Shown here: positions 1-64,000 of the stretch, one piece after another
Layout of the letters: the number at the start of each line of letters is the position of its first letter
How positions within the stretch are numbered: the stretch's first letter is position 1
Source: Bdellovibrio svalbardensis
Lineage (GTDB): Bacteria > Bdellovibrionota > Bdellovibrionia > Bdellovibrionales > Bdellovibrionaceae
Direction of reading: 5' to 3'
Length of the DNA: 64,000 bases
Assembly: GCF_029531655.1 (NCBI RefSeq)
Contig: NZ_JANRMI010000002.1
Coordinates: 62,001-126,000, forward strand
Made by a program: the position numbers and the translations under genes
The notes under the pieces: model-generated
What the model saw: only the letters and a program-made list of their open reading frames with translations
Told to the model about the DNA's origin: nothing
Database searches by the model: none

Positions 1-116
1 CCGGCGATGGCATTTTGAAAATTTATGAATTGCAGCCAGAGTCTCGCACGCGCATGTCGGTTGTTGATTTCCTAAAAGGTCACAATCTGAAAGTGGGAGA
101 CAAAGTCGGTGTCTAA
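1..116 (+). CDS. fmt: Methionyl-tRNA formyltransferase, C-terminal fragment
   Basis: The window opens inside a plus-strand gene of which only about 37 codons remain, ending at TAA 114-116. The fragment carries a pattern of the form PESRxRMxxxDFLKGHxLKxG, which resembles the very end of methionyl-tRNA formyltransferase (Fmt), the enzyme that formylates the initiator Met-tRNA in the cytoplasm. The next gene, rpe, starts eight bases inside this one, so the two are probably translationally coupled. The catalytic domain lies outside the window, so the name rests on the tail motif only. Confidence 0.65.
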   Translation, partial: GDGILKIYELQPESRTRMSVVDFLKGHNLKVGDKVGV

Positions 117-768
117 GAAAATGCCAACTAAAAAACTGGTTGCTCCCTCTATTTTAAGTGCGGACTTTGCAAATCTTGAAAAAGAGATCAAAGCAGTTAC
201 AGAGGCTGGAGCCGACTGGATTCATGTCGACGTGATGGATGGACATTTTGTTCCCAATATCACGATTGGTATTCCGGTGGTGAAGTCTTTAAAAAAGGTT
301 TCATCGATTCCTTTGGACGTGCATTTGATGATTGAAGAGCCTGAAAAATACATTGAGCAATTTGTAAAAGCGGGTAGTGATTATTTGACGATTCATGTGG
401 AGTCGACCAAAGATCCTGCGGCAGTATTAAAGCAAATTCGTGCTTTGGGGGCTAAGGCGGGAATCACTTTGCGTCCTCGCACGGCGGTTTCTGAAGTTCT
501 TCCTTTGTTGCCATTGTGCGATTTGGTTTTGGTGATGACGGTGGAGCCAGGTTTTGGCGGGCAGTCTTTCATGCATGATCAGATCGCGAAAATTTCAGCT
601 CTTCGTTCTGAAATCGAAAAGCATCAATTGAATTGCTTGATTGAAGTGGATGGCGGGATCAATGCGGAAACAGCAAAGCTTTGCCACGAAGCCGATGTGT
701 TCGTGGCGGGAAGTTTTGTTTTCGGCAAGGACTACAAGAAAGCCATCGTCGAATTAAAAGAAGGCTGA
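109..768 (+). CDS. rpe: Ribulose-phosphate 3-epimerase
   Basis: A 219-residue cytoplasmic TIM-barrel enzyme that interconverts ribulose-5-phosphate and xylulose-5-phosphate in the pentose phosphate pathway. Family signatures are in the expected places: APSILSADFANL near the N-terminus, HVDVMDGHFVPNITIG around residue 40 (metal and acid/base residues), HLMIEEPEKY, MTVEPGFGGQSF around residue 145, and EVDGGINAET around 180. Length is normal for the family. GTG at 109 is chosen because a GGGAG site lies upstream and it overlaps the preceding stop codon; ATG 121 is an alternative. The 3' end overlaps the convergent Nudix gene by 37 bases. Confidence 0.95.
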   Translation: MSKKMPTKKLVAPSILSADFANLEKEIKAVTEAGADWIHVDVMDGHFVPNITIGIPVVKSLKKVSSIPLDVHLMIEEPEKYIEQFVKAGSDYLTIHVESTKDPAAVLKQIRALGAKAGITLRPRTAVSEVLPLLPLCDLVLVMTVEPGFGGQSFMHDQIAKISALRSEIEKHQLNCLIEVDGGINAETAKLCHEADVFVAGSFVFGKDYKKAIVELKEG

Positions 769-1244
769 TTGCCATTTTCCAAATACACAATCGATTTTCC
801 ATCTTGAAGTGCCAGTAAGGCACTCTCAAGTCTGCGTGCGGCCGCAACGGTAAGCATTGAAATGGCCTTTTCAATATCGACAAATTTGAAGTCTTTGTAG
901 TCAGTCGAGATTTTGATTTGCTGGACCTGATGTTCGGTCAGTTCTTTGACCTCGAATAAGAATTGAAGGTATTCGCCTTTGACGTCTCGATTGGGAATAT
1001 AGTCCACCGCGATCAGTTGCAGGGGGTCAATTTTTAAGTTCAGTTGCTCTTTAATTTCACGATGAAGGGCCTCGAGCGGGGATTCTTCGGCTTCTACAGT
1101 GCCTCCAGGAAGGAGCCACTCAGAACTATATACAGGCTGCATGATCAGGATCTGGCTTCTATAGAAAATCAGGGCTCCTGAACCCACTCGCTTGCGAGGC
1201 AGAGAGGCATAGTATTCACTGTCATTGTCATACGGATGCTCCAT
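732..1244 (-). CDS. Nudix hydrolase family protein with altered Nudix box
   Basis: A 170-residue cytoplasmic protein of the Nudix fold, a family that hydrolyses nucleoside diphosphates linked to another group. The Nudix box begins at PGGTVEAEES and continues to REIKEQLNL; spacing matches the consensus Gx5Ex7REUxEExGU. Two consensus positions differ: the second glutamate of the EE pair is glutamine and the glycine is asparagine. The lost glutamate normally helps bind metal, so activity may be reduced or altered. An AAGGAGG site lies just upstream of ATG 1244. The substrate cannot be read from the sequence. The tail overlaps rpe. Confidence 0.8.
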   Translation of the reverse strand: MEHPYDNDSEYYASLPRKRVGSGALIFYRSQILIMQPVYSSEWLLPGGTVEAEESPLEALHREIKEQLNLKIDPLQLIAVDYIPNRDVKGEYLQFLFEVKELTEHQVQQIKISTDYKDFKFVDIEKAISMLTVAAARRLESALLALQDGKSIVYLENGNQPSFNSTMAFL

Positions 1245-1320
1245 AAATACCTCCTTGTATTCGAGACCAAGGGCTACCTAGCCAGTGAGCCAATTTGCTT
1301 CGTCATTTGCCTTCTATTGT

Positions 1321-1349
1321 TTGACGATTGCCATGCTCCTATTCAGAAT
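1321..1349 (+). promoter_or_regulatory. Candidate sigma-70-type promoter
   Basis: TTGACG at 1321-1326 and CAGAAT at 1344-1349 are separated by 17 bases and lie about 50 bases before the ATG of the outer-membrane barrel gene. The -35 box is close to consensus and the -10 box matches four of six positions. This is pattern matching only. Confidence 0.35.
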
Positions 1350-1399
1350 TGTAAAGGAATCTGAACAGCTTTTGGGTTACAAAAGGAGAAACAATTTTT

Positions 1400-1936
1400 A
1401 TGAACAAGTTATTAATCTCTCTGGCTCTTATTCTTGGGTTTTCTGGTGTTGCACACGCGAACATCATGATCGAGCCGTATCTTGGTTACGAAACTGGAAA
1501 GAATACCGATCCAGATGGAAAAACCAGCGGTACTGTTATTGGCGGCCGCTTGGCTTACAAGGCTCCTGTTATGTTTTGGGCGGGTTTAGATGGTGCTTTT
1601 GAAACGGGTACAAATAAACCGGATTCAAATGCGCTCACTAACTCTGATTTTAAGCGTACAACTCTTTACGCAGTTGTAGGTGTTGATTTGCCAATTTTGT
1701 TCAGAGTGTGGGCTGGTTATGGCTTCTCTGATGAACTAAAGCTTGAAACGACTCCTTCAATGAAGGGCACTGGAACCAATTACAAATTTGGTTTGGGTTT
1801 CACGGCATTGCCATTTGTTTCTTTGAACGCTGAGTACATCAAAGGCAAACTCACTGGCGGCGACATTCATGACAACTTCCCTGACGCTCAAAACGAATCA
1901 GTGGTGCTGTCAGTCTCTTTGCCACTCGTTTTCTAG
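1400..1936 (+). CDS. Small outer-membrane beta-barrel protein
   Basis: A 178-residue exported protein. The N-terminus is a clear Sec signal peptide (MNKLLISLALILGFSGVAHA, cleavage after AHA near residue 20). The mature part alternates polar and hydrophobic/aromatic residues in short strands separated by Gly/Asp/Asn-rich turns, and the chain ends in a strand closing with phenylalanine (SLPLVF), the usual recognition feature for BAM-dependent barrel insertion. It probably forms an eight-strand OmpW/OmpA-like barrel. An AAAGGAG site precedes the ATG, and a strong hairpin terminator follows, so it is likely monocistronic. No specific function can be assigned. Confidence 0.75.
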   Translation: MNKLLISLALILGFSGVAHANIMIEPYLGYETGKNTDPDGKTSGTVIGGRLAYKAPVMFWAGLDGAFETGTNKPDSNALTNSDFKRTTLYAVVGVDLPILFRVWAGYGFSDELKLETTPSMKGTGTNYKFGLGFTALPFVSLNAEYIKGKLTGGDIHDNFPDAQNESVVLSVSLPLVF

Positions 1937-1965
1937 TCCAAAACTAATAAATTGCGATCACCAAC

Positions 1966-1999
1966 AAAGGGAAGGCCCAAAAGCCTTCCCTTTCGCATT
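1966..1999 (+). terminator. Rho-independent terminator after the barrel gene
   Basis: An 11-bp perfect stem, AAAGGGAAGGC (1966-1976) with GCCTTCCCTTT (1983-1993) and a 6-base loop. It lies 30 bases after the stop codon at 1936, and the right arm ends in TTT. Confidence 0.75.
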
Positions 2000-2004
2000 T
2001 CTAG

Positions 2005-2106
2005 GGTACGCCGTACCTTTTTGCGATGCGGTGAGTGAAGCAATTGGTGCCAGGCACCTTTTGCTTGATGCGGCGGGCCTCAAAAAGGTACGGCGTACCT
2101 TTTTGC
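2005..2106. repeat. Cluster of three REP-like palindromes
   Basis: Three related short palindromes sit within about 100 bases. The first is GGTACGCCGTACC at 2005-2017, followed by TTTTTGC and GATGCGG. The second is GGTGCCAGGCACC at 2046-2058, followed by TTTTGC, two bases and GATGCGG. The third is GGTACGGCGTACC at 2087-2099, with A5 before and T5GC after it. The shared 3' tail shows they belong to one family. They resemble dispersed REP-type palindromes moved by REP-associated Y1 transposases, though no such transposase gene is in the window. The last copy lies directly upstream of hutH. Confidence 0.7.
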
Positions 2107-2152
2107 CATGCTGTGCGCTAGGATGCCGACTCTAGTTTTAAGGAGTTTGGAT

Positions 2153-3688
2153 ATGCAGATCACTGGTGAAAATATCACTTTAGAGAACCTCTATGCGGCA
2201 GCTCACAATCCTTCAGAGAAGGTGGAGTTGGCAGCTTCGGCGAAAGCGCAAATGCAAAAATCTCGCGACTATATTGAAGGTCGTATTGCGAGCGGTGAAG
2301 TGATGTATGGAGTGAATACAGGCTTTGGTGCTTTTTCTTCAGTGCGTATCTCTGATTCTGAAATCGAGCAGTTGCAAAGAAATTTGATTCGCTCTCACTC
2401 CATGGGGATCGGTGCTCCGTTTACGAAAACGGAAACTCGCGCGATGATGATGCTTCGTGCGAATGCTTTGGCTAAAGGCCACAGCGGTATTCGTCCCTTG
2501 GTTGTTGAAAAGATCTTGGAGTTTTTGAATAACGACATCATTCCGGTGGTGCCATCGCAGGGTTCTGTAGGGGCGAGCGGTGACTTGGCGCCGTTGTCTC
2601 ACTTGGCATTGACTATTATTGGTGAGGGCGACGCTTGGGGCGAAGACGGCAAGATCGTTCCGGTTCAAGAACTTCTTAAAAAGAAAAACATCACGCCTCT
2701 TGAGTTGAAAGCCAAAGAAGGTCTTTCCATGATCAATGGTTGTCAGGTGATGACTTCAATTGGTTTGCTTTCTTTGTGGGAGGCTCGTCGTCTTTTGTGG
2801 TTGGCGGATTTGGCCGGGGCGATGTCTTTAGAGGGTTTGCGTGGTTCACGTAAAGCCTTTGATCCATTGATCTCTGCAAGCCGTCCGCATCCAGGTGAAG
2901 CGAAAACTGCACGTAACTTGATGAAGTTGATGGGCGAGACGAGTGAAATCGGCGAGAGCCACTTGATTGCGGATACACGCGTTCAAGATGCTTACTCTCT
3001 TCGTTGTATGCCAGCGGTTCACGGAGCGGCAAAGGATGCTCTTCGTTACATCGTTAAGGTTTTAGAAACTGAAGCAAATTCTTCTACCGACAATCCTTTG
3101 GTGTTTGCGGACGCGAACAAGGTTTTGTCATGTGGAAACTTCCACGGGATGCCAGTGGCGCACGCGATGGATTTTGCGGGGATTGCATTGAGCTCTCAAG
3201 CAAGCATCAGTGAGTGCCGTATTTCTAAAATGATCTCGACACAAATGAGTGAGTTGCCTCCGTTCTTGACACCAAATGGTGGTTTGAACTCAGGTCATAT
3301 GATCGTGCAAGTGGCGGCGGCATCTTTGGTGAGCGAAAATAAAGTTTTGGCTCATCCTGCAAGTGTGGATTCAATTCCAACGTCTGCGGAAAAAGAAGAT
3401 CACGTTTCTATGGGAACGATTGCGGCAAGAAAGTTCGCGCAAATTCTGCGCAATGCTGAAAACGTCGTTGCGATGGAGTTGCTATCAGGTTGTCAATCAT
3501 TGGATTTGATTGCTCCGTTGAAGCCGTCAGCAGCGGTGAAAGCAGCGCATGACCATATTCGTAAAACAGTTCCATTCGCTAAAGAAGATCGTATCTTCTC
3601 GAAAGATGTCGAGGCCATCAAGGCGATGATGACTTCCAATGAGCTTTTGACTGTTGTGCAAAACGCAGTCGGCGAATTGGAATGGTAG
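2153..3688 (+). CDS. hutH: Histidine ammonia-lyase (histidase)
   Basis: A 511-residue cytoplasmic enzyme that deaminates L-histidine to urocanate, the first step of histidine degradation. The Ala141-Ser142-Gly143 triad, which cyclises to the MIO electrophile, is present in the motif GSVGASGDLAPLSH. Other family blocks are YGVNTGFGAF near residue 50, QDAYSLRCMPAVHG in the middle and EANSSTDNPLVF after it. The ATG at 2153 is chosen because an AAGGAG site precedes it and it gives the family's usual length; an in-frame ATG at 2108 has no such site. hutU follows after 41 bases on the same strand, so the two are probably co-transcribed. The upstream flank carries REP-like palindromes. Confidence 0.97.
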   Translation: MQITGENITLENLYAAAHNPSEKVELAASAKAQMQKSRDYIEGRIASGEVMYGVNTGFGAFSSVRISDSEIEQLQRNLIRSHSMGIGAPFTKTETRAMMMLRANALAKGHSGIRPLVVEKILEFLNNDIIPVVPSQGSVGASGDLAPLSHLALTIIGEGDAWGEDGKIVPVQELLKKKNITPLELKAKEGLSMINGCQVMTSIGLLSLWEARRLLWLADLAGAMSLEGLRGSRKAFDPLISASRPHPGEAKTARNLMKLMGETSEIGESHLIADTRVQDAYSLRCMPAVHGAAKDALRYIVKVLETEANSSTDNPLVFADANKVLSCGNFHGMPVAHAMDFAGIALSSQASISECRISKMISTQMSELPPFLTPNGGLNSGHMIVQVAAASLVSENKVLAHPASVDSIPTSAEKEDHVSMGTIAARKFAQILRNAENVVAMELLSGCQSLDLIAPLKPSAAVKAAHDHIRKTVPFAKEDRIFSKDVEAIKAMMTSNELLTVVQNAVGELEW

Positions 3689-3729
3689 GCTGGTCTTAAA
3701 TAATAGATTTTGAAATTGAAGGGGGAAAC

Positions 3730-5376
3730 ATGTCTCGCGTAGTAAAAGCTCCTACTGGAAATAAAATGGTTTGTAAGGGCTGGTTGCAAGAAGCCGCTTA
3801 CAGAATGATTCAAAATAATCTGGATCCAAGTGTGGCAGAGCGCCCAGAAGATCTTGTTGTCTATGGTGGTATTGGTAAAGCGGCCCGTAACTGGGAATGC
3901 TTTGATAAAATTTTGGAAGCTTTGAAAGAGTTGGAAAACGATGAAACTCTTTTGGTGCAGTCTGGAAAGCCTATCGGTATTTTGAAGACTCATGAGGATG
4001 CTCCGCGCGTTCTTCTTGCGAATTCAAACCTTGTTCCGAAGTGGGCAACTTGGGAAGTCTTCAATGAGCTCGATAAAAAGGGTTTGATGATGTACGGCCA
4101 AATGACCGCAGGTTCTTGGATCTACATTGGAACTCAAGGCATTATCCAAGGGACTTATGAGTCCTTCGTTGAAGCCGGTCGCCAATACTTTGGCGGAAAT
4201 CTTAAAGGCCGCGTGATTTTAACAGCAGGCCTGGGTGGAATGGGTGGCGCCCAACCTCTAGCGGGTGTTTTCGCAGGCGCTTGCGTGCTTGCAGTTGACG
4301 TTGATCCTACTCGTATCGAAAAACGTCTTGAAACAAAATACGTTGATGAAGTGGCGACAGATATCGACGATGCGATCGCTCGTATTCGTAAATATACCGC
4401 GGCAGGGGAGGCGAAATCCATCGCTCTTCATGGCAACATGGCCACTGTGATTCATCAATTGATTGAAAAGAATTTCACTCCGGATCTTTTGACGGACCAA
4501 ACTTCCGCACATGATCCACTCGTGGGTTATATTCCTGAAGGTTACTCTGTAGAAACTGCGAAAGAGTTCCGCACCCGTGATCAAAAAGCTTATCTAGAAG
4601 CAGCTTATGCTTCGATGGCAAAACATGTTCGCGGCATGCTTGAAATGAAAGATCGCGGTGCCGTGACTTTCGACTACGGTAATAATCTTCGTGCACGCGC
4701 TTTGGAAGCGGGCGTGACAAATGCCTTCGACTATCCAGGCTTTGTACCGGCGTTCATTCGTCCATTGTTCTGCAAAGGCAGCGGTCCTTTCCGTTGGGTG
4801 GCTTTGTCTGGTGATTCTGAAGATATCAAGGTGACGGATCAAGCGATGCGTGAACTGTTCCCGCACAAAAAAGATCTTCTTCGCTGGTTGGATATGGCGG
4901 AAGAGCGTATTGCGTTCCAAGGCTTGCCAGCTCGTATCTGTTGGTTGGAGTACGGTGAGCGCGCTCAAGCGGGCTTGATGCTCAACAAACTTGTGGCTGA
5001 AGGCAAAGTAAAAGCACCTATCGTGATCGGTCGTGACCATTTGGATTGCGGTTCTGTCGCTTCACCAAATCGTGAAACAGAAGCGATGAAGGACGGTTCA
5101 GATGCGGTTAGCGACTGGGCATTGTTGAATGCAATGGTGAACACAGCTTGTGGCGCAACATGGGTGAGCTTGCATCACGGCGGTGGTGTGGGCATGGGTT
5201 ACAGTCAGCATGCGGGTCAAGTGATCGTCGCAGACGGGACTGAAAAAGCCGCGCGCAGACTTGAAAGAGTTTTGACTGCGGATCCAGCAATGGGTGTCTT
5301 TAGACATTTGGATGCGGGCTATGAATTGGCGGCCCAGGTCGCTAAAGAGCGTGGCGTTCACAGTCTTTGGATTTAG
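3730..5376 (+). CDS. hutU: Urocanate hydratase (urocanase)
   Basis: A 548-residue cytoplasmic NAD+-dependent enzyme converting urocanate to imidazolonepropionate, the second step of histidine degradation. Recognisable blocks are [13 protein letters not shown] near residue 47, the NAD-binding glycine-rich stretch [15 protein letters not shown] around 163, [12 protein letters not shown] around 258 and [16 protein letters not shown] around 482. Length is typical. A GAAGGGGG ribosome site lies before the ATG. The gene follows hutH closely and is followed by a terminator hairpin, so hutHU looks like a two-gene unit. The next enzyme of the pathway, HutI, is encoded about 31 kb away. Confidence 0.97.
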
Positions 5377-5438
5377 AATTCCTTGTCTCTGATTTCGTCA
5401 GAGAACGGGATGTCCAAAAAAATTAAAATTATTTAGAG

Positions 5439-5479
5439 CCGATTCCCTGAGTTGTTTACAAGGGGGATCGGTTTTTTTG
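5439..5479 (+). terminator. Terminator after hutU
   Basis: An imperfect stem, CCGATTCCCT (5439-5448) with AGGGGGATCGG (5461-5471), is followed by a run of seven T. It lies about 60 bases after the hutU stop and before the ABC-transporter operon. Confidence 0.8.
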
Positions 5480-5559
5480 TATGCGTCTAAACATAAATTG
5501 AAATCAAGAATCTACTCACCACATGGGACCGTGTAAACTTAAAGTCCCAGGAGGTTGTC

Positions 5560-6540
5560 GTGGTGAATTTCAATATCGGTAACAAGCTTGCCTTGTTTTC
5601 TTTTGCCCTAACTTTTTCCCTTCAAGCCCCAGCTGCAGATTTGGTTCGAGTGGGGAATTTAAAGTTCGCCCATTATGGAGCCATTAGCTACATGGCAGAG
5701 ATTTGCGGCAAGTATGATTTGAAAATTCAAGAGCGGGTATTCGCTAAGGGTCTCGACATCATGCCAGCGATTATTGCTGGCGAGATCGATGTCTCGGCCA
5801 GCGCTGCGGATGCGGCGATTGCCGGGCGCGCGAGTGGTGTTCCCATCTTTGCCGTGGCAGGATTTGCCCAAGGGGGCGCACGCATTGTGAAGCGTCCTGA
5901 TTTGAAAATTGATTCTATCAAAGATTTTAAAGGCAAGAAAGTGGGCGTCGCCCGCGGTGGAGCCCAAGAGCTTTTACTTTTAGCCGAGCTGGGCAAAAAC
6001 AACCTCACTTGGTCTGATAAGCCTGGCAAAGATGTTCTGATCGTTTACATGGCGTTCGCCGATTTGAACCAAGCCTTGATGCAAAAAAATATCGATGCGA
6101 TGGCACAGAGTGAACCTCAAGCGTCCCAAGCCATAAATAAAGGTTTTGGTGTGGAATTGATGAAGCCCTACGACACTCCGATGGGAGAACCAATCAGAAC
6201 ATTGGTCATGACTGAGAAAATGTACAAAGAAAAACGTCCGGTGGCAGAACGCTTTATGAAGTGCTTTGTGGAGGCGACAAAAACCTTCATCGAAAAACCG
6301 GAGGTGGCGCAAAAATTCGTCGTCACTAAAATGTTTAAAGGCCAGATCACTGATCAGGATTTTAAAGATGCGATTGGAAATTCCCCTTACACCTATGATT
6401 TGACAATTGAGCACATCCAAACGACCACGGACTTCATGCAAAAATACGGAGTCGGCCGTATGCAAAATCCTCCAAAAGCCGTCGACTGGGTGAAGTTGGA
6501 TTTATTGGCAGAAGCCAAGAAGGCCATGGGCGTAAAATAG
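5560..6540 (+). CDS. ABC transporter substrate-binding protein (NMT1/SsuA-like)
   Basis: A periplasmic binding protein of about 326 residues that captures ligand for the permease and ATPase encoded next. It has a signal peptide (hydrophobic stretch about residues 9-22, probable cleavage near APAA) and the layout of the NMT1/THI5-SsuA family: an N-terminal lobe with AEICGKYDLKI, then IIAGEIDVSASAADAAIAG and GKKVGVARGGAQELLLL. Tandem GTG codons at 5560 and 5563 follow a strong AGGAGG site, and either may be the start. This family includes binders of sulfonates, nitrate and thiamine precursors; the ligand cannot be decided here. Its place after hutHU makes a histidine-related ligand possible, but that is only inference. 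Confidence 0.85.
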   Translation: MVNFNIGNKLALFSFALTFSLQAPAADLVRVGNLKFAHYGAISYMAEICGKYDLKIQERVFAKGLDIMPAIIAGEIDVSASAADAAIAGRASGVPIFAVAGFAQGGARIVKRPDLKIDSIKDFKGKKVGVARGGAQELLLLAELGKNNLTWSDKPGKDVLIVYMAFADLNQALMQKNIDAMAQSEPQASQAINKGFGVELMKPYDTPMGEPIRTLVMTEKMYKEKRPVAERFMKCFVEATKTFIEKPEVAQKFVVTKMFKGQITDQDFKDAIGNSPYTYDLTIEHIQTTTDFMQKYGVGRMQNPPKAVDWVKLDLLAEAKKAMGVK

Positions 6541-6565
6541 ATCGAACAGGCTAAGGAGTGTTGAG

Positions 6566-7366
6566 ATGGGCAGACTTAAAGGTTTTATTGTTCCTGCCAT
6601 CGCGGTGATTCTTTGGGAGATAGTGGTGCGTGTGGGGTGGGTGAATCCCCAAGTGTTGCCAGCGCCGTCAGCGGTCTTGGTGCGGTGGTACCAATATCTA
6701 AAACCTCTTCAACCTTACGATCCGGCAGAAGGATCGTATCTGGCCTGGCTTTTTTCAGGTGAATTGATCCACGATTTGTTGGCCAGTTTCTATAGAGTGG
6801 CCGTGGGCTTTTCAATTGGCGCGGGACTGGCTTTGCCACTCGGGCTTTTAATGGGCTCCAGCAAAAAGGGTTATGACTATTTTAATCCGCTGATTCAAGT
6901 GCTACGTCCGATTCCACCGATTGCCTATATTCCTCTTTCAATCCTGTGGTTCGGTTTGGGAAATCCTCCGGCGATTTTCTTGATTGCCCTGGGTGCCTTC
7001 TTTCCGGTTTTGATGAACACCATTGTCGGAGTTCGATCGGTCGATAACATCTATATACGGGCGGCACGCAATATGGGCGCGGGATCTTATACCATGTTTA
7101 CCAAAATCATGGTTCCGGCGGCCATGCCTTATATTTTGAGCGGCATGCGCATTGGTATTGGCACTGGATTTATCTGTATGATCGTTGCAGAGATGATCGC
7201 GGTGAACAGCGGGCTGGGCTATCGCATTCTTGAGGCACGTGAATACTTTTGGTCTGACAAAATCATTGCGGGAATGTTCTCAATTGGATTGTTGGGGCTT
7301 GCGATCGACACGGCGGTTGATCGCTTGAACAATCACTTGCTGCGCTGGCATCGAGGTCTGGAGTGA
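6566..7366 (+). CDS. ABC transporter permease (SsuC/TauC type)
   Basis: A 266-residue inner-membrane protein with about six hydrophobic segments. It is the channel of the importer encoded at 5560-8160. The conserved cytoplasmic EAA loop that contacts the ATPase is visible as RAARNMGAGSYTMFTKIMVP around residue 170, followed by the family's AMPYILSGMRIGIG. The N-terminal LPAPSAVLVRW block is typical of SsuC/TauC/ThiX permeases. It begins 25 bases after the binding-protein gene, with an AAGGAG site, and its stop overlaps the start of the ATPase gene (TGATG), consistent with one operon. Confidence 0.9.
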   Translation: MGRLKGFIVPAIAVILWEIVVRVGWVNPQVLPAPSAVLVRWYQYLKPLQPYDPAEGSYLAWLFSGELIHDLLASFYRVAVGFSIGAGLALPLGLLMGSSKKGYDYFNPLIQVLRPIPPIAYIPLSILWFGLGNPPAIFLIALGAFFPVLMNTIVGVRSVDNIYIRAARNMGAGSYTMFTKIMVPAAMPYILSGMRIGIGTGFICMIVAEMIAVNSGLGYRILEAREYFWSDKIIAGMFSIGLLGLAIDTAVDRLNNHLLRWHRGLE

Positions 7367-8160
7367 TGGCACAAATTGAAATTGATCATGTTCATAAAGT
7401 TTTTAAGACAGCGGAGCAACAGGATGTTGTTGCATTGAGAGATATTAATTTCTCAATAAAAGAAGGGGAGTTCATCTGCCTTCTGGGGCCTTCCGGTTGT
7501 GGCAAGAGCACTTTGCTTAATGCCATCGCGGGATTCTCGTTGCCCACCGAAGGTGATGTTCGGGTTCACGGAAATATCATCAAAGAGCCGGGCCCGGATC
7601 GTGGGATGGTCTTTCAAGAATATGCTCTCTTTCCGTGGATGACGGTTGAAGACAATATTGTTTTTGGTTTGAGGATTCGCAATGAAGATCCGACTAAAAT
7701 TGAAAAGACACTGACAGAGTTGTTGCAGAAATTGAAGCTGACAGAATTCCGCAGTCGTTTCCCTAAAGATCTCTCTGGTGGAATGAGGCAGCGTGTGGCG
7801 ATTGCCCGTGTCTTGGCTTTGGATCCACCGATTATGCTAATGGATGAGCCTTTTGGAGCACTTGATGCATTAACTCGACGAAGCTTACAGGATGAGTTGG
7901 TTAAAATTTGGAGTGAAACCAAAAAGACCGTTGTCTTTGTCACTCACAGTATGGAAGAGGCCATTTATTTGGCGGACCGAATTGTGGTTATGACCTATCG
8001 GCCAGGCACCGTAAAAAAAGATATTGCCGTCAATATCCCTCGACCGCGCAATCCGACAGACACGAAGTTCAATGATCTAAAAAAAGAGCTGACAGAGTTA
8101 GTGATGGCTGAACAAAACCGCTTCCAAGAAGCTCAGGTCCGCGGCTCCACTGGGGACTAA
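7366..8160 (+). CDS. ABC transporter ATP-binding protein (SsuB/TauB type)
   Basis: A 264-residue cytoplasmic ATPase that powers the importer. It has Walker A GPSGCGKST near residue 42, a Q-loop in VFQEYALFPWM, the ABC signature LSGGMRQR, Walker B IMLMDEPFGALD and the switch histidine in VTHSMEEA. This is a complete set for an importer ATPase of the nitrate/sulfonate/taurine class. ATG 7366 overlaps the permease TGA and is preferred to the in-frame GTG at 7363. The three genes encode a complete binding-protein-dependent importer. Confidence 0.93.
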   Translation: MAQIEIDHVHKVFKTAEQQDVVALRDINFSIKEGEFICLLGPSGCGKSTLLNAIAGFSLPTEGDVRVHGNIIKEPGPDRGMVFQEYALFPWMTVEDNIVFGLRIRNEDPTKIEKTLTELLQKLKLTEFRSRFPKDLSGGMRQRVAIARVLALDPPIMLMDEPFGALDALTRRSLQDELVKIWSETKKTVVFVTHSMEEAIYLADRIVVMTYRPGTVKKDIAVNIPRPRNPTDTKFNDLKKELTELVMAEQNRFQEAQVRGSTGD

Positions 8161-8179
8161 GTCCCATCACCTGTGGGCG

Positions 8180-8611
8180 TTAATCTTCAGTGATGTTGCT
8201 GGTGGTAATGCGGCTGCGACTGGCACGCAGGGCTTTTTTAAAGAAATGTTTAATGATGAATCCCAAAGTCGTGAAGAGAGCCCCTAAAGCCATGGTCGTC
8301 AGACTGGAAACCAAAGCCAATTTGGCAAAGTCATAAATAGATGGAGCCTCTGCATAAGTGAGCTTTAAAGAGTTTCTAATGAGCAGGGGAAGAATGTATC
8401 CCATAGTCACCAAGACTGAGTTTTCAATAATGTTCACGAAGCGATGAACATGCAGGCCGTTCAACAAGAAAAGAAGACAAAGAAAATTGACAGAATCACC
8501 AACCAGGGTGATCGGGATGGCTTGATAGACCAGAACTAAAGATCCGGAAAAAAAAAGGGCGTAGTATATCCATAAACTTCTATCGTGCAAAAACGAGCCG
8601 TTTTTTTGCAT
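8180..8611 (-). CDS. Small multi-pass membrane protein of unknown function
   Basis: A 143-residue protein with about four hydrophobic segments (roughly residues 15-35, 40-60, 63-80 and 97-122) and a basic C-terminal tail (FKKALRASRSR). ATG 8611 is preferred because a GGAGGG site lies just upstream; the frame is open further upstream, but that part reads as low-complexity non-coding sequence and overlaps the next gene. It probably sits in the inner membrane. No family is recognised. It lies 85 bases after the 8697-9398 gene on the same strand. Confidence 0.6.
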   Translation of the reverse strand: MQKNGSFLHDRSLWIYYALFFSGSLVLVYQAIPITLVGDSVNFLCLLFLLNGLHVHRFVNIIENSVLVTMGYILPLLIRNSLKLTYAEAPSIYDFAKLALVSSLTTMALGALFTTLGFIIKHFFKKALRASRSRITTSNITED

Positions 8612-8696
8612 GGGCCCTCCTCTGCTAACTACTCTAGCAGAGGCTTTGTCGATTGAAATAGTGTGGCTAGAACTTAATGCAACACCAGACCTAGGT

Positions 8697-9398
8697 CTAA
8701 GGGCACTGACAGTCTTTAAGACGGCAAGATAAAATTTTATTTTGATGAGTGTATTGGAATTCAAACACGTTGTTATTGTGAGTTTCGAGTGTGACCGTTC
8801 CACCATCTTTTAAAAGAAGTTGTGATTTCACTTCATGGCCTTCGACTTGTCCCATAGCCAGCAAAGAATCCAGTGTCTCAGTCCCTTTCAAAGGTACTGG
8901 TTCTGGATAACCTTCAGCATCGACGCTGAATAAGCGGAGCTCTTTTTTGTTTTTAGAGTTGGTGTTGTCGGAGTCGACAACGTGGATGCGACGTTTCGAT
9001 CCATCTTTCAAAAGCAGATGAAAGTTTTCAACCGAAATGTCTTCACTTTTTACGCCGATAGATTTGCGCAGATATTCAATCAATGCTTCCGGAGTTGCAA
9101 TCGCTTGTGCGGCAATTTCAGGAGCGCAAGTTTTCAATGAATCCAAGAATGTGTCTTTGTTTTCAGCCGCAGATTCTGGAGCAGAATCGCCCGTCGTTGG
9201 CGTGGGCTTCACTTGCTCCTCATAGGCACCAGTGTTGGAGTTTGAATCGCGAATAACAGCGGCAGCGGGAACGCTGCCATTTAATTGCTGTTGTTTCTCT
9301 TTAAAAAGAAGATGCAGGAAATAATAGTCTGCGAGAACGCCCAAAACAAAAAGTACAACTACTGCAGTTATCCAAGTTTTAAATTTGATCGGTCCCAT
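8697..9398 (-). CDS. Membrane-anchored hypothetical protein
   Basis: A 233-residue protein with one N-terminal transmembrane segment (about residues 9-33) and a large periplasmic part. Residues about 35-80 are Pro/Thr/Ser/Ala/Glu-rich and probably flexible. The C-terminal half (from about 85) looks folded, with repeated phrases LLLKDGSKRRIHV and LLLKDGGTVTLET that suggest a duplicated beta unit. It ends with three cysteines (CRLKDCQCP). An AAGGGAA ribosome site lies before ATG 9398, and the gene starts 9 bases after the stop of the upstream secreted protein, so the two are co-transcribed. No known family is recognised. Confidence 0.65.
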   Translation of the reverse strand: MGPIKFKTWITAVVVLFVLGVLADYYFLHLLFKEKQQQLNGSVPAAAVIRDSNSNTGAYEEQVKPTPTTGDSAPESAAENKDTFLDSLKTCAPEIAAQAIATPEALIEYLRKSIGVKSEDISVENFHLLLKDGSKRRIHVVDSDNTNSKNKKELRLFSVDAEGYPEPVPLKGTETLDSLLAMGQVEGHEVKSQLLLKDGGTVTLETHNNNVFEFQYTHQNKILSCRLKDCQCP

Positions 9399-9407
9399 AT
9401 TCCCTTT

Positions 9408-10733
9408 TTAGTTTTGGTTCAAGTCAGGAGTCCAAGAGTCCCATGACTGACATGATTTTGCACGCTGCGAAGGTCCACGGAGGTCGCCCCAACGGTATGA
9501 CCCTTCATCATGGGGATTGTTTGAAATGAGGCCTGCCGACAAACGGCGTTTGAACTCAGCCACATCCATGCGTTTTCCCGGAAGATATTCCGTCGTGCAA
9601 AGAGATGCAGAAGTGATTCCTTGCGGGGCCATGTTCTGAGTTTCAGCGGCGATTGAGCTTTGAATCATCGGATAGATTTTTCCAAGTTGCGCTTTCATCT
9701 CTGCAGACAATTGATTGCCACCGTTTGCTGCCAGGATTTCGCGGTAAGCTCTTCTTAATGCAACGAAATCATCGAATGCACGTTGGTCACGGTTTGGTGT
9801 TGAGTAGGTGTCGTAAGTTGCATAGTCCATGCACTTTGGATTCTTCTTCAAATAATTCAAACCATCATTGACCGCGGTCACACGACCCGTAAGGTCTTCA
9901 CAAGTTGTGTTCAACATGCGAGTCATCATTTGCGTGTCAGTTTCTTGGCGCAAAGCCAATTTGCTTTGCACGGTGCGCACCCATTTTCCAAGTGGAATTT
10001 TGTACTGCTCTTCGCTGTAGCCTGGAGTTTTCCAAACAGGTTGGTTCAAATACTCTGTCGGTCTCCAGTAACGGAAACCTGCATTACCAGCCGCTGTGAA
10101 GTTTTCTTCAAAGACCCACTCAGGATTTGGCCAAGATTGACGTTGTTGCAAGCCTGAACCAGAACTTGCGCCGACAGTGGAATTGTAAACAAGGTGAGGC
10201 ACACCAATAGACAAGATTTCTTTGATCGTCCAAGAGTGGTGATTTTTTGCGACAGTCAAAATCAAAGAACCTGAATGAATCGCATCGCGGTTCACAGCCA
10301 CTGGGTAAGTGTCGTTCGGAAGAGAACGCGTGCTGACCGTTTGGAACATGAACACCAGGAAATTACGAACGCGGGAAGTTTCGCTTTGGCCATCCCAACG
10401 GCTCATTTTATTAGACAGGGTTTTGCCTGAAGCTGTCGGATCTTGAATTACAAACGGAAGACGATTTTCATAAGCGAAAATCAATCTCATAGAATAAACC
10501 GTATCCGCGCAATCCAAGCGAAGACCTGCATAAGGATTGCTTTGTCCGTTCGGTAAAACCGGGCGAGAGAAGAAGTCGACCTGCCAAGAACTGCGAACCC
10601 ACTCAGCAAAGCGAGCCTCCCAAGTTGGAGACCATTGGTTAACTTCAGTCCAAACGGCAGCTTCGGCTTTGGAGCCAAGGCCCAGAGTGAAGGTGGCAAC
10701 GAGTGCGAAGGCCAAAATGAGGGAACGAATCAT
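9408..10733 (-). CDS. Secreted protein, possible Cys-His (NlpC/P60-like) hydrolase
   Basis: A 441-residue exported protein with a signal peptide ending near GSKAEAA (residue 26). The segment LDCADTVYSMRLIFAYENR (around residue 75) followed later by KNHHSWTI has the Cys-then-His order of papain-like NlpC/P60 or CHAP peptidases; the match is by arrangement only and is not secure. The rest is Trp/Tyr/Asn-rich, and several further cysteines may form disulfides. AGGAGAGAG precedes the ATG. It is the first gene of a short minus-strand operon. If it is an enzyme, periplasmic or prey-directed peptidoglycan would be a reasonable substrate, but this is inference. Confidence 0.6.
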   Translation of the reverse strand: MIRSLILAFALVATFTLGLGSKAEAAVWTEVNQWSPTWEARFAEWVRSSWQVDFFSRPVLPNGQSNPYAGLRLDCADTVYSMRLIFAYENRLPFVIQDPTASGKTLSNKMSRWDGQSETSRVRNFLVFMFQTVSTRSLPNDTYPVAVNRDAIHSGSLILTVAKNHHSWTIKEILSIGVPHLVYNSTVGASSGSGLQQRQSWPNPEWVFEENFTAAGNAGFRYWRPTEYLNQPVWKTPGYSEEQYKIPLGKWVRTVQSKLALRQETDTQMMTRMLNTTCEDLTGRVTAVNDGLNYLKKNPKCMDYATYDTYSTPNRDQRAFDDFVALRRAYREILAANGGNQLSAEMKAQLGKIYPMIQSSIAAETQNMAPQGITSASLCTTEYLPGKRMDVAEFKRRLSAGLISNNPHDEGSYRWGDLRGPSQRAKSCQSWDSWTPDLNQN

Positions 10734-10862
10734 GTCTCTCTCCTAGGTAGTATTACACGCATGGAGGGTTAAGTTGCGGGGGTGTAAGAATCAATGAAAT
10801 TAGTATATTTCGCTCTGCGCACACTCGAAAATACCGTCGCGGGGCATTATAGTTCCGCGCCT

Positions 10863-11612
10863 ATGCCTAACGTTATGCGAAAAATACGGCTTCTATCTTA
10901 CATTGTCTTACTTGGCTCGCTGCTTTCCTGTTCCGCGAAGGAGCAACCGGCAACCCGTGAATCAGCCCTCAGCAGCGGATTTAAGATGCTCGATCGTCAA
11001 CAATATGACGAAGCGATTCAGTACTTCTCAGGGCTCGCTGAAAAAGATCCGCACTATCAAGTCAAACTGGCTTGGGCCTCTGCTTACGCGGCTCGAGCTG
11101 GTGTCAAAATTGAAACGATATATGCCTTTGTGACCGCCAAAAATTCAGCGGTACCGAATCTGCAAATTCGCATCAAGGAAGTACCGCTCGATCATCAGAC
11201 GCGGGGACTGTTGGCGAACCTCAGCACTTACGCGGAGATTTGGAATAAGATTCCCTCCGTTGGGCAGAGCGCCCGCGAAGACTTGCAAAAGGCTGTAGCC
11301 ATTCTCAAGCAAGATCAAATACCTGGAGTTCGCCTTTATAGCGCAGCTCTGCGCGTAGTGATTTTAAAGTCTTCGATTGAAGAGGGGCTGCGCAATTGGG
11401 ATCAAAACAGTCGTCGTCGTTTGTGTCTGCATGACGTGAAACCCTATTGGGATTGGGCTCTGCGAGTTCTAGACGGTCTGACTCAACTATCACAGGATTT
11501 GGAAGGCGCCTTTCCCTCAAAAAAAGAATTCTCGGAAGCTCGCGTGAATCTTGAGCGCTTACGTTCTGATGCTGCGGCATTGCCGATTCCTGCGGAGGAT
11601 CAATGCTTCTAA
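10863..11612 (+). CDS. Lipoprotein with TPR-like helical region
   Basis: A protein of about 249 residues. A lipobox, LLSC, follows a hydrophobic stretch (RLLSYIVLLGSLLSC), giving a lipidated Cys near residue 23 and placing it in the envelope. Residues after about 40 (SALSSGFKMLDRQQYDEAIQ) look like a tetratricopeptide helix pair, and the rest is helical. The start is uncertain: ATG 10863 and ATG 10875 are both plausible, neither with a strong ribosome site. The 3' end overlaps the next gene by 10 bases, so the downstream barrel protein is translationally coupled. The partner and function are unknown. Confidence 0.65.
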   Translation: MPNVMRKIRLLSYIVLLGSLLSCSAKEQPATRESALSSGFKMLDRQQYDEAIQYFSGLAEKDPHYQVKLAWASAYAARAGVKIETIYAFVTAKNSAVPNLQIRIKEVPLDHQTRGLLANLSTYAEIWNKIPSVGQSAREDLQKAVAILKQDQIPGVRLYSAALRVVILKSSIEEGLRNWDQNSRRRLCLHDVKPYWDWALRVLDGLTQLSQDLEGAFPSKKEFSEARVNLERLRSDAAALPIPAEDQCF

Positions 11613-12622
11613 GACTTTTAGTTTTAAGCATTATCTTAATCGGCATTGAGTGGGCGGAAGCCATGGAACTGCCATCTTTTATGCGTGATGGGAGTTCACG
11701 CTTTCTATCGCGCTCCTTGGGCAGCGCTTGTTATTCCATGGATAGTGTGGAGCGTGGTCTTCCATGTAATCCTGCGTTTGTCGCCAAATCTCGCGATCCG
11801 CGTTTTGATGGAGATCTTTTTTTAGGAAGTAACGTTGAATATCTCAAAGAGGCAGAAAGACTTCTTGGTGGAACGGCAACAGAGGCCGATGTCGCAAGGA
11901 TTGCGGCCCGCAGAGATTACGCTCAGGCCGAAGCATCCTTAGAGGCTTCCTTTCAGGCAGCAACCTGGGGTGTCTCCATCGAACCGTATCGTTTGATTCT
12001 TTATTCTCATATCGAAAATCCATCTTTGCCGGCGGTTGATTTTATCGCCGCTGAACAACAAAGTGCGAAGGCTCAGATCGCAAGCTATGTCTCTCAGAAT
12101 TTCTATGCTGGTTTGCAATTACGCTATACCCACGTGCGCTTCATCGGTCAGTTTTTTACGGTCAGCGAGGCCTTGGCGGAAAATTCACAGGAGCTCTTTG
12201 AAGCACAAACTCAAGAGTTGATCTTCCTGGAGCCGGGCTTTCTTTATGCGTGGGAGGACGCTGCTTGGCAACCGCAAATTTCAGCAGTGCTTTCACAGTG
12301 GGGTGTGACCAGTCATAAATCAGAACAGTTTCCCATTAAGCCCGAAGGGTTGTTGGGGGCGTCAGTTAAGCCCCTGGTTCCTTTGGGGTTGCTCGAGGTT
12401 GGAACGCAATTCTCTGTGAATGCCAATACGGAAAATCTTCGCGATGCGATCAGGGCGGCGGTCTCATATAAATTAGGAATATTGCAAGCGGTGGTGAGTG
12501 CTTCGGAGTTTGATCAGTCAGCCGGTTTTCTTGTGGGCTTCAAGAACTTCACCAGTGGCCTGTCATATTGGAATGAAAACAATGAGCGCGGTGTTTTCAT
12601 TCAATTTGGAGTGACTCTATGA
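11603..12622 (+). CDS. Outer-membrane beta-barrel-like protein
   Basis: A 339-residue exported protein with an N-terminal signal peptide (LLVLSIILIGIEWAEA). The mature part has many amphipathic, aromatic-rich strands, and the chain ends in a strand (GVFIQFGVTL) like those of outer-membrane barrels. The early segment ACYSMDSVERGLPCNPAFVA has two cysteines and resembles the N-terminal plug region of some barrel families, without an exact match. It overlaps the upstream lipoprotein by 10 bases and the downstream small protein by 4 (ATGA). The three genes together look like one envelope assembly. Confidence 0.65.
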   Translation: MLLRLLVLSIILIGIEWAEAMELPSFMRDGSSRFLSRSLGSACYSMDSVERGLPCNPAFVAKSRDPRFDGDLFLGSNVEYLKEAERLLGGTATEADVARIAARRDYAQAEASLEASFQAATWGVSIEPYRLILYSHIENPSLPAVDFIAAEQQSAKAQIASYVSQNFYAGLQLRYTHVRFIGQFFTVSEALAENSQELFEAQTQELIFLEPGFLYAWEDAAWQPQISAVLSQWGVTSHKSEQFPIKPEGLLGASVKPLVPLGLLEVGTQFSVNANTENLRDAIRAAVSYKLGILQAVVSASEFDQSAGFLVGFKNFTSGLSYWNENNERGVFIQFGVTL

Positions 12623-13179
12623 TCCGCGTTTTTTTAGTTTTTCTGATTCTGGCTTTATCTTGTGTGGGCCATGCCAGAGAAAGACAAAACTATTATGATG
12701 GCAACGCTCAGTGGAAAGAGTTTCAGCAGTTCGTAGCTGAACAGCGTGCTGAAGATGAAAAGCTGGGCCTGAGTTACATGATCTCAGGGGCGGTCGCCAC
12801 CATTGGTGGTGTCTATGGTTATTATGCCGCCGAGGAAGTTTTCAGCCGAAGTATGTTTGCGATCACCTCCACGGTCGGTCTGGCTGCCATCGGTTTGGGA
12901 GCGAGTTATTATTGGACGGGGAATGAGTATGATTCCCTTTACTATGCTCTGGAAGGTTCTGGTCTGTCCTTGAGTGAACGCAATAAGGTTCTGCAACGTT
13001 ACCTTGAAAAAGAAAAAATTGAACGCGAGAACCGCAAATGGATTCGCGTGGCGACCCATGCTGTAATTGCGGCTGTGAATTTCTATAGTGCTTCACGAGA
13101 AACTAATGACGATGCGAAAACAGTGTTCGTATTTTTGGGCGGCGTAAATGCTCTTATGGCCGTTACTTACAGTTTCTAA
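12619..13179 (+). CDS. Exported or membrane protein of unknown function
   Basis: A 186-residue protein with a signal peptide (FLVFLILALSCVGHA). Two further hydrophobic stretches lie at about residues 52-68 and 75-95, and another near 145-160 and at the C-terminus, so it may be an integral membrane protein. A charged helix (ERNKVLQRYLEKEKIERENR) separates the hydrophobic halves. Its ATG overlaps the stop of the barrel gene (ATGA), showing tight coupling. No family is recognised. About 200 bases without a gene follow. Confidence 0.6.
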   Translation: MIRVFLVFLILALSCVGHARERQNYYDGNAQWKEFQQFVAEQRAEDEKLGLSYMISGAVATIGGVYGYYAAEEVFSRSMFAITSTVGLAAIGLGASYYWTGNEYDSLYYALEGSGLSLSERNKVLQRYLEKEKIERENRKWIRVATHAVIAAVNFYSASRETNDDAKTVFVFLGGVNALMAVTYSF

Positions 13180-13337
13180 CTTCTGTTTAAAGTTCCTCCT
13201 CATCTGTTTGAAATCCTACTCATCGAAAGTCCAGAACCAACTCTGAGCGGTTTTGCCAGGGGCTAAACCAGTCCGCTTCTAGACCTTTAGTCCTTCAGTT
13301 TTGCCCCATATAAGCAGATAAGTCATTGAGTGCTTGC

Positions 13338-13356
13338 ACTCCGGCTTCGCCGGAGT
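13338..13356 (+). repeat. Short ACTCC...GGAGT hairpin repeat, copy 1
   Basis: A perfect 8-bp stem, ACTCCGGC-TTC-GCCGGAGT, lies in the leader of the transglycosylase-like gene about 25 bases before its ATG. Similar hairpins with the same outer bases and loop recur at 21202-21218 and 27119-27137, so it seems to belong to a small dispersed family and not to be a gene-specific control element. Confidence 0.6.
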
Positions 13357-13381
13357 AGGGCCACTGTTCAAGGAGACTGAT

Positions 13382-15016
13382 ATGCAACATCCTGGCCGTA
13401 CATTTTTCGCGTATACATTCTGCTTTTTAAGTTTCGCCGCCTTTGGATACTACCATATGCAATTCAATACGGATGTGTCGGTAGAAACTGTCGACATGGC
13501 TTCGAATGTGGAGTTTGAGACGGCGGCTCAATGTGGCGACGATCGAAATTATTTTGAACAAGATCTCAAGAAGATGCCTAGTGACTTTACGAAGACACGT
13601 AGAGATGTCGACTCATCTCAGCCACCACGTCAGTGTGTAACCTATATTATGAAAAACTTTATGCCCCTGGATAAGGTATTGGAGTTTCGAGGAACATGTG
13701 ATTCATTCGACAAGTCTACCAATGCTTATTTAAAGGGCCCACAGAAATTTGCAAAGGCCGCTTGTGTGACAGAGCCTTACGTAAATTCTATTTATAATTC
13801 TCTTGTAGATGTGAGTGATTGCTTCAACATCCCTCTTAAAGAGCTTTTACCGAAGCTCTTTAATGAAAGTGGCCTACATGTAAATACCTTGGGCCGAGGT
13901 GGTGACGCTGGTGTAGGTCAACTTACAATGGGAGCATTAAAAGATGACGTATTCCAGGAGTATGACAATGCTCAAAACAAACAAACTGAACGATTAACTT
14001 CTTATGAGTGGATTGTCCGTGAGATGGGCAAGTCAACCAAGCCTTCTTGCCAAAGGATTAAGGCAAATAAGGATGCTATCAATATTCCTTTAAAAGTAGG
14101 GACTCGTTTGTGTTCCAAGGAACAGTTGGCAGAAGAAGAGAAGAACGGAGTCGCAAAAGGAGCGTTACCGTGCTTTGCTGCCTTTACTTACCAAAATAGA
14201 TGCCTGTTCATGAATGGTCATGAAAATCCTTTAAGAAATTTAGTTGCGATGGCGGTCCTATATAAGAACAATCAACGGAATCTAACTGGCGTTGAGTATA
14301 TTGCAGGGGAAGATCGTTTGAATTCTCAAGTGTATGTTCCAGGGACTCCATATGGTCGTCACTTTGGGACAAAAAACTTTGTGGAACGCTTTAGACGTCT
14401 TGGCATTTCGAATCCCGATCAAGAGGTCATCAGACAGATCATTTTGAGTTTAGGATTTAATATTGGTCTAAGTTATCCAATTAGCTTTATGGATAAATAC
14501 CTAGATCAGAGGGAGTCTTTGAACCTAAAACTCTCTTCACAAGATATAGATTTTCAAAACACTCAAACTGGTGATTGGGCAGTCTTCACCAATCTAGGGA
14601 CTTTCTGGCAGGGGCTTTCTGGCAGCGATACTGAGTATCGCGCGGCCTTGAAAAGCTTGGAGGTTTCTTCTAAAGTAAAAGTTGGATATAAAGGCTTGCA
14701 GGATGAATACGGGAAGCTGCGCAACAAAGCTCAATTTGAAATAGCAAGACTACCAAAAAATCTAACTGAAGATGAAATGAATAAAGAGCTTCAAACCATC
14801 ATGCTAAGATACGACCCTCCTCGTCGTGCGATGTTGGATCAAATTTATGCGAAAGCCGGAGTCCTGACTCTGCCAGAGTTTTTCCGAATTGCTCAGGCTA
14901 AATTTGTTTCTGGCGGGTCGTTGAAATATCTTTGGGCTTTATCTGAGAAATATAAAGAATTGGATAGAGTATTAGGTCGTGGTGTTTGTACTACGCCAAA
15001 ATATCTGAAGTTCTAA
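13382..15016 (+). CDS. Periplasmic lytic-transglycosylase-like (SLT fold) protein
   Basis: A 544-residue protein with an N-terminal hydrophobic segment (about residues 8-22) acting as signal peptide or anchor. The block KLFNESGLHVNTLGRGGD, followed by AGVGQLTMG, around residues 158-185 matches the catalytic region of soluble lytic transglycosylases: ES with probable catalytic Glu162, then the G-x-G-Q motif. The family cleaves the MurNAc-GlcNAc bond of peptidoglycan. Six or more cysteines suggest disulfides and a periplasmic or exported location. ATG 13382 follows a clear AAGGAG site. The gene faces two ankyrin-repeat lipoprotein genes 35 bases downstream. It is longer than most SLT enzymes, and the C-terminal half (about 370-544) is of unknown fold. 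Confidence 0.75.
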   Translation: MQHPGRTFFAYTFCFLSFAAFGYYHMQFNTDVSVETVDMASNVEFETAAQCGDDRNYFEQDLKKMPSDFTKTRRDVDSSQPPRQCVTYIMKNFMPLDKVLEFRGTCDSFDKSTNAYLKGPQKFAKAACVTEPYVNSIYNSLVDVSDCFNIPLKELLPKLFNESGLHVNTLGRGGDAGVGQLTMGALKDDVFQEYDNAQNKQTERLTSYEWIVREMGKSTKPSCQRIKANKDAINIPLKVGTRLCSKEQLAEEEKNGVAKGALPCFAAFTYQNRCLFMNGHENPLRNLVAMAVLYKNNQRNLTGVEYIAGEDRLNSQVYVPGTPYGRHFGTKNFVERFRRLGISNPDQEVIRQIILSLGFNIGLSYPISFMDKYLDQRESLNLKLSSQDIDFQNTQTGDWAVFTNLGTFWQGLSGSDTEYRAALKSLEVSSKVKVGYKGLQDEYGKLRNKAQFEIARLPKNLTEDEMNKELQTIMLRYDPPRRAMLDQIYAKAGVLTLPEFFRIAQAKFVSGGSLKYLWALSEKYKELDRVLGRGVCTTPKYLKF

Positions 15017-15028
15017 AGATGCAACCTG

Positions 15029-15050
15029 CGGCACATAGTGCCGTGGAGAT
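15029..15050. terminator. Candidate hairpin between convergent genes
   Basis: CGGCAC-ATA-GTGCCG at 15029-15043, then GGAGATTTTAAT. A 6-bp stem with a weak T tract between the convergent transglycosylase and ankyrin genes may end transcription from the plus strand. Confidence 0.3.
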
Positions 15051-15051
15051 T

Positions 15052-16164
15052 TTAATAGTCATCCTTCTTTCGTGGTTCAAAAGAACTAGCACTCGGGCAG
15101 TCATAGGGGCGATCAGTCCGACCATAGACCATAGAGAAGATAAAGCAATCGTCGGTAGTAACCGCAATTGACTCTTGGTGATAGCCCCCATTATATAGGT
15201 ATTCCTCTTGCGATTGGACGATTTTGTCGCGGTGATTTTCCAAGAATTTATTAAGTGTTTCTGGTAGAGGCTTTCGATAGTCAGTAAATACTTTTTCTGG
15301 ATTCACCTTCACCCAAAGTTTTCCAACATAGTTGTCTTCAATATTCAGCGAAGTAGTAGGGAAACGGTCTAAGATGAAGTCTAAGATATGGGTCTGATCA
15401 CTATCTGCAATCAAAAGGCGTAGCCATTCGAAATTATAGATAATTCTTGAGAAGCCGCTGTTGGATGATGGAGCGCAATGGGCCAGTTTAAGGAACTCAT
15501 ATGCTGTCGATTCTGCGGTTGAAACTTTGGTACCAGCTGACGGAAACTGAAAGCTTTCGATAAACATGGCTGACAATAGATTGCAGCTAATTATGTTCTT
15601 TTTCTGAATTTTTTGAATGGATAGAAGGTCATTTTTTTCGAGAGCCAGAACAATTTCTTTAAAGATCTTTTCGTAGACTAACTCTAAAGGGGTAGGATTC
15701 GCTTTATAGCTGAAAAAGGAGTCGTAGGCGTAAGCATGACCAATTAATGTATCTGTTTCTTTTAGCTTGGATAGGTTAAGTCTATATCTTGCTGTTAATA
15801 GATTATTGATATCACTATTTTTTGTGTTTTCTAAATCCCAAAAAAGTGAAGCCCCGTATTTAATCAAAATATCGAAATGGTGATCTGTGGTGCGACTGAC
15901 TGCAATTTGCAACGGGCTTTTGCCATTTTTGTTTAGAAAGTTCAAATTAAGGTTTGGATGTTGATTAAGAAAAAGCTCTAGCTCAGCTTCTTTGCCAAAC
16001 TCTACGATATCAAATAGATCATTTTGTTCTGATGTTAAAAGTGGCAGATCTGAAGTTTCATTTAAAATGACTGATTTTTTTGTTTGATTGCTGTCTATGT
16101 CCTTTCTGAACGTGCAGCCGGAAAGGATGAGAAAGGTTATAATGAAGCTTACTATTTTTTGCAT
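15052..16164 (-). CDS. Ankyrin-repeat lipoprotein
   Basis: A 370-residue protein with a lipoprotein signal peptide (IVSFIITFLILSGC; lipidated Cys near residue 17). Residues about 50-110 contain ankyrin-like units: DLFDIVEFGKEAELELFL, then NGKSPLQIAV and HFDILIKYGA. The rest is helical and divergent. Ankyrin repeats bind proteins, so a periplasmic partner is likely. The start overlaps the end of the preceding lipoprotein gene by 13 bases, and the two appear to be diverged paralogues. In Bdellovibrio an ankyrin protein (Bd3460) is known to shield the predator from its own peptidoglycan enzymes; the facing transglycosylase-like gene makes a similar role plausible here, as an inference. Confidence 0.7.
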   Translation of the reverse strand: MQKIVSFIITFLILSGCTFRKDIDSNQTKKSVILNETSDLPLLTSEQNDLFDIVEFGKEAELELFLNQHPNLNLNFLNKNGKSPLQIAVSRTTDHHFDILIKYGASLFWDLENTKNSDINNLLTARYRLNLSKLKETDTLIGHAYAYDSFFSYKANPTPLELVYEKIFKEIVLALEKNDLLSIQKIQKKNIISCNLLSAMFIESFQFPSAGTKVSTAESTAYEFLKLAHCAPSSNSGFSRIIYNFEWLRLLIADSDQTHILDFILDRFPTTSLNIEDNYVGKLWVKVNPEKVFTDYRKPLPETLNKFLENHRDKIVQSQEEYLYNGGYHQESIAVTTDDCFIFSMVYGRTDRPYDCPSASSFEPRKKDDY

Positions 16165-17147
16165 GTGACTTCTTCCGAGTGAAGAATGTTGTCATTAATT
16201 TCTTTATTGACGCGAATATTATGGGATTCAATTGATTTGACAGCTTCTGGATCAAGGCATGCGCCAGGATAAGGATTTCCTGTTATTTCATTTGCGTCGT
16301 CGCAGTCGTAAAGGCGTAAATCATAATTCCTATGTCTTAGAAGTGATGTCGTAATAAATTTTTGCCAGGATTTTAGCTGAAAAGGTGAAATGCAGTCCTT
16401 CTTTCTATCTAGGAAAATCTGAGGATCAGCATCTTGAATTGACTTGTCTTTAATATCCAATACGAAAAGAAGTGTCGAAATCAAGGTTAAATCTGAAAAG
16501 TCATTATTATACTGATAGATAAACTCATCTGATAAGAATGCATTCTTCTTTCTGTCATCGAGAGACTTGAGAATAGACCGACATATGTCGGAATTTAGAA
16601 CTTTCTGAATTGAGTTTTCTAGTTGGTCACTATCAATTTTATGACTGCTAGAATTTGAAATTGTTCGCATATTCATTAACTGTTGAAAAAACCTTTCACA
16701 GGTTTCCTTTGGATAATTCTTCGTTGTAATGAGAGATAGTTCGAAAGTTCCTTGGGCGATTGCTTGATCAATTTTTAGAATTTCTCTTTCTTGGTAGGCG
16801 TTGAGGAATGAAAGTGATTCAGACTTATTGAAGAAAAATGGAGAATATCCTTTTTTCTCAAGAATATTTGCTAATTCATAGTCCATGTTCTTTGCAATTA
16901 AATCTAGAAGACCATTGCCATCTTGATCCTTCAGCTGAGTCAGTTGTGTATTTGAGCTTCTATTTATAAATTCAATCTGCTCGTTCCTGGTCCTCGAGTT
17001 GAAAAGCTGATCTAGAGTTGGATCGTTCTGCTTGTCCATAATCACAATTTTGATGTTTTCGCTATCAGATTGCACGTTGGGCTTTTTGCTAAAAGAGCAA
17101 GCGCCAAGCAATAGGGGTGTGATTAGAAGAGCAATCATATACTTCAT
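16152..17147 (-). CDS. Lipoprotein with degenerate ankyrin repeats
   Basis: A 331-residue lipoprotein: the signal peptide MKYMIALLITPLLLGAC has a clear LGAC lipobox with Cys17. The region around residues 45-100 (DQLFNSRTRNEQIEFINR, then QDGNGLLDLIAKNM and YELANILEKKGYSPFFF) follows the ankyrin helix pattern of the downstream gene but is more degenerate. Both proteins share the order lipobox, linker, ankyrin pair and long helical tail, so a tandem duplication is likely. The gene is the first of the two-gene operon and lacks an obvious AGGAG site. The locus is visibly richer in A and T than its neighbours. Confidence 0.65.
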   Translation of the reverse strand: MKYMIALLITPLLLGACSFSKKPNVQSDSENIKIVIMDKQNDPTLDQLFNSRTRNEQIEFINRSSNTQLTQLKDQDGNGLLDLIAKNMDYELANILEKKGYSPFFFNKSESLSFLNAYQEREILKIDQAIAQGTFELSLITTKNYPKETCERFFQQLMNMRTISNSSSHKIDSDQLENSIQKVLNSDICRSILKSLDDRKKNAFLSDEFIYQYNNDFSDLTLISTLLFVLDIKDKSIQDADPQIFLDRKKDCISPFQLKSWQKFITTSLLRHRNYDLRLYDCDDANEITGNPYPGACLDPEAVKSIESHNIRVNKEINDNILHSEEVTCKK

Positions 17148-17590
17148 GCTTTCAGAAGGTGCAAAAAGTGGGTCGAATTGGGAGTTAATACGGTCGTTTA
17201 AGCTGTCTAAGAATTGAACAGTAACATATTTTGACCTGCCTATTTATCGAGAGTTCAGAGCTTCCAATACTCCAATTTGTTACTGCACATTCGGGGCGTC
17301 TCCGATTTGAATTTTCAGAATCGCCCTAGCGATGAAGCTTTGAGTTATTTGATGAGGTTTGTATTTTTCTCTTGCGGGTAATTGTCGACGTCCCCGTTGC
17401 CTGTTTATTTGACGAAACTTTTTCTCTGACGGCGCGGGCTGTTTGTTGGAATTAAATCAGTTCCGGCGTGGCTTATAGCGATTTCCGAATGAATTGGTGA
17501 CGGTTTGAGCTGCGCAAGTGCAAACGGAAAACCCTCAAAAAATTGTTGTAAAAAGCCGTGGTAGGATGCCTTCAAATTTGGAGGTGGCTG
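17148..17590. other. Intergenic stretch without a recognised gene
   Basis: About 440 bases between divergent genes. It must carry the promoters of the ankyrin lipoprotein operon and of the HNH gene. Two similar phrases, TTATTTGATGAGG near 17346 and TTATTTGACGAAA near 17404, form a weak direct repeat. No open frame with a ribosome site and no RNA gene was recognised. Confidence 0.4.
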
Positions 17591-18598
17591 ATGGATCTCA
17601 AGAATATTTCGAACCATGAATTATGTTTGCGAATGGAGAAACTGGTTCGTAGCGAGCGTAAAATCACACATTTGATTTTGATGCATATTCTTGAAATCGA
17701 GTCGCGAAGACTTTATGCGGATCTTGGATTTGATGGAATGTTTTCTTATTTGACTAAAGGGTTGGGTTATTCTGAATCAGGCGCATATCGTCGCCTGCAG
17801 TCTGCGCGGATTTTAAAACAGGTTCCCTCTGCTGCTGACAAGTTGGAAACTGGCGCTTTGAATTTGTCTCAGCTTACCCAAGTTCAGAAATGCCTCAAGG
17901 AAGCGTCCAAGCTAAATGCTGCGGATTGCTCTAAGGAAAGAACTCAGGCATTGTTGGAAAAGATTGAAAATAAGAACACCTTTCAAACTGAAAAGGTGTT
18001 GGCAATCGAATTCAATAAAGCTGTTCAGTTGCATGAGGTTGTTAAACCTCAAGGCGATGAGTCTGTTCGATTGGAAATTACCTTTTCTAAAAAACAATAT
18101 GAAGAGTTGGAGCAGGCTCGAGCGCTTCTATCGCATGTTTGTCCAGATGGAACTTGGTCCGAAGTTCTTGCGGTGCTAGCGCAAAAGTTCAACCAATCTA
18201 AATTGGGCAAAAACTCGACGCAAGGCTTCGCCGCTAAGCAGGAAAAAGCTGTGGCTCCTGCCGAATGCATGGATGCGGCTGGAATTGAAAAAGTGGAAGC
18301 CGCGTCTTCAGTCAAAAGTGGAGCGGATGAGGGAACTGCAAAGACAAAAACAGGGTCAATGGCAGAGCGCAAGTATCTTTCAGTCAAGATCAGAAGAGAT
18401 TTGTTCGCTAAAGCTCAGGGTTGTTGTGAATATCGAGACGCTAAATCTGGCAGGACCTGCGGTTCGACTTATCAGCTTCAGGTTGATCATATTTATCCTC
18501 GTGCATTGGGCGGGGGTGATGAGCAGACTAACTTAAGAATTTTATGCCGTAGTCATAATCTACTTATGGCAAATAGGCTTGGCATCTCTAAGAGATAA
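17591..18598 (+). CDS. HNH endonuclease-domain protein
   Basis: A 335-residue cytoplasmic protein. The C-terminal HNH nuclease domain is clear: a cysteine-bearing segment (CCEYRDAKSGRTCG), then DHIYPRALGGGDEQTNLR and LCRSHN, giving the His, Asn and His of the motif. The N-terminal region (residues about 5-90: SYLTKGLGYSESGAYRRLQS) is a helical domain that commonly precedes this HNH type in Bdellovibrio genomes. The middle, about 215-260, is low-complexity Ala/Glu/Lys and probably a linker. ATG 17591 follows GGAGGTGGCTG. Multicopy genes of this kind are often treated as mobile; the target is unknown. No partner gene is adjacent. Confidence 0.85.
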   Translation: MDLKNISNHELCLRMEKLVRSERKITHLILMHILEIESRRLYADLGFDGMFSYLTKGLGYSESGAYRRLQSARILKQVPSAADKLETGALNLSQLTQVQKCLKEASKLNAADCSKERTQALLEKIENKNTFQTEKVLAIEFNKAVQLHEVVKPQGDESVRLEITFSKKQYEELEQARALLSHVCPDGTWSEVLAVLAQKFNQSKLGKNSTQGFAAKQEKAVAPAECMDAAGIEKVEAASSVKSGADEGTAKTKTGSMAERKYLSVKIRRDLFAKAQGCCEYRDAKSGRTCGSTYQLQVDHIYPRALGGGDEQTNLRILCRSHNLLMANRLGISKR

Positions 18599-18734
18599 GA
18601 CTAAGGCTTCGTGGATGCTAGGCGCTTGGAAGAAAAGGGGGCGGGGGATAGATGGATGATCATATTGAAAAAGCGGATAGTCGGGATAATTGAAGACGCT
18701 CGATATTTGAATGAACAGATAGCCGGGCAGATTT

Positions 18735-18788
<54 letters not shown>

Positions 18789-18886
18789 AAAGTAAGTTTC
18801 AGGAAGTGATATCAAAGGCTGAGGCAAGCTTTGGAGGACCTTAGAAAAGAAATCCTCCGAACTCAGCTTCCAAAGACTTTGAAATT

Positions 18887-19435
18887 CTAGTGCTTGCTTT
18901 TAGCAGCGGGGAGAGAAGCTCGCATGGTCATTTGATCGGTGCATTCTCTCTCATTGTACTTCATTGGGATGCTGAGAGACTTTCCATCGACATCCAAATT
19001 TAGCGTCAACTTGTAAGAATTAAATTTGCCTACTGAGGTTTTCTCCATCACCAGTTCGCTATCAAAGTGCCAGGCTTTGACTTTATGGCCTTCAATTTCT
19101 TGAACCTCTGTTGAGCCTGCACATTGTGAAACCAAGTCTTCCTGTTTTTTACATTTATCTCGTGGCCATTCAAAGCGCATGTATTCGCCCAGGCTGGAAA
19201 GAATCTGGGCTTTTTCAGATAGAATGGCGACATCATTCGGAGTCGCCACACCGTCGAAGATCGGCATGTATTTAGTGCCGTTGTGATGGAACACTTCTAA
19301 AACAGTCGTGTCTTCGATATCGCGGACAACGAAGGAAGTTGAAGGAAATTCTGTCATACACAGAAGATCCATTTTTTCTTCAGCTTGAGCAAATGATGCA
19401 AGAAACAAGATGGTTGCAATTGCGAGTCTTTTCAT
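18887..19435 (-). CDS. Small secreted protein of unknown function
   Basis: A 182-residue protein with a clear signal peptide (MKRLAIATILFLASFAQA). The mature part has four cysteines (CMTEF, DKCKK, SQCAG, RECTD), which may form two disulfides, and beta-rich segments such as SYKLTLNLDVDGKSLSIP. No family is recognised. The ATG lies at the end of a leader with no strong ribosome site beyond GGGGATCACC. It lies downstream of, and convergent to, the HNH gene and is separated from it by the GATA repeat. Confidence 0.65.
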   Translation of the reverse strand: MKRLAIATILFLASFAQAEEKMDLLCMTEFPSTSFVVRDIEDTTVLEVFHHNGTKYMPIFDGVATPNDVAILSEKAQILSSLGEYMRFEWPRDKCKKQEDLVSQCAGSTEVQEIEGHKVKAWHFDSELVMEKTSVGKFNSYKLTLNLDVDGKSLSIPMKYNERECTDQMTMRASLPAAKSKH

Positions 19436-19618
19436 GGTGATCCCCTCAAAACGTTCTATATTAACGGTAACAAGCTTAAAAAATTGCGAGTAGTCCGAGT
19501 TTGAATCTCTAGACTTATGAGCGGTAGAGACTGGACGATGTTCTTTGTCTGCCTCGGGGAGGTGCGTATTGAAAAAAGCGCTTCTCTGTCTAATATTGTG
19601 GGGGTGCGGAGGTTGTTC

Positions 19619-20059
19619 ATGGCACTGTTAAATTCGAAGGTTCAAGTCATTGGTGCTGTGTTGCTTATGGTTTCTGTCGCATCGGCTGGAAAGAAAGAGA
19701 TCCCCGTGGTCAGCGGTCGTTCTGTTCGCCTACAAGTGGAAAGCTTGGCAGAGTTAATGGAAAAGGAAATCGTCCTGGCTAAGACCACCAAAGAGAAGTT
19801 CCAACTGCTAGGGCGGGCCGAGGATCAAATCATTTCGTTGAGAGAAAATAACAGCCCACAAAATGCCCACGATGAAGCCTATATGGATTTACTGATGGCG
19901 GTTTTTGGGGTGATTCCTGAGCAAAAGGAATTTAAAAAGAAGGACTGTGCTAAGTATGAGGCAGATCTTTTGAATGAATTTGAGCCTGCGGCAGAAGATG
20001 CTCCCACAGAACCTGCGGTTAAACCCGGTTGGGCAGCCTTGCAGGCTCTTTGTAAGTAA
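19619..20059 (+). CDS. Small secreted protein of unknown function
   Basis: A 146-residue protein. ATG 19619 is chosen because GGAGG lies 6 bases upstream and the N-terminus then forms a signal peptide (VIGAVLLMVSVASA); an earlier in-frame start at 19517 gives an implausible leader. The mature part is helical and charged, has two cysteines (KKDCAKY and ALCK at the end) and an acidic Pro-rich stretch near the C-terminus (EPAAEDAPTEPAVKPG). No family is recognised. It lies between divergent and unrelated genes, so it is probably monocistronic. Confidence 0.65.
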   Translation: MALLNSKVQVIGAVLLMVSVASAGKKEIPVVSGRSVRLQVESLAELMEKEIVLAKTTKEKFQLLGRAEDQIISLRENNSPQNAHDEAYMDLLMAVFGVIPEQKEFKKKDCAKYEADLLNEFEPAAEDAPTEPAVKPGWAALQALCK

Positions 20060-20240
20060 TAATTCATATTTCAAGCGACATGCGCGCTGCGCGAATTTGT
20101 CTGAATTGAGTTAAAAAACGTTTTATTGTTGCCACTTTCTAACAATCCATAGAATAACTTCCGGGAGTTTCCGTATATGTTGCGAATAGGGCGCAACGTT
20201 TCTACCAGACACCAAACAATGTCTGTCTATGGAGGGGTTT

Positions 20241-21104
20241 ATGAAGGCAATGTTCTTGTCTGTTCTCGTGTTGTTCTCGGTACTTATCTCAAATGTGGGC
20301 CACGCGGCTCTGTCATCTCAAGAAATTCCATATTATGGTGAAGAGTTCTATCGCGATCTAGCGACAGGCGTTTCAAATGAGGAACTTGTAAGCAGATTGC
20401 AGACGGTTCTTCGCAGCTCTCATCAAGCGGTTTCTGGAACTTACGATCAAATCTCTGATAACTGTACAAGCCAAGGTTGCTACCAACATATCTCTTTGGG
20501 ATATGACCGCGCACGTATCTTTATGATGGGTGTTTACTATCTAGTAAAAGATGGCAACTCTTATGCAATTCCTGATTTGTATTGCGGTGGTTATAAGAGA
20601 TCAGCTGACTTCACAAGCAATCCCCCAGGTCCCAATCAAATTCCAGATGGCAATATTTTGAATACTGAGCACACTTGGCCACAAAGCCGTTTCACTGGCA
20701 AATTCAACAAAATGATGCAGAAATCAGACCTTCATCATTTGTATCCAACAGATTCAGAAATGAACTCTATTCGTGGCAACAATGAGTTCGGTGAAGTAGT
20801 TAAAGACTCTAAAAACTTGAAATGCCCAGTATCTCGCACAGGTAAACCTGCAGGCGGTGGGGCTGAAGTGTTTGAACCACCAGTTTCACACAGAGGCAAC
20901 GTGGCTCGCGCTTTGTTCTATTTCTCGGTCCGTTACGGTCTTCCAATTGGCGAGCGCCAAGAAAACACTCTTCGTAAGTGGAACAAAGAAGATCCTGTAG
21001 ACGAAGAGGAAGTTCGTCGTAACGATGCGATCCTTAAAGTTCAAGGTAACAGAAATCCATTTGTGGACTACCCTGAATTGGCTGATAAAATCAGCAACTT
21101 CTAG
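20241..21104 (+). CDS. Secreted endonuclease I family nuclease
   Basis: A 287-residue exported DNase of the endonuclease I (EndA/Vvn) family. The signal peptide is MKAMFLSVLVLFSVLISNVGHA. The metal-finger catalytic block is visible as NTEHTWPQSRF around residue 135 and DLHHLYPTDSEMN, followed by the family's RGNVARALFYFSVRYG and QGNRNPFVDYPEL. The family degrades double-stranded DNA outside the cytoplasm; predatory bacteria use secreted nucleases on prey DNA or biofilm DNA, so that role is likely. ATG 20241 follows GGAGGGG; the ATG at 20229 lies before that site and is less likely. A strong terminator follows. Confidence 0.93.
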   Translation: MKAMFLSVLVLFSVLISNVGHAALSSQEIPYYGEEFYRDLATGVSNEELVSRLQTVLRSSHQAVSGTYDQISDNCTSQGCYQHISLGYDRARIFMMGVYYLVKDGNSYAIPDLYCGGYKRSADFTSNPPGPNQIPDGNILNTEHTWPQSRFTGKFNKMMQKSDLHHLYPTDSEMNSIRGNNEFGEVVKDSKNLKCPVSRTGKPAGGGAEVFEPPVSHRGNVARALFYFSVRYGLPIGERQENTLRKWNKEDPVDEEEVRRNDAILKVQGNRNPFVDYPELADKISNF

Positions 21105-21150
21105 TTTTTATATTTAATTTAAAGGGTTCCTAATAAAGAGCCTGAAAAAG

Positions 21151-21183
21151 AAAAAGCCCAGTAGGTGATACTGGGCTTTTTTT
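21151..21183. terminator. Bidirectional terminator between the nuclease gene and lpdA
   Basis: An 8-bp stem, GCCCAGTA (21156-21163) with TACTGGGC (21169-21176), is flanked by A5 on the left and T7 on the right. It can therefore end transcription on both strands: the endonuclease gene from the left and lpdA from the right. Confidence 0.9.
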
Positions 21184-21201
21184 ATTTATAGTTTAAAGCC
21201 G

Positions 21202-21218
21202 CTCCGACAAAGTCGGAG
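21202..21218 (-). repeat. Short CTCC...GGAG hairpin repeat, copy 2
   Basis: CTCCGAC-AAA-GTCGGAG. Read on the minus strand it is GCACTCCGAC-TTT-GTCGGAG, matching the copies at 13338 and 27119 in outer sequence and loop. It lies just beyond the lpdA stop codon. Confidence 0.6.
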
Positions 21219-21237
21219 TGCCAACTGACTTGGTCAA

Positions 21238-22647
21238 CTACATTTGACGTGCACGTTTTTCGACAGCCAAAGCCGCTTCACGCACCACTTCACTTAAAGT
21301 AGGGTGGGCATGGAATGATCTTGCAAGATCTTCGCTGCTTCCACCGAATTCCATGCAGACGATCACTTCGTGAATCAATTCAGAAACTGATGGGCCAACC
21401 ATGTGAGCACCAAGAATTTTATCAGTCTTTTTATCAGCGATGATCTTTACGAAACCCTCAGTGAAGCCTTTCGCTCGAGCACGGCCATTTGCCAGGAACG
21501 GAAACTTCCCAACATTGATCTCAATGCCTTTTTCCTTCGCTTGCTCTTCAGAAAGACCCACATTTGAAACTTCAGGATGAGTATAGATAACTCCGGGAAC
21601 TGTGTCGTAGTTCACATGTCCCGCACCGCCAGCAAGCATTTCTGCAAGAGCGACACCTTCTTCTTCAGCTTTGTGCGCGAGCATAGGGCCGTGAATCACG
21701 TCACCGATCGCGTAGATTCCTGGCACTGTAGTTTGATAATGTTTATCGACAACGATACGACCTTGAGGATCTTTTTGAACGCCCACATCTTCGCAGCCGA
21801 CGCCCGCAGAGAATGGTTTGCGACCTGTCGCCACAAGGACGATGTCTGCTTTTGTAGTTGTAGATTTACCATCCGCCAAAGCTTCATAGGTAACTTCCAC
21901 GCCATCAGCCACAACGTTTGAGCCAGTGACCTTCGTAGAAAGAAGGAACTTCATGCCTTCCTTCTCAAGGTTTTTCTTAAGAACATTCATGCAATCTTGA
22001 TCTGTGGTGCCACCAAGACGTGCTGTGTATTCAATCACAGTCACTTCAGCACCAAGACGTTGCCATACTGATCCCAACTCCAAGCCGATCACACCGCCGC
22101 CAACGACGATCATTGTTTTCGGAACTTGTGGAAGAGTCAGCGCGCCGGTATTGGAAACAATTCGTTTTTCATCGAACTTCAAGAAGGGCAATTCAACCGG
22201 CACAGAGCCCGTTGCGATAACGATGGATTTTGTCGTCAACACCTGAGTGTTGCCGTCAGCACCTTTAACCTCCACTTTGCCAGCGCTCAGGATTTTGCCG
22301 AAGCCATTGAAAGAGGTGATTTTGTTTTTCTTGAAGAGGAAAGCAATGCCTTCCGTATTTTGTTTTACGACTTTGTCTTTGCGGGCCAACATTGTTGGCA
22401 GATCCAATTCAACTTTAGAAACTTTCACGCCGTGGGCCGCAATATCATGTTGTACAGCTTGATAGTGTTCAGAGCTTTCAAGCAAAGCTTTTGAAGGAAT
22501 ACATCCCACATTCAAGCAAGTGCCGCCGAACGTTTTATCTTTCTCGATAACTGCAGTTTTAAGTCCTAGTTGAGCTGCGCGAATCGCGCCCACATAACCG
22601 CCAGGGCCAGAACCGATAATAATGAGGTCAAATTGATTGTCTGCCAT
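21238..22647 (-). CDS. lpdA: Dihydrolipoyl dehydrogenase (E3)
   Basis: A 469-residue cytoplasmic flavoprotein that reoxidises dihydrolipoamide in 2-oxoacid dehydrogenase complexes, passing electrons to NAD+. It has the FAD motif IIGSGPGGYVGAIRAAQLG at the N-terminus, the redox disulfide GGTCLNVGCIPSKALL near residue 42, the NAD-binding VVGGGVIGLELGSV around 180, a second FAD block AIGDVIHGPMLAH around 310 and the C-terminal HAHPTLSE with the active-site His-Glu pair. Length is typical. It presumably serves the SucA/SucB complex encoded 3-8 kb away on the same strand but lies in its own transcription unit. An AAAGGA site precedes the ATG. Confidence 0.97.
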   Translation of the reverse strand: MADNQFDLIIIGSGPGGYVGAIRAAQLGLKTAVIEKDKTFGGTCLNVGCIPSKALLESSEHYQAVQHDIAAHGVKVSKVELDLPTMLARKDKVVKQNTEGIAFLFKKNKITSFNGFGKILSAGKVEVKGADGNTQVLTTKSIVIATGSVPVELPFLKFDEKRIVSNTGALTLPQVPKTMIVVGGGVIGLELGSVWQRLGAEVTVIEYTARLGGTTDQDCMNVLKKNLEKEGMKFLLSTKVTGSNVVADGVEVTYEALADGKSTTTKADIVLVATGRKPFSAGVGCEDVGVQKDPQGRIVVDKHYQTTVPGIYAIGDVIHGPMLAHKAEEEGVALAEMLAGGAGHVNYDTVPGVIYTHPEVSNVGLSEEQAKEKGIEINVGKFPFLANGRARAKGFTEGFVKIIADKKTDKILGAHMVGPSVSELIHEVIVCMEFGGSSEDLARSFHAHPTLSEVVREAALAVEKRARQM

Positions 22648-22782
22648 GAAGAAGTCCTTTGAAGAAAATAAGCGTGCACCTGAATTTATACGCCAAAAGA
22701 ACCCCTTTGGTCACTAAGTAGCTTCAAGTGTGAGGGTCTTTCAACACCAGACTTATGCCTGCTAGACGCATGGCCTCCAAAG

Positions 22783-22808
22783 AAGGGCTCGGAATAACGA
22801 GCCCTTTG
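22783..22808 (-). terminator. Hairpin after the SDR gene
   Basis: A 9-bp perfect stem, AAGGGCTCG (22783-22791 region) with CGAGCCCTT (22798-22806) and a 6-base loop, lies just beyond the minus-strand SDR stop. The T tract on that strand is short. Confidence 0.55.
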
Positions 22809-22812
22809 CCAC

Positions 22813-23601
22813 TTAAATAATTGATTTAACTAGACCCCCATCCGCGCGCAGGGCCGAACCGGTAATAGCCGAGGACTCTTCGCTGGCCAGAAAGGCGACA
22901 AAAGCGCCGATTTCTTCGGGGCGGATAAAACGTTTGATGAGTGAAGTGGGGCGCGCGGTTTTGAAGAAGTTCTTCTCAACATCGGACTCCGTGAGGTGAT
23001 CCTTTTCGGCAAGTTGTTTGAGGAAAGTGCCAACTCCTTCCGATTTCGTTGGGCCCACTAAGACAGAGTTAACGGTCACATTCGATTCGCCGGCAACTTC
23101 GGCCATACCGCGCGCCAGGGAAATCTGCGCTGTTTTTGAAACTCCGTAGTGAATCATTTCAGCGGGAATTTGCAGGGCGGATTCGCTTGAGATGAAGATG
23201 ACACGACCGTAGTTTTTCTTAAGCATTCGTGGGAAGTAATGACGGGAAAGACGCGCTCCTGACATAAAATTTCCATTCCACATTTTTTCCCAATCAGCAT
23301 CCGTGATATTGGCGAATTCCTTGGGCTCGAAGATTCCGAAGTTATTAATTAAGACATCCACCTCGGGAAACAGCTCCTGAACTTTGGCAATGCCTTCAAC
23401 CGTTGTCAGATCCGCAGCCACTCCATGGAGGGATTTTTTGCTCGCGCCTTTTTCGAGAAGTTGATTGATGGCCTTGTTGACCCGCTCCTCGCTGCGACCG
23501 TTGATAATCACGTCGAAGTTCTGGTGAACTAATTTTTCTGCAATCGCAAATCCGATTCCAGCGGTCGATCCAGTGACTAAGGCTAATTTATTGTTTTTCA
23601 T
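22813..23601 (-). CDS. Short-chain dehydrogenase/reductase
   Basis: A 262-residue cytoplasmic NAD(P)-dependent oxidoreductase of the classical SDR type. The cofactor motif is TGSTAGIGFAIAE near residue 11, the NNFG (NNAG-like) segment is at about 88, the catalytic Ser is in FISSESALQ and the YxxxK motif is YGVSKTA around 155. The substrate is unknown. It follows the DoxX-like gene by 9 bases on the same strand, with an AGGAG site, so the two form an operon divergent from a LysR-type regulator. SDR-DoxX-LysR groupings commonly respond to small electrophiles or quinones, which is a reasonable inference here. Confidence 0.9.
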   Translation of the reverse strand: MKNNKLALVTGSTAGIGFAIAEKLVHQNFDVIINGRSEERVNKAINQLLEKGASKKSLHGVAADLTTVEGIAKVQELFPEVDVLINNFGIFEPKEFANITDADWEKMWNGNFMSGARLSRHYFPRMLKKNYGRVIFISSESALQIPAEMIHYGVSKTAQISLARGMAEVAGESNVTVNSVLVGPTKSEGVGTFLKQLAEKDHLTESDVEKNFFKTARPTSLIKRFIRPEEIGAFVAFLASEESSAITGSALRADGGLVKSII

Positions 23602-23610
23602 ATGAGGCTC

Positions 23611-24024
23611 CTATTTTCTAATCAAGAAACGGTCGATGGAGAGACCATTGTAAGTAAGAGTGAAGGTCAAAACTGTGTAGAGAAAGATATAGATCATTTG
23701 AATGCCAACAATTTCCCAATTTTGAATGATGCACATGCCAGCCATCAGTCCGATCATCACCAGAGTGCCACCAATCAAAGCGGGAAGGGTGAAGAGACCG
23801 AGAAGAATAAGCAGCCCGAAAGTGACTTCCAGAATAGGGATGCTGTGAGCAAAGGCCTGAACAGCGAAGCTGGGAAGAGGGGTGTTTTGAAAAAGGCCTG
23901 TCGTCCAATCGATAAATTTTTGATAGTTCGATCCCAGACGAACGGCTCCATGCAGGAAGATATTCAATCCAAGTGCGAATCTCAGCAGGGTATAGGCTAA
24001 TTCTTGAGGGCTTAGTGTTGTCAT
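23611..24024 (-). CDS. DoxX-family membrane protein
   Basis: A 137-residue inner-membrane protein with four hydrophobic segments (about residues 10-28, 60-78, 80-98 and 105-125) and the DoxX pattern LLRFALGLNIFLHGAVRLG near the N-terminus. DoxX proteins are small four-helix membrane proteins linked to quinone or thiosulfate redox reactions and stress; the exact role is not known. AAGGAG lies 8 bases before the ATG. It is the first gene of the DoxX-SDR pair, and the palindrome at 24094 is in its upstream region. Confidence 0.8.
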   Translation of the reverse strand: MTTLSPQELAYTLLRFALGLNIFLHGAVRLGSNYQKFIDWTTGLFQNTPLPSFAVQAFAHSIPILEVTFGLLILLGLFTLPALIGGTLVMIGLMAGMCIIQNWEIVGIQMIYIFLYTVLTFTLTYNGLSIDRFLIRK

Positions 24025-24093
24025 TGTAGTACTCCTTATGCGCCCAATTTACATCCTTTCCAAAGTGATGATAATACCTTGTTTTTGACAAAC

Positions 24094-24116
24094 ATATTTT
24101 CTAAAATAGAAAATAT
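24094..24116. promoter_or_regulatory. Perfect 10-bp inverted repeat, likely LysR operator
   Basis: ATATTTTCTA-AAA-TAGAAAATAT is a perfect palindrome with 10-bp arms. It lies between the divergent DoxX and LysR genes and ends within the start codon of the LysR gene. LysR-type regulators usually bind T-N11-A palindromes of this size, so autorepression and control of the DoxX operon are likely. Confidence 0.6.
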
Positions 24117-25020
24117 GAAAATTCAGAATTTAGAAGATCTTTCCGCGTTCTTACAAGTTGCCGAAACAGGTGGCTTTTCAGGGGCGGCCCGCCGTCTTCA
24201 GGTGCCAGTGTCGGTTGTTAGCAAGAGAGTGGCGCGACTGGAAGCCGCTTTGGGGCAGCGACTTTTTCAAAGAAGCACCCGCGCGGTGAATCTGACTGAA
24301 GAGGGCAAGGGGCTGGTTCCGAAAGTGCAGCGCCTATTTGGTGATTTGCGAGAAATGGAAGAGCAGTTTGCAAACTCTCAAGACCTTAAAGGACCGATTC
24401 GACTGACTATGCCTTGGGGGTTAAGTCAGGGCCCTGTCGCAAAAATTTTGACAGAGTTTCGTAAGAAGCATCCTCTGGTCGAAGTGCAGGTTCACTTTAG
24501 CGATGCGCTTGAGAAACTTGTGGAGGGCGGATTTGATTTGGCGATTCGTTTCTCTACCATGGAAGACTCTTCGATGGTGGCAAGACGACTGGGACCGAAC
24601 TACTTAAAGATGGTTGCGACTCCGGCATACTTGAAGAAACATGGGACGCCCAAAACAGTGAAGGATCTGAAAGCTCATCCGTTACTGATGATTCCCCAGC
24701 ATCGTATGCGAAAATTTCAGAAAAGTGGAGTCACTTTGAATGAGCTGCAGAGCACTCCATCTGTTATCACCAACAACGGCCTTTTTCTTGTGGAGATTGC
24801 CAAGGCTGGTGGAGGAATAGCGATTCGCTCTCACTGGGACGTTGTCGATTTGCTGAAGAGAAAAGAGTTGGTGGAAGTGGTGGTCAATGATCGTCTTGAA
24901 TCCAGTAACGATGCCTACATAGTGACACCATCGAATCGCTACATGTCACCACGAGTGCGCGCCTTGATGGATGCCTTGGTGGAAGAGTTTCCGAAGTTCC
25001 TAAAGACCGAGCCGAATTAG
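24115..25020 (+). CDS. LysR-type transcriptional regulator
   Basis: A 301-residue DNA-binding regulator. The N-terminal winged helix-turn-helix is clear: LSAFLQVAETGGFSGAARR, then VSKRVARLEAALGQRLFQR and STRAVNLTEEG, as in the AaeR/DmlR-like branch. From about residue 90 a periplasmic-binding-protein-like effector domain follows (FDLAIRFSTMEDSSMVARR). ATG 24115 fits the family's N-terminus; an earlier in-frame TTG at 24079 exists. No AGGAG site is seen. The start overlaps a perfect palindrome, suggesting autoregulation, and the gene is divergent from the DoxX-SDR pair it probably controls. Confidence 0.9.
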   Translation: MKIQNLEDLSAFLQVAETGGFSGAARRLQVPVSVVSKRVARLEAALGQRLFQRSTRAVNLTEEGKGLVPKVQRLFGDLREMEEQFANSQDLKGPIRLTMPWGLSQGPVAKILTEFRKKHPLVEVQVHFSDALEKLVEGGFDLAIRFSTMEDSSMVARRLGPNYLKMVATPAYLKKHGTPKTVKDLKAHPLLMIPQHRMRKFQKSGVTLNELQSTPSVITNNGLFLVEIAKAGGGIAIRSHWDVVDLLKRKELVEVVVNDRLESSNDAYIVTPSNRYMSPRVRALMDALVEEFPKFLKTEPN

Positions 25021-25674
25021 CTAAAATTTCCAGTCTTCGATGAGCAGAGCGGCTTGGAGCTTTCCTTGGCGGGTGAGGCCGCTCAAGCTTTTGATTTTAT
25101 AATCAAAAGAGTAGTTGCTAAAGGACTCTTGCTCAGTCACACGGTGATGAGGGAAGTCCAGGCGAATCTTGGTGAACTTGATGAATTTAAGCGCAGTGGA
25201 AGCCAAACCAAAGAGGGCGTAATAAAACAAGTTATCGCGAGACCACAGGTCAAACCACGGGCGCGTGGTGAGTTGTTCTAGTGTGAAAGAGCAGCGCTCG
25301 TAGCAATCCAGACTGCGGAAAATCTGCAATTGGTCGCGACTGTAGATCTGGATGTATTTTTCATTGCGAATGGAACCTGATAAATCTTCCGAAGGCAGAA
25401 TGCCCATGCGGAAAAGGAATTGCAGAACAAATTTTTCGCCAGAGAATTGGCCACTCATGTATTCGGATTTTAAAGTTTGCAAATAGATATTAAGCGCTTT
25501 GCTGACATCAGTTCTTTGATTGGATGGAAGACTTTGGAAGTCGGGAAGTTCGGCATCGCGATAGGGGACGATGTTGTAACCGAAGCATGCAAGAAGAGCA
25601 GAGAGCTCTTCGAGGTCGCTACGATAGTTTAATAGTTGTGGGTCGATCTGAACTTCTAATAATTCCATATCCAA
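25021..25674 (-). CDS. Conserved-looking hypothetical protein
   Basis: A protein of about 217 residues without a signal peptide or obvious membrane segment. It begins at TTG 25674 or ATG 25668; an AGGA sequence upstream fits either. It is mixed in composition with well-formed helices (LEELSALLACFGYNIVPYRD) and an aromatic C-terminal half (RPWFDLWSRDNLFYYALFGL). No motif is recognised, and cytoplasmic location is assumed. Its stop abuts the end of the convergent LysR gene. It is not part of the sucAB unit, which ends at a terminator beyond. Confidence 0.6.
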   Translation of the reverse strand: MDMELLEVQIDPQLLNYRSDLEELSALLACFGYNIVPYRDAELPDFQSLPSNQRTDVSKALNIYLQTLKSEYMSGQFSGEKFVLQFLFRMGILPSEDLSGSIRNEKYIQIYSRDQLQIFRSLDCYERCSFTLEQLTTRPWFDLWSRDNLFYYALFGLASTALKFIKFTKIRLDFPHHRVTEQESFSNYSFDYKIKSLSGLTRQGKLQAALLIEDWKF

Positions 25675-25807
25675 AAACGTCCTAAACAGAAATATTGCTA
25701 CTTTTGTTGTAATGGATTACTGGCGAGGAGGAAAGAAGGTTTCAAATTTGTAAGGAAATACGAGTATAAAATTCCTGTAAACAAATTGATCACTAGCTCG
25801 GGAAATC

Positions 25808-25836
25808 AAAAAAAAAGCCCGGAAAATCCGGGCTTT
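25808..25836 (-). terminator. Terminator after sucB
   Basis: GCCCGGA-AAA-TCCGGGC (25817-25833) has a long A run on its left, which reads as T9 after the hairpin on the minus strand. It lies just beyond the sucB stop codon and ends the sucAB transcript. Confidence 0.9.
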
Positions 25837-25840
25837 GCAA

Positions 25841-27094
25841 CTACACTTCAAGAAGAAGTCTTTCAGGGTCCTCGATAAGCTCTTTGATCTTAACCAGGAA
25901 GCTGACGGCCTCTTTACCGTCGACAATTCTGTGGTCATAAGTCAGAGCCACATACATCATAGGGCGAATCTCAACTTTACCGTTGATTGCCATAGGGCGG
26001 TCTTGGATTTTATGAAGACCCAAGATCGCAGACTGAGGAGCATTCAAGATCGGAGTTGAAAGAAGGGAACCGAACACGCCACCATTTGTGATGGAGAAGG
26101 TGCCGCCGCCCAAATCGTTCGGAGTGATCTTACCGTCTCTGCCTTTTGCAGCAAGGTCGCGCACTGCGATCTCAATACCAGCCAAAGACAAAGTATCAGC
26201 GTCTTTTACGTTAGGGACCATAAGACCTTTTTCAGTCGATACCGCAATACCGATATTGTAGTAGTTGTGGTACTCGATATCGGTGCCAACGATCCATGCA
26301 TTCACAGCAGGGAAGGATTTTAAAGCCTCTACAGACGCTTTCACGAAGAAGCCGTTGAAGCCCAAGTTCAATCCAAATTTTTCTTTGAATTTGTCTTTGT
26401 ACTTCGCGCGAAGGTCCATCACTTTGCCCATGTCGATTTCATTGAAAGTCGTCAAAAGAGCTGCCGTGTTTTGGGCTTCTTTTAGTTTTTCAGCGATACG
26501 CTTGCGAATCGTTGTCATCGGAACAAGCTTTTTATCGCCTTGTTTCGATGGGCCGGTTGCCATTGGAACAACAGTAGGTGCCGCTGCTTTGGCTGGAGCT
26601 GCCGCTGGAGCTGAAGGTGCGGAAGAAGCCGTTCCCGCTGGTGCGCCAAGAACATCACCTTTAGTCAGGCGACCATCTTTGCCCGTGCCTTGCACAGTTG
26701 AAGTATCAATTTTGTTTTCAGTCACGATTCTTTGAACCGCAGGAGAAAGATGTTGAGAAGCCGCGCCAGAAGCAGGCTGAGTTGAAGCCGCTTGTGCCGG
26801 AGCTGCTGGGGCTGCTTTAGGAGCTTCCGCTGCGGGAGCTGCAGATGCCTTAGCATCAGTATCAAGCGTCGCTACTGTCGCACCGATTTGTACAACTGCG
26901 CCAGCTTCGCTACCAGGAAGGATCGTCAAGACACCGTCGTTTTCAGCGACCACATCAACGCTGGCTTTGTCAGTTTCAAGAAGCATCAAAACTTCGTTGC
27001 GTTTTACGAAGTCGCCGGATTTTTTTGTCCAGCTGCCAATAGTGGCCTCAGTAATCGATTCGCCAACTGCGGGAACCTTAATCTCTTGTTTCAT
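25841..27094 (-). CDS. sucB: Dihydrolipoyl succinyltransferase (E2 of 2-oxoglutarate dehydrogenase)
   Basis: A 417-residue enzyme forming the core of the 2-oxoglutarate dehydrogenase complex; it passes the succinyl group from lipoamide to CoA. The lipoyl domain is at residues 1-77 with the lipoylated lysine in [10 protein letters not shown] (about Lys43). An Ala/Pro-rich linker leads to the peripheral-subunit-binding domain ([14 protein letters not shown], about 113-150). A second Ala/Pro linker precedes the catalytic domain (from about 190) with the active-site motif [13 protein letters not shown]. The linkers are longer and more alanine-rich than in many homologues. It lies 115 bases after sucA on the same strand, with a GAAGGG ribosome site. 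Confidence 0.96.
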
Positions 27095-27118
27095 GATGGA
27101 ACGCCCTTCGCTGTATGC

Positions 27119-27137
27119 ACTCCAACTTTGTTGGAGT
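27119..27137 (+). repeat. Short ACTCC...GGAGT hairpin repeat, copy 3
   Basis: A perfect 8-bp stem, ACTCCAAC-TTT-GTTGGAGT, lies in the gap between sucA and sucB, upstream of sucB on the transcribed strand. It matches the copies at 13338 and 21202 in outer bases and loop. Confidence 0.6.
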
Positions 27138-27169
27138 AGTTATATGGATTCTGAATGCATCAAAATCCA

Positions 27170-27193
27170 CTCTGACTTCTTAAAAAGTCAGAG
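27170..27193. repeat. Inverted repeat between sucA and sucB
   Basis: CTCTGACTT (27170-27178) and AAGTCAGAG (27185-27193) form a perfect 9-bp stem with a 6-base loop. It lies just after the sucA stop in the transcript and lacks a long T tract, so it may be an mRNA-stabilising or attenuating hairpin. Confidence 0.55.
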
Positions 27194-27209
27194 CCAGTTA
27201 ATTAGTCAG

Positions 27210-29921
27210 TTAATTAAAAATGCTCTTAATAATATCTGCTTGTTCAACTTTGTGTTTGTGGATTGAACCCACCGCAGGGGAGGCCTTTTCAGGACGACCC
27301 GCGTACTCAAAGCGAAGTTGCAAACCTGCTTTTTGCACAACATCTACAAACTTGAAGTAGACATTTTGGAAAGCACCCATGTTCTTAGGTTCTTCCTGTG
27401 CCCAGATCAAAGTCTTCGCTTTAGGGTAAGACTTCAACACTTCAGTGACTTGTTTAGCAGGGAATGGATACAACTGCTCAAGGCGAACCAAGGCGATGTT
27501 TTCCTTTTTAGATTTTTCTCTTTCATCCAAAAGCTCATAGTAAAGTTTGCCAGAGACAAACACCACGGTGTCCACTTTTGATTTGTCGACTGTATCCGCG
27601 ATCACTTCTTGGAAAGAACCTTTGGCAAGGTCTTCAATAGAAGAAACTGCGCGAGGATGTCTCAGCAAAGATTTCGGAGTCATGACCACAAGTGGTTTTC
27701 TGAAGTCTCTGCGAACTTGACGGCGAAGAGCATGATAGATTTGCGCCGGAGTTGTTAAGTTCACAACCTGCATGTTGTACAAGGCACAACTTTGCAAGAA
27801 GCGCTCAAGACGGGCAGAGCTGTGCTCCGGTCCTTGGCCTTCGTATCCATGTGGAAGAAGAAGAACCAAACCAGACATTTGCTGCCACTTCGACTCAGCC
27901 GCAGCCAAGTATTGGTCCAATACGATTTGCGCGCCGTTAACGAAGTCGCCGAATTGTGCTTCCCACATCACAAGACTTGTTGGGTCTTGAGTGGAGTAAC
28001 CGTATTCATAACCCATCACGCCGTATTCAGACAAAATAGATTCAGCAACCAACAATTGCGCTTTTGGATTTAGATCCGCAAGAGGGAAGTAGCACTTGTT
28101 GGTTTTAACATCGTACATACCCGCATGGCGGTGAGTGAACGTGCCGCGCACGCAGTCTTCACCCGTCAAACGAACTGAAGTTCCTTCAGACAGCAAAGAA
28201 CCGTAAGCCAGAAGTTCTCCCATGCCCCAGTCGATCATTTCCTTGCCTGCGCCCATGTTTTTACGAGCTTCAAGAAGTTTGATCAATTTTGGATGCGGAG
28301 TGAAGTCCGCTGGGTAAGAGCCAATCTTTTCGCCGATTTGTTTAAGCTTCGCGAGATCGAAAGTTGTATTGGCAGGTTTTTCCATGTCTGCCTCAACACC
28401 TTTGCGTAATCCTGCCCAGTTGCCTTCGAATTTAAAATTCTTAAGCTTCGGTGGGGATTTCTTGGTGTCTTCATAGATCTGTTGCAAGCGATCCATCGCC
28501 GCTTGGTAAAGATCGTCGGCAGTTTTTTGATCAATGCTGTTTTCCGCCGTCAATTTTTTAACATAAAGTTCACGCACGGTCGCATGAGCTTTGATGAGGT
28601 CATACATCAAAGGCTGAGTGAAGGCAGGTTCGTCGCCCTCATTGTGACCGTATTTGCGGTAACAGATGAAGTTGATAACAATGTCTTTGCCAAATTGTTG
28701 ACGGAAGCGAATCGCGATATCTGCAGCGCGCACGCAAGACTCAACATCATCACCGTTACAGTGAAGCACCGGGGTGAAAGTCATTTTTGCAGAGTCAGAG
28801 GCATAGCGAGTTGAGCGGGTGTCTTTACCGCTGGTTGTAAAACCAACCTGGTTATCAACGACGATGTGAACAGTACCACCCGTGGTGTGCGGTTTCACGT
28901 TTGCAAGTTGCATCGTCTCTTGGATAATACCTTGACCGGCAAAAGCTGCGTCCCCGTGAATCAAAACAGTCACAACAGATTTTCTGTCGCCGCCGTTTTT
29001 ATCCTGAGCTGCGCGCGCCATTCCCAAAGCCACTGCGTTCACAGTTTCCAAGTGAGAAGGGTTGTAAGCCATAGTGGCTTTCAAAGAACCCGTTGCAGTT
29101 TTCTTTTCGACTTTGTAGCCCAAGTGATATTTTACGTCGTTGTCGAAGTCTTCAACTGGTTTTTCAAGTTCCAATGGACCATTGAAATCACCGAATACAT
29201 ACTCTTCGCTTTTGCCGAAGAAATTAACCAACATGTTCACGCGACCACGATGGGCCATACCCACGAACATCTCTTTGACTCCGTTTGCAGAACCTTTGTT
29301 CACCAAAGTGTCCATCATCGGAAGCATTGAATCCGCGCCCTCAACAGAGAAACGCTTCGTGCCCACGTAGCGAGTGTGTACAAATTTTTCTAGAGACTCT
29401 GCTTTGGTTAAAGAAGTCAGAGCATTTTTCTTTTCATCAACTGAAAGTTTGAAAGCCGCGCCTTCAAATTCTTGCGTCAACCATTTTACTTCAGCAGGGG
29501 AGGCATCCGCCGCCTGCAAAGCAATCTTACCGCAATAAGTTTTTTTCAAGTGCGCGATGATATCGGCCAAAGTCACATTGGCTTTTCCAACCAAAGAACC
29601 GATTTGGAATTTGGCAGTCAAATCTTTGTCGGAAAGATTGAAAGCTTTTAAAGCCAAAGCATCATTTGCTTGAGGAGCATAGAGAGGATTTAGATCAGCT
29701 TCAAGATGTCCGTTCGCACGGTAAGCTTGGATGAGTTGGTAGACAGAAAGTTCTTTGTCAGACATTCCGAATTTACCTTCTTGGGCAAACTCGACACCTT
29801 CAAAAAAGCTTCTCCATTCCGCTGCAAGTGAATCAGGTTTCACCTTAAAGTCAGCGTAAAGCTGTTCGATGTACTCAAGGTTTGAACTGTTGATGCCATT
29901 ATTGTTCACGATGTTCCTCAT
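27210..29921 (-). CDS. sucA: 2-oxoglutarate dehydrogenase E1 component
   Basis: A 903-residue thiamine-diphosphate enzyme that decarboxylates 2-oxoglutarate and succinylates the lipoyl group of SucB in the TCA cycle. It has the N-terminal E2/E3 interaction tail (YIEQLYADFKVKPDSLAAEW), MAHRGRVNMLVNFFGK around residue 225, the ThDP and metal region with LIHGDAAFAGQGI around 320, and the C-terminal pyrimidine-domain blocks RHAGMYDV and LVLLLPHGYEGQGPEHSSAR. Length is near the family norm. The start at 29921 has only a weak AAGACA site. The gene heads the sucAB unit and is divergent from gpmA. Confidence 0.97.
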   Translation of the reverse strand: MRNIVNNNGINSSNLEYIEQLYADFKVKPDSLAAEWRSFFEGVEFAQEGKFGMSDKELSVYQLIQAYRANGHLEADLNPLYAPQANDALALKAFNLSDKDLTAKFQIGSLVGKANVTLADIIAHLKKTYCGKIALQAADASPAEVKWLTQEFEGAAFKLSVDEKKNALTSLTKAESLEKFVHTRYVGTKRFSVEGADSMLPMMDTLVNKGSANGVKEMFVGMAHRGRVNMLVNFFGKSEEYVFGDFNGPLELEKPVEDFDNDVKYHLGYKVEKKTATGSLKATMAYNPSHLETVNAVALGMARAAQDKNGGDRKSVVTVLIHGDAAFAGQGIIQETMQLANVKPHTTGGTVHIVVDNQVGFTTSGKDTRSTRYASDSAKMTFTPVLHCNGDDVESCVRAADIAIRFRQQFGKDIVINFICYRKYGHNEGDEPAFTQPLMYDLIKAHATVRELYVKKLTAENSIDQKTADDLYQAAMDRLQQIYEDTKKSPPKLKNFKFEGNWAGLRKGVEADMEKPANTTFDLAKLKQIGEKIGSYPADFTPHPKLIKLLEARKNMGAGKEMIDWGMGELLAYGSLLSEGTSVRLTGEDCVRGTFTHRHAGMYDVKTNKCYFPLADLNPKAQLLVAESILSEYGVMGYEYGYSTQDPTSLVMWEAQFGDFVNGAQIVLDQYLAAAESKWQQMSGLVLLLPHGYEGQGPEHSSARLERFLQSCALYNMQVVNLTTPAQIYHALRRQVRRDFRKPLVVMTPKSLLRHPRAVSSIEDLAKGSFQEVIADTVDKSKVDTVVFVSGKLYYELLDEREKSKKENIALVRLEQLYPFPAKQVTEVLKSYPKAKTLIWAQEEPKNMGAFQNVYFKFVDVVQKAGLQLRFEYAGRPEKASPAVGSIHKHKVEQADIIKSIFN

Positions 29922-30072
29922 TGTCTTGATCGATCTAATATTAACAGGACCAATTTTTCAAAAACTCGGGACTTTGTAACTTGTTAATGCATAGCAAAAT
30001 CAAGAGTTTTGATATTCTCAGAAAGCCCTGTCATGATAGCCCTATTCTATTAGGAATTGAAGGAGTTTAAGC

Positions 30073-30819
30073 GTGTATAAGTTGGTGCTAATTAGACACG
30101 GTGAGAGTGTTTGGAACCAAGAAAATCGGTTCACTGGATGGCAAGACGTAGATCTTTCTGAGAAAGGTCGAGCGGAAGCTCTAAAAGGTGGCAAATCTTT
30201 GGCTGAAAAAGGGTTCACTTTTGACATTGCCTACACCAGCGTTCTGAAAAGAGCGATTAAAACTCTGGATTTTGTCCTCGATGAACTCGATCAGGTGTGG
30301 CTTCCTGTCCACAAAGACTGGCGTTTGAACGAAAGACACTACGGAGCCCTACAGGGTTTGAATAAGTCTGAGACTGCGGCTCGTCATGGTGAAGACCAAG
30401 TTAAGATCTGGCGCCGCAGCTATGATATTCCGCCTCCACCAATGGAAACTGCGGATCCTCGTCATCCATCCCATGACCCACGTTACAAACATGTGGATCC
30501 AAAACTACTTCCTAGCCAAGAGTCCCTGAAAGACACTGTCGCGAGGTTTTTGCCGCTGTGGAACAACACCATTGCTCCCAAAATCAAAACTGGGGAGAAA
30601 GTGCTGATCGTAGCCCATGGAAACAGCTTGCGTGCTTTGATCCAATATCTGGAAAACATGACTCCGGACGAAATCATGGCTGTGAATATGCCGACCGGGA
30701 TCCCTCTTATGTACGAATTGGATAAAGACCTGAAGGTTCTTAAAAAAGAGTTCATTGGGGACCCTGAAGAGGTGAAGGCGGCAATGGAAGCGGTCGCAAA
30801 TCAGGGAAAAGCCAAGTAG
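30073..30819 (+). CDS. gpmA: 2,3-bisphosphoglycerate-dependent phosphoglycerate mutase
   Basis: A 248-residue glycolytic enzyme interconverting 3- and 2-phosphoglycerate. The phosphohistidine motif is [18 protein letters not shown] (His9), followed by [12 protein letters not shown], then [16 protein letters not shown] around residue 85 and the second catalytic His in [15 protein letters not shown] around 182. Length and blocks are typical of the GpmA family. A GTG start at 30073 follows AAGGAG. It stands alone between the divergent sucA and the prepilin-like operon; its 3' flank shows no clear terminator. Confidence 0.97.
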
Positions 30820-30902
30820 TTTGTTTCAGTTTGGGACAGAGGGACACTTTCTAGTAAAGGTCCAGCGGTTTTGTGTCGAAAGAACTTATAGGAGTTCCTC
30901 GA

Positions 30903-33674
30903 ATGAAACCACCTCTCGAGCAAACGGGACAATCTAGTCGCTCATCCCATATGGGGCGATCTATAAGATCGCAACAAGGCAGCGCTTTCATCCAAGCGCT
31001 GCTAGCTATTGGCGTTGTCGGCATCATGATTTACTTCTTGGCGCCGACGGTGATTAAAAATCGCCAGCAAGTTACCAAGTCAGCCTCTATCATCACCACT
31101 CGTTTGGCTCTACATTCAATGCTGGATTTCACCCTTTTAGGCGTGAAGCAGCGTTGGTGCTTTTCAGATTCATGGATGCCTGAAAATTGTGGAAAAAGTG
31201 CAACTCCCACAACTCAAGAGATCTTGAATCACCCGCGTTCCATTGAACGAATTTTGATGAAGAAAGAAACCGTGGATTTCCTGGCAGCGATGGGCTATCC
31301 CAACGCTCTTCAGCTTTTGGACAATCAGAAGATCTCCGCGACGATTCCAATTGGCAATTTCTCAACTCTTCATCCAATCTACAAAATCGTTTCAGATCTA
31401 AAAGGCTACCGCGTTTCCGCGTTCAGCGTTGAGATCACCAGAAATACACAGGCCTTGATCCCTGAGTATGGTCGTGAAGTTTATCTCAAAGTGACAGTGA
31501 AGTTGCTCGACGATAAGGGGGCGGTTATCAATGTTGGCAGCAGCCGACTTGAAGCAACGTCCTTTGTCGGGGTTTACCCACGCGAAGTGGGTAGTTTTGC
31601 CTTGCTAGTCGCCAACGATCTCCATTTGGACGTTTCCACAAATGGATCCCAGACTGCCGGTGACTCTTATATCAAAAAGTTTACTTCGAAAAACGCGATT
31701 AAGAACTATGCGGGGATTGTCTTTGATAGCCCGGTATACGTGAATGGCAATATCATTCTTGCAAATGCCTCCACATCACATGATGGTGACACTTCTTATG
31801 CGCCAGTGTCTTTTAATGAAAAAGTGATTTTGGGCGACGGTATGATTGTCCGCAAAGGCAAAGAGTTTACTCCTGTCTCTGCGGGTGGTGAGTCGGATCA
31901 GTTCTGGTATAATATTGCAGAGTTTGGCGGCTTTAGAAAAGGTGTCGACGTCGATGGCGGCCGCGATGGTGGCCTGGACAACTTGTCTGGAAAGCAAGCG
32001 AGTACCGCGGTCGATAAAACTTTGATGCAGCAATGTATCGACAGAACTTTGGCGATGACCGATTTGCGTAAAACTTTGAACAGTACTTTAAGAGGCGCAA
32101 TCACGAAGCAATCTGAAAGCAAGTTTGACTATCGTTTGGGTCTGACCGACGGCAATGTTTTCACCCGACAAAGAAATGAAATCTCGAGTCCAGCGGCGAA
32201 TCCTTCATCTGGCTTGGCAGGCTATAAATATGATTATAGGAACAACGAAAAAGCGGGTCCTATTGCTAAGTATAAACTGGAATTCAACGGTTTAGAGGTA
32301 AAAGGATCGATTCCAGAAAATGGTTCTATCACATTGGAGCCGAAGATTGATCTGACTGATTTGAAGAGAAGTATTTCAAAACAGTTGAGCGACGCCCAGG
32401 AAGATCGTGATCGCCTGACTTCGGATCTTTCTCGCCTTGAATCACAGATTTCCGATGCGGAACGCGATGTTGCCAGTGCTGAGAGCAGTTTGGAAGCTGA
32501 AGAGGCCAAGACTCCTCAAGACAAAAATAGAATTGCAGATCTTGCTGCGGACTTAGATCGTGCGAACAATCGCTTGGATGCTTTAAAAGCGCGAAAAGCA
32601 AATAAAGACAAAGAACTGGCAGATGCCAAAGCAAAGATGGACGATTTGCAGAATCGTTTGGTCAAAGTGGAAGCTGATTCAAAAGTTCAACCGAAGATCA
32701 AGCTGTCAGTGGATGTGCCAAACCCTGATAACACCAATCCAACATTTAAAGACTTTCACGTGGAGTTCGAGCGTGGGGACCTGCTTGTTGATGGTATGGG
32801 GAATCCTAAAGACATCTCCATTTATTTGCAGGCCTTTGATGTTTCCTATGACCGCAGCTATCCTCTTCGCCCTGAGTTCCTGATCAAGACCAATGGTTAT
32901 ATTAACTTCAAAAGAAATGGCTCTGCGTTCATCGCTTACAGCAGTGTTTCTGATAGTTCCGGAAACTCCAAAGGAGCCTTGCCTCCAGGGGATATCAACC
33001 AGGATTTAGAAAAACTTTGTGCGACCCAAGGTACCAGCTCATCAACAGCCTTTGGTGGTGTGGATTGGGGAACTTCATTCACGGGGACCTCAAGAAACTC
33101 TTGGTCATTCACAAATTCTTTTGATGAACGCACGGACTATACTTTTAATGGGACGAACGCCTCAAAAGCGAATGGAACGGCTACTTTTGTGGTTAAATCC
33201 ATGGCGAAAAATTGCATTATCACCGGCGACGCGGATTTCGTCAGTGGCTTCCTGGTGTGTGATAAGTTGATTATCAAAAACCGTTCGACTCCACTTCGCA
33301 TCATTGGTTCTGTTATTGCCGTCAATGGCTTGGAGATTGATGATTCGGCTTACCAAGCCGGCATTCGTTGGAGCACGATTTATCACCCACAGGCAACTTT
33401 TGAGTTGCGCCAGGCGGGTATTTTAAAAGCACAAAACAATACGGACTGCACGCAGATCAATCGTTTCCCGGTATGGCATCCAAGTCCTTCGATCGTAGAT
33501 CTTTCAAATCTTTATCGTTGTAACGCGATCTCATTGCGTTCAAAGGCCGATCCATTCCGCTGGACAACGGTGGATCCAGACTGTGGCGCCGTGCCGGGAG
33601 TGAGTTCGCATATGTGTAAGAACCGCATGGTGCGTTTCTTTGTTCTGGAAGTTTCAAGGGATTCAGGAATATGA
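30903..33674 (+). CDS. Giant prepilin-like protein with coiled coil
   Basis: A 923-residue protein. After a polar 34-residue leader, the segment QQGSAFIQALLAIGVVGIMI resembles a type IV prepilin cleavage site followed by the hydrophobic helix; the usual Glu5 is Gln. The middle is large and mostly beta, with an about 110-residue charged coiled coil near residues 490-600 (SKQLSDAQEDRDRLTSDLSR onward). A second folded region follows with several cysteines. ATG 30903 follows TAGGAG. The stop overlaps the start of the next pseudopilin gene (ATGA). The family is not recognised; PilX-like or tip-pilin roles are possible. Confidence 0.65.
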   Translation: MKPPLEQTGQSSRSSHMGRSIRSQQGSAFIQALLAIGVVGIMIYFLAPTVIKNRQQVTKSASIITTRLALHSMLDFTLLGVKQRWCFSDSWMPENCGKSATPTTQEILNHPRSIERILMKKETVDFLAAMGYPNALQLLDNQKISATIPIGNFSTLHPIYKIVSDLKGYRVSAFSVEITRNTQALIPEYGREVYLKVTVKLLDDKGAVINVGSSRLEATSFVGVYPREVGSFALLVANDLHLDVSTNGSQTAGDSYIKKFTSKNAIKNYAGIVFDSPVYVNGNIILANASTSHDGDTSYAPVSFNEKVILGDGMIVRKGKEFTPVSAGGESDQFWYNIAEFGGFRKGVDVDGGRDGGLDNLSGKQASTAVDKTLMQQCIDRTLAMTDLRKTLNSTLRGAITKQSESKFDYRLGLTDGNVFTRQRNEISSPAANPSSGLAGYKYDYRNNEKAGPIAKYKLEFNGLEVKGSIPENGSITLEPKIDLTDLKRSISKQLSDAQEDRDRLTSDLSRLESQISDAERDVASAESSLEAEEAKTPQDKNRIADLAADLDRANNRLDALKARKANKDKELADAKAKMDDLQNRLVKVEADSKVQPKIKLSVDVPNPDNTNPTFKDFHVEFERGDLLVDGMGNPKDISIYLQAFDVSYDRSYPLRPEFLIKTNGYINFKRNGSAFIAYSSVSDSSGNSKGALPPGDINQDLEKLCATQGTSSSTAFGGVDWGTSFTGTSRNSWSFTNSFDERTDYTFNGTNASKANGTATFVVKSMAKNCIITGDADFVSGFLVCDKLIIKNRSTPLRIIGSVIAVNGLEIDDSAYQAGIRWSTIYHPQATFELRQAGILKAQNNTDCTQINRFPVWHPSPSIVDLSNLYRCNAISLRSKADPFRWTTVDPDCGAVPGVSSHMCKNRMVRFFVLEVSRDSGI

Positions 33675-34156
33675 AGTTAAACAACAAAGGTTTTTCAATT
33701 CTTGAAGCGATGTTGGGTTTGGCGATGCTGACCCTGGTGGGATCATTTTTCATATCCGGAATTACGGACATGAGAAAAGTTGCCAAAGACAGCGGTACGA
33801 AGAATGCCCTCTACAAGCAGATCAATGACGTGATCGAAAATATTCGACCAAATGTTCGTATGTATCAAATCAACTATGGAACCAGCGATGAAGATCGCGA
33901 TCGGGCCCTGGCTGTCGACAAGTTGCCGATGGCATGGGGAAATGGTTCTCTTTCGACGGCAGAAAAATGCCCGGCTTGCCCAGGTCGTTATGGCTTTGTG
34001 ATCCAAGCCTATCCCAATATGAAGGGGCTTTACCTGGTGACTGTTCGAATGAGTCACAAGGATTGGGCGCAAGGTCAACAGACTGAAGAGGGGAAACCTA
34101 TAGCAGTCGGTGGTTATGGATATCTTGACTATCAATTTGTGGTGAATGCGCAATGA
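33671..34156 (+). CDS. Pseudopilin / minor prepilin
   Basis: A 161-residue protein with a textbook prepilin N-terminus: MKLNNKG, cleavage, FSILEAMLGLAMLTLVGSFF, with Glu at +5 and a hydrophobic helix of about 20 residues. It is expected to be processed by the prepilin peptidase and built into a type IV pilus or type II-like pseudopilus. The C-terminal domain has a CPACPGRYGF segment, a likely disulfide or metal loop. It overlaps both neighbours by 4 bases (ATGA), so it is translationally coupled in the operon 30903-36364. Confidence 0.85.
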   Translation: MKLNNKGFSILEAMLGLAMLTLVGSFFISGITDMRKVAKDSGTKNALYKQINDVIENIRPNVRMYQINYGTSDEDRDRALAVDKLPMAWGNGSLSTAEKCPACPGRYGFVIQAYPNMKGLYLVTVRMSHKDWAQGQQTEEGKPIAVGGYGYLDYQFVVNAQ

Positions 34157-35124
34157 AGCTAAATCAAAAAGGTTTTTCTCTTTCTGAAGTTCTGGTGGGT
34201 GTGGCGTTGATGTCCATCGTGGGCATGGTCGCCGCTTCATTTTTTGTGTTTTCAAAGAAAGCCCAGACCGAAATTACCAACGAGATTGAAGATAAAACCG
34301 ACAGTATCATTGCCGAGCGCATGCTTCTTAAAGACTTGAAGTACTCGGAGCCAAGTTTCAATAACGTCTTGGTTAAAGACGATAAAGGTTTGGCGTTTTT
34401 TGCTTTTGACTCTGAACGCTCATCAAGAACTTTGGATGACATGCCTCGCATGTTAACTTTGCAAATGGCAGGCAAAAAAGAATTTAGCTTTTTGATTGTC
34501 AATGACAAGCTGGGCGGTTCTTTGATGTATACACCAAGTGCCGCTTATAATATTCCTTATGTTCCTAAAGACCCCAATGTTGCAGCACCTTTGAACTTTG
34601 TTTCTTTGAATAAAATGAACAATGGAAAGAACACGGTCAAAAGTGCCAATGCGATGCTTTGGAATCCGGGTGTGATTCTGATGTTGGATACTCCGGCCAT
34701 GGTGCGGGAGATGACGCAGTTTGGGCCCAACTACAGCAGACCTGCAAGATCACCTATTTTTGTTGGTGTGGTTCAAGGGGAAGGCGAAACGAGATTGGCG
34801 CCGATTGCTCTTACTGAGTTTATCGATAAAACAAATCCCATGTATCCAAATGAGACAATTGAGAATGAAGATTCCTTCTTAAGAGAAATACCGCCGATGG
34901 GAGGCGCAGCGCCTCTTGTTCGCTTGAAGGCAGTCTCAATTATAAAGTACTATATAGAGCAGGACAATAGGACCGGAAAAGTGAATCTGTGGCGGAGCAT
35001 GTTTGACGGAAGAAACTTCACGGGTGGAGCAATGATTGCTTCGGATATCGAGAAGATTGAGTTCTCCCGCAAAGATCCGCACGACTCAGTGATTTACTTT
35101 AATATTGTTCGCAAGGGGAAATGA
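34153..35124 (+). CDS. Pseudopilin / minor prepilin (large)
   Basis: A 323-residue protein with a clear prepilin N-terminus: MKLNQKG, cleavage, FSLSEVLVGVALMSIVGMVA, with Glu at +5 and a hydrophobic helix. The body is long for a pseudopilin, in the range of GspK/PilW-like members that cap pili. It ends with an aromatic beta region (SVIYFNIVRKGK). It starts inside the stop of the preceding pseudopilin gene (ATGA overlap). The helix and leader are nearly the same as in that gene, suggesting duplication of the N-terminus or common ancestry. Confidence 0.85.
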   Translation: MKLNQKGFSLSEVLVGVALMSIVGMVAASFFVFSKKAQTEITNEIEDKTDSIIAERMLLKDLKYSEPSFNNVLVKDDKGLAFFAFDSERSSRTLDDMPRMLTLQMAGKKEFSFLIVNDKLGGSLMYTPSAAYNIPYVPKDPNVAAPLNFVSLNKMNNGKNTVKSANAMLWNPGVILMLDTPAMVREMTQFGPNYSRPARSPIFVGVVQGEGETRLAPIALTEFIDKTNPMYPNETIENEDSFLREIPPMGGAAPLVRLKAVSIIKYYIEQDNRTGKVNLWRSMFDGRNFTGGAMIASDIEKIEFSRKDPHDSVIYFNIVRKGK

Positions 35125-35140
35125 TCTAAAGGGGGCTTGT

Positions 35141-36364
35141 ATGTTGAAGTGGACTTTAGCGTCTATTGCTATGAGTTCAGTGGCTTATGCTGGAGATCCA
35201 GGCACGGTGAATTCCGGAGCTGGAGCATCCGCAGGGTTTCAGGGTGTTGTCTTATCTGGACAAGTGACCCGATCCAATCTTGACGGTGTCAACATTGTCG
35301 TTACCAACAGTTGTTTTGGTACCAATCTTCGACATGTCACCAATCCGATTTCTCCTCTTGGTAAGGTTAAAATGAAATTGGTCATCAGAGACCACGGCGC
35401 CGAGAAAACATTCATCGTTTCTTATCCCGGTTCCTTGGTCGTCGAGGGCGGTCTGACGGATGCGAGAGCTATTCCCGCAGGGGAAATTTCGAATCCAATC
35501 GGCTTGACTGCGACGGGAGCGATTACGGGCAATGTGGTTCGTGTGAATGTCCCTGTGGCTTCGCAGGTCACTGTTGATGAAAATGGAAATATCAATCAAG
35601 GCAGTATTGAAGCGGAACTGGTGTCTGTTTCGTTCGCACAGGTTTTCGATTGGACGCCTACAAATGCGGACTATCAGAGTGGATATTATAAATTAGACAC
35701 CCACCATGGTGGCGGTAATGTGGCGGACTATCGTGGTTACACGGGACCGCTTTCAGCCAGCGTTTATACTTCAGGATCTAAAGATAAGAAAACCTATAAC
35801 GTCGCGGCCTATTTCCCAGGGGAGTTTGGTTTCTGCGGTGGTTACTTCTCTCCATTGATGGTGTTCTTTGATGAAGCTCGTCCGCAGTTCTCTGCTAACG
35901 TTAGTTTCCCGCTCAATCCTACAGGCAAAACAATGTGGCCTGAGGCTGGTTCAAAAGGGGCCTTCGTCGCCTTCGACCGTGATGGTGACGGGAAGATCTC
36001 GAAAGCCAATGAGTTGTTTGGCTCTGAGGAAGGGAAATTTAAAAACGGGTTTGAAGCTCTTCGTGAGTTTGATTCCAACAAAGACGGTGTGATCGATAGC
36101 AAGGATAAAGATTTCGCGAAGCTCATGCTGTGGTTTGATAAGAATGCCGATGGAATCAGTCAAAAAGAGGAGCTTGTTCCTTTGAAAACGCGCATCAAGT
36201 CGATTTCTTTAAAATATGACAGCTCTTCGACGAACGGAATTGGCGCCCGCGCTGAGGTTCGCGAAAGAAGTGAATTCGTGTTTGTTGAAAAGGGCAAAGA
36301 TAAAAAAGGCCAGGAAAAAAGAGGTCAGATCCTTGACGTCTGGTTTGCTCCCAACGCGAAATAG
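35141..36364 (+). CDS. Secreted EF-hand-type calcium-binding protein
   Basis: A 407-residue exported protein with a signal peptide (LASIAMSSVAYA). The first half is beta-rich and unassigned. The C-terminal part has three calcium-loop-like segments: DRDGDGKISKANE (about residue 279), DSNKDGVIDSKD (about 311) and DKNADGISQKEE (about 333), typical of EF-hand or dockerin-like repeats in secreted bacterial proteins. ATG 35141 follows AAAGGGGG. It lies 16 bases after the second pseudopilin, so it is the last gene of the operon and may be exported or assembled together with the pilin-like proteins. Confidence 0.8.
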   Translation: MLKWTLASIAMSSVAYAGDPGTVNSGAGASAGFQGVVLSGQVTRSNLDGVNIVVTNSCFGTNLRHVTNPISPLGKVKMKLVIRDHGAEKTFIVSYPGSLVVEGGLTDARAIPAGEISNPIGLTATGAITGNVVRVNVPVASQVTVDENGNINQGSIEAELVSVSFAQVFDWTPTNADYQSGYYKLDTHHGGGNVADYRGYTGPLSASVYTSGSKDKKTYNVAAYFPGEFGFCGGYFSPLMVFFDEARPQFSANVSFPLNPTGKTMWPEAGSKGAFVAFDRDGDGKISKANELFGSEEGKFKNGFEALREFDSNKDGVIDSKDKDFAKLMLWFDKNADGISQKEELVPLKTRIKSISLKYDSSSTNGIGARAEVRERSEFVFVEKGKDKKGQEKRGQILDVWFAPNAK

Positions 36365-36414
36365 CAGAGCCGTTAAGCTCTCGCTCCAAAAGCTTTAATT
36401 CTTTTATTTCTGGG

Positions 36415-36442
36415 GCCCATGTGTTTGAATCAGCACATGGGC
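36415..36442. promoter_or_regulatory. Perfect inverted repeat over the hutI start region
   Basis: GCCCATGTG (36415-36423) and CACATGGGC (36434-36442) form 9-bp perfect arms with a 10-base loop, followed by ATTCTTTT. Each arm contains an ATG, and the two are the candidate starts for hutI. It may be a terminator for the EF-hand gene, an operator, or a translation-control hairpin. Confidence 0.55.
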
Positions 36443-37681
36443 ATTCTTTTAAAAAATATCTCGACATTGTTGACTCTGGAAGGCGCTCGTCGCAAAGAGG
36501 GTCGCCGTATCACTGAATCTGATCTTGGGTTGGCGCAAAAGCAGTCTCTCTTGATTGAGAAAGATAAAATCGCCTGGATAGGTCCCCAGGGGAAGCTTCC
36601 TAAAGAATGGGCCCGAAAAAAAGGTCTAAAGGAAATAGATATGAAGGGCAGAACAGTTCTGCCTGGATTTGTGGAGTGCCATACGCACTTGATTTTCGCA
36701 GGGGACCGCGCGGCTGAATTCGAAATGCGCAATCAAGGTGTGAGCTACCAGGAGATTGCCGCCAAAGGGGGCGGCATTCTTTCGACAATGAAGAACACCC
36801 GTGCTTCTTCTTTACAGCAGCTTGTGAATCAAGGTCAAAAAAGAGTGAATCACTTTATCAGTCAGGGTGTGACGACGCTCGAAGTGAAGTCCGGGTATGC
36901 GTTAAACCTCAAGGATGAACTTAAGGTTTTGCAAGCGGTGCAGAAGCTTGACGGTGTTCGCACGGTCAGCACATTTTTAGGCGCCCATGCTTTGCCGCCG
37001 GAATTCAAAACTTACGAGAGCTATTTGGAATTTTTGGCAGACAAAGTTTTGCCGGAAGTGAAAAAGAAAAAACTCGCTCGTCGCGTAGATATCTTTATTG
37101 AAAAAGGTTTCTTCCCTGCGGAGGCCTCAGAAAAGTATCTGCGTCGTGCTCAAGAGATGGGCTTTGAAGTTCTAATCCACGCAGATCAAATGTCCCTAAG
37201 TGGCGGTAGCGATGTGGCGGTGAAACTGGGGGCCCTTTCGGGGGATCATTTGCTGCAGATCACAGAGAGGGAAGTTAAGTCTCTGGCAAAGTCCGAAGTG
37301 ACCTGTGTGATGTTGCCAACAGCTGATTTGTATACGCGCACAAAATATCCTCCAGCCAAAGAGTTGATCGAAGCGGGAGCGCGAGTGGCGTTGGCGACGG
37401 ATTTCAATCCGGGGACTTCACCGACTCAAGATTTGAACTTGGTAGGGTTGCTGGCTCGCTTGGAGATGAAGATGAGTCTTCCGCAGGTGATTGCAGGCTA
37501 CACAGTGGGGGCCGCTTATGCCTTGAACTTGCAGAGTGAGATCGGTTCACTCGAAATTGGCAAGAGTGCTGATTTAATATGCACAACTCAGGACTGGCAG
37601 TGCTTGTTCTACAGTGTCGGGGAGAGTGCAGAGAAGACAGTTTTCTCTCGAGGGAAGAAGATTTTTGATAATCTAAAATGA
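36437..37681 (+). CDS. hutI: Imidazolonepropionase
   Basis: A 414-residue cytoplasmic metal-dependent amidohydrolase that opens imidazolonepropionate to formiminoglutamate, the third step of histidine degradation. The metal-binding motif is in VECHTHLIFAGDRAAEF around residue 77, followed by GVSYQEIAAKGGGILST, HADQMSLSGGSDVAVKLGA around 250 and ALATDFNPGTSP around 320. Length is typical. ATG 36437 gives the family-like start MGILLKNISTL; ATG 36419 is an alternative, and neither has a strong ribosome site. Both starts lie in the arms of an inverted repeat. The other hut genes here, hutH and hutU, are about 31 kb upstream, and no hutG is in the window. Confidence 0.95.
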   Translation: MGILLKNISTLLTLEGARRKEGRRITESDLGLAQKQSLLIEKDKIAWIGPQGKLPKEWARKKGLKEIDMKGRTVLPGFVECHTHLIFAGDRAAEFEMRNQGVSYQEIAAKGGGILSTMKNTRASSLQQLVNQGQKRVNHFISQGVTTLEVKSGYALNLKDELKVLQAVQKLDGVRTVSTFLGAHALPPEFKTYESYLEFLADKVLPEVKKKKLARRVDIFIEKGFFPAEASEKYLRRAQEMGFEVLIHADQMSLSGGSDVAVKLGALSGDHLLQITEREVKSLAKSEVTCVMLPTADLYTRTKYPPAKELIEAGARVALATDFNPGTSPTQDLNLVGLLARLEMKMSLPQVIAGYTVGAAYALNLQSEIGSLEIGKSADLICTTQDWQCLFYSVGESAEKTVFSRGKKIFDNLK

Positions 37682-37692
37682 TTGAGTGCGTT

Positions 37693-37720
37693 AGGAAATT
37701 TAAGAATCTTAAAATTTCCT
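37693..37720. terminator. A/T-rich inverted repeat after hutI
   Basis: AGGAAATTT-AAGA faces TCTTAAAATTTCCT with one bulged base. It lies 12 bases after the hutI stop; the following sequence is T-rich but not a clean tract. It may be a terminator or the operator of the next gene. Confidence 0.4.
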
Positions 37721-37778
37721 TTGAATTAATGCCCTCTTTCTTTCTAGTCTTGGGTTGTGGTGAGGGGGAAGCTACAAA

Positions 37779-38219
37779 ATGAGATCAACGTATTCCACTT
37801 TAATGCAGTCGAAATATTTCAATCCTGCTTTTAACAGTGCCATCTTTGATGGTCCCGTTCGAATCTACTTTGCACAGTTTCACGAAGCTTTGGCTTTGAA
37901 GATCTATTTCATGGTTCAGCAAAAGTTGACTCAAGAATTGGTCGTGGCGAAAGAGCGTGCAAAAGCTTCCGGCGCCAATATCATGGTGATGATCTACCCA
38001 ACCGCTGAAACCTTCGAGCTTTCATTCGATGCCGAGGGCGCTGCTGGCTCTATCAAAGGTCCTTTTGAAATTGAAAAATGGAATGAAGATGTCGTTATTG
38101 GTCTGCGCGGACCTATTGAAGATGAAAACCTAGATCTTTTGGTAGAAGCTCTTCGTCTCACTATGGAATCTTGGCGTCCAGCTGAGCTTCTTCGCGCTGT
38201 CGCTCCTGCGGAATTATGA
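37779..38219 (+). CDS. Small hypothetical protein
   Basis: A 146-residue protein without signal peptide. It has an early aromatic helix (RIYFAQFHEALALKIYFMVQ), a charged helix (KLTQELVVAKERAKASG), a short beta stretch (NIMVMIYPTAETFELSFD) and a C-terminal helix ending RPAELLRAVAPAEL. No family is recognised. GAGGGGG precedes the ATG. It sits 14 bases before the class III prepilin-like gene on the same strand, so the two are probably co-transcribed and may act together at the membrane. Confidence 0.65.
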   Translation: MRSTYSTLMQSKYFNPAFNSAIFDGPVRIYFAQFHEALALKIYFMVQQKLTQELVVAKERAKASGANIMVMIYPTAETFELSFDAEGAAGSIKGPFEIEKWNEDVVIGLRGPIEDENLDLLVEALRLTMESWRPAELLRAVAPAEL

Positions 38220-38232
38220 TATCCTTTTAAAT

Positions 38233-38415
38233 ATGAATAATAGAGGTCAAATCGTGGTGGAGTACATACTCCTCCTCGTACTAGCGGTTGGTCTAGCCGC
38301 ACTTCTTACAAAGAATCTCGTCAGCCGCGACCCGGAAGATGCAGGCATTCTTGTGACCAAATGGGATGCCGTCCTAAAAACCGTCGGCGCCGACGTCCCC
38401 GATAAACGCAAATAA
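38233..38415 (+). CDS. Small class III prepilin-like (Flp/archaellin-type) peptide
   Basis: A 60-residue protein with the N-terminus MNNRG, cleavage, QIVVEYILLLVLAVGLAALL. This is the Q-x3-E-Y pattern of class III signal peptides, found in Flp-type pilins and archaeal flagellins and pilins, with one hydrophobic helix. The rest is a short charged tail (KWDAVLKTVGADVPDKRK), too small for a globular pilin domain. The coding potential is supported by clean codons and position, 14 bases after the 146-residue gene. A weak ribosome site makes the start less certain. No tad/flp assembly genes are in the window. Confidence 0.7.
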   Translation: MNNRGQIVVEYILLLVLAVGLAALLTKNLVSRDPEDAGILVTKWDAVLKTVGADVPDKRK

Positions 38416-38419
38416 ATCA

Positions 38420-38491
38420 GGTACAGACTTACTTTTGGTGACGAAGGCGCAGCACGAAGTGATGCGACTGCGCCAAAAGTAAGTTTGTACC
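38420..38491. repeat. Long hairpin element of 72 bases
   Basis: Outer arms of 19 bases, GGTACAGACTTACTTTTGG (38420-38438) and CCAAAAGTAAGTTTGTACC (38473-38491), match except at one position. Inside is a second stem, GGCGCAG with CTGCGCC. It lies between the convergent prepilin-like gene and plsC and has the form of a small palindromic dispersed element or a bidirectional terminator. Confidence 0.7.
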
Positions 38492-38510
38492 CGTCGCAAA
38501 AACCAAAAAT

Positions 38511-39281
38511 CTAAAGAAATGCATTTCCGCGCTTAGAAATCTCTTCTTCGATAGCAATCTGCATTTTTTCCTGAATATCCTGAGCAATCTCGTGCACCAA
38601 ATCAGCATCATTCACAGAAGACGCCTTATAGGGAAGTTGAATTGGCTCCAAGAAGCGAATTCTCCACTTTGCAGGCAGAGGCAAAATATTGAGTGGCAGC
38701 GGAATGACCGAGCCTTTTAAGAACTTCGTAAATTTTAATTTCTTCAAGTTGATATGAGTTTCTTCCGCGCCCAAAACAATCGCAGGAACGATCGGGCATT
38801 GAGCTTCCAAAGCCATACGAATGAATCCGCGTTTGAATTCTTGCAGCTGATAGCGCTCAGTCGTGGGCTTGAAGTTTCCTTGTTCCCCCTCGGGAAATAA
38901 GACAATGGCATTTCCTTTTTTAAGAGCGTTGAGTCCATTTTCGTAAGTGGCCTCAGTGAAGCCCATCTTTTGCGCGGGGATCGCCGTCGTCTCAGTCAGA
39001 AACCAAAAGTGATGAGTCAAAACCCGGGGAACTCGTTTGGCTTCCTCTTGGATAACATGCCCCAAAAGAAAGGCATCAAAGCCGGAATAGCCGGAGTGAT
39101 TCGGGGCAATGATGACAGCGCCACGGCGAGGGATGTTTTCAGCTCCTTCGACTTCCAGGCGGAAGTATTTGCGTAAAATCTCCAACAAAAAACGCGGCAG
39201 CACTCGATAGATCAGGGTGTCTCTGTCGAGAGATTTCAGGCCAAAAATTTTTTCGTTGGGTTTCGGCAAAAAGTTCTTCAT
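38511..39281 (-). CDS. 1-acylglycerol-3-phosphate O-acyltransferase-like protein
   Basis: A 256-residue membrane-associated acyltransferase of the PlsC superfamily, probably acylating lysophosphatidic acid or a similar lipid. It has the N-terminal catalytic motif region APNHSGYSGFDAFLLGH around residue 59 and the FPEGEQGNFKP block, equivalent to the FPEGTRS motif, around 140. The His and Asp of the first motif are six residues apart instead of the usual four, so it belongs to a divergent branch. A basic segment follows. It is divergent from glpK with only 32 bases between the starts. Substrate and pathway place are inferred from the family. Confidence 0.8.
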   Translation of the reverse strand: MKNFLPKPNEKIFGLKSLDRDTLIYRVLPRFLLEILRKYFRLEVEGAENIPRRGAVIIAPNHSGYSGFDAFLLGHVIQEEAKRVPRVLTHHFWFLTETTAIPAQKMGFTEATYENGLNALKKGNAIVLFPEGEQGNFKPTTERYQLQEFKRGFIRMALEAQCPIVPAIVLGAEETHINLKKLKFTKFLKGSVIPLPLNILPLPAKWRIRFLEPIQLPYKASSVNDADLVHEIAQDIQEKMQIAIEEEISKRGNAFL

Positions 39282-39313
39282 GATTAACTGTACTCATTCT
39301 GTCAGGAGTAGTT

Positions 39314-40801
39314 ATGTCGTCTTCTTCTTTTATCATGGCCATCGACCAAGGAACAACCAGCTCACGAACTTGCATAGTCAATCAAGCCGGAGGTCTCGTT
39401 GCTGAGGCGCGTGAATCTTTCAAGCAGATATTTCCGAAGCCAGGTTGGGTGGAGCATGACCCTGAGGACATTTGGCATTCGACGCAAAGATCCATGCGAC
39501 TGGCGCTGGAAAAAGCAAAGATCAGCGGATCACAAATCGCGGCCATTGGCATAACCAATCAACGTGAAACTGTCATGGTCTGGGATCGTAAAACTGGAAA
39601 GTCAGTCTACAACGCCATCGTTTGGCAATGTCGTCGCACGCAAGAGATCTGTGAAAAGTTAAAGAAAGCAAAAAAAGAAAAGATGATCACTGCCAAAACA
39701 GGTTTGGTATTGGATCCGTATTTTTCTGCGTCAAAAATCCAATGGATTTTAAAAAACGCACCGAAAGCCATGCAGAAAGCTCGCGCCGGTCAATTGGTTG
39801 CGGGCAATGTTGACACGTATCTGTTGTGGAGATTGACAGCTGGAACTTCTCACAAAACAGACGTGAGCAATGCCTCTCGCACTATGTTGATGAACATTCA
39901 CACCGGTTGGTGGGATGAAGAGTTGATGAAACTGTTCAATGTTCCGCAGGGAATACTTCCTGAGATCTGTCCAAGCAATGCTGATTTCGGTCGCACGCAA
40001 GGTCTTGGTTTTATGCCGGATGGAATTCCAATAACGGGAATGATCGGGGATCAGCAGTCAGCCTTGTTTGGTCAGATCTGCTTCGAGGCGGGCGAATCCA
40101 AATGCACATTCGGCACGGGCAGCTTTGTTTTGCTAAATACGGGAAAGAAAATTGTTAAATCCAAAAACAAACTTCTTTCAACCGTTGCGTGGAAATTGAA
40201 AAATGAAGAGATGACTTACGCCCTGGAGGGGGGAGCTTTCGTTTGTGGTGCGGCGGTTCAGTGGCTGCGCGATGGCTTGGGACTTTTCCAACAATCTGCA
40301 GATGTTGAAAAACTGGCAAAGACAGTTGAAGACACTCAAGGCGTGGAATTTGTTCCGGCGCTGACAGGCTTGGGTGCTCCTCACTGGCAGCCAGAGGCTC
40401 GTGGTTTGATTTGCGGGCTGACTCGTGGAACGACGAAGGCCCATATTGCGCGAGCGACCTTGGAGGCGATGGCCTTGCAAAATGTCGACGTGCTGGTCAC
40501 GATGCAAAAAGATTTGGGTAAGAAAATTAAAACTCTGAAAGTCGATGGCGGAGCTGCTGCCAATGATCTTCTTATGCAGATGCAAGCGGACTATTTGGGC
40601 TTGAATGTTATCCGTCCGCAAAATCTGGAAACCACGGCGATGGGTGCGGCTTTTATGGCTGGTCTTGGCGCTGGCTTCTGGAAAGATGTGAAGCAACTCA
40701 AGCGCATTTGGAAAACCAATAAAGAGTTCAAAGTGAAAATGCAGTTGAAAGCGCGCAAAGAACGCATGCAGCGTTGGGAAAAGGCTTTGGAGAGAGTCTA
40801 A
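39314..40801 (+). CDS. glpK: Glycerol kinase
   Basis: A 495-residue cytoplasmic enzyme that phosphorylates glycerol to sn-glycerol-3-phosphate using ATP, the entry step for glycerol from prey lipids or medium. It has the FGGY-family N-terminal motif AIDQGTTSSRTCIVNQAG, the glycerol-site block WQCRRTQEICE, GMIGDQQSALFGQ around residue 245 and FGTGSFVLLNTG, and the C-terminal ATP-site VDGGAAANDLLMQMQADYL. Length is typical. AGGAG precedes ATG 39314. Its stop codon overlaps the start of a PilZ gene (TAATG), linking glycerol kinase to a cyclic-di-GMP-binding protein in one transcript. Confidence 0.97.
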   Translation: MSSSSFIMAIDQGTTSSRTCIVNQAGGLVAEARESFKQIFPKPGWVEHDPEDIWHSTQRSMRLALEKAKISGSQIAAIGITNQRETVMVWDRKTGKSVYNAIVWQCRRTQEICEKLKKAKKEKMITAKTGLVLDPYFSASKIQWILKNAPKAMQKARAGQLVAGNVDTYLLWRLTAGTSHKTDVSNASRTMLMNIHTGWWDEELMKLFNVPQGILPEICPSNADFGRTQGLGFMPDGIPITGMIGDQQSALFGQICFEAGESKCTFGTGSFVLLNTGKKIVKSKNKLLSTVAWKLKNEEMTYALEGGAFVCGAAVQWLRDGLGLFQQSADVEKLAKTVEDTQGVEFVPALTGLGAPHWQPEARGLICGLTRGTTKAHIARATLEAMALQNVDVLVTMQKDLGKKIKTLKVDGGAAANDLLMQMQADYLGLNVIRPQNLETTAMGAAFMAGLGAGFWKDVKQLKRIWKTNKEFKVKMQLKARKERMQRWEKALERV

Positions 40802-41502
40802 TGGCGGAACAGGGACAAGTGATTTTTAAAAAAGTAGGTGTCTCGGATAAGAAGATGCTTTTTCGAGAGATCGCTTCGGATCGCATTCAAGTCGCGTTAA
40901 AAGGTGAGAATGATGAGATCTTTCATCTGATTGCCATTCAGACTGAGAAAGATGAAGATCTTCTGTGCCATCATACGGCGGATTCGAAAAAATTTGAAAG
41001 ACCACAGAAGGTCATGGTGAACTTTCCGTTTAGGAGTGAACGCTATTTCTTTCAGTCGGAACTGAGCTTTCATTCTGGCTGGGCTGTTTTGAAAATCGAC
41101 AGCGATCTTTTTCAACTTCAACGTCGCGCCAATGCTCGTATTGATCTTCCTTCACGTTACGATGCGGTTTTCACTTTGCATTTGCATGGCGGGAAAAATT
41201 ATTTTCTCGAAGGTCGCATTGTCGATGTCAGTGCCGGTGGGATTAAGGTTGAACTGCCTTTCATCGCTCCAGAACTAGTCTTGGGAGAGAAGATCAAAGG
41301 GACCATGCGTTTGGGAATTCGCCGCCCCATGGAGTTCGAACTGGAAGTGCGCTTTGCGCAGAAGAAAGACCTTCAGGGAAAACCATCACAAGTGGCCGGT
41401 TTGCAGTTTCTCGATGTTGACCACACCATGGAAAATCGGCTGCTCAGTTTAATGATGGATCTGCAGCGAGAGATATTTGTGAAGTATGCTGGTAAAAGAT
41501 GA
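40801..41502 (+). CDS. PilZ-domain protein, likely cyclic-di-GMP receptor
   Basis: A 233-residue cytoplasmic protein. The C-terminal half is a PilZ domain with the ligand-binding arginines in QRRANARIDLPSRY (about residue 108) and the DVSAGGIKVELPF motif (about 142), which together bind cyclic di-GMP. The N-terminal 100 residues form a beta-rich YcgR-like domain without a recognised motif. The start ATG overlaps the glpK stop, so it is translationally coupled. The output partner is unknown; motility, surface or lipid functions are possible, as this second messenger governs predatory or axenic lifestyle in Bdellovibrio. Confidence 0.85.
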   Translation: MAEQGQVIFKKVGVSDKKMLFREIASDRIQVALKGENDEIFHLIAIQTEKDEDLLCHHTADSKKFERPQKVMVNFPFRSERYFFQSELSFHSGWAVLKIDSDLFQLQRRANARIDLPSRYDAVFTLHLHGGKNYFLEGRIVDVSAGGIKVELPFIAPELVLGEKIKGTMRLGIRRPMEFELEVRFAQKKDLQGKPSQVAGLQFLDVDHTMENRLLSLMMDLQREIFVKYAGKR

Positions 41503-41883
41503 TGGCAGAACGATCTCCAACGGCAATTTTTCATCAAAAAACCAGATAGAGTATTTGATCTAATTACGTCAATAACCATCCAAAATTAAAAAGAATACAC
41601 GAATTTGCAAATTTAAGATTGTTTCGGAAGAGTTGGAAACACGAATTCATCCGAACGTCTGACTTTGTGAATTTTAGTCTAGAGTTGAGCAACCCTCCTG
41701 TTCTATACGAATGCTGATTGCGGCGAAGTGTTTTGTGTGCGGAGCAAGGGGGAGCATCCTTTTTGTGAGCTCTCCTAACTTAATTGAAACTTGTTCTGAT
41801 TGCGCTTTATGTTCGCTGACAGATTAGTTTGTTGGATCTTCGATGGCTTTAATGGACGACGAAGAATTTGTGGGTGCTTGAGC
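41503..41883. other. Intergenic stretch upstream of the TIGR02147 gene
   Basis: About 380 bases without a confident gene. It contains one candidate small cysteine-rich frame (41711-41827, listed separately) and is otherwise A/T-rich, as expected for a promoter region. No RNA gene or hairpin of note was recognised. Confidence 0.4.
41711..41827 (+). CDS. Candidate 38-residue cysteine-rich peptide
   Basis: An ATG-to-TAG frame encoding 38 residues with KCFVCGARG near the start and ETCSDCALC near the end. This CxxC-x17-CxxC arrangement resembles a minimal zinc ribbon. It lies in a 380-base gap before the TIGR02147 regulator. No ribosome site is visible upstream, so it may be chance. It is listed because the cysteine spacing is unusual for random sequence. 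Confidence 0.25.
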   Translation: MLIAAKCFVCGARGSILFVSSPNLIETCSDCALCSLTD

Positions 41884-42684
41884 ATGCAGAGTGATAAGAA
41901 GATCGATTATCGAAGTTTCATCCTACGCGAGTATGAGAAGCGAAAGAAAAAGAATCCGCGCTATTCGATGCGTGCGTTTGCCCGTGATATCGGAATGAAT
42001 TCCTCGCGAATGAGTGAGATGTTGAGTGGTAAGGGCGGGATTTCAGAATCGCGCGCGGTGAACATCGCAGAAAAGCTTAATCTTCCAGCGGGGATAAAAG
42101 ACTATTTTGTCGATCTGGTAATTGTTGAACATTCTCGGTCCGAGCAAGTTCGTGAGAACGCGGAAAAAAGACTTCGCAATCGCGGTGATCACTATTTTGA
42201 AATCAACCACGACGCTTTTAAAATGATATCCGAGTGGTATCATGTCGCTCTTCTAGAATGCTTTCACTTGTCAGGATTCCAGCCCAATCCTCAAAGCATT
42301 TCAGACAAGCTTGGAATTACCATTGAACAGTCTGAAGAAGCTTTTCAGCGTTTAACAAGCTTGGGTCTGCTCAACCTGACTCCAGAAGGTGTTTGGGAAA
42401 TATCACATGATTCTCATAAAACCCTGCAAGATGTGCCCAATGAGGCGATCCGGGAGTTTCACCGCCAAGTTATTGGTAAAGCAGTGGGGTCCATTAAAGA
42501 GAACAATGTCGACAGCCGCGATTTTTCAGCGGTGATGCTTGCGACCAGTAAAGAAGGCCTGTCGTATGCTAAAACGCGCATCAGAGATTTCCGCAGAGAG
42601 CTGACACAAGAGTTGGAGTCCATGGCTGATAAAAACTCGGTCTATTGTATGTCCATTCAATTTTTTGAGGTTTCCGGTGAGTAA
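41884..42684 (+). CDS. TIGR02147/DUF4423-family regulator
   Basis: A 266-residue cytoplasmic protein of the TIGR02147 family. The N-terminal helix-turn-helix segment is MRAFARDIGMNSSRMSEMLS around residue 30, followed by RAVNIAEKLNLP. The DUF4423 part contains FKMISEWYHVALLE (about 120) and LTSLGLLNLTPEGVW (about 160). The family is abundant in Bdellovibrio and Fibrobacter and is thought to act as transcription factors, although most members are untested. ATG 41884 is chosen as the start of the conserved part; no strong ribosome site is seen. The adjacent secreted-protein gene starts 1 base after the stop, so the pair is co-transcribed. Confidence 0.9.
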   Translation: MQSDKKIDYRSFILREYEKRKKKNPRYSMRAFARDIGMNSSRMSEMLSGKGGISESRAVNIAEKLNLPAGIKDYFVDLVIVEHSRSEQVRENAEKRLRNRGDHYFEINHDAFKMISEWYHVALLECFHLSGFQPNPQSISDKLGITIEQSEEAFQRLTSLGLLNLTPEGVWEISHDSHKTLQDVPNEAIREFHRQVIGKAVGSIKENNVDSRDFSAVMLATSKEGLSYAKTRIRDFRRELTQELESMADKNSVYCMSIQFFEVSGE

Positions 42685-42685
42685 T

Positions 42686-43690
42686 ATGTTTCTCCTTCTT
42701 GCGCTTACTTGGGGATGGTCTGTCTCTGCATTTGCCGGGACGGAAGTGCTGAATGGAGGAGGGGGCGTCTGCTCTTCCGGTGTTTGTACAACATTTGCTT
42801 CCTTTGAGGTGGGTCTTAAAGGGCAATCATTGACCTCTGAAAACCTGAAAGCATTGGAGCTGTTGAAGCGTGAACTCATAGATCTTCCAGTGAGTGAAGA
42901 GTTTAAGATTCGATTGACCAAAAATCTCATGCCATCGGCACAAAGAGTTTACTACTCGAGCAATGAAGATCTGCTTTCTGAAGCTGAAAGAAAGAGTATT
43001 TTACAAACATATGCAAGCATCACTGGTATCAGATCAGAGTCCTTGAAGTTGTTTGCTTTAACCAGCATTCACAGAAATGCCACCTATCTGCTGCCGGACT
43101 TTTTTAAGTTGGGAGTGATCGAACAAGAAGTTTTGCTTTTGCATGAGCAACTGTGGATTGTGGATCCCGCATTAAACTATCGTGATGTTGTTATCTTAGA
43201 AATGGCCTTTCAGAGCTATTTGCAAAGCCACGATGAAAATAGAGAAGCGCGAAGAAATTTATTTGTTAAAAAGCTGGCGCACTTAACTGGTCACGATGAA
43301 GAGGTTCTTTACGCGGACTTAAATAGGCTTCAGGACGCTTCAAAAAAGGTTCTTCTTGAAGAGATCACGGGCCGGGAATTTATTGAATGTCTTTATGAAA
43401 ACCAGTGGCGCTTTTCCCGTTATGCCAACTTCACCTGCAACAGTAAACTCCGTATGCATTTGTTAAAAATGTCTGAGGCTGATCAATACTATTCAGCAGC
43501 GGAAGAGTTGCTGGGTCTTTGTGAGATCAATCGCGACTGCGTGAAGTTGGACTCTCCGGGGGCTGACGGGAATCATCCCCTTTTGCTGTGGATTGATGTC
43601 GACAGTTTTGATGAGTTTGAACATTCCTACACGATCTCTGATGAAATGAACGCTCCAGTCGGGGCATTGAAAATTCAATTTCCAAACTAA
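42686..43690 (+). CDS. Secreted protein paired with the TIGR02147 regulator
   Basis: A 334-residue exported protein: ATG 42686 lies 1 base after the stop of the regulator gene, and the N-terminus FLLLALTWGWSVSAFAG is a signal peptide. The mature protein begins TEVLNGGGGVCSSGVC, a glycine- and cysteine-rich start seen in many Bdellovibrio exported proteins. The rest is helical and charged, with a LLHEQLWIVDP segment and further cysteines near the C-terminus (CEINRDC). No family function is recognised. A regulator-plus-secreted-protein pairing recurs in these genomes, so the regulator may control its neighbour. Confidence 0.7.
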   Translation: MFLLLALTWGWSVSAFAGTEVLNGGGGVCSSGVCTTFASFEVGLKGQSLTSENLKALELLKRELIDLPVSEEFKIRLTKNLMPSAQRVYYSSNEDLLSEAERKSILQTYASITGIRSESLKLFALTSIHRNATYLLPDFFKLGVIEQEVLLLHEQLWIVDPALNYRDVVILEMAFQSYLQSHDENREARRNLFVKKLAHLTGHDEEVLYADLNRLQDASKKVLLEEITGREFIECLYENQWRFSRYANFTCNSKLRMHLLKMSEADQYYSAAEELLGLCEINRDCVKLDSPGADGNHPLLLWIDVDSFDEFEHSYTISDEMNAPVGALKIQFPN

Positions 43691-43961
43691 GTTCTTCTAA
43701 AACAGTTCAATTAAAACAGACTTATAACTAGCGTGAACTTCGCATGATCAGTGCGAGGTTTGTGCATGCCTATCACATCGACCAGTCATGGAGAGTGGGG
43801 GAGCGGTAAGACAGCCGCTCTGTTGAATCGCACAATCCTCATTGCCAATATAGTATTACTCACATTGAGATTCATTGATTGGGGAGCATAGGGGAGCAGT
43901 GACTTCTTACGAGGCTGTAATGAGTGGCGAAAATTATGAGCGATCTTCCGATAGATAAGAC
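43691..43961. other. Intergenic region before the fibre cassette
   Basis: About 270 bases with no recognised gene. It contains a small hairpin, GAGCGG (43801-43806) with CCGCTC (43815-43820), and repeated GGGGAGC-like phrases (43796 and near 43886). It probably carries the promoter of the lipoprotein-fibre-RCC1 cassette, but no promoter motif can be named. Confidence 0.35.
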
Positions 43962-44243
43962 ATGGAAGTGTTTAGGAATTTTCGCGGAATCATTTTGTTA
44001 GCATTGGCGACTGAGCTTCTTTGCTCGTGCAGCATCGAGGCGTCGCTCGAGCAACTTATTCCGCAAACCTTTAACACCCCAGAAGCAACTCCCACAAAAG
44101 TTTCTACAGCGCGAGCAACAGGAACAGTGTTTGTCTCAAAGTCAGCTTCTGGTGATGGACGGTACATAGTGAAGAGTGCAGTAGGACCTATGGTCTCTCA
44201 TAGCAAGGTACGTAGCGGAATTTATGATGTGGACTTAAACTAG
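43962..44243 (+). CDS. Short lipoprotein upstream of the fibre protein
   Basis: A 93-residue protein with a lipoprotein signal (GIILLALATELLCSC; lipidated Cys near residue 23). The mature part is short and beta-prone, Thr/Ser/Ala-rich (PEATPTKVSTARATGTVFVS) and ends GIYDVDLN. The start lacks a strong ribosome site. The next gene, the giant fibre protein, begins 7 bases after its stop, so the two are co-transcribed. It may be an outer-membrane anchor or assembly factor for the fibre; this is inference from position. Confidence 0.65.
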   Translation: MEVFRNFRGIILLALATELLCSCSIEASLEQLIPQTFNTPEATPTKVSTARATGTVFVSKSASGDGRYIVKSAVGPMVSHSKVRSGIYDVDLN

Positions 44244-44250
44244 GCGGTTG

Positions 44251-47200
44251 ATGATGAAGTTACTTCTGATCACTTCAATACTGATGGGATTATCAAGTGC
44301 ACAGGCCAACCCTGTTGGTATTCACTTGAGCGGACATATCAGTAATAGCGCGACAGGGACATCGTTGACCTCGGCAAATGTCGACTTCGTTATTAAGGTC
44401 CTAAGCCCGGGCGGCTGTCTTCTTTATTCTGAAAATCATTTAGGTAAAAACCTTTCTTTGACTGCTGGAAATTTTGACATCGATATTGGAACTGGGACAA
44501 CAGCTTACAATGTGTATGATAGCGTAACTCCACAAAGCACAGATTCCGTCGTTAAAGTTTTTGATAAAGCAGCACCTTCATTGTCTGGTTTGACTAATGT
44601 AGATGCCGGTGGGTGCCCAGGCGGGGCTTATACTCCGGCAGCGAATGATCTGCGTCAGGTCCGCATCGAGTTTGATGCTCATGATGGTTATGGTGTTCAG
44701 ATTATTCAGCCCTATCACCGGGTGACGAATATCCCTTTTGCGTTGTTAGCCGAAAAGTCCAGCGATTCTGCAAGTCTGCAAGGAAAAGTACCGAGCGATT
44801 TTGTTTTGAATTCTGATGTCGCAACGGTTGTTCCGGCAAATGAAACCGATCCTTCGGTGAAGGCTTTTGCGAAAGCGAATCTGCCTTCTTGTAATGTGGG
44901 CGAGGTGCTAAAAGCTTCAGGTGGAGTTCTGAGTTGCGTGAGTGCCGGTGGTGCTGTTGCTTTGGCAACGACAACTTCGACGGGCATCGTGCAAGCGGGC
45001 AGTGGCCTGGCTATAGATGGCGCCGGTGTTTTATCCACTGACAATGCTGCGATCAAATCTGGCTTGGGCTTGGGAATAATGGATGTCTCAGGCTTGCAAA
45101 CTGCTTTAAACGATCGCGTTTTGTATTCTCAAATGCCGACTTGTACAGCGGGACAAACTTGGACATTCGTTTCCCCAGTGGGTGGATTTGTTTGTACTTC
45201 GACCTCGATCACCGCTTCGCAGGTGAGTGATTTTAGCGCGGCCGTTGATGCGCGAATCGCTGCTGATGCCACAAAACTACCTTTGAGCGGCGGCACCATG
45301 ACTGGTGCTATCGATATGAATGGTCAGAACTTAACTCTGACCGGTTATATTACGATGAATCCTTCGAAATCTTTGCACTTGTCTAACAACGCTGTGGATC
45401 CAGTGGGCTTGACTCCTGCAGACAAAGGTAAGATTTGGTTTAACTCGACAAGCAATGAAATGAAATACTGGGATGGGACTCAGGCCAAAGTTATTGGGAC
45501 TGCGGGTGCGGGCCTGCAGTCAATGAATGGTTTGAGCGACAATGCTCAGACTTTTGCTTTGGGCACGAGTGGTACTGACTTTAATATTAATTCCGCTTCT
45601 GGCGTGCATACTTTCAATTTACCAAGTGCTTCTGCTTTAAATCGTGGTCTTTTAACCGCAGCGGATTATACGACATTCTCTAATAAACTTTCTGCGGTCA
45701 GTGGCAGTACTTTGCCTTCTGCCCAAATTTGGGTTGGTAATGCCGGTGGGAATGCGGCCGCCGTATCACTCAGCGGTGATGTGACAATTGATATTGCGGG
45801 TGTTACAACTTTAAAAAACACTGGCGCTGCTGGAACTTACTACAAAGTGACAACGGATGCGCAAGGTCGCGTTTCAAGTGGTGTCTCGACACTGGCTGTT
45901 TCAGATGTAACAAATCTTCAAACTGATTTGGATGCGAAAGTTCCATACGCTCAATTGGCAACTTGTACTGATAATCAAACTTTGAAATTTATTTCACCAG
46001 TGGGTGGCTTTACGTGTGTGAACATTGCAATCACCGCTTCACAGGTGACTGATTTCAGTACGGCTGTGGATGCGCGAATTGCCGCAGATACGACGAAGCT
46101 GCCAGTTGCTGGTGGCACCATGACAGGTACCCTCAACATGGGTGCCCAAGATATTACGAATGCGGGAAATTTATCTTTAGCTTCAAATAAAAATCTTCAA
46201 TTGGGCTCTTATGCAGCGGATCCATCAACGGCAGGTTGGGGAGCAACGGAAAAAGGTCGGACTTGGTTTAATACCACCAGTAACCAGATTAAATATTGGG
46301 ATGGAGCTGCAGTGCAGGCTCTGGGTATTTCTGGTGCGGGTCTAACTTCATTCAATGGTCAAGTAGGCTCGACTCAAACTTTAGCGGTGCCTGGCACTAC
46401 GGGGGCAGCACCAAATTGGTCTTCTGCAGGGAATGCTCATACATTGAATATCCCGATGGCATCTTCTGTGGGAACAACAGCGGGTCTTTTAAGTAAAACT
46501 GATTACGATTCTTTCGCTGGTAAACAGGCGGCCGGTAACTATGTTACGGATCTAACTGGCGATGTGACGGCCATGGGGCCTGGCTCTGCGGCAGCAACGA
46601 TTGCTGTGGGCGCTGTTAATTCTTCTAAAATCTTAGATGGCACTATTTTAGGTGCTGATATGAATTTCACTGGCGTCAACAATGCGACTTCAGGAATTGT
46701 AGTCGTTGATTCAGCGGGTAAGTTTAATAACTTCACCTGTGCAACCGCAGGTCATGTCGCAACCTGGACCGCGACGGGTTGGACATGTCAAGCTCCAGCA
46801 ACCAGTGGAACGGTCACAAGCGTAGGAACAGGCACGGGACTAACGGGTGGTACGATCACTGGCTCTGGCACTATTTCATTAGCTAACACCGCGGTGACTG
46901 CGGGTTCTTATGGTTCAGCAACTCAAGTTGGAACTTTCACAGTCGATGCTCAAGGTCGTTTGACTGCAGCGGGCAATGTGACGGTGACTCCGGCGTGGTC
47001 TTCGATCACAGGGACGCCGACAACTCTTTCGGGTTACGGCATCACAGATGCTCAGTCTTCCACATTGGCGGATGGTAAAATTCTAGTTGGTAATGCTTCG
47101 AATGTAGCAACGGCTCAAACGATGAGCGGTGATGCCACACTATCTAATGCTGGAGCGTTGACATTGGCCTCAAGCGGTGTGACTGCGGGAACTTATTCTA

Positions 47201-50200
47201 AAGTGACTGTCGATGCAAAAGGTCGCGTGACTGTTGGAACGAGTATCGCTTCAGGTGATGTGACAACGGCTCTTGGTTATACGCCGCTAAATAAAGCGGG
47301 CGATGTGATGACCGGAAACTTTGGTCTTAATGGTGTGACCTCAGATCCGGGCGGTCTTGTCGCTGGTGATAGAGGTAAGATGTGGTATCGCACGGATACC
47401 AACGAAGTTAAATATTGGAACGGAACAAGTGCGGTTGCTCTTGGTGTTTCCGGTGCCGGTCTTACTTCATTGAACGGTCAAAATGGTTCCACTCAAACAT
47501 TTGCAGTAGGAACGACGGGCGCAGCGCCAGCATGGTCATCATCTTCCAATACTCATACATTGAATATCCCATTGGCGTCTTCTGCAGGAACAACAGCAGG
47601 TCTGTTAAGTAAAACAGATTACGATTCTTTCGTAGCAAAACAACCAGCAGGTAACTATGTCACAGCGTTGACTGGTGATGTGACTGCGGCGGGGCCAGGT
47701 TCAGCGGCAGCGACGATTGCTGCGAATGCAGTGACGACTGGTAAAATTCTTGATGGCACTATTTTAGGCGCTGATTTGAATTTCACTGGCGTGAATACAG
47801 CAACTTCAGGAATTGCTATCGTAGATTCAACGGGCAAGTTTAATAACTTCGCCTGCGGAACTGCGGGCCATGTTGCAACGTGGACGGTGACTGGTTGGGC
47901 CTGTCAGGCTCCGGCAACAAGTGGAACTGTGACTAACGTTGCGACGGGAACTGGATTGACTGGTGGTCCAATCACAGGGACTGGTACCATTTCATTGGCT
48001 AATACCACAGTTACGGCAGCGTCTTATGGCTCTGCAACTCAGGTGGGAACGTTCACCGTAGATGCTCAAGGTCGCTTGACTGCTGCATCGAATGTGACGG
48101 TGACACCAGCTTGGACTTCGATCACGGGCAAGCCGACAACACTTGCGGGCTATGGCATCACAGATGCTCAGTCTTCAACTTTGACAAATGGGAAAGTCTT
48201 TATCGGTAATGGTTCAAATGTTGCCGCGGAACAGACTGTCTCTGGCGACGCGACTATATCAAATACTGGCGCTTTGACACTTGCTTCAAGTGGTGTGACC
48301 GCGGGAACTTACTCGAAAGTCACAGTGGATACAAAAGGTCGTGTGACTGTGGGAGCGAATATCGCTTCTGGAGATGTAACGACAGCGTTGGGCTTTACTC
48401 CTCTAAATAAAGCCGGTGATGTGATGTCAGGGCTTTTGGGTCTTAACGGTGTTGCTACAGATCCAGGTGGGCTTGTCGCCGGTGACAAAGGTAAGATGTG
48501 GTATCGCACGGATACTAATGAGATTAAATACTGGAACGGCTCTACGGCAGTTGCTCTTGGTGTTTCAGGAGCAGGATTGACATCTTTAGGCGGGCAAACA
48601 GGTTCTGCGCAAACGTTTGCGATTGGAACAGCGGGCGCTGCGCCAGCATGGTCTTCAGGTTCTAATGTTCACACTTTGAATATTCCTTTGGCGTCTTCTG
48701 CGGGTACAACTGCAGGTCTTCTTAGCAAAACTGATTACGATTCTTTCGTAGCGAAGCAACCAGCAGGTAACTATTTGACAGATTTAACTGGGGATATAAC
48801 TGCCACGGGTCCAGGATCTGCAGCTGCGACGATTGCGGCAAATGCTGTAACCACTGCGAAGATCAACAATCTCGCAGTCACAGATGCAAAAATTAATGAT
48901 GTGTCTGTCAATAAGATCACCAGTGGCTCAGGAAAATACTTTACTTATGCACCCAACAACATGGCTTGTACAAACGGTCAGACGTTGTCAAAAACAGCAA
49001 ATGGCTGGGAGTGTGCCAATGCGAGTGCTGGCACAGTGACAAGCATCATCGCTGGTACGGGCTTAACGGGTGGAACAATCACAAGCACAGGCACTATTGG
49101 TCTGGGGACAGAACTGACGGGGGTAAACGGATTGGCGACAACGGGCTTCGTTCAAAGAACGGGCGCGGGTGCTTACTCTACAGTGATTGGCAATACGGTC
49201 GCTTCCAATAATACAGTCGTTCAGCGTGATGGTTCCGGTGTCAGTGGTTTTTATGGTGTTGGAATTCAAGGTTCCACAAGTGGTACTGCGACGATTCAGG
49301 CGCCAACTTCTTTCACGAACTATACTCTAACTTTGCCAACGACGGCGGGGACTGCCAATCAAGTTTTGCAAACCAATGGATCTGGTGTTCTGTCCTGGGT
49401 GGCTCAGTCTGCGGGTGCTGATAATTTAGGTAATCATACGGCAACTCAAAATATTCAATTGGGTGCAAACTGGCTTAGTGGCGATGGTGGCAATGAAGGC
49501 ATTCGTGTTGATGCAACTGGAAATGTTGGTATCAATGCGGCAACGCCCGGCGCTCCTTTAGATATTCAAAATGTCGGTGCCGCAGACAGAATTAGAATTT
49601 CTACCAACGTGGCTGGAAACTATAATGCGATCGGAAACTACAATACCAATGAGATGTACATCCAGCCGTACAGTGTAACCAGAATCTTGCGTGGATATCT
49701 GTATACGGCGGGAAATCAGAAAATGACGACCACGGATACGGCTATTTTGGTTGATAATAATAACGTTTCTTTGGCGGTCGATAAAGGTTCTGTGGGAATT
49801 GGCACAAGCACTCCTGCTGCTCCTCTTGATGTGATCGGTGCTGCAACCACGTCAAATTCTTATGTCAGGGTCATGTCGTTGACAGATACGACGGCGATGG
49901 CAACCGATGTGGGTGGAAGTATTTCCTTCCTGGGTAAATACACATCAGGTGGCGCTAGCACTGATTTGGCCGGAATTAAAGCCGGTAAAACAAATGCTAC
50001 GACAGGTGACTATAGCGGATATCTTTCTCTCTGGACACGCAATAATGGTTCGACACCTGCTGAACGCATCAGAATTGATAATACTGGTAAGGTCGGAATT
50101 GGAACTGTAACTCCATCTATTAAATTGGACGTAGCCGGTGCGGTTCGCGTCGGTACGGATGCGACGGCTTGTGCGGCTGGTATCGCGGGTGCGATTCGTT

Positions 50201-53200
50201 ATAACGCCGGCAATGTCGAGTATTGTAACGGAACAGCATGGACGGCCTTTGCTGCGAGTGGGGCTGGTATTACTTCGTTGAATGGTTTGACAGGAGCTAC
50301 ACAAACTTTTGCGACGGGAACATCTGGAGCAGATTTCAATATCAATTCCACTTCAACAACACATACCTTCAATTTCCCCAATGCCTCTGGGGCAAATCGT
50401 GGTCTTTTGACTTCTGGCGACTGGAACACCTTCAATAGCAAATTAGGAACCGGATCAGCATTTTCTGGTGACGTATCTGGAACTTCCACAACAATGTCCG
50501 TTGATAAAATTAAAGGCACAGCGGTTAGCGGAACTGCACCTACTGATACTCAGTTCCTAGTCTATAACAACGGTGCGACTCAGTATGCTCCTGTGAGTAT
50601 GTCGGGTGACGCAACGATGGCTAACACGGGCGCTGTGACTTTGAAAAGCACCGGTACTGCTGGAACTTATACAAAGGTAACAACAGACGCTCAAGGTCGC
50701 GTGACTTCTGGTACTACACTTGTTGCTACGGATATCCCAGGATTAGATTGGGCTAAAATTACCTCTGGTAAGCCAACGACACTGATTGGTTACGGAATCA
50801 CTGATGGCGTGCAAAACACTGGTGGCACTCCAAGCATGCAAACAGGTCTGTTTGCTTCTCGTCCCGCATTTGGAACTGCGGGCAGAATTTATATCTCTTC
50901 TGACACGAACACGATCTATCGCGACACGGGTTCAGCGTGGGTTGCGATTGGTGACGGTGCTGGTGCAGGTACTGTGACTTCGATCACAGCTGGAACTGGT
51001 TTAACGGGTGGTACAATCACTTCAACGGGAACTATTGGTTTAGGTACAGAGTTGACAGGATTGAACGGACTTTCAACGACGGGTTTTGTTAAGCGCACCG
51101 GTGCAGGAACTTATACTACCGCGGCAGCGAGCTTAACGGCCGATGTGTCTGGAGTTTTGCCGATTGCAAACGGTGGTACAAATTCTTCGACTGCTTTGAC
51201 GAACAATCAGCTGATGTATTCAGGTGCGGGTGCGATTAAAGAGCTGGGCGTAATGAATGACGGGCAAATCGTGGTCGGCAAAACTTCGAATGCGCCACAA
51301 ATCGTTACGATGAGTGGCGATGTGACTGTATCGAATACGGGTGTGACGACGGTTGGAAAAGTGAATGGCACAACAGTCACGGGTGTGGGTTTAGCAACGA
51401 ATAACATTTTGCAAAACACAGGTGCTGCGATCACTGCGAATAACGTGTTAGTAAGTAACGGAACTGCGACGGGTGTGACAGCACTAACAAGCCCTGCAAG
51501 CGGTGTGTTGACTTCTTCGGGTACTGTTCCTGCTTGGTCTACATCTTTGCCGGCGACGATGGGTGGTACAGGGCAGACGAGCTTTGCAATCGGTGATTTG
51601 CTGTATGCTTCGACAACGACAGCAATGTCTCGCTTGCCAGCTGCAACATCTGGTTATGTTTTAACAAGTAATGGTGCGGGTACTGCTCCTAGTTGGCAGG
51701 CAGTATCAGGTGTTATCGCAGGATTGACTGCGGGACGTGTGACTTTGTCTACGGCTGCTAATTCGGTGGGTGATAGTCCGAACTTTACATTCAACTCATC
51801 ATCTGGCGCGTTGGCGATCGGTGGTACTACACCAGCCTTTACATCTGCAGGTGCATTGACTGTGCAAGGTGCTGCAGGTTCAGCGACGACTGTTGGTAAC
51901 TCGGGCACGACTTCTAGCTTGGTATTGCAGTCTGGTTCCGGTGGTATTTCTCTTGCCGGAAACACTTCTGTTTCTGGTTCGAATACCTTTGCGACTGGTA
52001 CCGGTGCGGTAAGCTTGAATGGTGCGACGACAGTTGCAGCCAATCAGAACTTAACGATGGCTTCTGGCACGGGGGTTTATACTCAAACCTTCACTGGGAC
52101 AACAACGGATGCGGCCTCGATCATCGCGAATGCATTGACGACAGGAACAGCGCTGAATTTGACTTCTTCAAGCGCAAGTTTAAATTCAACTGATGGCTTG
52201 TTGTATGTTGCGAACACAGGTGCTTCAACTTCTGGAATGGTTGCTAGAATTCAGTCGAACTCTACAGCTGGCACAGGTTTGACGGTATTGGCAAATGGCA
52301 ATGTCGGTGCGGGAACTGCAGCGCCCACATCTGTTCTTGATATTAACGGTGCAGAGACTATGCGTGGTATGGCAGCTCCAGGGCTGTCGGCTGCGGGACA
52401 AGGAAGAATCTATTTTGATTCTACTGCGAATAAGTACAAAGTTTCTCAAAATGGTGGAGCCTACGCGGACCTAGTTCCTGCTGCAGGTGGTGGAGCACTT
52501 TCTAGTATTACCCCTGCAACGACTACGAATACCATCGACAACTTGAACTTCGGACAAATCTGGAACTGGTCATCAGCCACGACTCAAAGTCCAATGAGCA
52601 TCAGTGCGAACGCTCTGACTACAGGTAGTTTGATGAGCCTGACTACTTCTAATGCGACGGTGAACTCTACGAATGGTTTGTTGTATGTAGCGAATACAGG
52701 TGCTTCAACTTCAGGAACTGTTGCAAGAATTCAGTCGAATTCAACGGCTGGTACAGGGCTTACAGTTCTTGCGAACGGCAACGTCGGTATTGGAAATGCC
52801 TCTCCGACATGGCTACTGGATGTTAACGGCGCAGCTCGGTTGAAAGATACATTAACTCAAGAAGGTGTCAGTTCTGCCTCGGGAGATTTGAATTACCATC
52901 AGCTACTCATGGATACTCATAATTATAATATTAATCCAAAATCGGGAATCGCTTTTGGCGGATATTACAATGCAGTTCCAAGCACCACGTTCTTTTCTGG
53001 AATCAATGGCGGTAAGGAAAATGGAACTTCAGGCAATACTGCTGGATATTTAGCATTAGTTACACAGCCGAATGCGGGCAGCCCGACAGAGCGTTTGCGC
53101 ATAAGCTCCACTGGTTACGTCGGAATCGGTACGACAGCTCCATCATCAGTTCTCGATGTTAACGGTGCTGTAACCGTGCGCGGAATGGTGGCGCCAGCGG

Positions 53201-54342
53201 TCTCTGCTGCAGGTCAAGGAAGAATCTATTTTGATTCAACATCGAATACTTACAAAGTTTCTCAAAATGGTGGAGCGTATGTGGATTTGATTAGTACTGC
53301 CACAGGAGATTTCAAAGCAGATGGTTCCGTCAGCATGACCGGTCCATTGAAGGCCTCTACAGGATCTGCGGCGGCGCCATCGCTTACCTTTAGTTCAGAT
53401 CCTAATACCGGCTTTTACTCAGGTGGTGCTGGACTGCTAGAGATGACTACGACTGGAGTTCAAAGATTCGAAGTGAGCAGTGTGGGTCTTATTTCTCCAA
53501 ACGCAAATGGTCCTAAATTGACTTCCACCGCTGGAACGGCGGCAGTACCAGCCTTTGCATTCAATGGAAATACCAATTCAGGAATGTGGTCGCCTGGTTC
53601 AAATGCATTGGCATTCTCTTCAAATGGTTCAGAACGTATGAGAATTGATTCGAGTGGCAACGTTGGGATTGGCACTACTTCTCCAAGTTACAGTCTCGAT
53701 GTGCAAAAAGATCAGAATGCTGCGACCTCACTTTACGTTCGTAACTGGGTAAGCAGTGGTGGTTCCGCTGCTTCTACTGTCGCAGTTTCAACTTTTGACG
53801 TTGGTGGTGGTCTATGGGCCTTTCCTTCGTTTGGTACTAACGCCGACCTCCAAAAGCGCAACAAAGTCGTATTGGAAGCATCAACTGGTAACGGCGTTTT
53901 GATCACAGCAGGTTCGGCAACAGGTACTGTCGGATTGCGAACAATAGCAAGTACGTCACCGTCATTGTTGGTAGATACAACTGGCAACGTCGGTATCGGC
54001 ACGACCGCACCTAACAGCAGACTGGAAGTCGCCGGTGGTTCTCTGACAACGGCTTACTCTGTGATCGCTTCTTTAACTGTCGACTTTTCTACCGCAAATA
54101 CTATTGCTACAACGGCGGCAGCAGGCACCTTGGTTTTAAATAATATGCGCGACGGAACAAGTTATACTTTGATTGTGCAAAATACAGGTAGCTATACGTT
54201 GTCGGGATCAAGTGTCTCTACCTGGCGTTGTGCTCCGACTTGTCCTAGTGCGGTTGTTTCAAATAGTTCGGGGCATGTTCTGATTACAGTTTTGAAGGCT
54301 GGCACGACAGCTTACGTGAGCTATATCACTGATATGCAGTAA
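44251..54342 (+). CDS. Giant repetitive fibre protein, mosaic-adhesive-trimer-like
   Basis: A 3363-residue exported protein with a signal peptide (LLLITSILMGLSSAQA). Residues about 20-165 form a beta-rich N-terminal domain with a SPGGCLLYSEN phrase and paired cysteines. The rest is phage-tail-fibre-like: repeats such as YKVTTDAQGRVSSG, LTGDVTAMGPGSAAATIA, and GNVGIGTTSPSYSLDV recur throughout. This layout matches the mosaic adhesive trimer proteins reported in Bdellovibrio bacteriovorus, trimeric surface fibres that recognise prey; the assignment here is by architecture. The last about 95 residues (from VIASLTVDFSTANTIATT) look like a distinct beta tip with a CAPTC pair. ATG 44251 follows TTG 44248. 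The lipoprotein precedes it and the RCC1 protein follows. Confidence 0.85.
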   Translation: MMKLLLITSILMGLSSAQANPVGIHLSGHISNSATGTSLTSANVDFVIKVLSPGGCLLYSENHLGKNLSLTAGNFDIDIGTGTTAYNVYDSVTPQSTDSVVKVFDKAAPSLSGLTNVDAGGCPGGAYTPAANDLRQVRIEFDAHDGYGVQIIQPYHRVTNIPFALLAEKSSDSASLQGKVPSDFVLNSDVATVVPANETDPSVKAFAKANLPSCNVGEVLKASGGVLSCVSAGGAVALATTTSTGIVQAGSGLAIDGAGVLSTDNAAIKSGLGLGIMDVSGLQTALNDRVLYSQMPTCTAGQTWTFVSPVGGFVCTSTSITASQVSDFSAAVDARIAADATKLPLSGGTMTGAIDMNGQNLTLTGYITMNPSKSLHLSNNAVDPVGLTPADKGKIWFNSTSNEMKYWDGTQAKVIGTAGAGLQSMNGLSDNAQTFALGTSGTDFNINSASGVHTFNLPSASALNRGLLTAADYTTFSNKLSAVSGSTLPSAQIWVGNAGGNAAAVSLSGDVTIDIAGVTTLKNTGAAGTYYKVTTDAQGRVSSGVSTLAVSDVTNLQTDLDAKVPYAQLATCTDNQTLKFISPVGGFTCVNIAITASQVTDFSTAVDARIAADTTKLPVAGGTMTGTLNMGAQDITNAGNLSLASNKNLQLGSYAADPSTAGWGATEKGRTWFNTTSNQIKYWDGAAVQALGISGAGLTSFNGQVGSTQTLAVPGTTGAAPNWSSAGNAHTLNIPMASSVGTTAGLLSKTDYDSFAGKQAAGNYVTDLTGDVTAMGPGSAAATIAVGAVNSSKILDGTILGADMNFTGVNNATSGIVVVDSAGKFNNFTCATAGHVATWTATGWTCQAPATSGTVTSVGTGTGLTGGTITGSGTISLANTAVTAGSYGSATQVGTFTVDAQGRLTAAGNVTVTPAWSSITGTPTTLSGYGITDAQSSTLADGKILVGNASNVATAQTMSGDATLSNAGALTLASSGVTAGTYSKVTVDAKGRVTVGTSIASGDVTTALGYTPLNKAGDVMTGNFGLNGVTSDPGGLVAGDRGKMWYRTDTNEVKYWNGTSAVALGVSGAGLTSLNGQNGSTQTFAVGTTGAAPAWSSSSNTHTLNIPLASSAGTTAGLLSKTDYDSFVAKQPAGNYVTALTGDVTAAGPGSAAATIAANAVTTGKILDGTILGADLNFTGVNTATSGIAIVDSTGKFNNFACGTAGHVATWTVTGWACQAPATSGTVTNVATGTGLTGGPITGTGTISLANTTVTAASYGSATQVGTFTVDAQGRLTAASNVTVTPAWTSITGKPTTLAGYGITDAQSSTLTNGKVFIGNGSNVAAEQTVSGDATISNTGALTLASSGVTAGTYSKVTVDTKGRVTVGANIASGDVTTALGFTPLNKAGDVMSGLLGLNGVATDPGGLVAGDKGKMWYRTDTNEIKYWNGSTAVALGVSGAGLTSLGGQTGSAQTFAIGTAGAAPAWSSGSNVHTLNIPLASSAGTTAGLLSKTDYDSFVAKQPAGNYLTDLTGDITATGPGSAAATIAANAVTTAKINNLAVTDAKINDVSVNKITSGSGKYFTYAPNNMACTNGQTLSKTANGWECANASAGTVTSIIAGTGLTGGTITSTGTIGLGTELTGVNGLATTGFVQRTGAGAYSTVIGNTVASNNTVVQRDGSGVSGFYGVGIQGSTSGTATIQAPTSFTNYTLTLPTTAGTANQVLQTNGSGVLSWVAQSAGADNLGNHTATQNIQLGANWLSGDGGNEGIRVDATGNVGINAATPGAPLDIQNVGAADRIRISTNVAGNYNAIGNYNTNEMYIQPYSVTRILRGYLYTAGNQKMTTTDTAILVDNNNVSLAVDKGSVGIGTSTPAAPLDVIGAATTSNSYVRVMSLTDTTAMATDVGGSISFLGKYTSGGASTDLAGIKAGKTNATTGDYSGYLSLWTRNNGSTPAERIRIDNTGKVGIGTVTPSIKLDVAGAVRVGTDATACAAGIAGAIRYNAGNVEYCNGTAWTAFAASGAGITSLNGLTGATQTFATGTSGADFNINSTSTTHTFNFPNASGANRGLLTSGDWNTFNSKLGTGSAFSGDVSGTSTTMSVDKIKGTAVSGTAPTDTQFLVYNNGATQYAPVSMSGDATMANTGAVTLKSTGTAGTYTKVTTDAQGRVTSGTTLVATDIPGLDWAKITSGKPTTLIGYGITDGVQNTGGTPSMQTGLFASRPAFGTAGRIYISSDTNTIYRDTGSAWVAIGDGAGAGTVTSITAGTGLTGGTITSTGTIGLGTELTGLNGLSTTGFVKRTGAGTYTTAAASLTADVSGVLPIANGGTNSSTALTNNQLMYSGAGAIKELGVMNDGQIVVGKTSNAPQIVTMSGDVTVSNTGVTTVGKVNGTTVTGVGLATNNILQNTGAAITANNVLVSNGTATGVTALTSPASGVLTSSGTVPAWSTSLPATMGGTGQTSFAIGDLLYASTTTAMSRLPAATSGYVLTSNGAGTAPSWQAVSGVIAGLTAGRVTLSTAANSVGDSPNFTFNSSSGALAIGGTTPAFTSAGALTVQGAAGSATTVGNSGTTSSLVLQSGSGGISLAGNTSVSGSNTFATGTGAVSLNGATTVAANQNLTMASGTGVYTQTFTGTTTDAASIIANALTTGTALNLTSSSASLNSTDGLLYVANTGASTSGMVARIQSNSTAGTGLTVLANGNVGAGTAAPTSVLDINGAETMRGMAAPGLSAAGQGRIYFDSTANKYKVSQNGGAYADLVPAAGGGALSSITPATTTNTIDNLNFGQIWNWSSATTQSPMSISANALTTGSLMSLTTSNATVNSTNGLLYVANTGASTSGTVARIQSNSTAGTGLTVLANGNVGIGNASPTWLLDVNGAARLKDTLTQEGVSSASGDLNYHQLLMDTHNYNINPKSGIAFGGYYNAVPSTTFFSGINGGKENGTSGNTAGYLALVTQPNAGSPTERLRISSTGYVGIGTTAPSSVLDVNGAVTVRGMVAPAVSAAGQGRIYFDSTSNTYKVSQNGGAYVDLISTATGDFKADGSVSMTGPLKASTGSAAAPSLTFSSDPNTGFYSGGAGLLEMTTTGVQRFEVSSVGLISPNANGPKLTSTAGTAAVPAFAFNGNTNSGMWSPGSNALAFSSNGSERMRIDSSGNVGIGTTSPSYSLDVQKDQNAATSLYVRNWVSSGGSAASTVAVSTFDVGGGLWAFPSFGTNADLQKRNKVVLEASTGNGVLITAGSATGTVGLRTIASTSPSLLVDTTGNVGIGTTAPNSRLEVAGGSLTTAYSVIASLTVDFSTANTIATTAAAGTLVLNNMRDGTSYTLIVQNTGSYTLSGSSVSTWRCAPTCPSAVVSNSSGHVLITVLKAGTTAYVSYITDMQ
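46321..48850 (+). repeat. Tandem 1.12-kb repeat within the fibre gene
   Basis: Three successive units begin at 46321, 47440 and 48556, spaced 1119 and 1116 bases apart (373 and 372 codons); the third diverges after about 290 bases. Each begins near the sequence GVSGAGLTSLNGQ and continues through SKTDYDSFVAKQPAGNY and GDVTAAGPGSAAATIAANAV to the next unit. The units keep the reading frame, so their number can change without a frameshift. Confidence 0.85.
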
Positions 54343-54362
54343 AAATATTGGGAAAATATAAA

Positions 54363-57026
54363 ATGCAGATAGGAATTTATATTTTAATTTCAACTCTTTG
54401 GGGAACTCTTAATGCATTAGCTGGTGGAGTACTTCCTGCGGCTATGTGGAATCAGCAGAAATCGCTCAAGGTGAAGCAAGTGTCAGTCGGCTCTAATCAT
54501 GTCTGCACCCTGTTGGAAAATTCCAAAGTGAAGTGCTGGGGATATAATGCCAATGGCCAGCTTGGATTGGAAAATCTAATATACAAAGGTGACGGAGCGG
54601 GGGAAATGGGCGACAGTCTTGCCTTCGTTAATTTGGGAACAGGTCGCAGCGCTGTTCAGATCGCAGGAGGTGGGATGCATACCTGCGCTCTATTGGATAA
54701 TTCAACAGTTAAGTGTTGGGGAGAAGGCAGCAGTGGTCAGCTTGGTCAAGGGAATGGGAACTCGCTAGGTTGGGGGGGCGGTCAAATGGGTGATAGCTTG
54801 CCAGCTATCAACTTAGGTACCGGGCGCAGCGCTGTGCAGATCACGGCAGGCTATTCGCATGCTTGTGCTTTGTTGGATAATTCGACGGTGAAGTGTTGGG
54901 GCGAAGGCAGCAGTGGTCAGCTTGGGATTGGCAGTACCGCAAAAATGGGTGATGGAGCTGGTGAGATGGGTGATAGCTTGCCAGCTATCAACTTAGGTAC
55001 TGGTCGCCGTGCCGTACAGATCTCGGCAGGCTATTCGCATACTTGTGCTTTGTTGGATAATTCGACGGTGAAGTGTTGGGGAAATAACGGCTTTGGACAG
55101 CTTGGCCAGGGAAGTACAACAAATTTGGGCGATGGCGCTGGCGAGATGGGTGATAGCTTGCCAGCTATCAATTTAGGTACCGGTCGCAGCGCTGTGCGGA
55201 TCATAGCAGGTTACTATCATACTTGCGCTTTGTTGGACGATTCGACTGTGAAGTGCTGGGGCTATAACAGCACCGGCCATCTTGGGCAGGGCAGTACTTC
55301 AACTTTAGGTGACGGTGCTGGAGAGATGGGAGATAGCTTGCCAGCGATTAGTTTAGGCACTGGTAGAAAAGCTGTGCAGGTGGCGTTAGGTAATCAACAC
55401 ACCTGTGCTCTGTTGGATAATTCGACGGTGAAGTGTTGGGGAGACAACTCCTTTGGTCAACTTGGTCAGGGGAATTCTACGACATTAGGTGATGGCGCTG
55501 GTGAAATGGGCGATAGCTTGCCTGTGATTAATTTGGGAACTGGTCGTGCAGCCGTACAAATATCTTCCAGTGGAAATCACGTTTGTGCTCTATTGGATAA
55601 TTCAACAGTTAAGTGTTGGGGGAGCAATAATTATGGTCAGCTTGGCCAAGGGCATACTGCTAATTTGGGTGATGGCGCTGGTGAGATGGGCGATAGTTTG
55701 CAAACAATAAAACTTGGTATGGCAACATCACGACTGGCGAAAGTATTCGGTGGGAAATTTTCAAAAGTCAGTCAATTGGTGAGTGGTCCTTTTAGTGTTT
55801 GTGCAATTTTGGAAAATTCTAAATTGAAGTGTTGGGGGCGAAATGACTTTGGCCAACTTGGTCAAGGCAATACATTGAATTTGGGTGATAGTGCTGGTGA
55901 GACAGGAGATAGCCTGCCCTATGTTGATTTAGGTACCGGTCGCACCGCCGTGCAGGTCGCAGTGGGCGACTCTCACACTTGCGCCATTTTAGATAATGCT
56001 GCTGTGAAGTGTTGGGGGAAAAACAACTATGGCCAACTTGGCCAGGGAAATACGAACAACTTGGGTGATGGCGCTGGCGAGATGGGCGACAGTTTGCCAA
56101 CTATTGATTTGGGAACAGGTCGCAGTGCTAAACAGATTGGTGTTGGTCTCGAATATTCATGTGCTTTGTTGGACAATTCAACCGTGAAGTGTTGGGGAGT
56201 GAATTTTTTAGGCCAACTCGGGCAGGGCCATACCAATAATCTAGGTGATGGGGTCGGCGAGATGGGGGACAGTTTAGCGGCGATAAATTTTGGAACCGGT
56301 CGTAGTGTTGTGCAATTGGCAGTCGGGTCACAGTTCAGTTGTGTCATTTTAGATAATGGTGCTCTCAAGTGTTGGGGGGTAAACTCATCGGGCCAACTTG
56401 GATTAGGTACATCGCAAACGATGGGAGATGGTCCTGGCGAAATGGGCGACAGTTTGCCTGTCGTTAATTTGGGAACGGGTCGTAGCGCCGTGCAGGTTTC
56501 CTTGGGAGGAGCAGATGGTTGTGCGCTATTAGATAACTCAACGGTAAAATGTTGGGGATATAACTTTGATGGAGAGCTTGGTCAGGGCCATACCAATAAT
56601 CTAGGCGATGGGGCTGGTGAGATGGGAGATAGTTTGCCAGCTATTAATTTGGGTACGGGGCGTAGCGCTGTGCAAATCGCTAGTGGTGGCTATTTGAGTT
56701 GTGCATTGTTGGATAATTCAACGATGAAATGCTGGGGCAGTAACGCTGCGGGAGGCCTTGGGCAGGAGAGTACAGCAAATTTGGGCGATGGTGCCGGAGA
56801 GATGGGAGATAGTTTGCCCGCGATTAGTTTAGGAACCGGTCGCAGCGCTATATCAATTTCGGCCGGAAGCTATCATGCTTGCGCTGTGCTGGATAATGCG
56901 ACAGTGAAATGTTGGGGGCAGAATGGATACGGCCAAATGGGTCAGGGCAACACTACAGTCAGGGGAGATCAGGCTGGAGAGATGGGTGACAATTTGTCGA
57001 TCGTAAACCTTGGGACAAGTAAGTAG
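54363..57026 (+). CDS. Exported RCC1-repeat double beta-propeller
   Basis: An 887-residue exported protein with a signal peptide (IYILISTLWGTLNALA). It consists of 14 RCC1-like repeats of about 58 residues with the pattern CALLDNSTVKCWG...GQLGQG...GDGAGEMGDSL...LGTGR. A longer linker (SRLAKVFGGKFSKVSQL) after repeat 7 divides it into two sets of seven, each expected to close as a seven-bladed propeller. Every repeat has two cysteines ten residues apart, so each blade probably holds a disulfide. ATG 54363 gives the signal peptide; TTG 54348 is an alternative. It follows the fibre gene by about 20 bases. RCC1 propellers bind partners; a role in surface display or binding is inferred. Confidence 0.85.
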   Translation: MQIGIYILISTLWGTLNALAGGVLPAAMWNQQKSLKVKQVSVGSNHVCTLLENSKVKCWGYNANGQLGLENLIYKGDGAGEMGDSLAFVNLGTGRSAVQIAGGGMHTCALLDNSTVKCWGEGSSGQLGQGNGNSLGWGGGQMGDSLPAINLGTGRSAVQITAGYSHACALLDNSTVKCWGEGSSGQLGIGSTAKMGDGAGEMGDSLPAINLGTGRRAVQISAGYSHTCALLDNSTVKCWGNNGFGQLGQGSTTNLGDGAGEMGDSLPAINLGTGRSAVRIIAGYYHTCALLDDSTVKCWGYNSTGHLGQGSTSTLGDGAGEMGDSLPAISLGTGRKAVQVALGNQHTCALLDNSTVKCWGDNSFGQLGQGNSTTLGDGAGEMGDSLPVINLGTGRAAVQISSSGNHVCALLDNSTVKCWGSNNYGQLGQGHTANLGDGAGEMGDSLQTIKLGMATSRLAKVFGGKFSKVSQLVSGPFSVCAILENSKLKCWGRNDFGQLGQGNTLNLGDSAGETGDSLPYVDLGTGRTAVQVAVGDSHTCAILDNAAVKCWGKNNYGQLGQGNTNNLGDGAGEMGDSLPTIDLGTGRSAKQIGVGLEYSCALLDNSTVKCWGVNFLGQLGQGHTNNLGDGVGEMGDSLAAINFGTGRSVVQLAVGSQFSCVILDNGALKCWGVNSSGQLGLGTSQTMGDGPGEMGDSLPVVNLGTGRSAVQVSLGGADGCALLDNSTVKCWGYNFDGELGQGHTNNLGDGAGEMGDSLPAINLGTGRSAVQIASGGYLSCALLDNSTMKCWGSNAAGGLGQESTANLGDGAGEMGDSLPAISLGTGRSAISISAGSYHACAVLDNATVKCWGQNGYGQMGQGNTTVRGDQAGEMGDNLSIVNLGTSK

Positions 57027-57087
57027 TCTCAGGTTTGATGCTGTTTACGCTATCTTTAATTTTTTTGAAGCCACAATAGTTGAGGAT

Positions 57088-57113
57088 CCGGTTGTTAAAA
57101 ACCGGGAATTTTT
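57088..57113 (+). terminator. Terminator after the RCC1 gene
   Basis: CCGGTT (57088-57093) pairs with AACCGG (57100-57105) over a 6-base loop and is followed by GAATTTTT. It ends the fibre cassette transcript about 60 bases after the RCC1 stop. Confidence 0.6.
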
Positions 57114-57240
57114 CACCGTATCAGCGCAAATTTTTAGATGATGTGTTCGCGGAAATTTCAGCAGAGCTTTCGCGACGCCGGGGAGCCTTCTGGTTCGCGT
57201 GGCAGATAAAGGTTAATCCCTATTTCCATGGCAAACATCA

Positions 57241-59223
57241 TTATATCTTTTTTAAGTCAAACTTACGCAGCATTTCGTCAGCCCAGGCTTGAGGCAGCGC
57301 CAAAATATTTTTCGTGATGATTCCCGGGTAAATATTAAGAGAATTTTTGTTGAAGTTATCGGTGTTAAACAGAGGTGGGAAATGCTGATAAAGGATGTAT
57401 CCCCAAGATCGCAGAAGGTTTTCTAAATCCGGAGCTATATCCGTTCTGTCATTTTCAACATACAAAACAGGCTTTAAACGACGAATGGTTTTTTCTGCCC
57501 CGAACAAAGCCTCCAGCTCCATGCCTTCAATGTCGAGCTTCATGAAATCCAAGCGATCCAGCTCGAGCGAATCCAGAGTTACCATTTGTATCGTTTGATG
57601 GGGATCTTCTGAAGATTGGTCTAGCTTCAATTCCAATGCGCCAAAGTTGCCAAGGCGAGAATATTCCGGCGTTTCGATCTTGCGAGAACTGTTCTTCTGC
57701 GCGAGACCTTCTTTTCGAACTTCAACTTGAGTAAGATTTTGTAGAAAACAGTTCTGGCGATTTATGGTCCACAAGAATTCCTGAGGTTCATAGCAGATCA
57801 CTTTGCCCTTGGGACCGACAAGATTTCCGAAGGCAACGCTGTGGGCGCCCAAGTGCGCGCCAGCTTCAACAACAACCATTCCTGGCTTGATCAGTTCGGA
57901 AAATAAAATAACTTCCGCTTGCGAATATTCACCATATTCTTTGAGTGCGCGGCCAACGAAAAAATCTGTAACAACGGTTAGAAAAGGACCTTGTCGCGTC
58001 TGCACCAGATCAATCACACCACCTGTGGATGAAATATTATTGGGATGATAGATGGCATCACTTTTTATTCGTTGGTCTTTAGGCCATTCTTCGTTTTTAA
58101 GGAACTGCAAAGAACGTGTGATTGTTTCCTGCCATTGGCCCCACTGCGTCTGATGTAAAATTCGCATTGAGTTATACCAAGAGGAAATTTGTGGTTGAGT
58201 TGTGTCTGGCTCGCATGAAAAGGTAAACCAGCCCATGACTCGATTGAGTAAAAGCACGGGGACTCCAAGAGCCCCAGCTAGATGCGCAGGTCCTGAGTCG
58301 ACAGAAATCACCAAATCCATGTTCATTAAAAAACCCGCCAAATCTTCAGGTCCACGAATATAAGAGCTTAGATTTTTGAGTCGGGAATCTTTAAGTCCGT
58401 TGTGACTGTGCTCTGGATACACGGTGAAAAATTCGAACTGATCGCTTGAATCCAGCAAACCTTTTATGACATCTGCGGGGACACTCCTGAGATAGTCTTC
58501 CGCAAATTTGGTGTTTCCTTGCCAAGCTAAAGCGACCTTTTTCTTGGATGATGAAGTTAATGACTTCCAGGATTCAACAAAGGGATTTAGCACCTGTAAA
58601 AAAGGACTTCCATCAATCTCAGACAATGGCAAATTTAAAACCCGTGGGCAGCTAAGTGAAGGCAGCCAAAAGTCAAAGTCGACTTGATCCACACCCTTGA
58701 TTTCCACCAAGGCACTGACGCCGCGTAAAGATCGCAGCAGCGGAAATATTTCCTCTGGAGCTGCCAAAATAACTTTTGCGCCTAAAGTCTCAAAGTAGGG
58801 GGCAAAACGAGAGAAACATATAATGTCCCCCAGGCCACCTTCGCAGGCGATGAGCAGGGTCTTTCCCCAGAGTGATTCTCCGGACCATAGAGGCTTCTTC
58901 TTTGTAACGAGTTCCCCACCGAAGTGACCAGAGCCTCTGATGCTGTCAAAGAAAGCCAATCCTTCTTGCCATTTTCCAAGGGCAATAGAGAGTCTGGCAC
59001 GGTAAAAGCGAAGGTTTACGTTTTCCGGCTGATGCGTCTGCAATGCCGTCACTAAGTTGTAGGCTTCCTGATATTTTTGCTGATGGGACTTTAAAATCAT
59101 CCACAAATAAGCTGTATTAAAATCGCATGATTCCAAAGGGAATTGGTTTAAAATCTCTTCAGCCTCAATGAGTTGAGTTGCTGCAAGAAGGCCAACGATT
59201 TTGTCACTTAGCTGAGAGTCCAT
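57241..59223 (-). CDS. TPR - GT9-like glycosyltransferase - FkbM methyltransferase fusion
   Basis: A 660-residue cytoplasmic protein with three parts. Residues about 5-100 form helical TPR-like repeats (FNTAYLWMILKSHQQKYQEA). Residues about 118-375 resemble heptosyltransferase-type GT9 enzymes: EGGLGDIICFSRFAPY around 128, then ISVDSGPAHLAGALGVPVLL around 306. Residues about 445-610 form an FkbM-type methyltransferase with the SAM motif VVEAGAHLGAHSVAFG and the MKLDIEGMELEAL block. Such multi-domain proteins decorate surface glycans. Its start lacks a strong ribosome site. It is followed downstream in transcription by nothing on the same strand within 180 bases; a second FkbM gene lies upstream on the same strand. 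Confidence 0.85.
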   Translation of the reverse strand: MDSQLSDKIVGLLAATQLIEAEEILNQFPLESCDFNTAYLWMILKSHQQKYQEAYNLVTALQTHQPENVNLRFYRARLSIALGKWQEGLAFFDSIRGSGHFGGELVTKKKPLWSGESLWGKTLLIACEGGLGDIICFSRFAPYFETLGAKVILAAPEEIFPLLRSLRGVSALVEIKGVDQVDFDFWLPSLSCPRVLNLPLSEIDGSPFLQVLNPFVESWKSLTSSSKKKVALAWQGNTKFAEDYLRSVPADVIKGLLDSSDQFEFFTVYPEHSHNGLKDSRLKNLSSYIRGPEDLAGFLMNMDLVISVDSGPAHLAGALGVPVLLLNRVMGWFTFSCEPDTTQPQISSWYNSMRILHQTQWGQWQETITRSLQFLKNEEWPKDQRIKSDAIYHPNNISSTGGVIDLVQTRQGPFLTVVTDFFVGRALKEYGEYSQAEVILFSELIKPGMVVVEAGAHLGAHSVAFGNLVGPKGKVICYEPQEFLWTINRQNCFLQNLTQVEVRKEGLAQKNSSRKIETPEYSRLGNFGALELKLDQSSEDPHQTIQMVTLDSLELDRLDFMKLDIEGMELEALFGAEKTIRRLKPVLYVENDRTDIAPDLENLLRSWGYILYQHFPPLFNTDNFNKNSLNIYPGIITKNILALPQAWADEMLRKFDLKKI

Positions 59224-59282
59224 GCTAAGAATTTAAACAAATCTTAGTTCGTGCTGGCAATCTATTCCTTCGGGAAAGGATA

Positions 59283-60110
59283 TTAAATAAGCATCCCTTG
59301 TTGTTTCAAGGCTTCAATGTGTTCAAGATTAAGCAATAGGAGGTCAACTCCAGTGCCACGTTCCATAAGAATTTTGGTGGCGGACAGAAGATTTTCAATG
59401 CTGACGAAATCAAGAAGTCTATTTCTAGGTCGCTGAAGATCTTCGACAATTTGAAAGGGAAAGTAGGAATTCTTCTCAATAAAGGCGAAAATTTCAAACA
59501 CCGAATCACCAGCGGCGGATATGTGGCGGGGAGAGTATTCCACCATGATCGCTGGCTTAAATTTTTGAATGGTCTCTTTCAGACCTTCCAGTATTTTGCA
59601 TTCACTTCCCTGAGCGTCGATTTTAATAAAATCAAGTTTTGTGAAACCAGTTTCTTGGCTGACTAGTTCATCCCCGGTTAAAACTTCAACTTCGACCAAG
59701 GGTCTTTTGTCTAACAGACTTTGTGGATCCAAAATATGATCGCCAAAATTTCCCCCGGATAGAGACAAACTTCCGTGGCCCTTGTAATTGGAAAGGGCCG
59801 CCCGCACACACTTCACCTGTTTGAGTTCATTGAGGGTGATATTTCTACTCAGAAGCTGGAAGTTCTTCATCTCAGGTTCCACAGCCAAGATCAGACCCTC
59901 GGTCAGATATTTTCCCATGGCGACGGTGTGCCAGCCTAAGTTTGAACCAACCTCAAGCATTGTAGAATGAGGTTTTAAGAGTTGGCGAAATACAACGAGG
60001 TCGTTGAGTGAATAAAATCCTTTTTCTCGAATGATCTCTGAGAGGATTTCATCTTGATCGTGTAGTAGAAGCTGAAAATTTTCGCCCGGAAAGATTTCAA
60101 ATGAATGCAT
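59283..60110 (-). CDS. FkbM-family methyltransferase
   Basis: A 275-residue cytoplasmic SAM-dependent methyltransferase. The SAM-binding motif is TMLEVGSNLGWHTVAMGKYL around residue 50, followed by the FkbM-typical DFIKIDAQGSECKILEG around 160. ATG 60110 is chosen because the frame upstream reads as non-coding; the ribosome site is weak. It lies 59 bases upstream of the fusion gene, on the same strand, so the two probably share a transcript and act in the same glycan-modifying pathway. The substrate is unknown; sugar O-methylation is the usual FkbM role. Confidence 0.85.
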   Translation of the reverse strand: MHSFEIFPGENFQLLLHDQDEILSEIIREKGFYSLNDLVVFRQLLKPHSTMLEVGSNLGWHTVAMGKYLTEGLILAVEPEMKNFQLLSRNITLNELKQVKCVRAALSNYKGHGSLSLSGGNFGDHILDPQSLLDKRPLVEVEVLTGDELVSQETGFTKLDFIKIDAQGSECKILEGLKETIQKFKPAIMVEYSPRHISAAGDSVFEIFAFIEKNSYFPFQIVEDLQRPRNRLLDFVSIENLLSATKILMERGTGVDLLLLNLEHIEALKQQGMLI

Positions 60111-60211
60111 GGCTGATCTTAGGATGAACAGAGTTTTGGTACAAGAATGAATAGTGGATTGAGTTGGTATTCTGATTGGAGAGGGTTTCGTTTGACGGAG
60201 CAAAGGGGAAT

Positions 60212-60242
60212 AGTCAGGCCAGAAGCAGTCGGCCTGACTTTA
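60212..60242 (-). terminator. Terminator after the 60258 secreted gene
   Basis: AGTCAGGCC (60212-60220) pairs perfectly with GGCCTGACT (60231-60239) over a 10-base loop. It lies 16 bases beyond the minus-strand stop at 60258. Confidence 0.65.
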
Positions 60243-60257
60243 ATAGACTTCAATCGA

Positions 60258-60695
60258 TTATCTGTTTGAAAAACTGCTGTCCATCTCGCCAGTTTTTAAA
60301 ATATGCTCAAGTTGTTTGATACCCAGGCCCGTCGTTGAACGAGCGCACAAAGTCCAACCAGCATCGACCATTTTATTAATATAAGGCAGATATCCTTTCG
60401 CGCCGGCAGTCATGCCGCCCACATTTGTCCATCCAAAAACTGTTAATTTGTTGAAGGCTAAAAGGGCAAATTGCTTTTGATCGTTCGGATTCACTAGCGT
60501 TACAACAGATTTGTTGGATTTGAGTTGCGTCTTCGCCTCGTCAGCAAAAACCCAGAAGTAGTCTTCTACATTATAGAGAGCATAGTCTGTATACATATGT
60601 CCTTGAGGACAAACATCAGAAACGCGACCCGCAAGACCAGAGGCAAATGATTTAGTGGAAGCAAAAATAATCAACATGGCAAAAAGGGTTTTCAT
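60258..60695 (-). CDS. Small secreted protein of unknown function
   Basis: A 145-residue exported protein with a signal peptide (MKTLFAMLIIFASTKSFAS). The mature part contains two cysteines (VCPQG, TLCARST) and a Gly/aromatic segment (VFGWTNVGGMTAGAKGYLPY), with a C-terminal helix (GIKQLEHILKTGE). No family is recognised. CAGGAG precedes the ATG and a terminator hairpin follows, so it is a single-gene unit. Its role is unknown. Confidence 0.7.
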   Translation of the reverse strand: MKTLFAMLIIFASTKSFASGLAGRVSDVCPQGHMYTDYALYNVEDYFWVFADEAKTQLKSNKSVVTLVNPNDQKQFALLAFNKLTVFGWTNVGGMTAGAKGYLPYINKMVDAGWTLCARSTTGLGIKQLEHILKTGEMDSSFSNR

Positions 60696-61008
60696 TTAAT
60701 CTCCTGAGTGATTCCGGAGTGACCGGATGAGTTTATATTTTTTGAAACAGCACTGGTTCTATAAGACGAACGGAAATTTCGCTAATTGCTAACCTGTCAT
60801 GAGAAAAAAGTGAATTGCTATCTAAACCATCGACAGCAACCTCCGTTTCGGTTGAGCTGCGAAACACGCTCTGCACGCGGATCCTACATCCGTTGGGTGA
60901 AATCTAAATCACTTATGGACGGAAGACTGCGGAGCAATAACGGGTCGAGGGTCAGTTGAAGGTGTTGAGTCTTTTGTGAGGAGTCCTCCAAAATATGTTG
61001 GAGGTCAT
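60696..61008. other. Long leader region before the KH-domain genes
   Basis: About 310 bases. The part from 60835 to 60970 is GC-rich and can form several short stems; the ribosome site GGAGG is in a small hairpin, CCTCCAA (60988 region) with TTGGAGG, directly before the ATG. A structured leader or autoregulatory site is possible. It matches no riboswitch family I recognise. Confidence 0.35.
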
Positions 61009-61275
61009 ATGGATTCAACTAAAGAAAAAGTCAGTCAAAAGCTCAGCTTGGTATTGCACAAAGTGATTCGGGAAATGACTGGCGCTCCCGATAATGGCGT
61101 AAACATTGAATTTATGTTGGGAGAGAAAACCATAGTTTTTAAGATCAATCTAAATCCCGAACATCGCGGACGGCTGATCGGTTCAAAAGGCAAAAACATC
61201 ACGGCATTAAGAGATCTCGTGTCTGCAATGTCGGGCAGCTACGGTCATCGCGCGGTCATCGATCTGGTCGTTTAA
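61009..61275 (+). CDS. KH-domain RNA-binding protein (KhpA-like)
   Basis: An 88-residue cytoplasmic protein consisting of one KH domain. The RNA-contacting GxxG loop is in RGRLIGSKGKNITALRDLV around residue 60. Size and domain match KhpA, a small RNA-binding protein that in other bacteria pairs with KhpB to affect cell wall growth and RNA metabolism. ATG 61009 follows GGAGGTCAT. A second KH-domain gene follows after 28 bases, so two KH proteins are made together. The RNA targets are unknown. Confidence 0.88.
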   Translation: MDSTKEKVSQKLSLVLHKVIREMTGAPDNGVNIEFMLGEKTIVFKINLNPEHRGRLIGSKGKNITALRDLVSAMSGSYGHRAVIDLVV

Positions 61276-61303
61276 AATTTCATTTTGTTGAAGGGGTTTT
61301 TCA

Positions 61304-61627
61304 TTGGGCGAACCAAAAGATTTACTTGTTATTAAAAAGGCCAGAAGTGTGACTCAGGAAGGTCATCCGGCTGAGCCAAAGCATGAGTCCGAGAAAATTG
61401 TCGGTGAGCTTCTTGCGCTCCTTGTGAATGAACTCCTTGCTGGGGTAGGAACGGCCAAGGTCAGCTATCAAAGTCTTGGTGAGGTGACCGAGTATAAGAT
61501 CACGGCTCCGGTCGATGAGCGGGGGCGTATTGTTGGCCAGGAGGGCCGAACCATTCGAGCTTTGCGAACTGTTATTTTTGCCACGGCTCGCGTTCGAGGA
61601 TTCAAAGCCAGTCTGTGTGAAGTTTAG
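61304..61627 (+). CDS. Second KH-domain RNA-binding protein
   Basis: A 107-residue cytoplasmic protein with an N-terminal charged extension (about 30 residues) and one KH domain; the GxxG loop is in RGRIVGQEGRTIRALRTVI around residue 78. It is related to the preceding KH protein. The start is TTG at 61304, with AAGGGG 8 bases upstream, a weak codon that could keep its level below that of the first. It may form a heterodimer with the first KH protein; this is inference. Confidence 0.8.
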   Translation: MGEPKDLLVIKKARSVTQEGHPAEPKHESEKIVGELLALLVNELLAGVGTAKVSYQSLGEVTEYKITAPVDERGRIVGQEGRTIRALRTVIFATARVRGFKASLCEV

Positions 61628-61704
61628 ATAAACTATAAATTGATTGCTCGGGTAGCGTCGCGGAGCAAATAGGCCCCCTTGAATCTTACATTGCAGGTAT
61701 GTAA

Positions 61705-62475
61705 GTGGATCGACGGCCTTTCAAATGCTTAATCATACTCATGTCACTAATTTTGAAGCTTATTTTTACTACACAAGTTCTGTTCGGAGTTGCTCAAGCC
61801 AAATCTGAACTTAGAGTGGCCATCATTGATTTCCCTCCTTTCTATGGAGTCGATGAGCAGGGAAAAGCCACAGGTGTTTTGTCTGCGCGGGTAAGAGAGC
61901 TTCTCAAGGCTTCCGGGTACAAAATGAAACCCGTTTTTGTTCCAGCAAAAAGGATGATGACTGAAGTTGCGGCAGGAACCATCGATGTATGGATGGGGGT
62001 CAGCAGTTTTCCAGAATTCAAAGAGACCACTTTGATTGGCAAGGAACTCTTTGTGGAGATGAAGTTGTCACTTTGGGCGTACTCTCGTGAAAGTTTTCCA
62101 GAGGATATGACCGTCCCTGATTCAAGGAAAATAGCGCTGATCTTTGGCTATTCTTATGGCGGTCTGTTGAATGAACTAAAGCGCAAAAGAAGTGTTTCCC
62201 TCGTTGAAGTGAAATCTGTGGATCAAGCCAGCCTGGTGTTAAAGAATCAAAGAGCCAGCTATCTGTTAAATTATGATGTAACCATGGAGCATTGGCTTGC
62301 CAATAATTCCCATGAAAAAATGGTTTCTAAATCTATTAAGGTTATTCCCTGTTATATTGTAGTCTCAAAGAAGCATCCCCAAGCCGGAGAAGTTCTAAGA
62401 AATCTTGAGCTGGCACTGCGAGATATGAAAGCCAAAGCCAACTCTGAGGAATTTATCCAAGGGGCGGTTCCCTAG
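61705..62475 (+). CDS. Periplasmic solute-binding protein (SBP_bac_3 type)
   Basis: A protein of about 256 residues with a signal peptide (LKLIFTTQVLFGVAQA). It resembles the amino-acid-binding family 3: SELRVAIIDFPPFYG near the mature start, GKATGVLSARVRELL and AAGTIDVWMGVSSFP in the first lobe, and VDQASLVLKNQRASYLLNYD later. No ABC permease or ATPase is adjacent, so it may be an orphan receptor. The start is uncertain: GTG 61705 has a possible AGGT site, whereas ATG 61741 gives a shorter signal peptide. It is convergent to the cyclic-nucleotide-binding gene. Confidence 0.8.
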   Translation: MDRRPFKCLIILMSLILKLIFTTQVLFGVAQAKSELRVAIIDFPPFYGVDEQGKATGVLSARVRELLKASGYKMKPVFVPAKRMMTEVAAGTIDVWMGVSSFPEFKETTLIGKELFVEMKLSLWAYSRESFPEDMTVPDSRKIALIFGYSYGGLLNELKRKRSVSLVEVKSVDQASLVLKNQRASYLLNYDVTMEHWLANNSHEKMVSKSIKVIPCYIVVSKKHPQAGEVLRNLELALRDMKAKANSEEFIQGAVP

Positions 62476-62480
62476 AAGTT

Positions 62481-62882
62481 TTAAGTGCTTTGATTTTCTA
62501 ATTTACGAATGCTGTCTTCAGCTTCTTTTAAAGCAGCCGTTGTGTTTTTCAAACGTTCGGCAAAAGACTTCAGCATGCAGTTGGCCCAGACGGGAAGTTC
62601 TTCCAAGAGTTGCTGAAAGCCTTCTTCAGAAACACGCACCAATGTCACTTCAGTCGCAGCGACCGCAGAGGCCGAACGAGGTTTGTTTTCTAAAAGAGCG
62701 AACTCTCCGAAAGATTCCCCATCGCGAACCTGTCCCAAAACCACAGCCTGGCCTTGGCGATTCATCGTACAGATAGAGACCACACCTGATTCGACGATAT
62801 AGAAATGTCTTTCGATATCGCCCTCGAAGAAAATATAATCGCCAGCAGCATAAGTTTCTTTTACGATCGCATCAGCAGACAT
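62481..62882 (-). CDS. Single-domain cyclic-nucleotide-binding protein
   Basis: A 133-residue cytoplasmic protein of the CAP/CNB fold without a DNA-binding domain. The phosphate-binding cassette is in SFGEFALLENKPRSASAV around residue 58; the N-terminal beta-roll (AGDYIFFEGDIERHFYIVES) and a C-terminal helix of about 35 residues follow the family layout. It may sense cAMP or cGMP and act on a partner protein. GAGGGA precedes the ATG, and it lies 11 bases after the radA stop on the same strand, so it is probably in the radA transcript. Confidence 0.85.
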   Translation of the reverse strand: MSADAIVKETYAAGDYIFFEGDIERHFYIVESGVVSICTMNRQGQAVVLGQVRDGESFGEFALLENKPRSASAVAATEVTLVRVSEEGFQQLLEELPVWANCMLKSFAERLKNTTAALKEAEDSIRKLENQST

Positions 62883-62893
62883 TCAAAATTCCC

Positions 62894-64000
62894 TCAGATT
62901 AATTTACGCAGCTCATGCACGTTTTTGACAAATGAAATCTTCTTGTCTTTAGAGATTTTTATATCAGCCAGATGCCTTTTATTGGAAAGAGGCATGACGA
63001 AGTGCTTGAACCCAAGCTTATCGGCTTCCTTCACGCGAGCTTCAACAAAAGAGACCCCACGAACTTCGCCGGTCAAACCGATTTCGCCAAAATAGCAGGT
63101 GTGAGCGTCAAGATCCCTGCGGCTCTCTGTCGATAAGATGGCGGCTGCAACAGCCAAATCCGCAGCGGGTTCAATCAATTTCAATCCGCCGACCACATTG
63201 ATGAAGATATCATTATTGCCCAAACGAATATCCAAATGACGATCCAAAACTGCCGTCAACAAATGCAGACGGTTCACATCAATACCCAAAGCGGTACGAC
63301 GAGGCATTGGCATCGGACTGGACAGAGTTAAAGCTTGCACCTCACACAATAAAGGTCTTGTGCCTTCCATCGAAGCAAATACTGCTGAACCGATCAGTTG
63401 GTCCCCACGTTCTCCAAGGAACAGTTCCGATGGATTGGAAACTTCTTCCAAGCCTTTTGAGTTCATTTGGAAAACGCCCAATTCTTGAGCCGCCCCAAAG
63501 CGATTTTTCAAAGCGCGAAGCAAGCGGAAGTCATAGGAGATATCACCGTCAAATGAAAGAACGCAGTCGACCATATGTTCAAGTACTTTAGGACCGGCGA
63601 TATTGCCGTCTTTAGTGACGTGACCAATCAGAATCACAGTGATGTTGTCGTGTTTTGCCAGGCCCATCAAATGACCGGCACACTCACGCACTTGTGAGAC
63701 AGAACCAGGCGCCGCCTGTAGATCTGACAAATACATGGTTTGAATGGAATCGACGACTAAGACATCTGGCTTCTTATGACGAGCAAGCTCCATCACATTG
63801 TGCAAATTACTTTCGCAGCCAATTTCGATAAGCGGGGAGCGAATGCCTAAACGATGAGCACGAGAGCCCGTTTGTGAAACGCTTTCTTCTCCAGAAATAT
63901 AGAGCACCTTGTGCTTGTGATCGGCGAGACCGCCGGCCATTTGCAGTAAAAGAGTCGATTTACCGATGCCCGGAGAACCGCCCAAAAGCACGAAGCTTCC
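62894..64000 (-). CDS. radA: DNA repair protein RadA, N-terminus off the window
   Basis: Only the C-terminal about 369 codons are present; the gene runs off the right edge. The fragment begins just before Walker A (GGSPGIGKSTLLLQ) and includes the RadA-specific KNRFG motif (RALKNRFGAAQELGVF), the SIQTMYLSDLQAAPGSVSQV segment and the Lon-type C-terminal domain (EIGLTGEVRGV). RadA is a RecA-like ATPase that assists branch migration in recombination. Upstream codons continue in frame (GSF), so the gene is intact at the window edge. The N-terminal zinc finger lies outside. A cyclic-nucleotide-binding gene follows 11 bases downstream. Confidence 0.96.
   Translation of the reverse strand, partial: GSFVLLGGSPGIGKSTLLLQMAGGLADHKHKVLYISGEESVSQTGSRAHRLGIRSPLIEIGCESNLHNVMELARHKKPDVLVVDSIQTMYLSDLQAAPGSVSQVRECAGHLMGLAKHDNITVILIGHVTKDGNIAGPKVLEHMVDCVLSFDGDISYDFRLLRALKNRFGAAQELGVFQMNSKGLEEVSNPSELFLGERGDQLIGSAVFASMEGTRPLLCEVQALTLSSPMPMPRRTALGIDVNRLHLLTAVLDRHLDIRLGNNDIFINVVGGLKLIEPAADLAVAAAILSTESRRDLDAHTCYFGEIGLTGEVRGVSFVEARVKEADKLGFKHFVMPLSNKRHLADIKISKDKKISFVKNVHELRKLI

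Follow-up and report, generated by a model that had tools for sequence, protein, structure and literature searches.

A four-gene operon of Bdellovibrio proposed to encode a type IV filament tip with a calcium-binding cap

The operon analyzed here, from Bdellovibrio svalbardensis, probably encodes the heteromeric tip of a type IV filament used in attack phase, most likely of a type IVa pilus. It lies in a window of 64,000 nucleotides, to which all coordinates refer. Judged by sequence, it is the counterpart of Bd2723-Bd2726 of B. bacteriovorus HD100, and its paralogue in the same genome is the counterpart of Bd2209-Bd2212. The operon itself is already known: both HD100 operons were reported in 2025 as encoding attack-phase, predation-linked four-protein complexes (Abulude et al., PMC12034629), with AlphaFold-Multimer ipTM values of 0.837 and 0.852 and with Bd2210, Bd2211, Bd2212 and Bd2723 tied to predation loss. 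They are presented there as novel complexes of hypothetical proteins; in the available text ‘pilin’ does not occur and ‘pilus’ occurs once, and that text gives no prepilin analysis, self-processing module, promoter or pilus reading. What we add is a proposed mechanism for a tip, a probably silenced module and a promoter link.

Operon layout and the three predicted prepilins

The features discussed below are as follows.

30855-30881, + strand: degenerate FliA/attack-phase promoter-like element, TAAAG-N16-TCGAAA
30903-33674, + strand: giant, 923 aa, ATG start; orthologue of HD100 Bd2726
30903-30980, + strand: 26-residue prepilin leader of the giant, from sequence, with predicted cleavage after Gly26
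32355-32681, + strand: helical hairpin of the giant, residues 485-593, a variable module
33183-33671, + strand: C-terminal domain of the giant, residues 761-923, its best conserved part and rich in invariant Cys
33671-34156, + strand: p2, 161 aa, Glu+5; PilV/GspI-type minor pilin; orthologue of Bd2725
34153-35124, + strand: p3, 323 aa, Glu+5; PilW/GspJ-type minor pilin; orthologue of Bd2724
35141-36364, + strand: p4, 407 aa, predicted to be Sec-exported and calcium-binding; orthologue of Bd2723
35852-36361, + strand: domain of p4 like the FrpC self-processing module, residues 238-407, by profile and fold match

The coordinates bear out the compact layout given in the initial annotation, with 4-base overlaps between the giant and p2 (33671-33674) and between p2 and p3 (34153-34156), and 16 bases between p3 and p4. 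AGGAG lies upstream of the ATG of the giant; an alternative GTG at 30873 is in frame, but falls inside the promoter-like element. Flanking genes are conserved between the window operon and HD100, where the giant is 51% and p4 57% identical. All eight published Bd lengths in the two operons correspond to a start codon. In the case of Bd2726, the published 901-aa protein begins at mature residue +8, beyond the Gly cleavage site, and the type-strain annotation therefore conceals the prepilin motif.

The four genes form a conserved cassette that recurs beyond chance. Across 290 genomes searched, 58 carried a real giant, 55 of which also carried a strong p4, and a strong p4 was never seen in a genome lacking a giant; the 58 do not include 18 matches to the coil only (E 2e-5 to 9e-4, confined to about positions 396-623). 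The order giant-p2-p3-p4 surrounds 59 of 66 distinct giants, p4 comes first in 4 cassettes, and the other 3 giants are cut by contig ends. The search for this gene order proposed earlier returned the same four-gene set around the remaining 63; every uncut giant found lies in this pilin operon, and homologues outside pilin operons, named then as an argument against the idea, did not appear. An ATGA overlap follows 38 of the 66 giants and 46 of 64 p2 genes.

The predicted cleavage region of the giant reads ...QQ-G26^S27-A-F-I-Q, with Gly at –1 and Gln at +5. Among its relatives, Gly–1 is present in 62 of the 63 having that residue (Ala in 1), and Glu+5 in 0/63. Both ordinary pilins keep the canonical residues: Gly–1 is found in 64/64 p2 and in 62/63 p3 (X in 1), and Glu+5 in 63/64 and 63/63, respectively. 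Exactly one of the three pilins, the giant, is therefore without Glu+5, and one such member in three is a mark of tip subunits in trios of the GspIJK/PilVWX type. In an AlphaFold2 model (mean pLDDT 79.5) a 57-residue helix spans residues 27-83 and starts right at the predicted cleavage site, so the pilin-like N-terminal helix on which the earlier description of a prepilin-like protein with a coiled coil and Gln+5 depended is present in the model. Against a tip assignment, the N-terminal half of this helix is modelled at a pLDDT of only 59-65 (residues 31-60). The coiled coil itself is the hairpin formed by residues 485-534 and 541-593. We rejected it as the defining feature of the giant because it varies across relatives, being missing or partly replaced in some (consensus share 0.22-0.30, gaps 0.30-0.35), and it was the source of the 18 spurious genome matches.

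Profile searches point to minor pilins for the two smaller proteins, which had first been called pseudopilins. The prepilin N-terminal model PF07963 matched window p3 above and window p2 below its cut-off, and it was matched by 15/15 scanned p2 relatives (best 3.1e-7) and 15/15 p3 relatives. Relatives of p2 also match PilV/GspI and ComGE models, and those of p3 match GspJ/PilW-like models. The window giant, p2 and p3 themselves fall below every full-length T2SS/T4P family cut-off, which weighs against the tip assignment; they give only partial matches to the PilV/PilW/PilX or GspI/J/K models, and no GspK model is among the matches. Used alone as query against named genomes, the giant found nothing, and an alignment query was needed. 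A fold search with the whole giant returned coiled-coil matches only, and a PDB profile search returned coil matches plus a weak N-terminal match to Geopilin (E 0.24) among the best 60 of 86. Taken together, the data support the giant as a K/X-type prepilin lacking Glu+5, and the earlier suggestion that it replaces the usual tip subunit gains support in the form of a first subunit that would cap a pair of ordinary minor pilins.

The fourth protein and its FrpC-like module

By eye, p4 begins with a Sec-type leader, and it also contains EF-hand loops, in keeping with its first description as a secreted calcium-loop protein. It is more than an EF-hand protein: its C-terminal half is related to the FrpC self-processing module, both by profile (E 1.2e-26) and by structure (Foldseek E 8.5e-9; VIA Z 18.8, with 154 residues aligned at rmsd 2.6). 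The idea that p4 is loose cargo fared less well, since p4 is found in every uncut cassette and its HD100 orthologue is part of a published AlphaFold-Multimer four-protein complex (PMC12034629). Gram-positive pilus adhesin folds were considered for p4 residues 45-230 and rejected (Z 5-6.4, below the trusted level).

Compared with the FrpC module (PDB 6sjw/6sjx), p4 has the same fold, three calcium loops, the tryptophan pair and the scissile-bond proline; it differs in having Ser in place of the catalytic Asp, in lacking the fourth calcium site, and in carrying a Sec leader and being encoded in a pilin operon. Ser237, directly before the module, occupies the catalytic position. That position is Ser in 62 of 65 p4 relatives, the window included (Asp, Ala and Lys in 1 each), and the residues Asp419/421/423 of the fourth calcium site have largely disappeared. 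We consider it highly unlikely that the module of p4 is active, whether always or under certain conditions, and couples the tip covalently to prey or to itself. The FrpC fold and its calcium loops would suit such a role, as would the retention of the scissile Pro in 65/65 relatives, of the Asp579 position in 63/63 with a residue there and of the Trp451 position in 64/64, and one relative (L076) does have Asp-Pro. Opposed to this are the Ser substitution, the loss of the fourth site, and the module chemistry, in which the anhydride is described as requiring the Asp side chain (PMC7078468). With the reacting Asp lost, p4 should therefore not clip and link; it is probably a calcium-binding protein whose self-processing module is silent. 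Clip-and-link modules of this kind are known from RTX proteins.

Probable filament type and attack-phase promoter motif

No pilus machine genes of the families searched occur in the 64,000-nucleotide window, in agreement with the initial annotation, which saw no secretin, ATPase or prepilin peptidase nearby; elsewhere the genome has 7 T2SSE ATPases (above cut-off), 4 secretins and 1 prepilin peptidase. It also has two giant cassettes altogether and at least three further complete trios of one Glu5-less and two Glu5 pilins. One of its gene sets joins a type II-like secretin and ATPase to five pseudopilin genes. This set, the matches of p3 and p2 relatives to GspJ/GspI models, and the suitability of a Glu5-less giant for the GspK role would all fit a trio that forms the pseudopilus tip of a T2SS, or of a dedicated secretion system, with p4 as its secreted substrate. 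We regard such an arrangement as unlikely: the T2SS-like set has its own complete trio, with a Glu5-less last member of 419 aa, and many relatives carry 2-4 cassette copies per genome, whereas a T2SS needs one tip. The operon resembles GspI/J/K in its trio with one oversized Glu5-less member, but here p4 belongs to the unit as a fourth gene, no secretion genes are linked to it, and the unit is multiplied.

A published mutant links the HD100 counterpart of the paralogue to attachment. The insertion mutant Bd2210::tn shows no attachment, killing or rounding, and its resemblance to a pilT mutant is a further point against a secretion role; Bd2726 was needed for predation in mini-Tn-seq. tadC mutants, however, have the same class I phenotype, and because tadC and pilT mutants are alike in attachment, the phenotype cannot separate T4aP from Tad. 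A Tad/Kil pilus tip, a Bdellovibrio equivalent of the KilLMN Tips of Myxococcus, is also to be weighed. Kil Tips are described as clusters of three pilins that occur as several paralogues and whose largest member has a beta scaffold and two long helices; their authors predicted Tips in B. bacteriovorus (PMC12075869); flp1/flp2 of Tad are reported to be FliA-regulated (PMC5430801). The likeness lies in interchangeable three-pilin tips in a predator, yet KilLMN pilins are of the TadE/F/G class, and a fourth calcium protein is not mentioned in the text available (PMC12075869). In our data, PF07963 matched all scanned p2 and p3 relatives, no TadE/TadF model matched the same 15 p2 and 15 p3 at E 0.1, and no TadG/Tad model was among the matches listed for 29 giants (25 of 73 families). 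In this genome, a short separate gene set encoding pilin-like proteins with Flp-like N-termini adjoins the Tad-type ATPase and secretin. A Tad origin for the trio appears unlikely to us, and a type IVa pilus is the better candidate.

The proposed assignment to attack phase draws on the promoter motif of the relatives and on the published expression of the HD100 orthologues. The published attack-phase FliA consensus is TTAAG-N16-CCGATA (PMC3627812). Relative to this, the window element has 3 mismatches at exact spacing, a degeneracy that counts against our reading; its nearest relative (L034) likewise has 3, the own-genome paralogue has 2, and better copies occur at the same position in relatives. 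Upstream regions could be taken for 61 giants, the start or upstream sequence being missing in 5/66 (L033 twice, L047, L067, L080). Matches with ≤1 mismatch were found in 16/61 regions and with ≤2 in 34/61, compared to 0.0 and 1.4 in Markov shuffles, and the count was highest at exactly the published spacing. In 14/61 regions there was no match even at 3 mismatches. A control with swapped boxes matched 12/61 regions at 2 mismatches, so shared ancestry inflates such counts.

Proposed pilus tip and its meaning

In the mechanism that we propose, the giant, p2 and p3 would be exported in prepilin form and processed by the only prepilin peptidase detected in the genome, and their N-terminal helices would bundle like those of GspI/J/K or PilV/W/X. 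Because it has no Glu+5, the giant could sit at the very end of the filament, needing no subunit above it, where it would expose a large, presumably disulphide-rich body and, in the lineage of the window, the long helical hairpin. p4 would cross via Sec, fold with calcium and bind the giant as a cap, its module keeping the fold, most calcium loops and the scissile-bond proline while the reacting Asp is gone. Such a tip may prime pilus assembly and make the first productive contact with prey.

p4 may stand in for the PilY1 of other type IVa pili. A parallel is the fimU-pilVWXY1 type of operon, in which translationally coupled minor pilins accompany a large calcium-binding exported protein; Myxococcus genomes have several such clusters, paralogous to each other (PMC13190605, PMC6060248). 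The differences are that p4 is no beta-propeller PilY1, that the window operon is without a FimU-type subunit, and that the giant itself bears the large exposed body. Neither the window giant nor window p4 matches PF05567, the PilY1 beta-propeller model, at E 1, and PF05567 is unmatched in the genome; the same search was silent in 14/14 control genomes, so an absence of PilY1 cannot be claimed. A further point against a tip is that the operon has no FimU/GspH-type adaptor. More speculatively, and with the balance tilted against it, Bdellovibrio might keep a wardrobe of attack-phase pilus tips, and in the giant cassettes a clip-and-link cap silenced by the Asp-to-Ser change might replace PilY1 as a calcium-dependent sensor of prey contact.

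If the operon does encode a pilus tip, the first productive contact of Bdellovibrio with its prey would come into focus, and two operons required for predation would gain a concrete identity as pilus tips with a calcium cap. This reading indicates which part to tag and which calcium site to probe, and it suggests why one operon might not substitute for the other. In p4, a clip-and-link fold has apparently been turned into a structural part.

Architecture of the operon and its pilins

All four genes proposed in the initial annotation were located in the window, and their junctions were as described there:

30903-33674 (+), the giant, a prepilin-like protein of 923 residues, with AGGAG upstream of its ATG (30903)
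33671-33674, overlap of the giant gene with that of p2, the second prepilin-like protein
34153-34156, overlap of p2 with p3, the third prepilin-like protein
16-base gap preceding p4, the gene for a calcium-binding protein

The residues flanking the predicted cleavage site also held, with Gly-1 and Gln+5 in the giant and Glu+5 in p2 and p3. To these were compared the surroundings of matches in relatives (28 of 59 relatives and 7 of 34 genera matched the query protein P0001) and 25 loci from named genomes, nearly all labeled Bdellovibrio, Pseudobdellovibrio, Bdellovibrionales or Bacteriovorax/Bacteriovoracaceae, and one 'Deltaproteobacteria'; removal of identical proteins left 66 giants. Position +5 is occupied in 63 giants, never by Glu and in 37 by Gln; Glu+5 was found in 63 of 64 p2 proteins (Asp in the remaining one) and in 63/63 p3 proteins. 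The member lacking Glu at +5 would presumably be named GspK or PilX. The predicted structure of the giant combines a helix (27-83) and beta-rich domains with a hairpin of antiparallel helices (485-593); conservation is lowest in the hairpin and highest in the C-terminal 160 residues.

In the window, p2 and p3 fell below every full-length family cut-off. Relatives of p2 matched PilV (6/15, best 4.5e-7), GspI (6/15) and ComGE (12/15), and those of p3 matched PRK10557 (11/15), ComGE (10/15) and GspJ (2/15, best 3.1e-5). A T2SS version of the tip is possible. The pattern of one subunit in three without Glu5 also occurs elsewhere in the same genome, in a GspG-H-I-J-K-like set of T2SS type and in several further clusters.

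Second operon copy and other minor-pilin cassettes in the same genome (C, contig; L, locus; lengths in residues)
L004, C2:651.6-657.4 kb: second whole-operon copy; 990, 159, 353, 417
L130, C4:122-126 kb: minor-pilin cassette; 309 Leu5; 691 Glu5; 301 Glu5
L131, C5:223-227 kb: minor-pilin cassette; 314 Tyr5; 685; 299
L132, C1:881-885 kb: minor-pilin cassette; one-in-three pattern read by eye
L133, C1:250-254 kb: minor-pilin cassette; 861 Leu5; 170; 360
L134, C1:618-620 kb: minor-pilin cassette; pair only
L135, C2:349-352 kb: minor-pilin cassette; one-in-three pattern read by eye

In the phylogeny of 65 giants, the two whole-operon copies sit in separate clades, each with many species, so the duplication is old. 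The 861-residue Glu5-less first subunit of L133 did not match the giant profile, so the 'giant first' arrangement may have arisen more than once. Three of the cassettes L130-L135 carry a prepilin of 685-691 residues, and in that of L130 the sequence DNSNS, judged by eye, resembles a MIDAS motif; adjoining the 691-residue prepilin trio of L132 is a 509-residue protein (L132:4968-6497, minus strand) whose match to a reprolysin-like metallopeptidase is weak (E 2e-4) and below cut-off.

Elsewhere in the window we observed:

44248-54342 (+), open frame of 3364 residues with a secretion-type leader, 5 bases upstream of the RCC1-repeat gene; no family match above cut-off
54348-57026 (+), 892-residue protein with a leader-like N-terminus and RCC1_2 repeats in 14 stretches, an RCC1 beta-propeller that this bacterial predator probably secretes
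57241-59223 (-), 660-residue protein with TPR, glycosyltransferase-9-like and FkbM methyltransferase matches

The FrpC-like module of p4

Pfam assigned only EF-hands to p4. Its profile matched the self-processing module of FrpC at E 1.2e-26, and two FrpC module entries (E 8.5e-9 and 1.8e-8) were the only Foldseek hits of the p4 model at E <= 0.001; in VIA-align the FrpC module aligned over 154 residues with rmsd 2.6 and Z 18.8, against Z 6.4 for the next unrelated row. The module of FrpC folds with calcium, and breakage of its Asp414-Pro415 bond yields an anhydride able to link to a lysine (accessible text of PMC7078468). By our own residue equivalences, based on the alignment combined with published numbering, Pro415 is retained in 65/65 p4 proteins and the Asp414 position holds Ser in 62, with Asp, Ala and Lys in one each. 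Where a residue is present, Asp579 is kept in 63/63, Trp451 in 64/64 and Trp519 in 63/64; the Asp499 and Asp521 loops are retained, the Asp462 loop is plain in the alignment (FDRDGDGKI), and the Asp419/421/423 site is mostly lost. Given this retention and the replacement of Asp414, the module fold and predicted calcium binding are conserved, and the known FrpC chemistry very probably is not. Only one p4 (L076:4300-5568, minus strand) carries Asp-Pro where self-processing would occur (SSDPL, preceded by an insertion), which makes its module a natural candidate for activity.

Distribution, gene order and promoter

The order giant-p2-p3-p4 was found in 59/66 giants and p4-giant-p2-p3 in 4/66, with 3/66 cut by contig ends. 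Four of the 59 have an extra p4 upstream, which in tandem arrays is the p4 of the neighboring cassette; three genomes hold a tandem pair (L065, L066, L068). ATGA stands at the giant end in 38/66 and at the p2 end in 46/64. The giant profile matched 76/290 genomes of the phylum, 18 of which were dropped as coiled coil only; at most three giant candidates were scored per genome, so that copy numbers there are lower bounds. Among the remaining 58, 55 also matched p4 (E <= 1e-60), and none of the 290 did so without a giant. One of the other three, G208, has beside its giant a p4 truncated by the end of the contig. Some longer open frames of the phylum match the module alone, so the module domain was found outside the operon and full-length p4 was not. 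In genome G035, a lone p4-like gene (L061:8455-9867, plus strand) lies close to a complete cassette and on the other strand.

TTAAG-N16-CCGATA is common to 92/140 attack-phase promoters of B. bacteriovorus HD100 (accessible text of PMC3627812). Upstream of the giants (61/66 regions usable), it was found at spacing 16 in 16/61 with <=1 mismatch and 34/61 with <=2, compared with 0.0 and 1.4 in Markov shuffles and 0-8 at other spacings (<=2). Swapped boxes at spacing 16 gave 4 and 12 of 61, a measure of how far shared ancestry inflates these counts. Matches with <=1 mismatch numbered 28 in 1.66 Mb (both strands), the upstream regions of those loci included. The window element (TAAAG-N16-TCGAAA, 30855-30881) and that of its closest relative, L034, each have 3 mismatches, and that of the paralogue in the same genome has 2; eight other pilin genes of this genome (six cassettes, gspG-like, pilA-like) had no match at <=2.

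Counterparts in HD100 and predation

In G006, which we take to be the HD100 genome, the published lengths of Bd2723-Bd2726 (384, 325, 162, 901) and Bd2209-Bd2212 (414, 328, 153, 995) all fall on start codons, in one cassette each. The window operon and its G006 copy share as flanks odhA, odhB, gpmA and a hutI-like gene, names we presume from the protein sequences, and three further neighbors. The Bd2726 start in use is mature residue +8, downstream of the cleavage-site Gly, and thus hides the prepilin signal.

Earlier publications already cover the operon and its importance for predation. In the accessible text of Abulude et al. 2025 (PMC12034629), both operons are reported as four-protein complexes of the attack phase in which the largest protein is the hub, predation loss is linked to Bd2210, Bd2211, Bd2212 and Bd2723, and Bd2724 and Bd2725 carry pilus/T2SS annotations from which no pilus conclusion is drawn there. 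In that of Duncan et al. 2019, Bd2210::tn is class I (attachment, killing and rounding all absent), alongside pilT, tadC and aglS, and Bd2726, a putative c-di-GMP binder, is confirmed as required for predation. The literature searched, with most subscription papers, preprints and supplements beyond it, held no text joining the operon to a pilus tip, a self-processing module or the promoter. A Tad version of the tip is also possible: Herrou et al. 2025 (PMC12075869) report that the Kil/Tad Tips of Myxococcus are interchangeable and predict that B. bacteriovorus has Tips as well, with genes unnamed in the accessible text, and these may overlap the window operon. The sum of the evidence favors a tip of minor pilins, topped by a calcium cap, for the attack-phase type IVa pilus.

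What the first reader, a model, noticed from the sequence alone, without database searches (positions are those of the whole stretch)
43962..57026. Fibre cassette: lipoprotein, 3363-residue adhesin and RCC1 double propeller
Three genes within about 13 kb run head to tail with 7- and 20-base gaps. Mosaic adhesive trimers are known as Bdellovibrio prey-recognition fibres, but the co-transcribed lipoprotein and the 14-repeat RCC1 protein suggest a defined assembly or binding partner set. The propeller could cap, anchor or extend the fibre.
Basis: partly seen in the sequence, partly recalled or inferred. Interest (0 to 1): 0.75.

Follow-up and report, generated by a model that had tools for sequence, protein, structure and literature searches.

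The report
Anchored fibre with separate propeller cap
In this predatory bacterium a giant prey-recognition fibre is encoded together with a small lipid-anchored protein at its base end and a separately made propeller protein at its tip end, and related genomes carry the same three-part plan with interchangeable tip proteins, which suggests how such predators anchor and retarget their fibres.

Summary
In detail: a 93-aa lipoprotein, a 3,363-aa mosaic adhesive trimer (MAT) fibre and a 14-repeat RCC1 protein run head to tail with 7- and 20-bp gaps in a Bdellovibrio genome.

Comparative work turns it into a recurring module. (1) The lipoprotein belongs to an undescribed family. 33 of 44 small members from the genus lie next to a MAT gene, as do 10 of 20 loci sampled outside it. 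Lipoprotein and MAT N-domain divergence track each other (Mantel r 0.92; within genomes 0.95). (2) The fibre ends in a tip domain with no match in the PDB or phages. About 70% of MATs with this tip (23 of 33, against 3 of 61 other MATs) are followed at once by a secreted, non-lipidated protein: RCC1, NHL or Kelch propellers, LamG lectin-like and others. Many share a short aromatic motif just after the signal peptide. A giant fibre with the same tip subtype, followed 7 bp later by the same RCC1 subfamily, occurs in another genus.

Best explanation: lipoprotein anchor, MAT shaft, and a separately encoded exchangeable cap docking on a socket tip, working like T2/S16 phage gp37-gp38. Binding is inferred, not shown. 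RCC1 genes in general do not sit beside fibres; only this tip class does.

The parts
43962..44243 (+). small lipoprotein (93 aa), proposed outer-membrane anchor/adaptor of the fibre N-terminus
   Evidence: lipobox and signal peptide in the sequence; family with two own-genome copies directly upstream of long MATs, and relatives next to MATs genus-wide
44028..44048 (+). codons for the mature N-terminus C-S-I-E-A-S-L, the motif shared by small MAT-linked lipoproteins and by large propeller lipoproteins
   Evidence: DNA pattern scan of the own genome: 8 hits, 5 of them small MAT-linked lipoproteins, 1 an RCC1 lipoprotein divergent from a MAT
44251..54342 (+). giant MAT fibre (3,363 aa from ATG; 3,364 from TTG 44248), NS74 type
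   Evidence: N-domain aligned with 23 other MAT N-domains; region similar to the Bd2133 crystal structure 8ond; no S74 domain found
44251..44850 (+). signal peptide and conserved MAT N-terminal domain, Bd2734-like subtype
   Evidence: orthologous subtype of Bd2734 (PDB 8okw match of L104 protein)
53599..54051 (+). beta-helix segment of the fibre similar to Bd2133
   Evidence: phmmer E 6e-14 to 8ond_A, fibre residues 3118-3268
53995..54339 (+). C-terminal tip domain (about 112 aa), proposed socket for the cap protein
   Evidence: recurs at the extreme C-terminus of other MATs; profile A7 finds it in 39 of 66 family genomes; no PDB or phage match
54363..57026 (+). secreted RCC1 protein, 14 repeats (7+7), proposed cap adhesin
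   Evidence: Pfam, repeat spacing, plain signal peptide
54441..54461 (+). A-M-W-N-Q-Q-K just after the signal peptide, proposed docking motif
   Evidence: regular expression in 15 of 25 caps against 40 of 652 other proteins with a predicted signal peptide and 2 of 50 RCC1 proteins outside MAT operons
54468..55733 (+). first propeller (7 RCC1 repeats)
   Evidence: 60-residue period
55764..57023 (+). second propeller (7 RCC1 repeats)
   Evidence: 60-residue period after a 72-residue step
57087..57106 (+). terminator-like hairpin after the last gene
   Evidence: consensus scan only; such hits are not above shuffled background

Best explanation
The cassette encodes a three-part surface adhesin. 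Shown by sequence: a small lipoprotein, a giant MAT fibre and a secreted, non-lipidated double-propeller protein in one co-directional run, with equivalents in related genomes. Inferred: the lipoprotein sits in the outer membrane and holds the conserved MAT N-domain; the fibre projects; the propeller is exported on its own, and its short N-terminal aromatic motif docks on the trimeric tip domain, so that the propeller, not the tip, contacts prey or another surface. Because tips and caps are separate genes, one socket class can be fitted with RCC1, NHL, Kelch, LamG or other heads, so specificity can change by gene exchange.
For: Lipoprotein: 33 of 44 small family members in the genus have a MAT N-domain gene on the same strand within 250 bp; lipoprotein and MAT N-domain distances correlate, r 0.917 over 33 pairs and 0.953 within genomes, p about 0.0016. 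Outside the genus 10 of 20 sampled loci have a MAT directly downstream, most of them with a 4-base overlap. Across the order 43 of 44 lipoprotein-positive genomes are MAT-positive, against 41 of 75 others. Cap: 23 of 33 MATs with this tip are followed directly by a secreted non-lipidated protein, against 3 of 61 other MATs, Fisher p 3e-11. Caps are RCC1, NHL, Kelch, DUF5122, DUF285 or LamG by Pfam. Tip similarity tracks cap type, permutation p 0.0006. The tip subtype of the window is found with the same RCC1 subfamily in another genus (L315, 60% identity, 7-bp gap) and, unlinked, in G034 (tip 83%, RCC1 66%). Caps share a motif after the signal peptide. A Bd2133 MAT tip crystal bound an N-terminal peptide at 1:1 per trimer (PMC10769870).
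Against: No binding, localisation or transcription data. Congruent trees are also expected if adjacent genes are merely inherited together. About 30% of tip-class MATs have no adjacent cap, and many MATs have no adjacent lipoprotein; the conserved lipoprotein locus exists without an adjacent MAT in G015, G032 and L267. The docking motif was defined after looking at the caps and is absent from most LamG caps and from L231. AlphaFold2 models of the lipoprotein and the RCC1 protein were of low confidence. The peptide-binding tip of Bd2133 is not detectably homologous to this tip.
Confidence: 0.58

Rival explanations
1. The lipoprotein is a pilotin or periplasmic chaperone that helps the fibre reach or cross the outer membrane, and is not the lasting anchor.
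For: Small size, tight translational overlap and co-divergence with the MAT N-domain fit a dedicated chaperone equally well.
Against: It shares its lipid-proximal motif with large propeller lipoproteins that look like surface proteins, which fits surface anchoring better; no homology to known pilotins was found, but this was tested only by Pfam on the window protein.
Confidence: 0.25
2. The RCC1 gene is a passenger: MAT loci are exchange hot spots and adhesin genes accumulate there without interacting.
For: RCC1 genes in general are not near MATs (1 of 42 within 2 kb); MATs and RCC1 genes are numerous in these genomes; the RCC1 orthologue in G034 stands alone.
Against: Coupling is restricted to one tip class, with gaps of a few bases, and tip subtype tracks cap type even when unlinked in G034.
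Confidence: 0.2
3. The downstream secreted protein is a folding or assembly chaperone for the fibre tip, as T4 gp38 is for gp37.
For: Position directly behind the fibre gene matches phage tail-fibre chaperones (PMC6851490).
Against: The downstream proteins have unrelated folds (propellers, LamG, DUF285) and are large and secreted, unlike a conserved chaperone family.
Confidence: 0.1
4. The RCC1 protein binds elsewhere on the fibre or on the predator surface, for example as a base plug or anchor.
For: No structural data place it at the tip; double propellers can act as scaffolds.
Against: The genetic coupling follows the C-terminal tip class, not the N-domain: capped fibres carry several N-domain subtypes.
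Confidence: 0.12

Closest known systems
Mosaic adhesive trimer (MAT) fibres of Bdellovibrio bacteriovorus (Caulton et al. 2024, PMC10769870)
   Same: Signal peptide, conserved N-domain, long fibre shaft with Bd2133-like beta-helix, variable non-S74 tip; N-domain subtype orthologous to Bd2734
   Different: Three to four times longer than most; the tip class is not among the solved ones; that paper's main text does not mention lipoproteins, operons or propellers and calls the surface partner of the N-domain unidentified
T2/S16-type phage long tail fibre gp37 with gp38 adhesin
   Same: Trimeric fibre capped by a separately encoded adhesin, attached through its N-terminal part with conserved tryptophans (PMC6851490, PMC12892980); the proposed cap motif here is also aromatic and N-terminal
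   Different: Cellular secreted proteins with their own signal peptides, many unrelated cap folds; no gp38 family match seen in the Pfam or PHROGs scans run; tip not matched in phages
RCC1-like domain proteins (UVR8, HERC2, RCC1)
   Same: RCC1 repeats, clear sequence similarity to solved propellers
   Different: Secreted bacterial protein with 14 repeats; no Ran or chromatin context

Membership tests
MAT superfamily | Signal peptide followed by the conserved beta-rich N-domain of about 130 aa | tested here: met
   Homology to 18 other own-genome N-domains and alignment of 24 MAT N-domains with 10 invariant columns
MAT superfamily | Beta-helical fibre region as in solved MATs | tested here: met
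   Residues 3118-3268 match the Bd2133 structure 8ond, E 6e-14
MAT superfamily | Trimeric, surface-displayed, binds prey epitopes | not testable with these tools
   Needs protein and cells
MAT, S74 subgroup | C-terminal S74 autoprotease | tested here: not met
   No Pfam S74 match; another domain occupies the C-terminus: NS74 subgroup
Bacterial lipoprotein | Signal peptide with lipobox cysteine | tested here: met
   ...LLCS|C-SIEASL; the cysteine is invariant in the aligned family
RCC1/RLD propeller family | RCC1 repeats above the curated cut-off | tested here: met
RCC1/RLD propeller family | Closed seven-bladed propeller(s) | tested here: inconclusive
   Repeat count 7+7, but AlphaFold2 mean pLDDT 43
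Phage gp38-type tip adhesin (works like) | Encoded directly downstream of the fibre gene whose tip it caps | tested here: met
   Gene position only; capping itself untested
Phage gp38-type tip adhesin (membership) | Sequence homology to gp38 adhesins | tested here: not met
   Pfam and PHROGs show RCC1 only for the window protein

The most novel reading that the evidence does not exclude
Bdellovibrio and relatives run a family-wide plug-and-socket prey-recognition system: a common socket tip on MAT fibres, held to the cell by cognate lipoproteins, accepts a library of separately encoded, exchangeable cap adhesins (propellers and lectin folds), so prey range evolves by swapping or sharing caps, even from unlinked genes.
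Probability: 0.45. Interest if true: 0.87.

Novelty: new variant of a known kind. Interest (0 to 1): 0.77.

Why it matters
How MAT fibres are held on the predator surface is stated as unknown in the paper that defined them. The small lipoprotein family gives a concrete, testable candidate, including the orthologue just upstream of Bd2734. The tip-cap coupling suggests that some predator adhesins are two-part devices like T2-type phage tail fibres, with the host-contacting head on a separate gene. That would explain large RCC1, NHL and LamG secreted proteins that otherwise look unrelated to predation, and would change how prey range is read from a genome.

Tried and rejected
RCC1 as a general MAT partner: rejected, 1 of 42 RCC1 genes within 2 kb of a MAT. 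RCC1 as a chromosome or Ran factor: rejected, the protein is exported. Phage origin of the tip: no match in phage records; RCC1 matches in phages are under 30% identity. Tip structure by sequence: only chance-level antibody matches. AlphaFold2 of the lipoprotein (pLDDT 58) and of the RCC1 protein (pLDDT 43) were too weak for fold searches. Naming the species through GTDB contigs gave only a Bdellovibrio sp. MAG (UBA4095, apparently the genome handled as G017) and an Oligoflexia MAG. GC content of the cassette (47-50%) is slightly above the window average; no clear sign of recent transfer.

Full report
CHECK OF THE OBSERVATION. The three genes are present as described. Lipoprotein 43962-44243, fibre 44251-54342 and RCC1 protein 54363-57026 lie on the + strand with gaps of 7 and 20 bp if ATG starts are used; TTG starts at 44248 and 54348 are also possible. 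The lipoprotein has a lipobox. The fibre and the RCC1 protein begin with ordinary signal peptides; the RCC1 protein has no lipobox. Pfam gives RCC1_2 at E 1e-118 with 14 stretches. The 14 CWG motifs are spaced exactly 60 residues apart, except 72 between the seventh and eighth, so 7+7. AlphaFold2 showed 14 three-strand units but at mean pLDDT 43, so the propeller closure rests on family membership (best solved relatives UVR8 and HERC2). The gaps leave no room for terminators. A terminator-like hairpin follows the RCC1 gene, but such hits are not above background.

THE FIBRE IS A MAT. Its first 200 residues match 18 other MAT N-domains in the same genome and align with 23 others from this and related genomes. 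Residues 3118-3268 match the crystal structure of Bd2133. The closest N-domain subtype in other species is that of Bd2734: the 843-aa and 627-aa MATs of locus L104 match the deposited tips 8okw and 8oks, and their lengths are those given for Bd2734 and Bd2740 (PMC10769870). The window fibre is thus an elongated relative of Bd2734 with another tip.

THE LIPOPROTEIN IS A CONSERVED PARTNER GENE. In this genome small lipoproteins precede three other giant MATs directly (L033, L035, L093) and one follows a MAT array (L041). In other species the Bd2734-type MATs are preceded by the same gene. The mature N-terminus C-S-x-[DE]-A-[ST]-[LI] is so specific that a degenerate DNA pattern for it gave eight hits in the 3.9-Mb genome: five MAT-linked small lipoproteins, one RCC1 lipoprotein divergent from a MAT, one other large lipoprotein and one chance hit. 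Genus-wide, strict filtering left 77 hits in the other genomes. 59 passed an automatic lipobox test and a few more looked genuine by eye; about 40 are small, and the large ones scanned were mostly propeller proteins of various families. Adding the five own copies and removing two doubtful ones gives 44 small members; 33 have a MAT N-domain gene on the same strand within 250 bp. Two arrangements exist: directly upstream of MATs with divergent N-domains, often overlapping by 4 bases, and directly downstream of the canonical MAT array. Lipoprotein and N-domain distances correlate strongly (r 0.917; permutation maximum 0.307), also within genomes (r 0.953, p about 0.0016). Outside the genus, 10 of 20 sampled loci have a MAT immediately downstream. 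Of 119 genomes in the order, 44 carry the lipoprotein and 43 of these carry a MAT. One of the 44 (G117) does not appear in the truncated MAT table and is taken as negative. The correlation shows that the genes diverge as a unit. It does not by itself show contact.

THE RCC1 GENE IS ONE OF MANY CAPS BEHIND ONE TIP CLASS. RCC1 genes as such are not fibre neighbours: of 42 in other Bdellovibrio genomes one lies within 2 kb of a MAT. The coupling follows the C-terminal tip. The last 112 residues of the window fibre recur in five other MATs among the loci first fetched. All of these are followed by a secreted propeller or LamG protein, directly or, in the C1:1128-1150 kb locus of this genome, after two intervening genes. 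A tip profile (A7) hits 39 of 66 family genomes in 11 of 20 genera and finds nothing in the PDB; the window tip has no match in phages. In nearly all of the 30 loci read the tip ends the protein (one runs on by 169 residues, one by a single residue); in 20 the next gene, starting within -35 to +20 bases, encodes a secreted, non-lipidated protein (one of these, L292, was called by eye from a twin-arginine-like N-terminus). Together with the window, L231 and L042 that is 23 of 33, against 3 of 61 MATs without the tip. The count falls to 21 of 31 after merging near-identical loci. If a conserved 145-153-aa protein with a hydrophobic N-terminus behind one MAT group is counted, the control rises to 8 of 61, which does not change the conclusion. 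The cap folds are RCC1, NHL, Kelch, DUF5122, DUF285 and LamG, and some have no Pfam match.

SPECIFICITY OF TIP AND CAP. Tips with the same cap type are more alike than expected (difference 0.133 in identity, permutation p 0.0006). The window tip subtype (66-83% identity) was seen in two other genomes, and both also hold the window RCC1 subfamily: in L315 (G084, another genus) seven bases downstream at 60% identity, in G034 unlinked, about 0.9 Mb away, at 66%. In G034 the tip fibre also has a lipoprotein match at its start. Caps share a short motif just after the signal peptide (GFWQKR, GFWKKKR, AMWNQQK): a regular expression matches 15 of 25 caps, 40 of 652 other proteins with a predicted signal peptide and 2 of 50 RCC1 proteins outside MAT operons. 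The expression was written after looking at the caps, and it misses most LamG caps, so it is suggestive only.

TRIADS. The order lipoprotein, tip-class fibre, secreted cap is found in the window (RCC1); in L093/L039 of the same genome (RCC1 after two intervening genes); in G013 (Tat-exported RCC1); and in G007, G006, G031 and G002 (NHL propeller). For G006, G031 and G002 the lipoprotein-fibre adjacency comes from coordinate arithmetic, not from reading the sequence. 11 of 39 tip-class MATs in 19 genus genomes have the lipoprotein at the start of the fibre frame.

MECHANISM. Shown: gene content, order, signal types, conservation and co-variation. Inferred: the lipoprotein tethers the MAT N-domain, whose surface partner was called unidentified in 2024; the secreted cap docks by its N-terminus on the tip. 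Two published facts make this plausible. In T2/S16-type phages a single gp38 adhesin caps the trimeric gp37 fibre through conserved tryptophans in its N-terminal attachment domain (PMC6851490; PMC12892980). A MAT tip crystal (Bd2133) bound an N-terminal peptide at one per trimer, although that tip is not detectably homologous to this one. The system works like gp37-gp38; it is not a member of that family.

LIMITS. Signal peptides were called by a simple script. In the library searched, no paper describing the lipoprotein family or the tip-cap coupling was found; subscription journals were not searched.

Noticed in passing
own genome C4:213000-236000 (L036, L094): An RCC1 lipoprotein (CTLDASV) is divergent from a 2,046-aa MAT, which is followed 4 bp later by a 1,394-aa secreted repeat protein (looks like an LVIVD-type propeller, not tested) whose ends resemble MAT capping motifs.
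   Followed up: partly
own genome C1:1128.8-1150 kb (L093, L039): Lipoprotein, 3,526-aa fibre sharing 76% identity over about 1,200 aa of shaft with the window fibre, a small methyltransferase-like gene, a TPR-like gene, then two Tat-exported RCC1 proteins. A homologous TPR-like gene follows a tip-class MAT in G018 (L305).
   Followed up: partly
L041, L153, L160, L171, L267 and others: The canonical lipoprotein is followed by a conserved gene with the motif VVDVRRNITL and, where seen, a PrmA-like gene, also in another genus and also where no MAT is adjacent.
   Followed up: partly
L151, L161, L170, L178: A 208-219-aa lipoprotein (CSIEASLQDLAG or similar) with a C-terminal part like the small family lies opposite a 605-650-aa MAT ending in CDGDGDGF, which is itself followed by a conserved 145-153-aa protein.
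   Followed up: no
L104, L106: Bd2740-type MATs are preceded at 53 bp by a different 92-aa lipoprotein (CSDVTPQVSFLKGQ); an RCC1 lipoprotein of this genome (C1:835 kb) begins similarly (CTDVVPKVSLLRGQ).
   Followed up: no
own genome C4:464000-474000 (L040): A Tat-exported RCC1 protein with the motif GFWKKKR stands without an adjacent MAT: a possible orphan cap.
   Followed up: no
own genome C5:252949-254196 (L101): A lipoprotein RCC1 relative (49% identity to the window protein); the match runs through one in-frame TGA.
   Followed up: no
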